Positions 1 to 37,068 of a stretch of 37,068 bases of DNA are shown here, piece by piece. A program made the position numbers and the translations under genes. Source of the stretch: a virus; the IMG/VR virus record IMGVR_UViG_3300009173_000038, positions 1-37,068 of that record. One strand, written 5' to 3'. Position 1 is the first letter of the stretch, and every line of letters starts with the position of its first letter. The notes below the pieces were generated by a model. The model saw nothing but the letters and a program-made list of their open reading frames with translations, was not told where the DNA came from and did no database searches.

Positions 1-384
1 AACACTAGCGTTATCAAAGTCGCCCATGCGCATATAGTTAAGTGTTTTCTTAAACTTTCTTGTACCCTCAGTACCCATTTGGTACGCCATTTCTACTACA
101 GCACCATAAACCGCACTAGGCAGACTAGGAGGTAAATCAAATGTTTCTACCCCTTTTACTGCTATGTCAAAATCAGAGACAAACAACTTCTCGAAACCTT
201 CTTTGTCAGTAGGAAGAGTCTCTCCAGGGATTATCTTGTGTCCATATCCAACAGTTTGAAACTTTTCTTGTATAGTTTTACCCGTAGCATCATCATATTT
301 TAACCGATATGGTAATTGTCTATAATGCTCATTGTGTTTTATCCGTGCTTGTACGACTTCTGTCAAGTATTCATTCCTTGTCAA
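1..384 (-). CDS. Endolysin, GH24-type (T4-like) muramidase, 3' truncated by window edge
   Basis: A reading frame of 128 codons runs off the left edge without a stop. It has the phage lysozyme layout: a catalytic Glu in HNEHYR (Glu19), an Asp pair at 31-32, and Thr44 in TVGYGH, matching the Glu-Asp-Thr triad of T4-type lysozymes. Further on, MAYQMGTEGTRKFKKTL matches the family's conserved FNxGxxGxxxFKKTL stretch. It would cleave peptidoglycan glycan strands at lysis. No signal peptide is visible, so a holin should release it. The only usable start is TTG at 384, overlapping the TGA of the upstream gene, with GAGGAG 8 nt before it; an in-frame stop lies just upstream. The family assignment is firm; the start is inferred. 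Confidence 0.88.
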   Translation of the reverse strand, partial: MTRNEYLTEVVQARIKHNEHYRQLPYRLKYDDATGKTIQEKFQTVGYGHKIIPGETLPTDKEGFEKLFVSDFDIAVKGVETFDLPPSLPSAVYGAVVEMAYQMGTEGTRKFKKTLNYMRMGDFDNASV

Positions 385-581
385 TGGGGCATCTCCTCAT
401 CATCTTCTTTAATATACTGTAAATCATCTTCCCAAAAGTAAGCGTATATATCATCTACTATGTTAATAACTTCTTTACAGTGGTGTGTCAGCTGTGTGTC
501 GTCTTTATGGTGATAATAAGCATAGGCCACTAAGTTCTTCACTTGTAGATGAAGACTATCAAAGGTTTTTCTTAAATCCAT
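381..581 (-). CDS. Hypothetical 66-aa protein between terminase and endolysin
   Basis: Not recognised. The ATG follows a good AGGAGTGACTC ribosome site, and the start lies inside the last codons of the large terminase gene, so translation is probably coupled. The protein is His/Tyr-rich in its middle (YAYYHHKDD) and ends in a strongly acidic tail (KEDDEEMPH). It has no membrane segment. Its TGA overlaps the TTG start of the endolysin. The position suggests a late or lysis-associated role, but the sequence itself does not show one. Confidence 0.7.
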   Translation of the reverse strand: MDLRKTFDSLHLQVKNLVAYAYYHHKDDTQLTHHCKEVINIVDDIYAYFWEDDLQYIKEDDEEMPH

Positions 582-2215
582 GAGTCACTCCTAGGTGTCC
601 GCCCTATACTCGACTCCATAAAGCTATCTAATTCCACGCCGAGTAAGTGTTCTTTGTGCTGGTTATAGGATAGAACGGCATCTCTGTCCATTCTTGTCAC
701 CCAATAGTTAGCTGCTATTGCTAGTGCGTCAATAGCATCATCATGTTTCAGTGCACCTCTGTCTCTTGTGATACGTGTCATCTGTCTAAATAACTGATGC
801 TGTGGTTCTTGTTTGAAATCCTCACGTATTAAAGACTCATCAACAACTAGCTTGTGGTTATTCATAATAGGTTCCAAAGTATCAATAATACGCTTCTCTT
901 TCTGCGTATGGTGTCTTACTTCTTCCACTTCACATGGGTGTATCTTAGCTAACACAGGCTTAATGAGCTGTGTAGCCATACCATCACCGAAGTTACTCTC
1001 GATAGTAATGTAGTTTACGTCTTGTTTTTTAGCAATTCTGGCTAGTTTTTCTAAAGTCTCTTCAGAGTATCCGCCTTCTAGTGCGCCCACAGCGGTGAGG
1101 TATAAGACTCCATGTAACATTTTAAGTACAGCATAGGCTGTTTTGTCCTTACCTCTACCACTAGGGTCAATAGACATAGCTGTTCCTTCAAACTTTGTGT
1201 ATTCAGCTGACGTGTGCATAGGGCCTACGTAGTAGTCGCCCTTTAGTCCCACATTGGGGACGTCACTGTCTATAGCTTTTATCTGTTCAGTAGATGAGGC
1301 CCACTGTATTTGTGCAGGAGCTTCTGTCCAAGTGGAACAACCACTCAAAATTATTAAATCATTCAGTTTTAATGGGTATCTATTAGCGTCAGACATCGTT
1401 GTATCTAACATAAACTGCAGGTTAAACCCACTACGTCCGTAAGATGCTAGACGTTCCATCAAATCTATCTTGTTAAACCTGTCACTATCCGTAGGTTCTC
1501 CCTCAATTTCCGTTTTATCAGCAATTATAGAGGACAATTTAGACCCATATCCAATACGTTGTGCGTTAGTTGGGTACAATGCTGGCCATATTTTAGTCTT
1601 ATAACCACGTTCTTCCAGGCTATTGTATAGGGACATCTCCGTTTGAGGTGTACCTAGGAAGATAATACGTCCTACTTTAGGTTTAATAATAGCGTCAAAC
1701 TCTTTTACAGTCTCACCAAGCCTATCTCTCATCAGTTGTGTCTGTGAGTTGTTGGCACTTTCAACGTCATCAGCAATAATTAAGTCAGCACGACTCCCTG
1801 TTAACTGTCCTGTTATACCCATGGACTTAACAGAAGGAGCATGTGAGGCCTTTGCAGGGCCCACATCAAAGCTGACCTTACTGGAACGCTGGTCATGGTG
1901 TGGTTGTAAGTGTACTAATAGTGGCATCTCAGCTATGAGTCGCTGTGTAAATGTACTGAAATCATCAGCCCTACTTTTAGATGCAGAGACAACTAAGATG
2001 TTCCTTTGGGGATTGAGTAAGAGTTGGTGACAAACAAAAGCAGAGGTTATCCAAGATTTTCCCACGCCTCTAAACGCTTGGATAACTAATCTTTTGTCTG
2101 GACTCTGTAAGTAATCAGCAATATCGTACTGTACTGGTGTTGGCTGTGGTAATAATAAATGTTTCCAGCACAAGTATAAGAAATTTTTAAAATTCTCTAC
2201 GCCTTTACTCATCAT
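572..2215 (-). CDS. terL: Terminase large subunit (T7 gp19-like)
   Basis: The ATPase/nuclease motor that packages concatemeric DNA into proheads. The N-terminal ATPase shows Walker A FRGVGKSW near residue 50, Walker B LIIADDVE near 150, and the coupling motif FLGTPQT near 185. The C-terminal RNase H-like nuclease has SIDPSGRGKDKTA near 350, IESNFGDGM near 410 and DDAIDALAIAANYW near 500, carrying the metal-binding acids. At about 547 aa it is close to T7 gp19 (586 aa). The start is placed at ATG 2215, overlapping the end of the small terminase by 11 bp; TTG 2221 and ATG 2212 are alternatives. It follows the small terminase as in T7. Confidence 0.96.
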   Translation of the reverse strand: MMSKGVENFKNFLYLCWKHLLLPQPTPVQYDIADYLQSPDKRLVIQAFRGVGKSWITSAFVCHQLLLNPQRNILVVSASKSRADDFSTFTQRLIAEMPLLVHLQPHHDQRSSKVSFDVGPAKASHAPSVKSMGITGQLTGSRADLIIADDVESANNSQTQLMRDRLGETVKEFDAIIKPKVGRIIFLGTPQTEMSLYNSLEERGYKTKIWPALYPTNAQRIGYGSKLSSIIADKTEIEGEPTDSDRFNKIDLMERLASYGRSGFNLQFMLDTTMSDANRYPLKLNDLIILSGCSTWTEAPAQIQWASSTEQIKAIDSDVPNVGLKGDYYVGPMHTSAEYTKFEGTAMSIDPSGRGKDKTAYAVLKMLHGVLYLTAVGALEGGYSEETLEKLARIAKKQDVNYITIESNFGDGMATQLIKPVLAKIHPCEVEEVRHHTQKEKRIIDTLEPIMNNHKLVVDESLIREDFKQEPQHQLFRQMTRITRDRGALKHDDAIDALAIAANYWVTRMDRDAVLSYNQHKEHLLGVELDSFMESSIGRTPRSDSWI

Positions 2216-2420
2216 GGTCAAACGGTAAGTCTTCTAATATGCTTGCAGCCCGCTCAACTATCTCAGGTTCACTATACGTTTTACATACATCTAAGCATAC
2301 TTTCAGCTCAGATGCCGTAAGGTCCTCTCCTGATTTAAGTTTGTGATAGGCGTGCATAACCAGTAAAACAGGTAATTCATCTAAAACCTGCTTCACTGTT
2401 TCTTGTTGACTTTCGTCCAT
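2205..2420 (-). CDS. terS: Terminase small subunit (T7 gp18-like)
   Basis: A 71-aa, mainly helical, acidic protein directly upstream of and overlapping the large terminase, the place held by gp18 in T7 (89 aa). It would bind DNA ends or concatemer junctions and stimulate the large subunit. ELPVLLVMHAYHKLKSGEDL and LTASELKVCLDVCKTY look like two amphipathic helices. The ATG is preceded by CTAGGAGTATACA, a good ribosome site. Assignment rests on position, size and helical content rather than a diagnostic motif. Confidence 0.75.
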   Translation of the reverse strand: MDESQQETVKQVLDELPVLLVMHAYHKLKSGEDLTASELKVCLDVCKTYSEPEIVERAASILEDLPFDHDE

Positions 2421-2465
2421 TGTATACTCCTAGAAGTTAAGTCGCAGTCTCCTGCATTTTTAAAC

Positions 2466-2636
2466 CTAACCTATCCACCAAGCTAGTATTATTACTAATA
2501 ACTGGCTTGCTGTTATGTAAATCTTACCTCGCCATGATAATGAGTTCCACATTATTAAAATGGGCTGGGCTAGTTCGTCTTCTAGCTCCTCATTAACATC
2601 ACCGGCGACGCCTTTAATATCATCTTTCTTAAACAT
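2466..2636 (-). CDS. Small 56-aa membrane protein (lysis-region)
   Basis: Found by reading the 226-bp gap between neighbouring genes. It begins MFKKDDIKGVAGDVNEEL and ends in a hydrophobic segment (ITASQLLVIILAWWIG) that runs to the TAG stop. The ATG has a GGAGTG ribosome site about 7 nt upstream, and the frame is open throughout. Layout: an acidic, probably helical cytoplasmic N-terminus, then one C-terminal membrane helix (about residues 39-56). Lying between the small terminase and another single-helix protein, it could be a holin accessory, antiholin or spanin component. The gene looks real; the function is unknown. Confidence 0.72.
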   Translation of the reverse strand: MFKKDDIKGVAGDVNEELEDELAQPILIMWNSLSWRGKIYITASQLLVIILAWWIG

Positions 2637-2646
2637 ACTACACTCC

Positions 2647-2889
2647 TTAATATTTTAGTGGGTTTTTCAGCCGTACTGACTGTTCCTCAAATTTAGTTTC
2701 AAGAACTCTAAGTTCTTTTTCAAGGACGTTAACTTTATTATTTAATTCTTTAACTGCTTTTGTGCTGGTAGACTGTTCAAGCTCATCGAGTCTGTTATTA
2801 AACACACCCCAAGTATAAAAACCACCACCAAGAGTAGTTATAATACCTACTAACACAGCGTATTTTTTTAGTGTTTCTACAAAATTCAT
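2647..2889 (-). CDS. 80-aa single-pass membrane protein with coiled coil (possible holin or inner-membrane spanin)
   Basis: Residues 8-29 (YAVLVGIITTLGGGFYTWGV) form a membrane helix after a short N-terminus. Residues about 32-75 form a charged heptad-like coiled coil (LNNKVNVLEKELRVLETKFEEQ). N-terminal anchor plus periplasmic coiled coil is the i-spanin (Rz) layout, but small type II/III holins can look alike, and no embedded o-spanin with a lipobox was seen. It starts 1 bp after the preceding gene's stop and lies in the cassette between tail fibre and terminase, where T7-like phages keep lysis genes (T7 17.5, 18.5). A lysis role is inferred from layout and position. Confidence 0.7.
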   Translation of the reverse strand: MNFVETLKKYAVLVGIITTLGGGFYTWGVFNNRLDELEQSTSTKAVKELNNKVNVLEKELRVLETKFEEQSVRLKNPLKY

Positions 2890-2890
2890 A

Positions 2891-4357
2891 TTAATAACCT
2901 CTTATCTCCATTAATTGACGTTCAGCTTCTATTCTATTAAAAGTTGCTGTGCGTAAATCTTCTTGATATTTATAAACAGGGTCATTCATAACAATTTGTT
3001 GTATGACATTACCGTCTGTGTAGATTTGTGATTCATAAACACTTAAATCAACACTGTCATTATACTCTCTAGGACTATAAAAAACTTGTGGTTGAAATAA
3101 ATCAGCGTTTGCAGCTGTGTAGTTAGATAAGTTAGGGGCTTTACCGGCCATTATACGCTGTGTGACAACGTTAATAATCGCTAGTTGTTTGTCGATAGCC
3201 TTAACCATCGTTTCTACTTTAGCCGTAATACTATCTACGTCTACTTTGACTTCGGAGGCTTCTTTTTCTTCGACTTTGACGTCAGCTTGTAGGCCATCTT
3301 TTTCTCCTCCAGGTGCTTCAACAACGCTTTCCTCTTCTGTGGTTTCGTTTGAAGCAAAAGTTTCAGTAGTAACTGTGGGTTCATTGTATTCCTCTTCTTC
3401 AGTTTCTTCTTGAGGTTCAGTCATCGCCACAGGCTCGTCGCTTGGTCCGGGTGACTCACTCGCAAGCTCTTCTGGAACCGTTTCCACCGAGGTGGTTTCA
3501 GTTGGTTCACTCTGTTCTTCCATGAGGCTCGCTGCAAAAGTTTCCACTGCTGGCTCTCCAACAGTTTCTTCTTCAGGGGGTTCTTCCACAATTTCTGGTC
3601 CTCCAAACGCCTGTAATATTTCGACGTCTTCAAATTCTTCTTCCAAAGTTTCAAATTCTTCTTCTAATAAAATGATTGTCTGTGGCTCCTCTAAAACAAA
3701 TTCTTCAAAAAACTCTTCTTGAAATACAGGTGGAACAAAAGTAGGCTCCTCTATAACAGGGTCAACAAACTCTGTTTCCCATTCTGCAATGTCGTCTACT
3801 ATGTCTTCTATATCTTCTATTACATCTGGTTGTACTGGAGTAGCCCAATAGGTGACTGCCAGTGTGGGGTTCTTTAGGTCTGCTGCATAGTGGTAATTAG
3901 AATTGCCTGACTCATTGAACTCAAACTTTACATTCACATCGTAATCAGTAACTGTATTTTTATTTATAATGATAGTGTCTGTGTAAGTATTATAATAACC
4001 ATCAGCTCTATCAACAATACGAGTTTGAGTAACTCCACCTATTGTTTGCTTCATTACAACTGACTGTTCTCTATTGTTCCAGAACCAGATGTCTGCACCT
4101 AGCACTGAGCTAAAGCCGCCATTTATCTGTTCTTGTGTAAGAGTATCTCTTAATGATATAGTAGACTCTACATATTTACTGTCTACTCCAGCAATTGTAC
4201 TATTACCATGCCTACTACTTTGGTTAGTCCCAGACCAAGAATTGTTAGTGAAGTCTTGGTTTAAAAGATTGTTTGTAGTTGTATCATAAGCAAAACAAGC
4301 CCACCCTAATACTAAGAAAATTATTAAAACATAAAACCAAGCAGTAAAACTATTCAT
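2891..4357 (-). CDS. Exported protein with signal peptide and a long Glu-rich central domain
   Basis: Unrecognised, about 488 aa. An N-terminal signal sequence (FYVLIIFLVLGWACFA, likely cut before YDTTTNN) is followed by a polar, beta-rich domain of about 160 residues (includes GADIWFWNN and IVDRADGYYNTYTD). Next comes a low-complexity segment of about 180 residues packed with Glu, Pro and Thr. A C-terminal helical part (DVDSITAKVETMVKAIDKQL) and a Tyr-rich end (QPQVFYSPREYND) finish it. The start is uncertain: ATG 4357 or 4363 would overlap the upstream gene by 8 or 14 bp, while ATG 4420 adds 21 residues. Signal-peptide proteins of this size are unusual in T7-like phages. Envelope remodelling, lysis or superinfection exclusion are possible but not shown. 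Confidence 0.75.
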   Translation of the reverse strand: MNSFTAWFYVLIIFLVLGWACFAYDTTTNNLLNQDFTNNSWSGTNQSSRHGNSTIAGVDSKYVESTISLRDTLTQEQINGGFSSVLGADIWFWNNREQSVVMKQTIGGVTQTRIVDRADGYYNTYTDTIIINKNTVTDYDVNVKFEFNESGNSNYHYAADLKNPTLAVTYWATPVQPDVIEDIEDIVDDIAEWETEFVDPVIEEPTFVPPVFQEEFFEEFVLEEPQTIILLEEEFETLEEEFEDVEILQAFGGPEIVEEPPEEETVGEPAVETFAASLMEEQSEPTETTSVETVPEELASESPGPSDEPVAMTEPQEETEEEEYNEPTVTTETFASNETTEEESVVEAPGGEKDGLQADVKVEEKEASEVKVDVDSITAKVETMVKAIDKQLAIINVVTQRIMAGKAPNLSNYTAANADLFQPQVFYSPREYNDSVDLSVYESQIYTDGNVIQQIVMNDPVYKYQEDLRTATFNRIEAERQLMEIRGY

Positions 4358-5021
4358 CGCCATACAAACCAAATGCAGTATCAACACGTTTTTCCAATAC
4401 TCTTTCCAGTCTTGCATCAATGGTGGCTCTTCTTTTTAAATTCTTTGTGTACTCATGGTAATCAGGTCTTTCAACATCATACTTTTTCCACTGGTCTTTT
4501 GCAGCCTTACCAATCTGTCCTTCAAATGGACAGGGTGTTCCTGCGTGGTTCATGGCACTAAAAATTCTATCATCTTGGCATAGAATCGCAATTGCTGCAA
4601 CTCTCATGTTAAAATCATAGAGCAACTTACTAAGTTTCATACGTTCACAATTTTCATCTGTACGAAATGTGCCTGCGGCAACACCAAAACCAGTGGCCTG
4701 TACACTACCGCTGGCACCTACAATACATAAATCTTGTGAATAAGAACTCATGCTTGGTGCGGCAGCTGTGTTAACTGGGATTCTCTTTTGTTGAGTGTTG
4801 TTTGCAGTCGAATTAGTTGTTGCATTTGTAGTTGTGCTAGTGTTAGTTTGACCGTCATTGTTGTTTGTAGTTGTACTAGTATACCCACCACTTATAGAAG
4901 TGTTACTACCAGAAGCATTAGTTTGATTAGATGTAGAGTTGTCTGTTGCAAATACCATAGTTGCCATTCCTAACAACAACAAGAACATTGCTGTTATTAT
5001 AGTTTCGGGGAGGTATTTCAC
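4350..5021 (-). CDS. Exported Asn/Thr/Ser-rich protein with signal peptide
   Basis: Unrecognised, 223 aa. Residues 8-26 (IITAMFLLLLGMATMVFA) form a signal peptide, likely cut before TDNSTSN. A low-complexity linker of about 55 residues made almost only of N, T, S and G follows. The C-terminal domain (from SYSQDLCIVGASGSVQATGF) has four Cys, suited to disulphides in the periplasm, and a helical Lys/Arg-rich end (KNLKRRATIDARLERVLEKR). The start codon is GTG at 5021, overlapping the TGA of the upstream gene as GTGA. Its stop overlaps the start of the next exported protein, so the two are probably coupled and may act together outside the inner membrane. Confidence 0.75.
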   Translation of the reverse strand: MKYLPETIITAMFLLLLGMATMVFATDNSTSNQTNASGSNTSISGGYTSTTTNNNDGQTNTSTTTNATTNSTANNTQQKRIPVNTAAAPSMSSYSQDLCIVGASGSVQATGFGVAAGTFRTDENCERMKLSKLLYDFNMRVAAIAILCQDDRIFSAMNHAGTPCPFEGQIGKAAKDQWKKYDVERPDYHEYTKNLKRRATIDARLERVLEKRVDTAFGLYGDE

Positions 5022-5401
5022 TTCTTTCCAAACATCCCTGCTGCTGGTTTAAGGCCGTAGATTGCACCAAAGATACCTATAAGTAACCATTGATACCATT
5101 GTGGTAAAGCATTAAAGTATGCAAAGAACATATCTAGTTTAGCTTTTGTATCTGCATCCCCAAAGAATACAGAATATCCTAACACTAATAAAGGAAGAGA
5201 TACTACAATTAAAACAAACTCGTCTTTCCATCCTTGAGCATTATCAGTTCTTACTTGTGCTTGATATTCTATTTCACCTTGTGACATACGATACGCATGG
5301 TTTCTTTCTGCCATGGCATTATATCTTTTAGTTTCTTGCCGCTGTTGCATGACACTGCCAATAGTTTTGACAGCACTAAATACTAAACCAAGACCAAACA
5401 T
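5018..5401 (-). CDS. Holin-like membrane protein (resembles GTA/phage 3-TM holins)
   Basis: 127 aa. A short hydrophobic N-terminus (GLGLVFSAVKTIGSVM) leads to a charged helix (QQRQETKRYNAMAERNHAYR), then WKDEFVLIVVSLPLLVLGYSV and WYQWLLIGIFGAIYGLKPA, two clear membrane helices separated by about 20 residues. A charged helix followed by WKDE and a membrane hairpin is, as I recall, typical of the holin family found in marine phages and gene transfer agents. It would form inner-membrane lesions that release the endolysin. Its ATG overlaps the stop of a 23-codon gene as TAATG. A competing holin candidate lies just upstream. Confidence 0.6.
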   Translation of the reverse strand: MFGLGLVFSAVKTIGSVMQQRQETKRYNAMAERNHAYRMSQGEIEYQAQVRTDNAQGWKDEFVLIVVSLPLLVLGYSVFFGDADTKAKLDMFFAYFNALPQWYQWLLIGIFGAIYGLKPAAGMFGKK

Positions 5402-5472
5402 TAGTTGTTTCCTTTGCCTTCACAATCACATTGGTCTTTTGTTTCTTCGCAGTCACATATTTCTTTGTTCAT
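5401..5472 (-). CDS. Cys-rich 23-aa micro-protein
   Basis: A tiny frame, MNKEICDCEETKDQCDCEG and four more residues, with two CDC motifs eight residues apart. It fills the only gap between two membrane-protein genes. Its ATG overlaps the upstream stop (ATGA) and its TAA overlaps the downstream start (TAATG), exactly how neighbouring genes here are joined, and GGAG lies upstream. The four Cys could bind a metal or form disulphides. It may be a real micro-gene or only a translational coupling bridge. Confidence 0.5.
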   Translation of the reverse strand: MNKEICDCEETKDQCDCEGKGNN

Positions 5473-5678
5473 TTTAATATAAACTCCCTGATAACTATAA
5501 TCATTTGCGTTAGCATTAAAAATCCTACACCCCACATAACTTTTTTTAAACTATTTAAATCTTGCTCTATGTGTTTTAGGTGATTAGTTTTAATAATTTC
5601 GATATGAGCATTAATCATTTTAATGTCGCCTTTAATCTTAGCTAATTCGACATTTAATTCATGAACATTCAGCATCAT
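5469..5678 (-). CDS. XhlA-like small membrane protein (holin/lysis candidate)
   Basis: 69 aa. An N-terminal coiled coil (VELAKIKGDIKMINAHIEII, continuing to about residue 45) is followed by one C-terminal membrane helix (MWGVGFLMLTQMIIVIREFI). This order matches the haemolysin XhlA family of phage lysis proteins. Start ATG 5678 overlaps the upstream stop as TAATG. It could act as a holin or antiholin with the 127-aa membrane protein. The class assignment rests on architecture only. Confidence 0.6.
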   Translation of the reverse strand: MMLNVHELNVELAKIKGDIKMINAHIEIIKTNHLKHIEQDLNSLKKVMWGVGFLMLTQMIIVIREFILK

Positions 5679-5872
5679 TAATCTGCCTCAGCAATAGTAT
5701 TACCTGCGTCTACCCATTGCATAACCATTTTATAATATCTATTGTTAGGGGTATCAATAGGACAAGCTATAACATCCTGTCCACCACTTGCGTTTTCTGG
5801 GTATGTTATTATAATTCCATTTCTTACTCCACCTAAATCTGTTCCATATTTTATTGTACAATCTTCAAACAT
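5678..5872 (-). CDS. Conserved-looking 64-aa protein downstream of the tail fibre
   Basis: Not recognised. It is a compact protein without membrane segments: KYGTDLGGVRNGIIITYPEN suggests a small beta fold, then a helix YYKMVMQWVDAGNTIAEAD. It begins 9 bp after the tail fibre stop with a good AGGAG ribosome site, and its stop overlaps the next gene. Position suggests a late protein associated with tail fibre or lysis. No function can be read from the sequence. Confidence 0.65.
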   Translation of the reverse strand: MFEDCTIKYGTDLGGVRNGIIITYPENASGGQDVIACPIDTPNNRYYKMVMQWVDAGNTIAEAD

Positions 5873-5881
5873 TATAATCTC

Positions 5882-8689
5882 CTATATCTCTGCATCAAAC
5901 CAGATGTATGCTCCTGCATTATTTGTTCTTAGCCAACAAGTATGCCCACTTGTACTAGTACCGAAGCTATTGCCATAAAATCCTACAGAGTTTTCTTGAG
6001 GAACACTCGTAGTAGTCAAGTTACCTGTAACAGACGCACCATTCCTTTCAGCTAGATACCAATCACTTCCAGAACCAAAAGCCATAGTTGGAGCTTCTCT
6101 AAATGTAACTGGTGGGGTTACGTTAGTAGATACAGTTGTTGTGTTGTAAAATCCACTAGTTCCAATATTTTTGTTGTGTCCTTGAACATAATTCAAAAAG
6201 AATCTTTGACACTTTGCCAGAGTTGTACCATATTCTTCATGGACAAAATCAGTAGCTGCACTTCCTATTTCTAGTTGTACACCAGTAATTTCATACCAGT
6301 CATTTGCTCCAGCAGTTCCAACTGGAGTAGTTATAATTTGAAAGACTAATTGATTTGAAGTTGTAGGCACTGCACTTCCACTTGTAAATGAATATCTTGC
6401 CCAGTCAGTAGTAATTGCTTGGTTAGTAGTTCCAATTACAACAGCAGAACCAGTTAAACCTGCCATCATAGATTGGTCAGTACCAGTTCCAGTATGTACA
6501 CCTACATTAATATAATTACTTGCTGGAGAAAAATTCGCTCCTGCCCTTGCCCAAAAACTTAAAGTTATTGTTTCTCCTGCAAATCCTACACAACTAGCAC
6601 TTTCAGCAGGTTGTGAGAAATATTGTGGGTCTACTGGTGTAGTACCACTATCTCTTTGTAATTTTATGCTATGTTTAAATCCATCTGGTGCATCTGTGGT
6701 TTGTGATATTGTCCTACCAGCAGCAGCAGTATATGTATAAAATCTATCTACCCAATATGTTGCAGCAGCAGTTGTATGACTCCCACCACCTTTTTGTGAA
6801 ACTTCCATTGCACCATTAATAATTAAATTTCTATTGGTGGGCACAGCCACTGCGGCAGTTGTAGTATCTACATATGCTTTAATAGACTGTTGCGTAGCTA
6901 ACATAGTAGCAGAGTCACTAGCCATATTATCTTCATCTTTAACATCAGATATATTTGCTGTACTAGGAAAATCTATACTGTTAGAATTCATGTCTAAGTC
7001 ACCACCTAATTGTGGTGTTGTGTCTTCTACTAGGTTGCCTATTCCAGCAGTAACAGAAGCCCATGCGCTACCATTGTAATATTTTAAATTGTTATCAGTT
7101 GTATTAAATACTAAATCACCTTCATTTAAAGAATCACCAGGGTCTGAGCCAGCTACTCTATACCTTTCTGCAAAGCTAGTAACTCCGGCGACGTTGCCTG
7201 CAACAGTAGTTACATTAGCAGCTATCCCAGCGACTGCTGTAACATTAGCTGCTACTCCAGCAACAGTAGTTACATTAGAGGCCACACCTGCCACACTGTT
7301 AATATTGCTCACGATTGCAGCTAGTGCGTTCATGTCAGAAACAGCATCTGCGGTGCCTAGGGTGTTTAAATCAGCAACAAAATCTGAAGTTGCTAGAAGG
7401 TTTAAGTCTGTAATAATGTCCGATGTAGCCAATAGATTTATGTCTGTGACTATATCTGAAGTTGCGAGTATGGCTAGGTCAGCCACTATATCTGAAGTTG
7501 CTAGGATATTTAAATCAGTAACAATAGCAGAAGTTGCTAACAGGTTAATGTCAGTAACTATGTCAGAAGTAGCTAAAGTGTTTAAGTCAGTAACTATGTC
7601 AGAAGTAGCTAAAGTGTTTAAGTCAGTAACTATGTCAGACGTAGCTAATAGGTTAATGTCAGTAACAATGTCTGATGTGGCCAGTATAGCTAAATCAGCA
7701 ACTATGTCTGACGTGGCCAATATATTTAAATCTGTAACTATGTCTGATGTAGCTAACAAGTTGATGTCTGTAACGATGTCAGAAGTAGCTAACGTATTCA
7801 AATCTGAGACAATATCAGATGTGGCTAGAGTGTTTAAATCAGAAATTATATCTGAAGTAGCTAACAATGCCATATCAGCGATAGCGTCTGTTGTAGCTAA
7901 TAATGCCATATCTGCAACTACGGCTGATGTTCCTAATAATGCCATGTCGGCTACAGTTGCTGCTGTTCCTAATAATCCAATTTCTGTTGCTTTACCTGCT
8001 ACGGCTCCTATGTCGGTTGCGTCTGCGGCTACTGCTGTAACATTAGCAGCTATCCCAGCTACTGTAGTTACGTTGGCAGATATCCCCGCTACTGTAGTTA
8101 CGTTAGCGGACACGCCTGCTACTGTGTTAATATTACTAGCATTACCTGCAACAGAAGTTACGTTGGCCGATATTCCAGCTACTGTAGTTATGTTGGCAGA
8201 TATCCCAGCTAATGTAGTAATGTTTGCTTTGTCACTGGTGGATAACCAAGTGCTCTCTAAATAATTCTTTGTTACTGCGTCTTGAGCAGCTGTTGGGTTA
8301 GCTACACTTTTAATTCGTTTACTGTTTGCGTTCCATTGGAAGTCCGCAGGGTCTAAGATTATAACATCATTGGCGTCATCAATAGCTTCTTGTGACATGA
8401 AGAAAGCTTGTTGACTGTCTGTATCTAAGTCTGTCTCTGTTAATACTGAACCAGAGCTATAATTAACCAATTGACTTGCCTGGCTAGTAGTACGTGTTAT
8501 TTGTATTGCAACGTCTGTACCTGGTGCAGTATCGAAGGTAATCTGTGTTCCTGCTCCGTTGTAGGAGAAAGCTGTATTTGCTACTCCCCCAAGTGTGACT
8601 GTTATATCACTTTGGGCACGATAGGAAAACGGGATTGCGTATGCCGTCGTACTGTTGTTACCTGTGTATCTTACAAATGAATTTGCCAT
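5882..8689 (-). CDS. Tail fibre protein (T7 gp17-like N-terminus) with long internal repeats
   Basis: 935 aa receptor-binding fibre. Residues 1 to about 150 are the virion-attachment domain of T7 gp17-type fibres (MANSFVRYTGNNSTTAYAIP, DFQWNANSKRIKSVANP, AAQDAVTKNYL). A repetitive shaft follows: about eight 10-residue repeats (ANVTTVAGIS type, residues about 155-230), about eighteen 12-residue repeats (LATSDIVTDLNT type, about 237-453), then about five more 10-residue repeats. A linker with TTPQLGGDLDMNSNSI leads to a C-terminal domain (from about residue 615, NRNLIINGAMEVSQKG) resembling carbohydrate-binding tail-fibre tips. A promoter-like element lies just upstream, with the SD (AGAAG) inside its 3' end. 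The fibre class is firm; the ligand is unknown. Confidence 0.93.
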   Translation of the reverse strand: MANSFVRYTGNNSTTAYAIPFSYRAQSDITVTLGGVANTAFSYNGAGTQITFDTAPGTDVAIQITRTTSQASQLVNYSSGSVLTETDLDTDSQQAFFMSQEAIDDANDVIILDPADFQWNANSKRIKSVANPTAAQDAVTKNYLESTWLSTSDKANITTLAGISANITTVAGISANVTSVAGNASNINTVAGVSANVTTVAGISANVTTVAGIAANVTAVAADATDIGAVAGKATEIGLLGTAATVADMALLGTSAVVADMALLATTDAIADMALLATSDIISDLNTLATSDIVSDLNTLATSDIVTDINLLATSDIVTDLNILATSDIVADLAILATSDIVTDINLLATSDIVTDLNTLATSDIVTDLNTLATSDIVTDINLLATSAIVTDLNILATSDIVADLAILATSDIVTDINLLATSDIITDLNLLATSDFVADLNTLGTADAVSDMNALAAIVSNINSVAGVASNVTTVAGVAANVTAVAGIAANVTTVAGNVAGVTSFAERYRVAGSDPGDSLNEGDLVFNTTDNNLKYYNGSAWASVTAGIGNLVEDTTPQLGGDLDMNSNSIDFPSTANISDVKDEDNMASDSATMLATQQSIKAYVDTTTAAVAVPTNRNLIINGAMEVSQKGGGSHTTAAATYWVDRFYTYTAAAGRTISQTTDAPDGFKHSIKLQRDSGTTPVDPQYFSQPAESASCVGFAGETITLSFWARAGANFSPASNYINVGVHTGTGTDQSMMAGLTGSAVVIGTTNQAITTDWARYSFTSGSAVPTTSNQLVFQIITTPVGTAGANDWYEITGVQLEIGSAATDFVHEEYGTTLAKCQRFFLNYVQGHNKNIGTSGFYNTTTVSTNVTPPVTFREAPTMAFGSGSDWYLAERNGASVTGNLTTTSVPQENSVGFYGNSFGTSTSGHTCWLRTNNAGAYIWFDAEI
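7330..7978 (-). repeat. Tandem 36-bp (12-residue) repeats in the tail fibre shaft
   Basis: About eighteen in-frame 36-bp units encode variants of LATSDIVTDLNT. Units differ in a regular order. Scoring each by its last four residues gives DLN-T, DLN-T, DIN-L, DLN-I, DLA-I, DIN-L, and this six-unit series occurs twice in succession, so there is a higher-order period of about 216 bp. Two neighbouring units (7551-7586 and 7587-7622) are identical at every base. The ends are approximate because the outer units are diverged. Confidence 0.9.
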
Positions 8690-8694
8690 AATCT

Positions 8695-8714
8695 TCTAAG
8701 AAGGGTACCTTAGT
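8695..8714 (-). promoter_or_regulatory. Putative phage RNA polymerase promoter upstream of the tail fibre
   Basis: Minus-strand sequence ACTAAGGTACCCTTCTTAGA, one of five matches to ACTWAGGTNCCCWTYWWAGA in this window, sitting in the 30-bp gap before the tail fibre. The last bases run into the AGAAG ribosome site, implying a very short leader. AAGGG upstream can also pair with CCCTT, so a weak hairpin is an alternative reading. Confidence 0.65.
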
Positions 8715-8719
8715 GTCCC

Positions 8720-11700
8720 TTATTCTCCCATCATTAAATTTGCTATATTTATTATTGTTTCTTTCTCTAACTGCAGTAATGTTTTACCATCTTGGCCCAT
8801 TAATACTACGTTTCCATATTCTTTTCGTAACAGACTATATGCAATTTGTTCAGCTTGCCTGATTAGTCCAATAAGGAAATTTTGTTGAGAGTCCTGCATG
8901 CTCACGTTACCAGACATAGTTGTAGGTCTGACACCAGCAGAGAACTCGTAAAGAGCACTGTCTGGATTGCTTATTAAATGTTCTAAATAATCTTGAAGAC
9001 GTACTTTCTTTGTTGCTCCTGTTTTAGTTCTAATAGGAAATGTTACATTGCTTTTTAATTCCATCCACTTATCATATAAAGTTTGGTTCGTAACTTTAAC
9101 ATCTACTGTTTTACCATCTTCATCAGCACGCAGAGTTGACATTGTTACTCCCTCAATTCTTAATTCTTTTAAATCATGACCACTCTTTGTCCATTGTGAG
9201 GGGGGTTGGTATTCAAAACGACGTTCTTTAAAAAACTGATTTACAATTTTATTTTCTTTACGAAATGAAAATGGGTACATTCTGTCAGTAGCGGGCCCTA
9301 AAAGCATACTTTGTTTTCTTTCAACTATCTCTCCAGTCCAACTTCTTAAAGGGGAAATTTTACTCTGTTCATCAAAAGGATTAACGCTAGTCAATTTATC
9401 CCAAAAACTGTACATTTCTCTTTCTATACTATCAGTGCCAGCATCTATTTGTTGAAGGATACCACTGAAAGGAACAAAACTTTTAGTAATAGAAGAGACA
9501 GCATAAGACATTCTGCCTGTTGTTTTTGCATCTGAAAAATCTCCAAGAATTATTGTGCTAGCAATATCGACAAAGTTTCTCATAAAAGCTTTACTCCCTG
9601 CATTTTTAACTAGGGAAAATATCATTCCAGTTGAAAACTCAAACCAACTTTGTGTTAATTTTGGACTCTCATCACTGTGATAAGTTTGTGACGCGTTGTA
9701 AGAATCTACCAGGTCTGCAGCAGCAAAGAAGGGTGTCAGTATGTCCAATTTGTTTACATTTACTCCTTTAAAAGAATACGGTTCTACACCTGTTGCTGTC
9801 TTTCTTTGTTTACTAGGGTGCCTTCCTTCCTCTATGCCTGCGCCTGTTATTACACCAGGACGATATATAGCCATCCATATCGCTGTCGACCACATCATAA
9901 GGCCCATGCTTTGACGTGCTATCGCTTCAGCTGCTTCTTCAGGATATAAATATTTACCGTCAGGGCCTTTTCTAAGCATCTGTTTCATGTGTGTTTGAAA
10001 AGCTCCAAGCACAGGGAAACGTTGCAACTCTGCACGCATTAAGGAACCAGGAGTATTGATATACAAAAGTCCTAACGGTTTAGTCCATTTATTTTTTGAC
10101 GAGAACTCAACAGCCCATTGAGTAAAAGATGTGTCTACCTCTTCTGCCACCCAACGTCCATCTTTATTTTTATCAACAGAAGTTACAATACCTCTGTCTT
10201 GGTTAGACATTATACGGGCGTTTTCCAAAGGCTGCATAGACTGCCCTGTTTGACGTTTTCTAAACAGATGTCCAATTAAATCATCATTTAAAATATCATC
10301 CCAAGGTCTTGCTGAACCATCTTGGTTATAAAATCTTTTTAAATATTCTTCAGCTAATTCTTTGTATTGCTTATTTTTATAAAGTTGACGAGCCGCTCCT
10401 ATAGCAGTTCTACTTGCTAACTCTGGGTGCTCCCTCTCAATTATAGTCTGTATAGCCATCATCGCATTTGCGCGGTACATATCATTTTTAAAGAATTCAT
10501 CTATACCACCCATAATACGAGTGCCTGCTGTATGTGTCCAACGTGTTAAGTCGGATGCTACACGCCCTGCTCCACGCGCTACTGAAGCTGCTGTACGTCC
10601 TTCACCTTTAAATATAAAATCTAAATATTTTTGACCTGCTTTTAATGATTCAGGACTGAAACTTTTAAGAAAGTCGTTGTATTGATTTTGTAATTGCACA
10701 TCACCAAATTTCATTATCTTTTGGTCTAGTATAGGCCTGTAATGTTTTATAGATTTATATGCACGTTTAAGTGCAAAACCCGCGTTGTAAATGTAGTGTA
10801 CAAATTGAGAATTAGCTTCACGCCAAGCTTCCTTAGCAGCTATTGTATCTGACATACTTAATGGTAATACTTTTAAATATTTTTCCAAAGGACGACGCAC
10901 TACGTTAGTAGCATTACCTACTATAGTAATCATCTGTGTTGCTGTGTTAGTTAAAATGTTGTTAGTTAAATAACTGTTAATTTTATCCCATGTTCCAAAT
11001 TCTACTTCGCCGTCTATTAATTTTATAAGGAGTTCAGGGTCATCTAAATCTCTAATAATCTCATCAAATTTAGCTTGTTGTGCTTCTCCTCCTATTAAAT
11101 CGTCAAAGAATTTAGTGTCTGTTTTACCTGATTCTTTTATTAAATCACTGAGTTTTTTCTGCAACGTGCGTTGTTGTCGTTCATCTAAGTTAAAATCCAT
11201 TGCTTTTAATTTAGACGCATTTAAAGCTAAAGATATTTCTTTTTTAATAAGACGTTCAACACGTGCAAGTTGAATGTACTCTTTAATAGCGTCAATTTTA
11301 AGTTTTCTTAATTCTGCTGCTTCTTTTTCTGGGAGGCCATCGACGCTCTTTAAAATTAAATCTTTGTAACGATTCCAGTATTGGTCTCTTAAAGCTGTCG
11401 CCCCAATATTAGCTTGCGCCAATTTGGTTGGATTTTCAATAACACTTCGTGCAAGCTCTAGTATCTCATCTAAATTTTCAGGAGTTATATCGTTTGCAAC
11501 TTCTTTTAATGAAGGCCCTTTTTGAGTAATATCATCTAGTACACCTTGAGAGTAACGTGAAATGAACGCTGCTTGTTCTCTATCAGGCATTATTTCTTTA
11601 GTTATATTAAGAAGAGTTTCTGGTGGTTTTTGAGCGCCACCTAACGTTTCGTCGAGAACTGCAGTCCTCTCTTTATTGTATTTTAGATTTGCTTCGTTAT

Positions 11701-13048
11701 ACCAAGCTTTAGCGACATCTCCTTTACTACTAACCAGTGGTAAATGTCCTTCATTTTTAAAGGCGACTGCTAAAGTTTTACGCATCAGCTGTGATATTTC
11801 TATAATTTCTTCTTTAGTTTTACCGCTGTGAGTTAAAGCAAAATCTAAAAACTCATCATAACGTGCAGCTTTTTTTGTTTTACTCCCAACAATGTAGATA
11901 GCTTTTTCTAAGTCGTTGTTAAAAGCAATCTGTCCCCCTTTATATGTCGGCTTGGGAGAGCCTAAATTCTTAGGAAATTTTACAGTTGAAGCGGCAATTT
12001 CTTTTACTTTAATAATATTCGTTACACCTGGGATTTTGTTGCCAGTGCCTTTAACTTTTCCCTCTGCGTTTATGTCTAAATTTTTATTCAACTTAAAAAC
12101 CTGTGGTTCATTAGCGTCATCATAAAGGATTAATCCTTCATCTTCTTCAAAATAATTCTTCACTTTGTGCCATAAACTTTTAGGAGTTACAATACTTGAA
12201 AAAACATTTTCATCCAAAGCTTTAAAAACTGTTTCACCAGTAACTGCACTACGTGCATAAAAATCAAAGTTTGTTAATTCTTTTATACTTTTTTCTCTTA
12301 AATCATTAACAGCCATTTTAACACCTTGTCTACCAAGGAGTGCACTAAAGGGTGCCAGCACAACGCCACCTATAAAACTAGACATAGCGGTACGTCTAAA
12401 ATCATATTCTGATTGTGCGCCTGACTGTATGTCTCTTAATTGCAGAACACTGTCGAAAGCTCCACTAACTACTGCACCAGGAACTACAGCTGCCCCTGCG
12501 TATTTTAAAGTCGATTTCACATTAAGTAACTTTTTAGTGCTTACGGCTATACTCTCTTCAATTAATTCTTTGTTTATCTCTTTACGTATTTTATCTTTTA
12601 GAGCAACTTTAAGACTTTCTTTAATCGTTGTTTTGGCTATTTGGCTACCAAGTCCCGCTGAAAAATAACTTACTGGGTCAAATATTATAGCCCCTAAAAT
12701 GTTTGTACCCCATTGTGAAAATTTAGTATTCGGGTCATTCCACGGCATAGGTAAGAAATCATAAACTTTTTGTATATGTGCAAATTGTTGTTTACGAAGG
12801 TCATCTTCTTCTCCGAATAAACTTATTGCATCGCCAACAATAAAAGCCGTGTTGTTATTCCACGTTTGTCGGTTGTCATAAAAAGACTTAATGACATCTG
12901 CGTCTGACTTTTCTCTCCACTCGTTTTTTGTGTATCCTGATTTGGAATGTCTGTAACTAAAATAATCTCTAACTGTTGCAATGAAGCCATCCTCACCAAG
13001 TCGAGCGAGTGCTCCTTCTTGTGTTTCAATTACTGGGAAAAGACTCAT
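8720..13048 (-). CDS. Internal virion protein D-type (T7 gp16 position), 1442 aa
   Basis: The largest protein of the window, immediately after the gp15-type gene (ATGA overlap) and before the tail fibre, which is the gp16 slot. In T7 such proteins are ejected into the host and span the envelope for DNA entry. Mostly helical and charged, with hydrophobic patches near residues 120-260 (FSAGLGSQIAK, AAVVPGAVVSGAFDS, FIGGVVLAPFSALLG) and near 1080-1110 (SMGLMMWSTAIWMAIYRPGV) that may insert into membrane. The N-terminus (MSLFPVIETQEGALARLGED) shows no clear lytic transglycosylase motif, unlike T7 gp16. Position and size carry the assignment. Confidence 0.85.
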   Translation of the reverse strand: MSLFPVIETQEGALARLGEDGFIATVRDYFSYRHSKSGYTKNEWREKSDADVIKSFYDNRQTWNNNTAFIVGDAISLFGEEDDLRKQQFAHIQKVYDFLPMPWNDPNTKFSQWGTNILGAIIFDPVSYFSAGLGSQIAKTTIKESLKVALKDKIRKEINKELIEESIAVSTKKLLNVKSTLKYAGAAVVPGAVVSGAFDSVLQLRDIQSGAQSEYDFRRTAMSSFIGGVVLAPFSALLGRQGVKMAVNDLREKSIKELTNFDFYARSAVTGETVFKALDENVFSSIVTPKSLWHKVKNYFEEDEGLILYDDANEPQVFKLNKNLDINAEGKVKGTGNKIPGVTNIIKVKEIAASTVKFPKNLGSPKPTYKGGQIAFNNDLEKAIYIVGSKTKKAARYDEFLDFALTHSGKTKEEIIEISQLMRKTLAVAFKNEGHLPLVSSKGDVAKAWYNEANLKYNKERTAVLDETLGGAQKPPETLLNITKEIMPDREQAAFISRYSQGVLDDITQKGPSLKEVANDITPENLDEILELARSVIENPTKLAQANIGATALRDQYWNRYKDLILKSVDGLPEKEAAELRKLKIDAIKEYIQLARVERLIKKEISLALNASKLKAMDFNLDERQQRTLQKKLSDLIKESGKTDTKFFDDLIGGEAQQAKFDEIIRDLDDPELLIKLIDGEVEFGTWDKINSYLTNNILTNTATQMITIVGNATNVVRRPLEKYLKVLPLSMSDTIAAKEAWREANSQFVHYIYNAGFALKRAYKSIKHYRPILDQKIMKFGDVQLQNQYNDFLKSFSPESLKAGQKYLDFIFKGEGRTAASVARGAGRVASDLTRWTHTAGTRIMGGIDEFFKNDMYRANAMMAIQTIIEREHPELASRTAIGAARQLYKNKQYKELAEEYLKRFYNQDGSARPWDDILNDDLIGHLFRKRQTGQSMQPLENARIMSNQDRGIVTSVDKNKDGRWVAEEVDTSFTQWAVEFSSKNKWTKPLGLLYINTPGSLMRAELQRFPVLGAFQTHMKQMLRKGPDGKYLYPEEAAEAIARQSMGLMMWSTAIWMAIYRPGVITGAGIEEGRHPSKQRKTATGVEPYSFKGVNVNKLDILTPFFAAADLVDSYNASQTYHSDESPKLTQSWFEFSTGMIFSLVKNAGSKAFMRNFVDIASTIILGDFSDAKTTGRMSYAVSSITKSFVPFSGILQQIDAGTDSIEREMYSFWDKLTSVNPFDEQSKISPLRSWTGEIVERKQSMLLGPATDRMYPFSFRKENKIVNQFFKERRFEYQPPSQWTKSGHDLKELRIEGVTMSTLRADEDGKTVDVKVTNQTLYDKWMELKSNVTFPIRTKTGATKKVRLQDYLEHLISNPDSALYEFSAGVRPTTMSGNVSMQDSQQNFLIGLIRQAEQIAYSLLRKEYGNVVLMGQDGKTLLQLEKETIINIANLMMGE

Positions 13049-14880
13049 AAATTACCTTCTTTATATTGAGTTAACAAGTCTCGAAGTTCAGTCAATGGCA
13101 CTCCGGTTGCTTCTGAGAAGCTCTGCATTAAGACATTATCATCAATAAGCTGGTCAACAAGAATTTCTGCCCCAGCTAAATCGTTAAAATCTATATTAAA
13201 ATTATCTTCTACAAAAGCTTTAAATGAACCTGCTAATTCGTTTATATCTTTAGTTCCTGGGTCATCTTTTTTAATCTTGTCAAAATTTTCCTTTAGCGCC
13301 TCAGCATCGTATGTGAGTATATTGCCCTTGCCTGCGTTGTTATCGGCTTGCGTTGTCGTATTCTCTTTGACTACCTCGTTAAAATCCTTGCTTGTAAAAT
13401 TCTTACTAACAATCCTTGCGCCCAAATAAAGTTTATCTCTATATATCTCTTTCTTGAAGTCGAGCAATGCTTTACGCACTTCTCTGTTTGTAGGGCCACG
13501 TCCTTTTTCTACGCGGGTTGTTTCATATAAGTCAGAAATTATTCGTGTAACATCGTCTTTAAAACCATCGGTGGCAGAAGCTCCTTCTGCAAAATTCATT
13601 CCATATAGTCCCTTAGCATGCGATTCTTTAATAACGCTTGACATTGAAGTTACAAATTCTTTTACACTTGGGTCTTCTAATAGCGTTCCTGCGCCTTTTA
13701 AATCATCAAATCTTTTTAGCAAGTTTTCACGCTGCGAAGCATTTAATTGTGGGAAGGACTTTATAATAAAATCTTCAAGGCCTTCTCGGCTAGCGAAGCC
13801 GTTATTCAAAATAAAGTTTGTTACTGTTTTTACATCACTACTACTAGCAGGGCCAGCATCATAAGAATCCAAAAATTCAATAGTTTTTTTAGAACCAATT
13901 ATTATATCTAATTCAGCTGTAGCTTCTTCTTTCTGTTTAGGAGTATACGTTAGCCAGTTTAGTTGGTGTTCTAAAACTTTACTTTTCATAGTGCTGTCTA
14001 TAAGTTTAAGTCTGGTGGCAGCAATAGTAGCTCGTTTAGTAGTAAGTTTGCCAACAGCTTCAGATATCCACGGGTGTCTAGTTGAAGCCAGTGACGGTAG
14101 CACTTTACCATCTTTGCTTACTCTTGGCAAAGTTAAAAACTGTTCTAACCTTGTAATTTCTTCTTGCGTAGTTGCTTGTTGAAGTCTTGTTGTTACATAG
14201 TGTTTACTAAATTCAGCCACCAACGTGTTATTCCAAGCTGACGCTTTTGTACCATCGTTTAGAAAGAAATCTTTTTGAAAAGTAGCGATAACAGAATGTA
14301 CATTTTCTGAATCTGTAACATCAATAGTTGTTGCGAGGTTGCTGAATTTTATTTTCTTATCATGCACGCCTCGTAATTCACTATATTTAATATCCATCTG
14401 CTGAAAATACGGCGTTGCAATACCATTAAAACCTGTTTGATACCCTATCGTTTTACCAGTAAATTCTTCAGGCATCTGGCCTGTCACCCATTCTTCCCAA
14501 TCTTCGTTCTCATAATCAAATTCACCAGATGCGACTCTCTTTTGAAGTTCAGCAACAAATTGGCCTGCATCATACATTCCATAGTTATTGTCGATAACTG
14601 ATTTAGTATATTCCCCTTGTAGGTTTGGGTGTGCCCCTTCTTTCATTTCTGCATTTATTTGGTCAGGGCTTTTGCTCAAAAGCAAAGTTCTTAGTTCTGC
14701 GGCTGCTGCTTTCTTACCTTCATCAGCAACCTGAATAACACCTTTCATTGCTGTCGATGTAAAACTTTGTAAGGACTTAACTAAATCTAAAGAGCTCTCA
14801 TCACCAGGACGTTGAGCACCTACATCTGTTGCACCATAATAAAGGTTCTGTATTTGTGATGTATAGTTCGTATTAGCCAT
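13045..14880 (-). CDS. Internal virion protein C-type (T7 gp15 position)
   Basis: 611 aa, soluble and strongly helical, between gp14- and gp16-type genes, as T7 gp15 (747 aa). It should be part of the ejected core that forms the periplasmic tunnel with gp14 and gp16. It starts MANTNYTSQIQNLYYGATD, then SLDLVKSLQSFTSTAMKGVI; Lys/Glu-rich helices fill most of the rest. No membrane segment is visible. A ribosome site (AAGGAGACATA) precedes the ATG, and its TGA overlaps the next start. Confidence 0.82.
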   Translation of the reverse strand: MANTNYTSQIQNLYYGATDVGAQRPGDESSLDLVKSLQSFTSTAMKGVIQVADEGKKAAAAELRTLLLSKSPDQINAEMKEGAHPNLQGEYTKSVIDNNYGMYDAGQFVAELQKRVASGEFDYENEDWEEWVTGQMPEEFTGKTIGYQTGFNGIATPYFQQMDIKYSELRGVHDKKIKFSNLATTIDVTDSENVHSVIATFQKDFFLNDGTKASAWNNTLVAEFSKHYVTTRLQQATTQEEITRLEQFLTLPRVSKDGKVLPSLASTRHPWISEAVGKLTTKRATIAATRLKLIDSTMKSKVLEHQLNWLTYTPKQKEEATAELDIIIGSKKTIEFLDSYDAGPASSSDVKTVTNFILNNGFASREGLEDFIIKSFPQLNASQRENLLKRFDDLKGAGTLLEDPSVKEFVTSMSSVIKESHAKGLYGMNFAEGASATDGFKDDVTRIISDLYETTRVEKGRGPTNREVRKALLDFKKEIYRDKLYLGARIVSKNFTSKDFNEVVKENTTTQADNNAGKGNILTYDAEALKENFDKIKKDDPGTKDINELAGSFKAFVEDNFNIDFNDLAGAEILVDQLIDDNVLMQSFSEATGVPLTELRDLLTQYKEGNL

Positions 14881-14889
14881 TATGTCTCC

Positions 14890-15420
14890 TTAGGAATTTA
14901 AAGTTTTGTTAAGCATAACACTTTGTATTCCTGCCTCCCCTATCCCTAATCCTAAACTGAACAAAGATGGTTTAGCTAAACCCTTAGTAGTGTTATAAAC
15001 TCTGTCTCTTCGTGCTATAGCTTCCAATCTTTGGTCGTATGTACGTCTCGTATCTTTTTCAGATTTTATATTAATTTCTTCTATGTTCAATCCTACCTCT
15101 GAATAAATTTGTTGGCTTATTTTATCTGCATTGCCGTAGCCTAAATTAAGAGATTTATGTTGTGCAATCAGCGCTTCACGTTCTACCACACGTTTAGCAC
15201 GTGCTTCTTCCGTTTCTATATCGCTTTGCTCTGCTCGTATTTTATCAGTATCATAAGCTAAAGCCATGTCAGCATTAGTTCTCAGAGCATCGTTGTAACG
15301 CTCTCTGTCCCTAGAGGATTGTTTAGCTCTTTTATACTCCTGCATTTTTCCCAGTGCACTAAAAGCGAAAGATACGTACGGCGCTGCTTTAATTATTAGT
15401 GGTAACATTGCTGCTCCCAT
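14890..15420 (-). CDS. Internal virion protein B-type (T7 gp14 position)
   Basis: 176 aa. The hydrophobic N-terminus (MLPLIIKAAPYVSFAFSALG) is followed by a long charged helix region (MQEYKRAKQSSRDRERYNDA, then KIRAEQSDIETEEARAKRVV). It ends with a Gly-rich hydrophobic tail (KPSLFSLGLGIGEAGIQSV). This pattern fits T7 gp14-type ejected proteins, which form the outer-membrane part of the DNA channel. The start overlaps the gp13-type stop as TAATG. Assignment is by gene order, size and architecture. Confidence 0.8.
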   Translation of the reverse strand: MGAAMLPLIIKAAPYVSFAFSALGKMQEYKRAKQSSRDRERYNDALRTNADMALAYDTDKIRAEQSDIETEEARAKRVVEREALIAQHKSLNLGYGNADKISQQIYSEVGLNIEEINIKSEKDTRRTYDQRLEAIARRDRVYNTTKGLAKPSLFSLGLGIGEAGIQSVMLNKTLNS

Positions 15421-15908
15421 TATTTATTCACCTCATAAGTCATTAGTACAAAGGGTACTTTCTCTGACGTTAAATTTGTTACTGTAATCTGTTCTTTAAA
15501 TCCTAATAATTTCAGCCACTTACGCGCCTGTGTGTGTCGGCTATCTACAAAATTATGTAAAAAATCATAACCTTCTATCATCTGTGGCATTGTTTTATAA
15601 CACATTTTCATCACAGTTAAAGGTCTTTGTTTTAATTCTTCACTGCTTAAAAACCATATAACACCACTTCTAGGAACCTCAGTTGGGCGTGTTCCAAACA
15701 TGGTTATACATTGATTGTCTTCATTTAAACATGCAAACGTAATAGCATTTTTCTGTGTTAAAGGCCATGCCAAAGCTTCGTGTGGCGTGCTCCCATCACA
15801 AGAGGATATTTCACGTACCTCTAGGGGACTCATGTGAGGAGCCAATTGCCAAACGTGTTTCGGTTTAGCTTTTACTATTTTATATTTATACCCTTGTGGA
15901 ACGTCTAT
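15420..15908 (-). CDS. gp13-like internal virion protein A (DUF2833 type) with apparent non-AUG start
   Basis: Similar to T7 gp13. GVIWFLSSEELKQRPLTVMK and the segment YDFLHNFVDSRHTQARKWLK plus LLGFKEQ match the gp13 pattern of WFVTSD and LWNYVWVGNTSHIRFLKTIG; the fold is acetyltransferase-like. It aids virion morphogenesis in T7. The open frame extends upstream of any ATG, GTG or well-placed TTG. The upstream residues KIVKAKPKHVWQLAPHM look like the true family N-terminus (I..xPAT.EH...IA..MR). I therefore place the start at ATA 15908, 7 nt after AGAAGGA, overlapping the end of tubular protein B; ATC 15911 is close. The conservative start is TTG 15845 (141 aa), which has no ribosome site. 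A base error changing ATG to ATA is also possible. Confidence 0.7.
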   Translation of the reverse strand: MDVPQGYKYKIVKAKPKHVWQLAPHMSPLEVREISSCDGSTPHEALAWPLTQKNAITFACLNEDNQCITMFGTRPTEVPRSGVIWFLSSEELKQRPLTVMKMCYKTMPQMIEGYDFLHNFVDSRHTQARKWLKLLGFKEQITVTNLTSEKVPFVLMTYEVNK

Positions 15909-18399
15909 GATAGAATCCTTCTAATTCTGCACCTGTTATGTGCATTGGTAAATGCGAACTACTAACAATTTCAAGAGTGTAATCAGTGTTTTTACACTGA
16001 ATAGGAACTCTAATTGTCCCTGTGGATGTTTGTGGAATATCAATCTTTCCAGTGAACCCAACAATATACCCGTTTAGATAAGCAGTATTTTTATCCCTAT
16101 TTTCTGGTGTCACTTCTATCTGAAAGAAAGATGACTCTTCATAATCAAATGAAATATTTCTTATCTGGTATCTTCCAGTAGTTATACTAATAGTCCCATT
16201 TGTTGTAGTCTCGCGAACATATTGTGGTGACATTGTATAAGTGCTAGTGTACGGAATACCTATTAATAAACTTGTGTGATTTCCCAAAATTGTATACGTA
16301 GAGCCGGATGTGTTGGTAGCTGTGTAGTCAGCCCCTGTACTCGCGTTGACTGCAATAAGCCCTGCCTTTGCGCCATACGGAGAAGTAAAAGTTGTAAGGC
16401 CTGTTCCAGCTGCATACGTGCCAGTCACTGCTTTTCTTAAATCTATGTGTGGATTAAAACCAATAGTAGCATCAACGGGATTGTTTAAATCTATTCTACA
16501 CAATTTAGTTGTTTGCCCTTCAGATACTAATAAGTATAAAAAGTTTTCTATAGTCATGCCACCAAGTATTTTAGTATTAGTAAATGTCCAAGTGCCCCAA
16601 GCTGCCTGTACTTTTTTCACAGCATCTTGTCTAAAATATTTATATATATAAAGTTTGCTTCCATTAGCAGAAGTAATGTCTGTGCCACCTGCTGAATAAG
16701 GAGCTGTTTGGCTGTCTGCAGCGTCTGCAGCAAGAATACACAGCGTGTCTTCAGTTGTGTTTGGCACTATTTGGTACACTCCAGAAGGGACGTACTCAGT
16801 CACATGTACTGTTAAATCTACACCATCATTAGTCAAGGTGTCATCGTTAGAAAAATACTCTCTAATACCAGTGTGGCTGCCTCGTGTTTGTGCAAAATAT
16901 GCAAAACGTCCTGCGCTGATAGGTGTCACCACGTCATCGTGTTGGAAACGTGAAACTTCATTTAATATTGCTGTTGTTGGTGAAATCACACCATTGGCCC
17001 CTTCTAATTTATACTGTGCTGTGTCCGAAAATAATAAAAGTCCTTCATTAAAAGACACTGTACTCTTTAAAAAGTTAACTTCTGTTCCTGATGCTGCTAT
17101 GTCAATGACATCTGTATCTAAAACTGCAGTCACTGTTGTGCTAAAGAAATTGAAAAAGTCTGCATTGCCTGAAAGAATGAGATTATCACCTGATAAGATG
17201 CCTAATCTATTTTTGTAAAAAGTTAAATTAGCAATTGATTTACCAACAAATGATGGGTTAGGGTTGGTAATTAAATCCCCAACAAGTCTATCTGACCATG
17301 TTAACTTCTGAAAAGTAAATGTGCCGTCATTGTTGTTTAATAATGCGTGTACAAACGTGGTATCAGTTATCCCAGCAGAAACACCCGGACCAATAGTTTC
17401 ATTCCAGATACCTTCACCTTCAAATTTGACATAGTAATCACTGATATTATCACCTTCGTCATCAGTAACTTTAATAATAACATTTGCTTTTGCATAGAAT
17501 GGTAACCGTCCGAAATCATTGACTGAATCTTTTATGGAATACATAGCTGATGAACCTGCACCGTCACGTGTGCCTACTGTGTAAGCTGCGTCGCCATCGT
17601 CAGGCTTACCATAAATAGTCGAACCGTATTGTTCAAAATCAAAATACGGAGTTATCCTTGAATCATTCGCTAATCCTGTAGTAGTGCTCAAAGTGGCTTC
17701 AGTTGCGCCAGTAAGTTGTACTACTGCTACAGATATACTTGAGGACGCGTTCCAATATTGGCTTGAACTGCCATACAATAAAACGTTAGCAATTTTAGAT
17801 GTATCACTAAAAGCTGTGTCATGGTTAGCGTCAGAGCCGTCTGGCATTTGCAATCTCATTTCTATCCAAGTGTATCCTAAGGCGGTAGTCATATCAGGAT
17901 GCGTAAGACGTACTGTGTACTCCCTGCCATATCCTGCTTGTTTTACATATATTAAAAATTCTTGTACTTTAGCAGTTGATGTTGTGCTGTCTGCTGTTGG
18001 TGTTATAGACGTGTTTACCATGAAAGTGTAATCAGCGATGTTCACCATTTTAAAATGTTCTTTGGGATTTGTGCTGGCTAAATACGAAACACCATCAGGA
18101 GTGTTTACTGTTTTAGAAGTACCATCTAAACCAAAAACTTTTACTCCACCATTGTACCACGTTGTTAAGTATTGATTATTCTCATCTCTTGTAATAGGCC
18201 ACGTCTTTACAGTGTTTGGGTACACATTGCTTCCATCCACATCAGCGATGTATTCCAGAGGTGGCCGTTTAGAAAGACCATTAAGTAAATTATTTTCAAG
18301 ATTAATTTGTTCAGTTGCTTGGCTGCTTAAACGTTGAGTAGGAGTCTGTTGACTGACACCGTTATTAAAATTTGGTATCGTCTGAGAAACTACAGCCAT
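15886..18399 (-). CDS. Tail tubular protein B / nozzle (T7 gp12-like)
   Basis: 837 aa (T7 gp12 is 794). The N-terminus MAVVSQTIPNFNNGVSQQTP, then TEQINLENNLLNGLSKRPP, is the characteristic opening of the gp12 nozzle family. The rest is beta-rich, with VGKSIANLTFYKNRLGILSG and LLLFSDTAQYKLEGANGVIS typical of its propeller-like core. It closes the tail tube and carries the fibre interface. The stop of the gene and the start of the gp13-type gene overlap if the non-AUG start is accepted. The ATG overlaps the stop of tubular protein A. Confidence 0.95.
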   Translation of the reverse strand: MAVVSQTIPNFNNGVSQQTPTQRLSSQATEQINLENNLLNGLSKRPPLEYIADVDGSNVYPNTVKTWPITRDENNQYLTTWYNGGVKVFGLDGTSKTVNTPDGVSYLASTNPKEHFKMVNIADYTFMVNTSITPTADSTTSTAKVQEFLIYVKQAGYGREYTVRLTHPDMTTALGYTWIEMRLQMPDGSDANHDTAFSDTSKIANVLLYGSSSQYWNASSSISVAVVQLTGATEATLSTTTGLANDSRITPYFDFEQYGSTIYGKPDDGDAAYTVGTRDGAGSSAMYSIKDSVNDFGRLPFYAKANVIIKVTDDEGDNISDYYVKFEGEGIWNETIGPGVSAGITDTTFVHALLNNNDGTFTFQKLTWSDRLVGDLITNPNPSFVGKSIANLTFYKNRLGILSGDNLILSGNADFFNFFSTTVTAVLDTDVIDIAASGTEVNFLKSTVSFNEGLLLFSDTAQYKLEGANGVISPTTAILNEVSRFQHDDVVTPISAGRFAYFAQTRGSHTGIREYFSNDDTLTNDGVDLTVHVTEYVPSGVYQIVPNTTEDTLCILAADAADSQTAPYSAGGTDITSANGSKLYIYKYFRQDAVKKVQAAWGTWTFTNTKILGGMTIENFLYLLVSEGQTTKLCRIDLNNPVDATIGFNPHIDLRKAVTGTYAAGTGLTTFTSPYGAKAGLIAVNASTGADYTATNTSGSTYTILGNHTSLLIGIPYTSTYTMSPQYVRETTTNGTISITTGRYQIRNISFDYEESSFFQIEVTPENRDKNTAYLNGYIVGFTGKIDIPQTSTGTIRVPIQCKNTDYTLEIVSSSHLPMHITGAELEGFYHRRSTRV

Positions 18400-19004
18400 T
18401 AATATCTCCTTCTGGGTGGCCTGTTAATAATTGAATATGTATTAGCATCACTTGTTAATATATTGTTATCTTCACTTCGTGAGTCAGCTTGTTTAAATGC
18501 TATGAGTGCTTCTTGTTCATCTTGCTGTATAAGTCTAGTAAGTGTCTCATCTCCAATAAATCTTGAAGCAAAACGACGTGCTGCTTTCATTGTAATGTAG
18601 CGTCTTGCATACTCAGGTATGTGTTCAAATTGCTGTGCAAGCACTAAATCTAATTGCGGTAAATCTCCTGTAAACGTATCAGTGTTATCATCTACATCAA
18701 AGAGGTACCCATTGCGAATAATAAGATTTCTATATCTATAGTCGACTCCAGCATCTGCTTGTAATGTGTTACTTGGTAAGGGCACTTTACTTTCATCATC
18801 TATAGTTACAGTGTATTTAGGTTGGGTATTAAAATTCCACCCTTCACTTTGTAAGGCTAAAGACGTTTCGTCAAGAATTGCTTTTGCTACAGACACATCA
18901 ACATTAGTCGTTCCTTCTATTGTGTTCACAGGTGCTTCTCCAATAGTTGACAACATAATGTTCACTGCCTGCAACTCCGTAGTAAGTGTAATCTGTGTTG
19001 ACAT
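18399..19004 (-). CDS. Tail tubular protein A / adaptor (T7 gp11-like)
   Basis: 201 aa from ATG 19004 (MSTQITLTTELQAVNIMLST). This start follows CAAAGGAGCAAAC, an excellent ribosome site. An upstream in-frame ATG at 19040 would lie inside the capsid terminator hairpin and is rejected. The motif AVNIMLSTIGEAPVNTI and the later AARRFASRFIGDETL are typical of gp11, which forms the ring between portal and nozzle. The gene follows the capsid terminator, as in T7. Confidence 0.93.
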   Translation of the reverse strand: MSTQITLTTELQAVNIMLSTIGEAPVNTIEGTTNVDVSVAKAILDETSLALQSEGWNFNTQPKYTVTIDDESKVPLPSNTLQADAGVDYRYRNLIIRNGYLFDVDDNTDTFTGDLPQLDLVLAQQFEHIPEYARRYITMKAARRFASRFIGDETLTRLIQQDEQEALIAFKQADSRSEDNNILTSDANTYSIINRPPRRRY

Positions 19005-19016
19005 GTTTGCTCCTTT

Positions 19017-19051
19017 GAAAAAAAGGGTAGACGGAATCAACCATCTACCCT
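19017..19051 (-). terminator. Rho-independent terminator after the major capsid gene (T7 T-phi equivalent)
   Basis: On the minus strand, AGGGTAGATGG and CCGTCTACCCT form an 11-bp stem (one G-U pair) with loop TTGATT, directly followed by seven T. It lies between capsid stop and tubular protein A, the exact place of T7's main late terminator. It would cap high-level capsid transcripts. The T-tract is followed at once by the gp11-type ribosome site. Confidence 0.9.
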
Positions 19052-19067
19052 AAGTTATTAACTGTTG

Positions 19068-20048
19068 TTAAGCTTCTTTGATACCGACAGCAGCCTCAGG
19101 TCTTAATACGCCATGTCCCATAGCATATTTAGCAACCATTAAGGTTCCTTGTCTACGAATATCATATTCGCTTTCAACGGCTAAGTCTAGTAGTTTAACT
19201 GTACCGACAGCACTAGGGTGGCATACTAAGCCCTCATAGTTAGTCAAGTTTACAGACTGAGGTGTTGAACCACCTTGAGTCGCAGAACCTGCGTCAGCAT
19301 CAGAAGTACCTACGTCATCTTTTACAAAATGAGCCATAGGTCTTAATTCGATACCTGCAATTTTCTGTACTTGACCAGTAGCAATCGAACCTTCACCACT
19401 AAAATCTACGTTAATTGCATTAGTAGCGTTTGAAAGCTTGTAATACATTGTAGGGTCTAGGAAACAGATTCTACCTTCTTTAGGAACATAGTTGTTATCT
19501 AAAGCAGTTGCCGCATCAAATAATGCTGCAATGAATCCGCTTGCTGAAGTAGCGTCAGTTGCGTTTGCAATGTCAGTGTTTGTTACTGTTGTCCCTGCTC
19601 CATATCCTGAATCGGACACGTTAGCACTAGCTTGGGAAGCTAAACCGATGACTTGTAAAATGTGTTTGTCTTTGACGAAAGCCAAAGCTCTACCTATTTC
19701 TGTAGAGTATGCACTTCTTACATCCCAATGATTTTTTGCCTCTTCCAAATTAGAAAGGAACGCACTAGATACAAGAAGGTCATTAATTAAAATAACTTTC
19801 TCATTATGGTTTACGTCAGTACCAACGATTTCCGCACCTGGTGTGTGATATGCTGCAGTTGTTCTGCCCATTACTGGGAAGGACGCTGACTTACCGCTAG
19901 AGATAGCTCTAACCATATCGGCACCTGTTGTGACGGACGCTCTTTCAAAAGATGTCAGGACTTCGCCTGCAAAAACTTTTAGAAATAGGGCGTCTTCGGA
20001 ACCGCCGGCATTGACTCTACCAATACTTGCTGGTGTTGCGTTTGCCAT
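19068..20048 (-). CDS. Major capsid protein (T7 gp10-like)
   Basis: 326 aa (T7 gp10A is 345), HK97-fold coat protein. MANATPASIGRVNAGGSEDA, then LFLKVFAGEVLTSFERAS and GKSASFPVMGRTTAAYHTPG, are family hallmarks of T7-type coats; the C-terminal half holds VDFSGEGSIATGQVQKIAGI and ends in MGHGVLRPEAAVGI. A strong AAAGGAG ribosome site lies before the ATG. A terminator follows the stop, and the scaffold gene lies upstream. I see no frameshift site for a gp10B-like minor form. Confidence 0.97.
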   Translation of the reverse strand: MANATPASIGRVNAGGSEDALFLKVFAGEVLTSFERASVTTGADMVRAISSGKSASFPVMGRTTAAYHTPGAEIVGTDVNHNEKVILINDLLVSSAFLSNLEEAKNHWDVRSAYSTEIGRALAFVKDKHILQVIGLASQASANVSDSGYGAGTTVTNTDIANATDATSASGFIAALFDAATALDNNYVPKEGRICFLDPTMYYKLSNATNAINVDFSGEGSIATGQVQKIAGIELRPMAHFVKDDVGTSDADAGSATQGGSTPQSVNLTNYEGLVCHPSAVGTVKLLDLAVESEYDIRRQGTLMVAKYAMGHGVLRPEAAVGIKEA

Positions 20049-20184
20049 TGTAATCTCCTTTAATAAAAATTTTGATGTAAGCTGTCACATTTACTTCGTT
20101 ATTTCACAAGATTGTCTGGCGCACCAGGTCAGGCTATTTCCGATAAAATGTTTTAGCTAGCTGCCAACTAATAAGTTAGCACAG
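20049..20184 (-). other. 136-bp intergenic leader before the capsid gene
   Basis: This gap holds the capsid ribosome site and two weak inverted repeats. On the minus strand TAGCTG and CAGCTA pair around an AT-rich middle near the right end, and CTGG/CCAG flank TGCG in CTGGTGCGCCAG. T7 places a strong promoter here, but only a poor resemblance to this phage's promoter element is visible (CCTGGTGCGCC). No ORF was seen. Confidence 0.4.
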
Positions 20185-20394
20185 CTATTTATCTTTTTTA
20201 GGAGAGTCGTCTTTTGCTTTTGCTTCGATAGCATCTAGCATGTCTAAAGCCTGTCGGCAGTGTACTAAAGAATCAAAGTTATTCTTGACAGCTGCGAATG
20301 CACTTGTGCCTGGATTTTGTAAGGCAAAGTCTATTTGAACTTCAGCTTCAGCAAGTTCTGTTTTATAGCGTAGTTTCAATAAAGTCATATACAT
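20185..20394 (-). CDS. Hypothetical 69-aa protein between scaffold and capsid genes
   Basis: Not recognised. It is a helical, soluble protein: MTLLKLRYKTELAEAEVQID, then a second helix HCRQALDMLDAIEAKAKDD with a Lys/Asp-rich end. The ATG overlaps the scaffold stop as TAATG, with GGAAG upstream; a second ATG two codons later is possible. Position between scaffolding and coat suggests a head-assembly role, inferred only from context. Confidence 0.7.
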   Translation of the reverse strand: MYMTLLKLRYKTELAEAEVQIDFALQNPGTSAFAAVKNNFDSLVHCRQALDMLDAIEAKAKDDSPKKDK

Positions 20395-21125
20395 TATAAA
20401 TTACTTCCTTTTAATTTATTTTGTACTTCAGTTCTGTACGCGGCGTCCTTTTCATAGCGCGGGTCAGACATGGCCGCAGTTACTTGCGCCCAACTAGCAT
20501 ACCCAGGGGGTGCTGGCGTTGAAGCTTTGCCACTAAGTAGATTTGGTTCGCTACCATTGGTGCTTACATAACGTGCCTGTAAACCAGCCACTGCCAGTTT
20601 TACAGTTTCGGTGTCTCCTGAGTTGACGGCGTTGTTATAGGCCGTCTGTTCTGCAGCAGATAAAGTGCCAGAAGCCCAATTAACTAATTTAGAATAAGCT
20701 TCATCACCACCAACTACGTTTTTAATTTCACTTGATTGGCGTTGTTGTAATGCTTCTTGTCCTGCAATATAAGTATCAACGTATTCTTTTGTGATACCAA
20801 CTTTTTCAAATTTTTCGTATGTAGTATCTGACAGTTGTCCGTCAGTTTGATACTCCTGTACAAGTGCGTCCATATCAAGTCCAGCACTGTCTACAGCTTT
20901 CGCAGCAATTTCAAGGCCTTCTTTCTCAGCTGCAGAGGTTTCTTCTGGTGTGGTTGCACCTAATCTCTTTTCTAATTCTTGATAAGATTTTACTAACTCA
21001 TCAACCGATTCAAATTTTTCAGGCAAACCAGCCGGCTTTTCAGACGGTGTTGCTTCTATTACAGGCGCTTCTTCTCCTGGTTTTACAGAGGTTGTTTCCC
21101 CTGATGTAATTTCTACTGTATCCAC
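20394..21125 (-). CDS. Capsid assembly (scaffolding) protein (T7 gp9-like)
   Basis: 243 aa, very acidic and Ala/Glu-rich, between portal and coat as in T7 (gp9, 307 aa). ESVDELVKSYQELEKRLG is the conserved N-terminal helix of the podovirus scaffold family. The middle is coiled and disordered, and the C-terminus (DPRYEKDAAYRTEVQNKLKG) is the family's conserved coat-interacting end. It guides prohead assembly and leaves before DNA fills the head. Confidence 0.92.
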   Translation of the reverse strand: MDTVEITSGETTSVKPGEEAPVIEATPSEKPAGLPEKFESVDELVKSYQELEKRLGATTPEETSAAEKEGLEIAAKAVDSAGLDMDALVQEYQTDGQLSDTTYEKFEKVGITKEYVDTYIAGQEALQQRQSSEIKNVVGGDEAYSKLVNWASGTLSAAEQTAYNNAVNSGDTETVKLAVAGLQARYVSTNGSEPNLLSGKASTPAPPGYASWAQVTAAMSDPRYEKDAAYRTEVQNKLKGSNL

Positions 21126-21144
21126 TTGACACTCCTTGCAGTCG

Positions 21145-22695
21145 TTACTCTGCTACTTCGTTTTTCACTGCTTCAGCAGCTGCCGGGCCTACTACATCCA
21201 TCGTTTTCTCAGTCATCATGGCTTCTTGTTGTTGTTCCATGGCGGCTTCTTGCTCTGCCTGTAGCTGGTCTTGGGTTTTAATTAAACCTTCGACATCTAT
21301 TCCTAGTCCGGTGGCAATACGAGTTACAAGGTCTTGTGTATTGAGTGCTTGCGCAATTTGCGGATTGATTTGCGCAACGTTCATTATCTCCATCACAAAT
21401 TCTCTTAGTTTTTGTAAGTCGTTGCCTCTGCCTAGCGCTTCTATTCCAGTAATAATGACTGGTTCCACTGAGCCTTTTGGCAGTGTTGGTATTTCTTTAG
21501 TTTGTTGCATGCGTTTCATCAACACGTTGACTAAAGGTAATTGAAATTCTTGTGACAATAAAGAATACACACCACCCATAGAAGTTTCTAGTTGTTGGGC
21601 CATGTATCTAATTTCTTGTGCAGTTACTCTCTCTGCTTCTCGTTGTATTGCTGTGTGCAATAAGAAGGCAAAAGACAATCTCTCTTCTAATTTAGATATG
21701 CTTCGTTCTACAATTTGTAAATCATATTGTTTCTCTGTTTGTAAACAAGTGACATCCTCACGTGTTCCAGTAATAATGTCGCCATTACGTGTCTGAGCTA
21801 AATCGCTCTTTCTCGTTACCGAATTAGGTTTAACCATAAAGACAACTTTACTAGATGCAGCCGCACTCTCAACGAGAGATTGGGATAGGCCTTCTAAGGA
21901 TTTTAAATCACCTAAGAATTCTTCAACATAACTACGTCCGTAATCTTCATTGTCTACTCGAATCATTCTTAAAGCCATGTATGGAAAATTGTTTTCAGTG
22001 AATGTCCCAATTGAGGTTTGTAGTTTTATACCTTTAATTTCTTGACACACGTAGTATTTCTTATCAGGTATTTTATAAATGTGTGTAAATATATCTAAGC
22101 TCTCGTCGTCTTTGTATTGCCCTTCTAACTCAGCTCTAGTCTCATCATCTAAAGATAATGGACTGATGTTTTCTTTAATAACAATTTCTAATAATGTCCC
22201 ACTAGAATCACGGGTACACACATACTGCGTCAAAGGATACACTCTCATGTTACCTTCTTTAGGCAAATACGTTAAGACGTTTCCAGCAACAATCAGATGT
22301 TTCAATGCCTCAAATGTAGACACACGCAAAGCAAGACGTTCAATCTTATGTGCTATTTCCCGTTCCATTTTTCCCAAAGCTTCTTCAACAGATGCTTTAA
22401 CTTCTTTTTGCTGGTCTAGTTCTTCTTTGGCTTTACCGCTTATACTGAATCTAAAGAATGGTGAATTAGGAGGAAGTAACAATAACAACAATTTAGATGA
22501 TAGATTGTTAACACCTCTTGCACCTACTGATTGGAATGGAGTATAAAGTTTTGAGCTCTCACTAAAACTTTCATCAGGAATAAGCGAAGGTATTGTTAGT
22601 TCAGCACAATCACGAGCTCTATCAAGAAAATGAAATCTATCAGCAGCAAGTTTTTCATAGCGCTGTTTCGCCGTTGTGTCTTTCTGTATATCCAT
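21145..22695 (-). CDS. Head-tail connector / portal protein (T7 gp8-like)
   Basis: 516 aa (T7 gp8 is 536). RYEKLAADRFHFLDRARDCA, the segment SVGARGVNNLSSKLLLLLLP plus PNSPFFR, and ERVTAQEIRYMAQQLETSMG are the conserved blocks of T7-type portals. It forms the dodecameric ring for DNA entry and exit and docks tubular protein A. The C-terminus is Gln/Glu/Met-rich (QAEQEAAMEQQQEAMM). Its ATG overlaps the stop of the Pro-rich gene upstream. Confidence 0.96.
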   Translation of the reverse strand: MDIQKDTTAKQRYEKLAADRFHFLDRARDCAELTIPSLIPDESFSESSKLYTPFQSVGARGVNNLSSKLLLLLLPPNSPFFRFSISGKAKEELDQQKEVKASVEEALGKMEREIAHKIERLALRVSTFEALKHLIVAGNVLTYLPKEGNMRVYPLTQYVCTRDSSGTLLEIVIKENISPLSLDDETRAELEGQYKDDESLDIFTHIYKIPDKKYYVCQEIKGIKLQTSIGTFTENNFPYMALRMIRVDNEDYGRSYVEEFLGDLKSLEGLSQSLVESAAASSKVVFMVKPNSVTRKSDLAQTRNGDIITGTREDVTCLQTEKQYDLQIVERSISKLEERLSFAFLLHTAIQREAERVTAQEIRYMAQQLETSMGGVYSLLSQEFQLPLVNVLMKRMQQTKEIPTLPKGSVEPVIITGIEALGRGNDLQKLREFVMEIMNVAQINPQIAQALNTQDLVTRIATGLGIDVEGLIKTQDQLQAEQEAAMEQQQEAMMTEKTMDVVGPAAAEAVKNEVAE

Positions 22696-22916
22696 TAAGG
22701 TATGTTCACTCCTGACCCTCCTGTATTAGTAGGGATTCCTAAGCCTGTTGTAGACTGTAAAACTTTAGTACCAGAACGCATTGCGCCTTTCTTTATTGCT
22801 TTCGCATTTTTCTTTGGTTTATCTTTTGGGGGTGTAGGTTGTTCAGGTATTGGGGGCGCAGGTGGAACAGGTGGCGGTGGTGGAGGAGGAGGGGGTGGCC
22901 GTCTTCTTCCGCCCAT
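22695..22916 (-). CDS. Pro-rich 73-aa virion-type protein (T7 gp6.7/gp7.3-like), paralogue of its neighbour
   Basis: It opens with MGGRRR, a run of ten Pro and more Pro-rich sequence. A Lys-rich middle (KDKPKKNAKAIKKGAM) and a short C-terminal motif follow: RSGTKVLQSTTGLGIP, ending GGSGVNIP. The upstream neighbour ends with the same pattern (RAGTKSLQIPAPGLNIP), so the two look like duplicated genes with different N-termini. T7 gp7.3 has a similar basic, Gly-rich end (KKSLSVARSSGGGINI) and the same site next to the portal. A minor, possibly ejected virion protein is inferred. Confidence 0.7.
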   Translation of the reverse strand: MGGRRRPPPPPPPPPPVPPAPPIPEQPTPPKDKPKKNAKAIKKGAMRSGTKVLQSTTGLGIPTNTGGSGVNIP

Positions 22917-23137
22917 TATATATTATACCTTTCTTCACCAGGGATATTTAAGCCAGGTGCAGGTATTTGTAAACTTTTGGTGCCTGCTCTTTTTGCTCTT
23001 CTTTGTGTGTCCTCACTACTTCCACCCGGTGCTATTTCTAATATTGCTGCTTTAACCTGGTCATCAGGCGTACGTGCTGGGGGAGGAGGAGCTGCTGCCT
23101 GTCTTGTTGGCTTTGGTGAACGAAATAATGGGCCCAT
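22916..23137 (-). CDS. 73-aa virion-type protein (T7 gp6.7/gp7.3-like), paralogue of its neighbour
   Basis: The N-terminal half is Ala/Pro-rich (TRQAAAPPPPARTPDD). The C-terminal end RRAKRAGTKSLQIPAPGLNI and its following Pro share the GTKxLQxxxxGLxIP pattern with the next gene. Both are 73 aa and their stop/start codons overlap. Many podoviruses carry such a basic, glycine-ending small protein upstream of the portal, with T7 gp7.3 the best known. The assignment is by position and motif. Confidence 0.68.
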   Translation of the reverse strand: MGPLFRSPKPTRQAAAPPPPARTPDDQVKAAILEIAPGGSSEDTQRRAKRAGTKSLQIPAPGLNIPGEERYNI

Positions 23138-23146
23138 GTGTATCTC

Positions 23147-23350
23147 CTATTCCAATATATTATCTTCGGAACGTTCTTTTAATACGTTTAAAAAACGAAC
23201 CACATCACGTTGACCTGCTTTAAAATACATAGTCTTAGTGTCATCATCTAAATCAGGACTGCGTTCAGGATACAGTTTATTAAGCAGTTCAAGTAGCTCT
23301 TCAGCTGTAGCTGGTAACCCAATTTCCTGTAATCTCGGTGATTTAGACAT
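23147..23350 (-). CDS. Conserved-looking 67-aa protein at the head of the structural operon
   Basis: Unnamed small protein with the pattern TAEELLELLNKLYPERSPDL, then TMYFKAGQRDVVRFLNVLKE. I recall similar proteins (helix, YP.RSP, AGQRxVVRFL) in cyanophage and pelagiphage genomes at this site, without known function. It is the first gene after the promoter-like element at 23357-23376, whose AGAAG end doubles as its ribosome site, so it leads the capsid module. Confidence 0.75.
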   Translation of the reverse strand: MSKSPRLQEIGLPATAEELLELLNKLYPERSPDLDDDTKTMYFKAGQRDVVRFLNVLKERSEDNILE

Positions 23351-23356
23351 ATATCT

Positions 23357-23376
23357 TCTAAGAAGGGAACCTTAGT
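23357..23376 (-). promoter_or_regulatory. Putative phage RNA polymerase promoter at entry to the capsid module
   Basis: Minus-strand ACTAAGGTTCCCTTCTTAGA, 19 of 20 bases identical to the element before the tail fibre. It lies in the 28-bp gap between the RNR stop and the 67-aa gene. Like the fibre copy it ends in CTTCTTAGAAG, itself a palindrome, then the ATG after a few bases. This would start the late structural transcript. Confidence 0.7.
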
Positions 23377-23378
23377 GG

Positions 23379-25283
23379 TTAAGTACCAAGGCCCACCAGT
23401 TCACAACTGTTGCCTACACAGGCGAACTCTTGACTCCCTGTAGTGTTGTCCTCGTTTTCGTATGCAGACAGGTGCGTAAAGTCTATGTTATCTGGCATCT
23501 TAGCAACAGCCTCGTCATATTCTTTCTTAGTTATTTCTTGGTATGGAGCTTGTTTATATACATGGTCTAAAGCTGGTAAGAAACTAATACCTGCAACCTC
23601 GTCAAAGTTTGCGTATACCCACGCGCCGACGTCCATCCACTCATCTTCTTTTACGCTGATTGTAACTGATGGCTTGTGTTCACACCACGCACGTTGGTAC
23701 ATCAACCATGTTTCTAGTTGGCGAATAGCTGATAATGAATGGGTTGTTAAGCACCCTTTAGGAGAGGCCTGTGGAAAAGAGAATACCATTACGTCATCGG
23801 GTCTCATTACATCTGGTTCATGGGGGACACCTTTGTCAACTAACATGCGTGTCAAAGGGTCCTTCATATCCATGCGAACAGTCCTAATATAATATGCGCT
23901 GTACCTTGTATGAATACCTGATGCTGAATCTACAAGCTGGCTAACTGTGCCAGAAGGTTTCACACAGGTGATAGCTGTTGACTGATTGATACCAAGTTTA
24001 CTACTTAATAATTTGTTACACTCTACAGCTGTGTTCCTTAGTCTGTTTAAGAAACTAGGACTTGGTGCAATCGTGAGTTTGTTATCCATGATGCCAGTAA
24101 GAGAGACACCTAAGAGTCTTTCTTCTTCAGTGTTAGTTCTCCACAATTTTCTTATGTATTTAAAATCAGTCAAAGTAGATTGAAAGGTGCCAAGAATAGT
24201 AGCTAGCTCTATTTTATTTTGTAGACTGGCCTGAGTGTCTGTCGCTCTTACTACCACTTCAGTTAGATTACAAAATTGATAAGGCCTCAAGATAATCTCA
24301 GAACAAGGGTTGGTACCAAAGTCATGTTCAACATCTCTTCTACCATTCTCGGCTACTTTATTCTTAGCTGCTTGGCGATTAAAGATACCACGTTCACCAC
24401 TCTTGCTTTCATATAATGCTTTCCACTCGGTCATGAATAAACTCATGTCAGGAGTCCGTGTATACACAGCGCTATTATTAGCTAGTGCACGTTGTCCATT
24501 CTCTATCCACCACTGTCCAGTTTTAGATTTACGAAGGCTGTCATCCTGTATATTGCTCAACGAAATTAAAGCTGAACGTCTAACTCCACCAACAACAACT
24601 ACTTCTCCTACCTTGCACACTAAATCGTGACACTCAATAGCTTCAAGTTTTCTGCCTGCTGCTTTTTGAAATAACTCAATTGCAAAATCAAACAAGTCAA
24701 CTAATGGTTGTGGACCTGAGGCTCTCCCACCAAACGTTTTTAAACGGGCACCCGCAGGGCGCACTTGTGTCACATCTACTTTAGGTATTTGTCCTGCGTA
24801 TAACATAGCGAGGAGTTCGCGAAAGGAACTGGCCCAACCAGCCTTGCTGTCTTTGACGACAATGATTGTCTCACTCTTGGAAAAAGTTTCGGCAACAATA
24901 GGCAACTGTGATACGTTGTTGTACTCTACGCTAAACCCAACACCGGTACCGCATAGCAAGATGTACATAACTTCATCAAAACTTCGTATATCATCTATGG
25001 GGATGTAGCTGCAGTTGTAGCCAGCAGTGTGGTCTCTATCAAGGGCGACACCTGCTGTCATCAATGCACGCATGCTAGGCATGATTTCTAAATTCAAAAC
25101 AGCTGGTTCTAATTTCAATCTAAGCCGTCCCATGTTGTAGTTAAATTTTGTTTCTAAATGTTTCTCTAAGAAATCAAAGTATCTTCTCACTGTTTCAACC
25201 CATGTTTCTCTGCGATTGTTAACGTCATCGAAACGGGCGTAACGGGATGTGTGTATATATTGTTGGTATATTGTTGGTAACAT
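23379..25283 (-). CDS. nrdJ: Class II (adenosylcobalamin-dependent) ribonucleotide reductase
   Basis: 634 aa, monomeric Lactobacillus-type RNR reducing ribonucleoside triphosphates to deoxy forms for phage DNA synthesis. Key residues: Cys91 (GYNCSYIPID) and Cys338 (QFCNLTE) as the redox pair, thiyl Cys327 and Glu329 in TNPCSEIIL, the CVKPSGTVSQL phosphate-binding loop near 440, and C-terminal Cys622/Cys627 (CVGNSC) that reload the active site. No radical-generating small subunit or NrdG-like activase is present, as class II enzymes need none. Shorter than the L. leichmannii enzyme (739 aa). It sits after the replication genes, giving nucleotides from degraded host RNA. The host must supply or import a cobalamin. 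Confidence 0.96.
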   Translation of the reverse strand: MLPTIYQQYIHTSRYARFDDVNNRRETWVETVRRYFDFLEKHLETKFNYNMGRLRLKLEPAVLNLEIMPSMRALMTAGVALDRDHTAGYNCSYIPIDDIRSFDEVMYILLCGTGVGFSVEYNNVSQLPIVAETFSKSETIIVVKDSKAGWASSFRELLAMLYAGQIPKVDVTQVRPAGARLKTFGGRASGPQPLVDLFDFAIELFQKAAGRKLEAIECHDLVCKVGEVVVVGGVRRSALISLSNIQDDSLRKSKTGQWWIENGQRALANNSAVYTRTPDMSLFMTEWKALYESKSGERGIFNRQAAKNKVAENGRRDVEHDFGTNPCSEIILRPYQFCNLTEVVVRATDTQASLQNKIELATILGTFQSTLTDFKYIRKLWRTNTEEERLLGVSLTGIMDNKLTIAPSPSFLNRLRNTAVECNKLLSSKLGINQSTAITCVKPSGTVSQLVDSASGIHTRYSAYYIRTVRMDMKDPLTRMLVDKGVPHEPDVMRPDDVMVFSFPQASPKGCLTTHSLSAIRQLETWLMYQRAWCEHKPSVTISVKEDEWMDVGAWVYANFDEVAGISFLPALDHVYKQAPYQEITKKEYDEAVAKMPDNIDFTHLSAYENEDNTTGSQEFACVGNSCELVGLGT

Positions 25284-25535
25284 TTATTTCTCCTTTCTAA
25301 TTTGTTGCTTAACTTGCCGTATTAAAAAATCAACATACCGTTTTGCTTTCAATAAATCTTCTAATTGATTTCCAGGTGTGTCATGTTTCTTTTGCCAACG
25401 GCATATATATTTTATTACATTACCTTCAGCATACGGAATGTGGTTCTTCATAATAAAATCTACCGGTTCAATTTTATAATTCTTATAGTATCCAGGGTTG
25501 TTTACTTCAGTATATTTCGTAATTACATTGTCCAT
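25284..25535 (-). CDS. DUF3310-type protein (C-terminal domain of T7 gp1.7-like nucleotide kinases)
   Basis: 83 aa. YKIEPVDFIMKNHIPYAEGN, then VIKYICRW and LEDLLKAKRYVDFLI, is the DUF3310 pattern (EPxDFI, EGNxIKYxxR, DLxKAxxYL). In T7 gp1.7 this domain belongs to a protein with dGMP/dTMP kinase activity; the stand-alone form's activity is not established. It overlaps the exonuclease gene by 13 bp and lies next to RNR, consistent with a nucleotide-metabolism role. No Walker A motif is present. Confidence 0.85.
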   Translation of the reverse strand: MDNVITKYTEVNNPGYYKNYKIEPVDFIMKNHIPYAEGNVIKYICRWQKKHDTPGNQLEDLLKAKRYVDFLIRQVKQQIRKEK

Positions 25536-26260
25536 AATAATGGCTCTCCTTGTGTCATATCATACTCATCGTAACGAAGTATCCTAGCTACACGGGCTTG
25601 TTGTAACACTTCGTCTTTGCTATATCCTTTCTTGGCGTAAGTCTCTACAAGAATGTTCCAGTTCTCTACAAAAGAAACTTTAGGGTCTAATAATTTTTCA
25701 GCTGTTTTAATTCCAATACCAGGACAACCACTATAACCATCGACTACATCACCAGTTAGAGTCTGCATTAGAAACCAGTAATCACCTTGTTCTTTTGTGA
25801 CAGTGCGTATATCTCTACCGTCATAAAGCTGACCAGGAATTTGTTGCAAATCTTTATCAATAGAAACAATTATTTTTTCAATTTCAGGTGATGTGGTATC
25901 TGTAGCTAGTATGCCTAGTACATCATCAGCTTCTAAAGAATCAAAGGCAATGCCATAATGCTCATCTATAATGTATTGTTTTAATAAACCAAACAACATA
26001 GGTTTACGTTTATCTTTACGGTTTGATTTATATGATGGCAGTATTTCTTTTCGGAAATTAATTTTATCTGAGAACGCAACAACATAATCTTGTGCATCAA
26101 GGAACAGCATAAGATTAGCAAGCTCTCTACGTAGGCCTGCTTTACATTTGCGTTCGTCGGTGTGTAATGTCCAGAGGCCATCACCCCAGTTAATCTCTGT
26201 CTCAAATTTAGTGGCCACTCTATAAATTAAAATGTCACCATCAATTAGTAATTGTTTCAT
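25523..26260 (-). CDS. 5'-3' exonuclease / flap nuclease (T7 gp6-like)
   Basis: 245 aa FEN-family nuclease. Acidic metal sites are visible in order: LLIDGDILIY (residues 4-13), SLEADDVLGILATD (near 108), VSIDKDLQQIP (near 132), and GDVVDGYSGCPGIGIKTAEK (near 168), the helix-hairpin-helix DNA-binding motif. In T7 the homologue (300 aa) degrades host DNA for nucleotide recycling and removes primers. It overlaps the preceding gene as ATGA. The combination with RNR fits a virus that rebuilds dNTPs. Confidence 0.95.
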   Translation of the reverse strand: MKQLLIDGDILIYRVATKFETEINWGDGLWTLHTDERKCKAGLRRELANLMLFLDAQDYVVAFSDKINFRKEILPSYKSNRKDKRKPMLFGLLKQYIIDEHYGIAFDSLEADDVLGILATDTTSPEIEKIIVSIDKDLQQIPGQLYDGRDIRTVTKEQGDYWFLMQTLTGDVVDGYSGCPGIGIKTAEKLLDPKVSFVENWNILVETYAKKGYSKDEVLQQARVARILRYDEYDMTQGEPLLWTM

Positions 26261-26658
26261 TTAGGTATCCTTGGTAAATTTTTTTTATCAAACAAATCCC
26301 GTAACGGTATAAGGATAAACTTGCTTTTGTTATAGTCACCACCATAACGCGCAGTATCTAAATACTTTTTAGCTAGACGTTTAACAGTCTTAGTATCAAA
26401 TATTAATCTGCAATAATCCTCGTCACCTAAGGCCAGTATCTGTATCCAGTAATCTGCCTTAGTCGTCATAATGCCTGATGGTTTTCCGTAGCTTTCTATT
26501 TCTAAACAGATGTTACCACTTCTGAACCACCAATCACGTTCAGTTTTTATTTCAGCTTTAGTTTTTTTAGCGTCAAGAATTGCAACAATGCGATTCTCTC
26601 TATCCAAACCATACTGTAAATCTTTATCGAAATCAGGTTGACCTTTTCTTGGACTCAA
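26257..26658 (-). CDS. Possible PD-(D/E)XK nuclease-like protein, TTG start
   Basis: 133 aa. The segment ILDAKKTKAEIKTERDWWFR and SGNICLEIESYGKPSGIMTT, then KADYWIQIL, resembles phage proteins with a restriction-like fold (E-x-K strand, then IE, GKPSGI and ADYW). I recall similar proteins in marine podoviruses, usually without assigned function. The start is TTG 26658, overlapping the polymerase stop (CATTGA) with GGAG 9 nt upstream; no other start gives a full-length protein. Located between DNA polymerase and exonuclease. Nuclease activity is inferred. Confidence 0.7.
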   Translation of the reverse strand: MSPRKGQPDFDKDLQYGLDRENRIVAILDAKKTKAEIKTERDWWFRSGNICLEIESYGKPSGIMTTKADYWIQILALGDEDYCRLIFDTKTVKRLAKKYLDTARYGGDYNKSKFILIPLRDLFDKKNLPRIPK

Positions 26659-28385
26659 TGTGTTTCACTCCAGTTATCTCCAATGTTATATTCCCCAGTG
26701 AGAGGTAATCGGAGATTGAAATGTTTTCCTGTGCGTTCAATAGCATCAACTGCAATCTGTCCAACGGTATCAGCCAGCGCTGCTGGACACTCAACTTGTA
26801 TCTCATCATGTACCCAAACAACTTGTTGGACGTCAGGGTATTTAGCGACAGCTGTGTCAAATTCAATGAGCCATTGCTTACATACGATGGCACCACCTGA
26901 TTGTAACAGCGTGTTAAGCGCAGCGTGAGGAGAACGTACTTTAACATTTCTCTTATCTAAACCGATTAAATAACCGCGAGCGGCAGCCAGCTGTACATTT
27001 TCAATGAGCGTATTGAGAGCTGGTAAGTTATTTAAAAAACGTTTCTTTACTTTGGATGCTTCATGCACACTCTTCCCTGTGACTTGTGCAATCTTTTTAA
27101 CACCACCCCCGTATAGAAAACAGTAGTAAAAACGTTTAGCTAAATCACGACTATTTAATCCAGCTAATTTCTGTGTCTCAGTATGGATGTCTCCATTCAA
27201 AACTACATCCGCATATTTACCATCATCATACTTAGCCATGTAATGGGCCAACATACGCACCTCTAATCCAGAGACATCAATCCCAACCAGTTTATTGCCG
27301 GGCGATACAGTGAACAACGAGCGACATTCTCTACCATAGGGAACACTAACACCAGGGACTTGTGCTAAGTTTGGATTAGTATGTGAGGCGCGGCCAGTTA
27401 CAGTGGAATTGGTATTACAATTTCCATGTATCCTACCATCTACTTCACATTTTAACCACGCCTGTTTTCCGTTAGCGATTTGGGCAATACGTTTCTCTAA
27501 CAAGAAATGTTCTGCCAAAGGTTTTGCCTCTGGGTAAGGAAGGCTACTAAGAATAGCATCATCCAACTTAGGTTTCCCGTCTGCTGTAAATTCTACTGGT
27601 TCCCATTTATGTAAACCTGTTAGACGGTCAGCGATGTGCTGTCGACTAGCAGGATTGAAAGGAACTATTTTCTCTTTAAAGGTAGGAACACCCTTTACGT
27701 ACCCTCTAGTTTTATTGTTTCCTTTCGGTGTGAAAGGTGTTCGTACAAGTTTGGGAGGGAACACAGTTTGTAGTTCTTCGTTAAGGTCGAAGAGCCTTGC
27801 GTTAAGAACAGCTGACAACTCCTGTGCTTTCTTTACATTAAAAGAAAACCCGTGTTGTTCCTGTTCATGGATAGTGGTTACGACTTTATGTTCTAACTCC
27901 ATAGCTTGTCGTGAATAACCAGCTTGCTGTATACGTATCCACAGCGCTGTTGTAACTTCAACATCTTGTACACAATACTCTAGCATTTCTTTTGTAAATA
28001 TATCAAAGCCACCTTGATAGTCACCTTTGTAATTACCAATACGATAACCCCAGGCTTTTAAACTATGACGTCCTATACAATCTCTCGGGAAATTTTGTTT
28101 AGCAAAATCTGTACCAGCAATGTCAGGGTATATTAACCGCGTTGCTATAAGAGTATCAAATATATTGGCCTTAGTTTTAAAGCCGTGAAGTTTACGTAAT
28201 ACAGGTATATCAAATTTAATTATGTTATGGCCGATGATAAGCTCTGCATCTTTTAAACGTTGGAGAGCTTCAGGCACAGGTTCAGTGTATACTTCACCAG
28301 TGTCAATGTCTTTCGAAACAATACAATGTATCTCTGTTGTTTCTTTTAACAGGCCATTGGATTCTATATCAAAACAATATTTCAA
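26655..28385 (-). CDS. polA: Family A DNA polymerase (T7 gp5-like)
   Basis: 576 aa replicative polymerase with 3'-5' proofreading. Exo motifs: FDIESNG (Asp6, Glu8), HNIIKFD (Asp59), YCVQD (Asp141). Polymerase motif A GIDVSGLE (Asp370), motif B AKRFYYCFLYGGG (Lys417, with Tyr421 at the E. coli Phe762 position), motif C VWVHDEIQVE (Asp527, Glu528). T7 gp5 is 704 aa; the region between QTVFPPKL and VPFNPASRQH is only about 35 residues against about 80 in T7, so the thioredoxin-binding insert is much reduced. The only start is TTG 28385, with AGGAG 6 nt upstream and an in-frame TAG just before it. Confidence 0.97.
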   Translation of the reverse strand: MKYCFDIESNGLLKETTEIHCIVSKDIDTGEVYTEPVPEALQRLKDAELIIGHNIIKFDIPVLRKLHGFKTKANIFDTLIATRLIYPDIAGTDFAKQNFPRDCIGRHSLKAWGYRIGNYKGDYQGGFDIFTKEMLEYCVQDVEVTTALWIRIQQAGYSRQAMELEHKVVTTIHEQEQHGFSFNVKKAQELSAVLNARLFDLNEELQTVFPPKLVRTPFTPKGNNKTRGYVKGVPTFKEKIVPFNPASRQHIADRLTGLHKWEPVEFTADGKPKLDDAILSSLPYPEAKPLAEHFLLEKRIAQIANGKQAWLKCEVDGRIHGNCNTNSTVTGRASHTNPNLAQVPGVSVPYGRECRSLFTVSPGNKLVGIDVSGLEVRMLAHYMAKYDDGKYADVVLNGDIHTETQKLAGLNSRDLAKRFYYCFLYGGGVKKIAQVTGKSVHEASKVKKRFLNNLPALNTLIENVQLAAARGYLIGLDKRNVKVRSPHAALNTLLQSGGAIVCKQWLIEFDTAVAKYPDVQQVVWVHDEIQVECPAALADTVGQIAVDAIERTGKHFNLRLPLTGEYNIGDNWSETH

Positions 28386-28426
28386 ATCTGTCTCCTATTG
28401 TCAAACTACTATTACATCCTTTAGGT

Positions 28427-28627
28427 TTAATGTGTGGTATCAATTTTGACATTGATTCTCCAGACATCTAAATCCCCTGCTTCTTGTAAAGAAGCCAGGG
28501 TCTGTATAACAATCTTGGCTGTGTTATCATCAGGCACGGCGATAGTCACCTCATCGTCTGTGTTGCTAAGCTTAAACAAAGCAGCAAGTATGACATCACC
28601 CCAATTTATTTCTTTCTCAAAAGTCAT
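28427..28627 (-). CDS. Hypothetical 66-aa protein between primase-helicase and polymerase
   Basis: Unrecognised small acidic protein: NWGDVILAALFKLSNTDDEV, TIAVPDDNTAKIVIQTLASL, DLDVWRINVKIDTTH. An alternating strand-helix-strand pattern suggests a compact alpha/beta fold without membrane parts. The ATG overlaps the primase-helicase stop by 11 bp and follows a GAAATCCTCAG region that is only a weak ribosome site, so coupling is likely. A replication-associated role is inferred from context only. Confidence 0.65.
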   Translation of the reverse strand: MTFEKEINWGDVILAALFKLSNTDDEVTIAVPDDNTAKIVIQTLASLQEAGDLDVWRINVKIDTTH

Positions 28628-30206
28628 CAGCGAAATCCTCAGTCTGCGTTAAACACCCAGTCTCTAAATTATACTGTAGTGTGCACGCTTTCCCAGTCTC
28701 TCCGCTGAATCTATTTTTTAATACATGTAGCTGTGTTTGATTATCTTCCGCCTGCAAATCTCGTTGCATACTTATAATCATATCTGACAGTTGGCCAATA
28801 GATGCACTGCCACGCAGCGCGTTCATGCTGACAGGAACCCCATCTTCATAACCTCTGTTACCTTCCGGACGTCGTAAGTGGCTGACAAGGATGAGTCCAA
28901 TCCCTGTCTCTTCTACTAACGTACGCAGTTTAGTAACAGTGTAATCTATGAGCTTCCGCTCGTCACCTATATCTTCTCCAACAGCACTTAATGCAATATG
29001 CAAATGGTCTAAGATAACGAAGTCCACGTTGCATGCTTTTGCTAAGTATCTAATTTTACTAATTAAATTATCTGAAGCTGTACTACCGAAGTGATTATAA
29101 AGATAGAAGTTACCGTTGCCTACAGTTTCTTTAAAACATTTTTCTAATTCTTTTGTGTCTACACCTTCACGAGTTAAGTGCAAAGGCTTTTGTAAGTTGA
29201 TACCCATCACGCCTAAAGCACTACGCTTTACTGTTTCTTCAAGCGCAATGTACCCAACGCTATAATTATTCTGTAGTAAATGTGAGGCAACGTGCCTACA
29301 AAAACTACTCTTACCTACACCACTACCAGCGGTGATAGTAACCAGCTCTGACTTACGTAACCCATGCGTCTTAACATTTAATAATGGGAACGGGTAGTCT
29401 ACTGAAACATAATCATCTTCTTTCTGGATGCTGTCCCACAAATCTGCGCCTGATACAATCCCATCAGGGCGATACGCTTTGCTGGCCCACATACAATCTA
29501 TAAGTTCTTTAGTTTTCCCTGCCACTAACATTTCATTAGCGTCTTTCAAGGGAAGCTGGCAAATTCTCGCTTTGTTAGGGCTGAACAATTTCGCACATTC
29601 AAGGGCAGCTTTCTTGCCGGGCTCATCTTGGTCAAACATAAGGATAACTTGTTCAAAGTTTTCTAACCATTCAAGCTGACGTTGTATGTCACGCTTGGCC
29701 CCTTGTGCCCCTGACTTAACAGATACCACAGGCCATTTGTTTTCTTGAACACGGGACACAGACAGAGCGTCTATCTCACCTTCAGTTATTACAACCATCT
29801 TACCTTTGTCACGCCACAGTTGTTGTCCAAAAAGAACACTGTCTTTTGCATCGCCTATCCACTGAAAACTTTTATCAGGGTAGCGCAACTTCTGTGCAAC
29901 TAATTGATTGTTAGTGTTGTAGTAGTTAGCAACTTGCACAGGTTTCCCGTTGCTACTGCCCACACCATAATTAAATTTCTTTAATGTTTTGATATCTAAC
30001 TTACGGCGACTAAGTTCTACTACTTCGTAATCTATAAAGTTAATTTGTTTTTCTAAGTTTGGTGTTGTATTCACTATCTCATCTCCCGACTCTATGTGTC
30101 CGCACCCAAAACAATATGAATGTCCATCTGAATAGACAGCTGCATTGTCTTTACTTCCACATACAGTACATGGAACGTGATGTATAAATTCTGATTCTTG
30201 TTTCAT
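28617..30206 (-). CDS. Bifunctional primase-helicase (T7 gp4-like)
   Basis: 529 aa (T7 gp4 is 566). An N-terminal zinc ribbon (Cys13, Cys16, Cys32, Cys35; PCTVCG and CFGCG) recognises priming sites. The TOPRIM primase core has TEGEIDALSV (Glu142) and FDQDEPGKKA (Asp192, Asp194). The C-terminal DnaB-type helicase has Walker A AGSGVGKSS (294-301), Walker B VILDH (Asp400) and VSHLRRP near 445. It ends EDFADDF, an acidic Phe-terminated tail of the kind that docks on gp5 in T7. It should synthesise primers and unwind DNA at the fork. A structured 70-bp gap precedes it. Confidence 0.97.
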   Translation of the reverse strand: MKQESEFIHHVPCTVCGSKDNAAVYSDGHSYCFGCGHIESGDEIVNTTPNLEKQINFIDYEVVELSRRKLDIKTLKKFNYGVGSSNGKPVQVANYYNTNNQLVAQKLRYPDKSFQWIGDAKDSVLFGQQLWRDKGKMVVITEGEIDALSVSRVQENKWPVVSVKSGAQGAKRDIQRQLEWLENFEQVILMFDQDEPGKKAALECAKLFSPNKARICQLPLKDANEMLVAGKTKELIDCMWASKAYRPDGIVSGADLWDSIQKEDDYVSVDYPFPLLNVKTHGLRKSELVTITAGSGVGKSSFCRHVASHLLQNNYSVGYIALEETVKRSALGVMGINLQKPLHLTREGVDTKELEKCFKETVGNGNFYLYNHFGSTASDNLISKIRYLAKACNVDFVILDHLHIALSAVGEDIGDERKLIDYTVTKLRTLVEETGIGLILVSHLRRPEGNRGYEDGVPVSMNALRGSASIGQLSDMIISMQRDLQAEDNQTQLHVLKNRFSGETGKACTLQYNLETGCLTQTEDFADDF

Positions 30207-30221
30207 AAATTTTTCCTAAGC

Positions 30222-30255
30222 GGGTACGCAGAGGAGAAAGAGAAACTACGTACCC
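30222..30255 (-). other. 10-bp-arm inverted repeat before the primase-helicase gene
   Basis: GGGTACGTAG and CTGCGTACCC (minus strand) form a 10-bp stem with one G-U pair and a 14-nt pyrimidine loop. No T-tract follows. A second small stem (TTGTCC/GGACAA) lies at 30257-30274. Together they fill the 70-bp gap between the endonuclease I stop and the primase-helicase ribosome site. RNase III site, attenuator or DNA structure are all possible. Confidence 0.55.
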
Positions 30256-30276
30256 ATTGTCCGAGGAGGGACAAGT

Positions 30277-30702
30277 TTAATCTAACCATTCCTTTGGTAT
30301 TGTTTGGTGTGCATACAGGAAGCCATACTTCTGACACCACATGCCGTGTGTTGTTTTAGATTTCTTACTAATACGGGCACGTGCGTTGCTAAACACAAAA
30401 CGAATATCTAACTCAGGGTACTGCTCTTTAATCAACCGCATTTTTTGTCTGTCTGCGGTAGTGAACATCCGTTTTGTTTCAATAAAAATTTTCTGTTTAA
30501 GTAAATAGAAGGCAGGCGTATAGGTATGTGTCTGCTGTGGTGTAACGTATTGTAATTTCGTTTCCTCATAGGTATAATCGACAGAATTCTTTGTAAGTTC
30601 TTCTGCAATAACTTCTTCAAGGCCACTACGAAATCCATATTTTGCACCTACCTGTTTAGAAGTCAGCGTCTGCTGCTTCCTCTTCCTGTACTGGTACCTC
30701 AT
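30277..30702 (-). CDS. Endonuclease I / Holliday-junction resolvase homologue (T7 gp3-like) with altered active site
   Basis: 141 aa, colinear with T7 endonuclease I (149 aa): YGFRSGLEEVIAEEL, HTYTPAFYL, KIFIETKRMF, YPELDIRFVFSNAR. The T7 catalytic set is Glu20, Asp55, Glu65, Lys67. Here Glu29, Glu75 and Lys77 are present, but the Asp of TPDF is Ala64 (codon GCC; a single base change from GAC), and one extra residue lies between it and Glu75. The Asp is metal-binding and needed for cleavage in T7, so this copy may bind branched DNA without normal cleavage. ATG 30702 lies 46 bp inside the SSB gene after AGGAAG. Confidence 0.9.
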   Translation of the reverse strand: MRYQYRKRKQQTLTSKQVGAKYGFRSGLEEVIAEELTKNSVDYTYEETKLQYVTPQQTHTYTPAFYLLKQKIFIETKRMFTTADRQKMRLIKEQYPELDIRFVFSNARARISKKSKTTHGMWCQKYGFLYAHQTIPKEWLD

Positions 30703-31285
30703 TTTCCACTTCCTTTTTCTCGGCTACATAACCGTCTTTGATTTCATCAAATCCGAATCCGGATGCGTTGCCACTACCACCTTGGACTAGCTTCACAACT
30801 TGAACAGCACGTAGTCTAAGACTGACGCCTGCTCCTGCCATGGCTGTGTAATAAGGTATAAGTTCTGCGCTGACTTTAAGCTCACTGCCTGACCACACAT
30901 CAGTGTCTATTATAGGGACACCCTGTGTATCAAACAACGGTACTTTATTTTTAATTATAGTACCATCCTTAGTTGTCAACTCAGCTTTAGTTTTGAATTT
31001 AAAGATAAGATTGTCAGTTGTGTTGCCTTCCTCATCAATCTCTTCAGTGTATGGCAACGGTGCCTGTTTAATTTTCTTACTCTTAGTGCTCTCTTCAGCA
31101 AGAGTAGCGCTTTGTGCCAAGGCCTTGTCAATGGCCTGTATTAAGGGCTGTGACTCGTCCGCCTTTACAATTAAATTAGTTTTGTAATGACCAACAGGGT
31201 CAAACCTTGTGTCGGGCTGTGTAAGCCACGCGTACTGGGCTGTGCCTTTAGGGGACACAACTCGTTCATAGTTATTTCTCGGCAT
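30656..31285 (-). CDS. Single-stranded DNA-binding protein (T7 gp2.5-like)
   Basis: 209 aa (T7 gp2.5 is 232). An OB-fold core with KGTAQYAWLTQPDTRFD, GHYKTNLIVKA and a late block VSLRLRAVQVVKLV is followed by a Glu-rich C-terminal tail ending EEEAADADF. Acidic tails with a terminal Phe bind polymerase and helicase in T7. It should coat single strands during replication and recombination. Its gene follows a promoter-like element and overlaps the start of endonuclease I in another frame. The pairing of SSB and endonuclease I is as in T7. Confidence 0.93.
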   Translation of the reverse strand: MPRNNYERVVSPKGTAQYAWLTQPDTRFDPVGHYKTNLIVKADESQPLIQAIDKALAQSATLAEESTKSKKIKQAPLPYTEEIDEEGNTTDNLIFKFKTKAELTTKDGTIIKNKVPLFDTQGVPIIDTDVWSGSELKVSAELIPYYTAMAGAGVSLRLRAVQVVKLVQGGSGNASGFGFDEIKDGYVAEKKEVENEVPVQEEEAADADF

Positions 31286-31310
31286 AGTATAATCTCCTTA
31301 TGAATTAATG

Positions 31311-31330
31311 TCTATGAAGGGCACCTAAGT
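31311..31330 (-). promoter_or_regulatory. Putative phage RNA polymerase promoter upstream of SSB
   Basis: Minus-strand ACTTAGGTGCCCTTCATAGA. This copy is closest to the SP6 promoter (ATTTAGGTGACACTATAG): it shares TTAGGTG and a closing ATAGA. It overlaps the last base of the RNA polymerase gene and lies about 25 bases before the SSB ATG, with AAGGAG between. No upstream GGG pairs with it here, so unlike the copy at 36215 it does not look like a terminator. Confidence 0.75.
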
Positions 31331-33780
31331 TAACTGAAAAAGAAATCACAATCCATTAAGTCTTCTATGTTTAAATCAGATTGCTTAGGCACATCTGGTA
31401 ACTTATCAAGAAGCTTTGGATTTGAAATTTGTGTCTTCACTTCAGTTAAAAAATCCTTCAATAGATTTGCGTCATTGAATATATCAACAAACGCTGTCTT
31501 AATACAGACTAACAATACATTCATGTCGCCTGCTGTAGTACCGAATGAATCGTGGACTGTTGCAAAATTTTGTACCCCATTTTCAGCGGCAAGATTTACA
31601 GTCTTCATTAACGCGCTACTATCTAAAGCGTGTATGAAATTCGGTGCAATACCATTAGACATTCGATAGCCGTCCATCTTATCAGTCTCTTCTTTGACTC
31701 TAGGTTTGAACACTTCGCCCATCAACATGGTCTTGACTCTTTTGGTTTTCATTTCAGGATAGAATTGCTGGACATAAAAACCAGTAGGTGTTGTCCAGTG
31801 TATAGGCATATCTTCTTTCGCTACTATCTTTGCTATTTGTTGCAAAAAGGCCATGCCTACCTTAGCACTGGCTAATGATTCAGCCAACGCACTCCATATA
31901 TACCCAGACAAATAACTTGCGGCAGCCATAGGCGCCTGACTGAATGGGTGTTGTTCACCACGCTCTTGTCGTTTTTTCAAATCTTCCAAAACAAAATCAG
32001 AACATGAGTAACGTGTGCTTCCATAAACAGATGTCATGACAGCACGCTTAACTGTGCTACGTTTGATACCATAGGCCAACCATTGCTGTGCCATGGTGTC
32101 ATCCTTTTCAGCTTTCAATCTTTCAATAACTGCATTGGCTAGTTGTTGATACACATCAGCAGGCTTATCTGCCGGTACCACATTAACCAAAGCGCCACTG
32201 TCTTTATCGCGTAACAATAATGAATACAATTGTAAACCGTTACAGCTACCATCGACAGCTATAGGCAGATGACTAATAAAATCTTCGTCAGTACCACTGT
32301 CTCTGTGTGCAAGCCACGCTGTCCACTCAAAACAAAATGCTAAGAATTGAAAAGGTTTATCGGCCTCTTCCCACCACCGCGTACCCAAGGGGTCAGTAGC
32401 ACACTCTTTAATAGTGTCTGCATGTTTGTTAACCCAAGCGACACGCTCGTCCAAGTTGACTTTATCATAGCCAAACATGTTAGCACCGTGCATCGCTAAA
32501 TAAAATATACCATCATTGTCTTTTGTGATGGGTGAACCATCCACAAATTCTAACAAGGCCTTGGACATGGTGTTGCTTTGATAATTAAGAAAGGCGGGGA
32601 CACAATACACACGGCCACGAAAATCTAATTGCACTGGAAAATAAATTTTCTCATGGTGTTGTAGCTGTTGTGCCATGCCTATAATCTTAGTGTACAAAAT
32701 AACTTTAGACATGTTGGTCTTATTCAACGTGTGCGCAGTGGCAGCCACATTACGCCACAACTTTCGGGCCTCTGCGTTTGTGTCAATGTCATGTGGACGG
32801 TTAGGTATGTCAACGAGATTGGGCGTAGGTATCTCACCACGTCCGAGTCCCTCGTCCCATATTTGATATGCAACATCCAATACTTTTTTGTTAACTCGGA
32901 AAGGTGTACGTTGTAGGTTGTTAACTGCCTCGTATACCTCAGGCATATCAACCGTTCGTAAAGTCTCTTTGAATTTTTTATTCTTAACCTTAACTAAATC
33001 TAAATCTGGTAACACACTCGTGATGTACCCACCCCCCTCTACTGTTGTCCAGTCTTTAGGTGGTGTAATAGTTGGTAGATAATCTGGATGTAATAACTCA
33101 GTGTAACTTTCACGCTTAGATATCCACTCAAGATTTTCTTTGGTATAGTTTAATACCTTACGTTTCTTCTGACGCACAGTCTCCGTGCCAATACTAACTA
33201 AGCCTGTGCTTTGTATAAAGATGTCAATGAAACGTATACCAATCTGTAACTTTTCGTTGGTAGTCCATTTAATCCAGTTGCCCTCAGCGTCACGTATAGC
33301 AGACTCACGGAACTTTCTACGTTTGTAAGTGTAATTCCAACTACGCTTATCCAAGTTTGCTTTAACAGTCTGATACAAGTTGCGATTAGCCAGTGCAAAA
33401 TTACGCAAGGCCACCTCAGTTTCAATCTTCTCACCTAAAGATATAGCTGTAGCAGTCAAAGCCTTACGTTGTACCATCATGTTGATGATGTGTTTAGCTG
33501 TGATAACAGCGATAGTCTCTGGCGGTATCTCTTTGGCAAAAGTAAAAGCCATGTGCGGTTTACCTTTGATACCTGACTCATTAAAAAACTTTACGATGTG
33601 GTCAGCCATAGGTTGTATCGCACGGGATACCATGGACTTACCTGAACTTGTGACAGACGCGTCATTACGCATGACGTTTGAGTTGCGCCGTTTCTCCGCA
33701 CGTTTACGCCCACTCTCCATCATCTGTTCTTCGTGAGTATGCGCTATGCAATACTCCATATTCTCAAAATCATTCGACAT
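31330..33780 (-). CDS. Single-subunit DNA-directed RNA polymerase (T7 gp1-like)
   Basis: 816 aa (T7 is 883). The start is placed at ATG 33780 (MSNDFENMEYCIAHTHEEQM), after GAGGAGAATCT; a longer in-frame ATG at 34026 is rejected because it runs 230 bp into the upstream gene. Motifs: VQLDFRGRVYCVP, AVDGSCNGLQ (catalytic Asp510, T7 Asp537), KRSTVKRAVMTSVYGS (Lys578, Tyr586; T7 Lys631, Tyr639), FATVHDSFGT (Asp744; T7 Asp812). The C-terminus ends DCDFFFS. The specificity-loop region (KRVKTMLMGEVFKPRV) differs from T7 at the promoter-contacting positions. It transcribes the middle and late genes, and a candidate promoter for it lies immediately upstream of its own gene. Confidence 0.97.
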   Translation of the reverse strand: MSNDFENMEYCIAHTHEEQMMESGRKRAEKRRNSNVMRNDASVTSSGKSMVSRAIQPMADHIVKFFNESGIKGKPHMAFTFAKEIPPETIAVITAKHIINMMVQRKALTATAISLGEKIETEVALRNFALANRNLYQTVKANLDKRSWNYTYKRRKFRESAIRDAEGNWIKWTTNEKLQIGIRFIDIFIQSTGLVSIGTETVRQKKRKVLNYTKENLEWISKRESYTELLHPDYLPTITPPKDWTTVEGGGYITSVLPDLDLVKVKNKKFKETLRTVDMPEVYEAVNNLQRTPFRVNKKVLDVAYQIWDEGLGRGEIPTPNLVDIPNRPHDIDTNAEARKLWRNVAATAHTLNKTNMSKVILYTKIIGMAQQLQHHEKIYFPVQLDFRGRVYCVPAFLNYQSNTMSKALLEFVDGSPITKDNDGIFYLAMHGANMFGYDKVNLDERVAWVNKHADTIKECATDPLGTRWWEEADKPFQFLAFCFEWTAWLAHRDSGTDEDFISHLPIAVDGSCNGLQLYSLLLRDKDSGALVNVVPADKPADVYQQLANAVIERLKAEKDDTMAQQWLAYGIKRSTVKRAVMTSVYGSTRYSCSDFVLEDLKKRQERGEQHPFSQAPMAAASYLSGYIWSALAESLASAKVGMAFLQQIAKIVAKEDMPIHWTTPTGFYVQQFYPEMKTKRVKTMLMGEVFKPRVKEETDKMDGYRMSNGIAPNFIHALDSSALMKTVNLAAENGVQNFATVHDSFGTTAGDMNVLLVCIKTAFVDIFNDANLLKDFLTEVKTQISNPKLLDKLPDVPKQSDLNIEDLMDCDFFFS

Positions 33781-33794
33781 AGATTCTCCTCGTA

Positions 33795-33814
33795 TCTTAG
33801 ATGGGCACCTTAGT
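33795..33814 (-). promoter_or_regulatory. Putative phage RNA polymerase promoter upstream of the RNA polymerase gene
   Basis: Minus-strand ACTAAGGTGCCCATCTAAGA, the third and most distinctive context of the element: it covers the last codons of the 161-aa gene and ends 14 bases before the RNA polymerase ATG. If active, the polymerase would drive its own synthesis. The GAGGAG ribosome site follows directly. Confidence 0.7.
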
Positions 33815-34282
33815 TCTGGCCCACCACCATGGCTCTTCGACACCTTTGTCCCATGTAGCCATGTACGTCTTGTCAGCTTTGTAATACTGACGGTATGCCT
33901 TGACAGCACTTTTGTGTTTGTATTTGTCAGGCATACATTGTACAAAAGGTGTAAGCCCTGTGTCCTCAAGTTTGTCCACAGGTACTGGCAACTCTTCAAC
34001 AACTTTCCATGACTTGTGGTCTCCATTGTCGTAGCGCCAGATATACTCGTTGTTTAACCAACGGCAGTATTCATACACATATTTATAGTTAGATAAAGAG
34101 GCGCCACACCAGAGACGACACGGGTGATTCTTATGTGTCGTCTTGTATGGTGTGTCATATCCCAACATGTTGAGCGTGCTACACAAAAGCTGTGCACTCT
34201 CTAGTATCATCTTAATAACATGCTTGTCACAATGATACGTCGCACTCACGGCCGGGTCCTCATGTAATATAAACAGATTCAT
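33797..34282 (-). CDS. Widespread phage protein of unknown function (CDKHVIKM family)
   Basis: 161 aa. MNLFILHEDPAVSATYHCDK plus HVIKMILESAQLL, THKNHPCRLWCGASLSNYKY, GLTPFVQCMPDKYKH and AVKAYRQYYKADKTYMATWD form a pattern I recall from many T4- and T7-like marine phages. No function is assigned in what I know. Conserved His, Cys, Lys and Asp residues near the N-terminus could be catalytic. The ATG overlaps the preceding stop as ATGA. Here it is the last gene before the polymerase, possibly a host-DNA or host-takeover factor. Confidence 0.85.
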   Translation of the reverse strand: MNLFILHEDPAVSATYHCDKHVIKMILESAQLLCSTLNMLGYDTPYKTTHKNHPCRLWCGASLSNYKYVYEYCRWLNNEYIWRYDNGDHKSWKVVEELPVPVDKLEDTGLTPFVQCMPDKYKHKSAVKAYRQYYKADKTYMATWDKGVEEPWWWARTKVPI

Positions 34283-34500
34283 TCGCTGTTCTCCTTGTCA
34301 AGAAATGCCTCGATGAGATGATAGTGTAACACACCTGTGTCGCACTTCATTAACCGATACCCTTTGCTAATCAATTCTTGTTGTTTAGCTTGTGCATTCT
34401 TAACTGACTGTGGATTGTCTAGTTTCCAGGTAATCTTCTGTTTGTCAATAGGTACCAGTTCTGCCTTGGTGTACCCGTGATTATATCCCCTCTTCGGCAT
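34279..34500 (-). CDS. Hypothetical 73-aa early protein
   Basis: Not recognised: MPKRGYNHGYTKAELVPIDK, then NPQSVKNAQAKQQELISKGY and HYHLIEAFLDKENSE. Start ATG 34500 follows CTGAGGAGTGTGACA; an upstream in-frame ATG at 34542 would overlap the previous gene by 62 bp and has no better ribosome site. The N-terminus is basic and the rest mixed, with one likely central helix. Its stop overlaps the next gene as ATGA. Role unknown. Confidence 0.7.
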   Translation of the reverse strand: MPKRGYNHGYTKAELVPIDKQKITWKLDNPQSVKNAQAKQQELISKGYRLMKCDTGVLHYHLIEAFLDKENSE

Positions 34501-34648
34501 TGTCACACTCCTCAGGCTGGTGCTCATACGTTTCAACCTCATAGTCTTCTTGCGCCATCAAGCCAGCGTCCTTAGGTGAGTAGCCCTCGTCCAAATACAC
34601 CTCGTACCTATGCAAGACAAACTCATCTCGATAATCATTCATTGACAT
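34481..34648 (-). CDS. Hypothetical 55-aa acidic early protein
   Basis: Not recognised. MSMNDYRDEFVLHRYEVYLD, then EGYSPKDAGLMAQEDYEVET; about 17 acidic against 3 basic residues. ATG 34648 lies 7 nt after AAGGAG; ATG 34642 (MNDYRDEF) is also possible, and the longer frame from 34675 has no ribosome site. Overlaps both neighbours. Size, acidity and early position fit a host-takeover or inhibitor peptide, an inference only. Confidence 0.68.
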   Translation of the reverse strand: MSMNDYRDEFVLHRYEVYLDEGYSPKDAGLMAQEDYEVETYEHQPEECDNAEEGI

Positions 34649-35003
34649 CTTCACTCTCCTTAGGGTAGGCCTCAACGGCCTCGGCCCAGTCTGGTACTGC
34701 GTCCGTTATCTTCTTCTTCCCATACAACACGTCCTGTATTTTGTTATTCACGTGTTGTCTATCACGACCAAGCACCTCATCTACGTGTGCCTCAAAATCT
34801 TTATGGAGTTGAGACTCAAACCAAAATGTAAAAATGTCTGGGTAATGTTTGTGATACAAGCGCACAAACGCCATGTGTGTAGTAGCTATCTGCACAGCCG
34901 ACACATCACCGTCATACAACCTAGTGAATTGCTTTTGAATGAACTCATCTTTCCTGGCTCTATCGCACGCAACTTCTTCTGCTATAGTAATTTCCATTCT
35001 CAT
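34635..35003 (-). CDS. Hypothetical 122-aa early protein
   Basis: Unrecognised. Helical, with a Tyr/Phe/His-rich middle: FVRLYHKHYPDIFTFWFESQ, then LHKDFEAHVDEVLGRDRQHV and an acidic tail (YPKESEDVNE). Start MRMEITIAEEVACDRARKDE could also begin at the second Met. No membrane segment or known motif is evident. It lies in the string of small early genes before the RNA polymerase. Confidence 0.7.
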   Translation of the reverse strand: MRMEITIAEEVACDRARKDEFIQKQFTRLYDGDVSAVQIATTHMAFVRLYHKHYPDIFTFWFESQLHKDFEAHVDEVLGRDRQHVNNKIQDVLYGKKKITDAVPDWAEAVEAYPKESEDVNE

Positions 35004-35005
35004 TA

Positions 35006-35245
35006 TTACTCACCCTCCTTATTAGATACCACCATGGCTTGACGCGCACGGTTTAAGGCGTTGTTGATACGCTTACTGGTGAACGTAACCACGCCATCCT
35101 TTGAGCGTATACCTGCTCTAGGAATATTTATTGTCTGTATCGTCCCATCGCTGTGGTGGAACTCATACAGGCCGTGCTCTTTAGGCACCTTGGCCTCACG
35201 TTCTTTACGTGCTAGCCTCTTACTTAATTCCCATTGTATAATCAT
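35006..35245 (-). CDS. Hypothetical 79-aa basic early protein
   Basis: Not recognised. A basic N-terminal helix (LSKRLARKEREAKVPK) is followed by GLYEFHHSDGTIQTINIPRA, a strand-rich stretch, and a basic helix (SKRINNALNRARQAMV). The high basic content suggests nucleic-acid or host-factor binding, but no DNA-binding motif is certain. Starts at ATG 35245 overlapping the previous stop as TAATG, with AAGGAG upstream. Confidence 0.68.
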   Translation of the reverse strand: MIIQWELSKRLARKEREAKVPKEHGLYEFHHSDGTIQTINIPRAGIRSKDGVVTFTSKRINNALNRARQAMVVSNKEGE

Positions 35246-35856
35246 TAGGCAATCTCCTTGTACTGCTCTTTTAAAGCAGACTCTGTAAAGTCACTTAAAT
35301 ACTCATTTGTAATAAGTGCTATCGTTAACTTATCAAGCATGTACCAGACCTCATCATCGTAGCCGTTGCTGTCTTTGTCACGCTCATCAAGTGATTCGAT
35401 GGCGTATCTTAATGTGTGGTAATCACCACCGCCACCGAACTTGTCACGGGTGCCCACATCGTGCATGCCCAGTATGGTGCAATGCTTATCAAGGCCCTCG
35501 CAACTTCTCCCATCTTTTTCGTCCCAAACAAGTTGGTAGTATTCACGTCCGCTATACTCTGACGCGACGTACTCTCCAAAGTCATAGTATCTGACTAGAC
35601 AATCAACACTTTGTTCGGCCACTTGGTATTCTCTTAGGGCCTCATTGTCTCCATCACATGTGCATACGTTACCACTATGGTTGTTAGAATATTTTTCTAA
35701 CTGTTTATCAAGGAACGCAGTGACTTCTTTGTCCTTGAGTCTCCCTATAGTGCGTCGCACCTCATCGTATCCGATAGGCCCATACGTACCTGGGCCCTTT
35801 TTATGTACAACATCTAGCAAGCGCTTAATGCTGTATCTTCCTATACTATCTGGCAT
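35245..35856 (-). CDS. Hypothetical 203-aa early protein
   Basis: Unrecognised, the largest early gene. Landmarks: MPDSIGRYSIKRLLDVVHKK, VRRTIGRLKDKEVTAFLDKQ, a Cys pair (VCTCDGDNEALREYQ), aromatic-rich RYYDFGEYVASEYSGREYYQ, a Gly run (KFGGGGDYHTL), and an acidic C-terminal helix (YDDEVWYMLDKL). Five Cys are scattered. It overlaps the previous gene by 11 bp. No catalytic motif of a known early enzyme (kinase, dGTPase inhibitor, methylase) is apparent. Confidence 0.72.
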   Translation of the reverse strand: MPDSIGRYSIKRLLDVVHKKGPGTYGPIGYDEVRRTIGRLKDKEVTAFLDKQLEKYSNNHSGNVCTCDGDNEALREYQVAEQSVDCLVRYYDFGEYVASEYSGREYYQLVWDEKDGRSCEGLDKHCTILGMHDVGTRDKFGGGGDYHTLRYAIESLDERDKDSNGYDDEVWYMLDKLTIALITNEYLSDFTESALKEQYKEIA

Positions 35857-36070
35857 TTATCTTCCCTCCTGTATCAATGATATTTTGAATTTGGTTTGCA
35901 AGTTCTATCACACCCTCGCAGTAATCTACTGTACCACTGCCTGCGTCATAGTCATCGCTTTCTAAAATATCTTTTTCTGCGCGATGTTTCTCCTCTTTGC
36001 AACGGTTATAAACTTGTGCCACCAAAGCCTGAACATCTTCACAAGTTAATTCTTTGCTTGGTTTACTCAT
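35846..36070 (-). CDS. Hypothetical 74-aa early protein
   Basis: Not recognised. Two helices: LTCEDVQALVAQVYNRCKEE and, after SDDYDAGSGTVDYCEGV, a second IELANQIQNIIDTGG. Acidic, three Cys, no membrane segment. Its ATG follows AAGGAGAAAGTTAT. It is the first gene after the candidate promoter at 36215-36234, behind a leader of about 145 nt with several hairpins. Confidence 0.7.
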   Translation of the reverse strand: MSKPSKELTCEDVQALVAQVYNRCKEEKHRAEKDILESDDYDAGSGTVDYCEGVIELANQIQNIIDTGGKINAR

Positions 36071-36228
36071 ATAACTTTCTCCTTTTCACTACTCCCTGTA
36101 TCCCAGGGACATGTGGTGTGTAGAGGTGTGTAGGTGGAGTAGTCTATCCTTGGTGAATATGAGCAAGGACAGTCGGGGACTCCTAAGGGGGTATGTTTAA
36201 CCCACCTACCTCTATCTTAAAAGGGCAC
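36071..36228 (-). promoter_or_regulatory. Structured leader before the 74-aa early gene
   Basis: No ORF was seen in this stretch. On the minus strand several stems can form: TCCTTG/CAAGGA with an 11-nt loop, TCCCTG/CAGGGA with loop GGATA just before the ribosome site, and a longer-range AGGTGG/CCACCT pairing between the promoter end and the middle of the leader. Near-repeats CACCTACACACC and CCTCTACACACC also occur. Such a leader could stabilise or regulate early mRNA. Confidence 0.45.
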
Positions 36229-36234
36229 CTAAGT
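36215..36234 (-). promoter_or_regulatory. Putative phage RNA polymerase promoter (or terminator) in the early region
   Basis: Minus-strand ACTTAGGTGCCCTTTTAAGA, the fifth copy of the element. Here it is part of GGGCAC-TTAG-GTGCCC, a 6-bp stem with a tetraloop followed by TTTT, so it could also end transcription of the gene upstream (36251-36529). The shared 20-bp pattern with four other gene-start sites favours a promoter; a combined terminator-promoter is possible. Confidence 0.6.
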
Positions 36235-36250
36235 GCCCCTTAGGTGACCT

Positions 36251-36529
36251 CTATGCGTATCCGTTGTCAAGGGATACATCTTCTTCAATTTCTTCCACGT
36301 CTGCGTCGCCCTCGTCGTTATACTTTGTAACGTCGTGGACTGTGCATTCAGTCGCTTGGAAACCAAAGGAAGAGTCTTCGCATGGTAACTCGGCATAGAA
36401 CGCGTCTTGGGCCATTTGTGCCAAGGCTGTGTCATCGGTGACATCAAAATCGTCATCAACTTCAACCGTGGCTTCAAAATTATACTCAAGCACGTCCTGA
36501 CCTGTGATAGTTAAACGAACTTCTTTCAT
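36251..36529 (-). CDS. Extremely acidic 92-aa early protein (possible DNA mimic)
   Basis: Not recognised. Counting directly, 27 Asp/Glu against 3 Lys/Arg: EVDDDFDVTDD and NDEGDADVEEIEED are the main clusters. It begins with a strand pair (MKEVRLTITGQDVLEYNFEA) and has two Cys. Small, acidic, early proteins that look like DNA are known from T7 (Ocr, gp0.3), where they block restriction enzymes and host polymerase factors, but no sequence similarity to Ocr is visible. Start ATG 36529 follows AAAGGAGAAAGGCAACC, downstream of a possible sigma-70 promoter. Confidence 0.72.
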   Translation of the reverse strand: MKEVRLTITGQDVLEYNFEATVEVDDDFDVTDDTALAQMAQDAFYAELPCEDSSFGFQATECTVHDVTKYNDEGDADVEEIEEDVSLDNGYA

Positions 36530-36559
36530 GGTTGCCTTTCTCCTTTGTCGGCGGATTTA

Positions 36560-36595
36560 TTCTACCTTAACATGGCCTGTCAAACCATGTCAAGG
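36560..36595 (-). promoter_or_regulatory. Possible host sigma-70 promoter within an 11-bp inverted repeat
   Basis: At 36565-36595, CCTTGACATGG and CCATGTTAAGG (minus strand) are inverted repeats around TTTGACAGG. Two perfect TTGACA hexamers occur, one in the left arm and one in the loop; the loop copy has ATAAAT 17 nt downstream (36555-36560), a fair -10. This fits an early host-driven promoter with an operator-like palindrome. Read on the plus strand, the same stem is followed by ATTTTATTTATT and could act as a terminator. Confidence 0.5.
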
Positions 36596-36609
36596 ATTTT
36601 ATTTATTAA

Positions 36610-36825
36610 CTACGTTAAAATCTTAAAAGCGTCATCGTCGTCGTCGTCAATGCGCGCCTCTATTATGCCCTTAATATCATCCACATCGTACCCGATAAAT
36701 CTTTCACGGTATGAAAAATCATCATCATCATTATGGTACACCTGGACTTGAGTAAGTGCGTGTCCAACGTCAATAAACACGTTGTAATCGCAATAATCGT
36801 ATTGGTGTTGGTGTAAAATCGCCAT
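36610..36825 (-). CDS. Asp-rich 71-aa early protein
   Basis: Not recognised. MAILHQHQYDYCDYNVFIDV, then VYHNDDDDFSYRERFIGYDV and EARIDDDDDDAFKILT: 18 acidic and 5 basic residues with Asp runs of four and six. The ATG follows AAAAGGAGAAAGATACT, an excellent ribosome site. Like its neighbour it is small, early and acidic, so a DNA-mimic or host-protein inhibitor is plausible. The Asp runs are GAC/GAT repeats that may vary in length between strains. Confidence 0.68.
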   Translation of the reverse strand: MAILHQHQYDYCDYNVFIDVGHALTQVQVYHNDDDDFSYRERFIGYDVDDIKGIIEARIDDDDDDAFKILT

Positions 36826-36915
36826 AGTATCTTTCTCCTTTTAGGTTTTAACTTATCCTAAGACGCCCATATTAACAGGCGTTTCGCTGTCTGTACAGCT
36901 CATTCAGTTAGGCTT
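36826..36915 (-). other. AT-rich intergenic stretch with small stems
   Basis: No gene was seen. Minus-strand stems: GCTGT/ACAGC with a 4-nt loop, ACGCC/GGCGT with a 10-nt loop, and TTAGG/CCTAA just before the ribosome site of the Asp-rich gene. CTTAGG recalls the promoter element, but the following bases do not match it. Confidence 0.35.
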
Positions 36916-36960
36916 TTATTCTTGAAAATATTCTATTATCCATATGATTAGACTTCCCAT
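36916..36960 (-). CDS. Possible 14-aa membrane micro-peptide
   Basis: Reads MGSLIIWIIEYFQE then TAA. The ATG is 8 nt after a perfect AAGGAG. The peptide is almost entirely hydrophobic and could be a leader peptide, a small membrane toxin-like or signalling peptide, or chance. A GC-rich hairpin precedes its ribosome site. Confidence 0.3.
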   Translation of the reverse strand: MGSLIIWIIEYFQE

Positions 36961-36975
36961 TTTTCTATTCTCCTT

Positions 36976-36997
36976 GCCTGGGTATAAGCCCCCAGGC
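36976..36997 (-). other. GC-rich hairpin upstream of the 14-codon ORF
   Basis: GCCTGGG and CCCAGGC (minus strand) make a perfect 7-bp stem with an 8-nt loop. There is no T-tract; AAGGAG begins 1 nt after the stem. This fits an RNase III or RNA-processing site, or a structure that modulates the ribosome site, more than an intrinsic terminator. Confidence 0.5.
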
Positions 36998-37013
36998 GGG
37001 CCTTACTTTTATC

Positions 37014-37067
37014 TTATTCACCAAAAAGAATATTAGTTAACTCTTTTCCGTCTTTAGGTGGCTCGAT
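37014..37067 (-). CDS. C-terminal fragment of a gene cut by the right edge
   Basis: An open frame enters from the right edge and ends IEPPKDGKELTNILFGE, then TAA. Only 17 residues are visible, so neither family nor reality can be shown. It fits gene spacing (a hairpin and the next ribosome site follow) and the minus-strand orientation. Confidence 0.35.
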   Translation of the reverse strand: MEPPKDGKELTNILFGE

Positions 37068-37068
37068 A

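Follow-up and report, generated by a model that had tools for sequence, protein, structure and literature searches.

A catalytic-residue loss in a phage endonuclease I that probably stems from a local sequence error

We analysed the full length of a linear, 37068-base IMG/VR record (the window) in which the endonuclease I gene, as deposited, encodes Ala at codon 64 (GCC, minus strand, 30511-30513), where a catalytic Asp is expected from T7 endonuclease I. Two contigs from the same population have GAC (Asp) at this codon. The apparent loss of the catalytic residue is almost certainly a local sequence error of one assembly, to which we assign a probability of about 95%. The enzyme is judged ordinary because contigs of this phage from other metagenomes, otherwise identical, encode the usual Asp. 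The GCC codon is thus in the record but is probably absent from the phage itself. The closest annotated phages to the window are HTVC019P-type Pelagibacter phages, of which this phage is a relative.

The finding leaves the biology of these phages unchanged. It provides a useful example of how a few miscalled bases in a contig from a viral metagenome can look like the loss of a catalytic residue. It also illustrates that contigs of the same population can expose such errors without recourse to reads, as differences that are clustered, one-directional, all non-synonymous and located at invariant sites.

The endonuclease I gene and its catalytic residues

The gene (30277-30702, minus strand) encodes a 141-residue T7 gp3-like Holliday-junction resolvase (phrog_945). 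Its product matches the Pfam family Phage_endo_I (PF05367) with an E-value of 6.3e-46 (score 156 bits, cut-off 29.1), the profile match spanning the nuclease domain, and the T7 endonuclease I structure (PDB 1m0d) aligns over residues 23-140 (E 5.7e-33). In this alignment Ala64 lies opposite the Asp of the T7 HTYTPDF motif. The motif does read HTYTPAF in the deposited letters, as an earlier note on this DNA had reported; the note placed the substitution at 30508-30513, which comprises the codons of both Ala64 and Phe65. The equivalents of T7 Glu20, Glu65 and Lys67 are present as Glu29, Glu75 and Lys77 and are invariant in the homologues. The translation and the 1m0d alignment thereby agree with the note that these residues are kept, and the active-site Glu, Glu and Lys are shared with T7 endonuclease I (gene 3; PDB 1m0d, 1m0i, 1fzr, 2pfj). 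At the position equivalent to Asp55 the deposited sequence has Ala and the same-population contigs (L001 and L082, described below) have Asp; the deposited record lacks this residue, but the phage itself, to judge from these contigs, very probably has it.

Compared with T7 endonuclease I, the deposited protein has Ala for the catalytic Asp55 and Arg for the Gly that follows the ETK motif, both of which we attribute to error. The protein also has one extra residue before ETK, a difference that the earlier note had described correctly and that is common in marine relatives. Among 55 distinct homologues the spacing before ETK is 11 residues in 34, 10 (as in T7) in 17, and 13-14 in the other 4. 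By sequence comparison, the extra residue is an ordinary feature of the family, the 11-residue spacing being like that of 34/55 homologues.

The genes surrounding endonuclease I form a T7-like replication neighbourhood. A Gp2.5-like ssDNA-binding protein is encoded on one side and a T7-type primase/helicase on the other, and a family A DNA polymerase, a 5'-3' exonuclease and a T7-type RNA polymerase are also encoded nearby. Endonuclease I adjoins the ssDNA-binding protein gene in HTVC019P-type Pelagibacter phages (for example HTVC168P, HTVC109P and Eistla EXVC025P) as it does here, and the endonuclease I proteins of these phages are 64-70% identical to that of the window.

A search of viral contigs yielded 80 loci with endonuclease I relatives, and all that were read encode Asp (GAC or GAT) at the position of Ala64; without exception, the relatives read, which come from viral contigs, carry YTPDF or a near variant that retains Asp. 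Over all fetched loci there are 175 distinct homologues, with Asp in 175/175 and Gly after ETK in 175/175, although some of these loci were fetched by a pattern demanding Asp and Gly, which makes the counts circular for those loci. In the sets fetched without the Asp pattern, both residues are found in 55/55 homologues (endonuclease I search) and 52/52 (ribonucleotide reductase query). The earlier note had proposed that homologues be compared and had named Asp in the homologues, with this genome standing alone, as a refuting result. This is what we find, and even the two otherwise identical contigs are among the homologues with Asp. Two Ala-coding versions of the motif, one spaced by 27 nt and the other by 24 nt, had no match in 2.9 million viral contigs; these patterns demand Tyr-Thr-Pro-Ala-Phe and ETKG, and other forms, as well as the window itself (which has Arg78), would escape them. 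The Asp version of the motif gave at least 120 matches in viral contigs.

Four clustered differences from same-population contigs

Sibling sequences were taken from IMG/VR since the phage collection had no near match to a 10-kb query around the gene; a query with window positions 1-25000 returned only Pelagibacter phages at 73-80% identity from that collection. Two of the same-population contigs cover the gene, IMGVR_UViG_3300027839_000416 (L001) and IMGVR_UViG_3300036814_000143 (L082, also L002). Their metagenome identifiers differ, and they are identical to each other across a 4688-bp overlap. L001 aligns gap-free to window positions 28676-34618 and L082 to 29931-37068, so that together they cover 28676-37068, over which they match the window base for base except at four positions.

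These four differences all lie within a 72-bp stretch (30471-30542), probably derived from a poor-quality read under thin coverage. On the plus strand, the window has G at 30471 where L001 and L082 have C (making G78R), and G at 30512, 30534 and 30542 where both contigs have T (making D64A, K57Q and K54T, respectively). Three aberrant bases thus accompany the Ala64 site, all overlooked by the earlier note. All four differences are changes to G on the plus strand, and all are non-synonymous. The one at 30471 puts Arg in place of the invariant Gly that immediately follows ETK, and both G78R and D64A fall in columns that are invariant among the 175/175 distinct homologues. When the sequence was scanned for as a pattern with 30512 and 30534 left open, only L001 and L082 matched, both with T at 30512.

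A third same-population contig, IMGVR_UViG_3300027844_000115 (G001; 30289 bp), spans window positions 142-30430 and differs from the window at six scattered positions. The sibling comparison as a whole covers approximately 37 kb of the window and gives ten differences, four of them inside the one 72-bp stretch; the background rate is approximately 0.2 differences per kb, versus 4 in 72 bp. When nine differences were placed at random, four within 72 bp arose in 0 of 200,000 placements. G001 ends at window position 30430, 41 bp short of the first aberrant base (30471), which hints at thin coverage at this spot. In six neighbouring genes (25523-34026) the window deviates at 0/155 near-invariant columns.

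The endonuclease I of the window also has His at residue 119 (30346-30348), in a column that is Tyr in 169/172 homologues. Unlike Ala64, His119 is a real variant, common to L001 and L002.

Origin of the aberrant bases

We favour error over mutation because each of the four differences introduces a G on the same strand and changes an amino acid, and because two of them fall on invariant residues. In the sequence of events that we propose, one or a few low-quality reads would have determined the consensus where coverage was thin. The reads, probably from an Illumina instrument, would have run along the plus strand and ended shortly after 30542, and four bases wrongly called as G (one C>G and three T>G) would have yielded G78R, D64A, K57Q and K54T. 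We infer this read-level cause from the pattern of the four bases. Substitution errors in Illumina metagenomes cluster and increase toward the end of the read; G is preferentially miscalled for A, C or T, and the error rate of T is highest on GAII and HiSeq instruments (PMC4787001). The four differences agree with this signature, although the record's own platform may differ. The gaps between the aberrant sites shrink in the plus direction (41, 22 and 8 bp), as fits a single read losing quality toward its end, but a trend over four points is no more than suggestive. Against an error of this kind, none of the four sites (0/4) directly follows GG, the motif most prone to error in the same study (PMC4787001).

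With the base calls of the sibling contigs, the phage very probably encodes an endonuclease I with Asp64 and Gly78, predicted from its sequence to be active. By analogy with T7, the enzyme would act as a metal-dependent Holliday-junction resolvase.

The residue change in the record has a precedent in the laboratory. T7 endonuclease I with the D55A substitution moves along DNA by diffusion and docks on junctions, but was never seen to cleave them (PMC9547003). D55A is the same residue change as Ala64 at the equivalent position, but it is a deliberate active-site change, whereas in the record Ala64 is accompanied by three other changes close by, and the sibling contigs encode Asp. The record could conceivably represent a real, rare and probably defective genome, a natural D64A/G78R mutant unable to cut junctions that is either a dead end or complemented. 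The base calls do stand in the deposited record, and the equivalent T7 enzyme has served as an inactive variant, although it continues to dock on junctions (PMC9547003). This explanation needs four non-synonymous changes to G on one strand, packed into 72 bp, in a genome that shows no other difference from its siblings across 8.4 kb, whereas neutral decay would be scattered and would contain synonymous changes, and we regard it as very improbable. It is very improbable that a minority genotype of this phage population has an endonuclease I inactivated in nature, which like T7 D55A would bind junctions but leave them uncut. If such a natural copy were real, it would be expected, by analogy with T7 D55A, to bind but not to cut junctions.

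The earlier note had left two outcomes side by side, an error or strain mutation on the one hand and, on the other, an enzyme that has lost catalysis, its role being assumed by a different nuclease. The suggestion of an error is upheld by the sibling contigs, and the loss of catalysis with a takeover is not. A functional change of this sort, in which junction binding is kept and the 133-aa protein or the terminase resolves junctions, draws on the residue itself, since binding to junctions without cleavage is established for the D55A enzyme. Yet no relative with Ala was found among the 175 distinct homologues or in the two Ala scans of 2.9 million contigs, and we therefore see no lineage that maintains a non-catalytic state. 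G78R and the other changes accompany Ala64, and the 133-aa protein (26257-26658), the note's candidate for the takeover, has no nuclease match: it matched no Pfam family and only phrog_13596, a PHROG of unassigned function. We consider a functional change extremely improbable. The clustering of the differences would also be expected if the stretch had come from a divergent relative by recombination, or had been altered by targeted mutagenesis (for example by a diversity-generating retroelement). Ala64 or Arg78 occurs in 0/175 homologues, however, and the window holds no second copy of the region that could serve as a template; one of the four coding-strand changes is G>C, where the altered base is not A, and the four are unaccompanied by synonymous changes. 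With no donor or template found, we rejected both of these origins, whose probability is close to negligible. A sequence error in the assembly remains our preferred explanation.

Other features of the window

Tandem repeats are present at 7292-7975 and 7998-8227, with periods of 36 nt and 30 nt that correspond to protein repeats of 12 and 10 residues. Both lie inside a gene for a 935-aa tail fibre (5882-8689, minus strand). In the structural region, a gene for a 611-aa protein (13045-14880, minus strand) has no PHROG match, and a search of viral contigs for close relatives found only a same-population contig (100%) and one partial match at 27%. A ribonucleotide reductase gene (23379-25283, minus strand; phrog_367, E 1e-177) lies between the structural and the replication genes, and its product has at least 600 relatives in viral contigs.

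The contig L082 extends approximately 1.15 kb beyond the end of the window (L082 positions 1-1152). Parts of this extension resemble window positions 36033-37018, in pieces of 38-138 bp that are 89-97% identical, and, to judge from these resemblances, repeated upstream sequences may be present in the early region.
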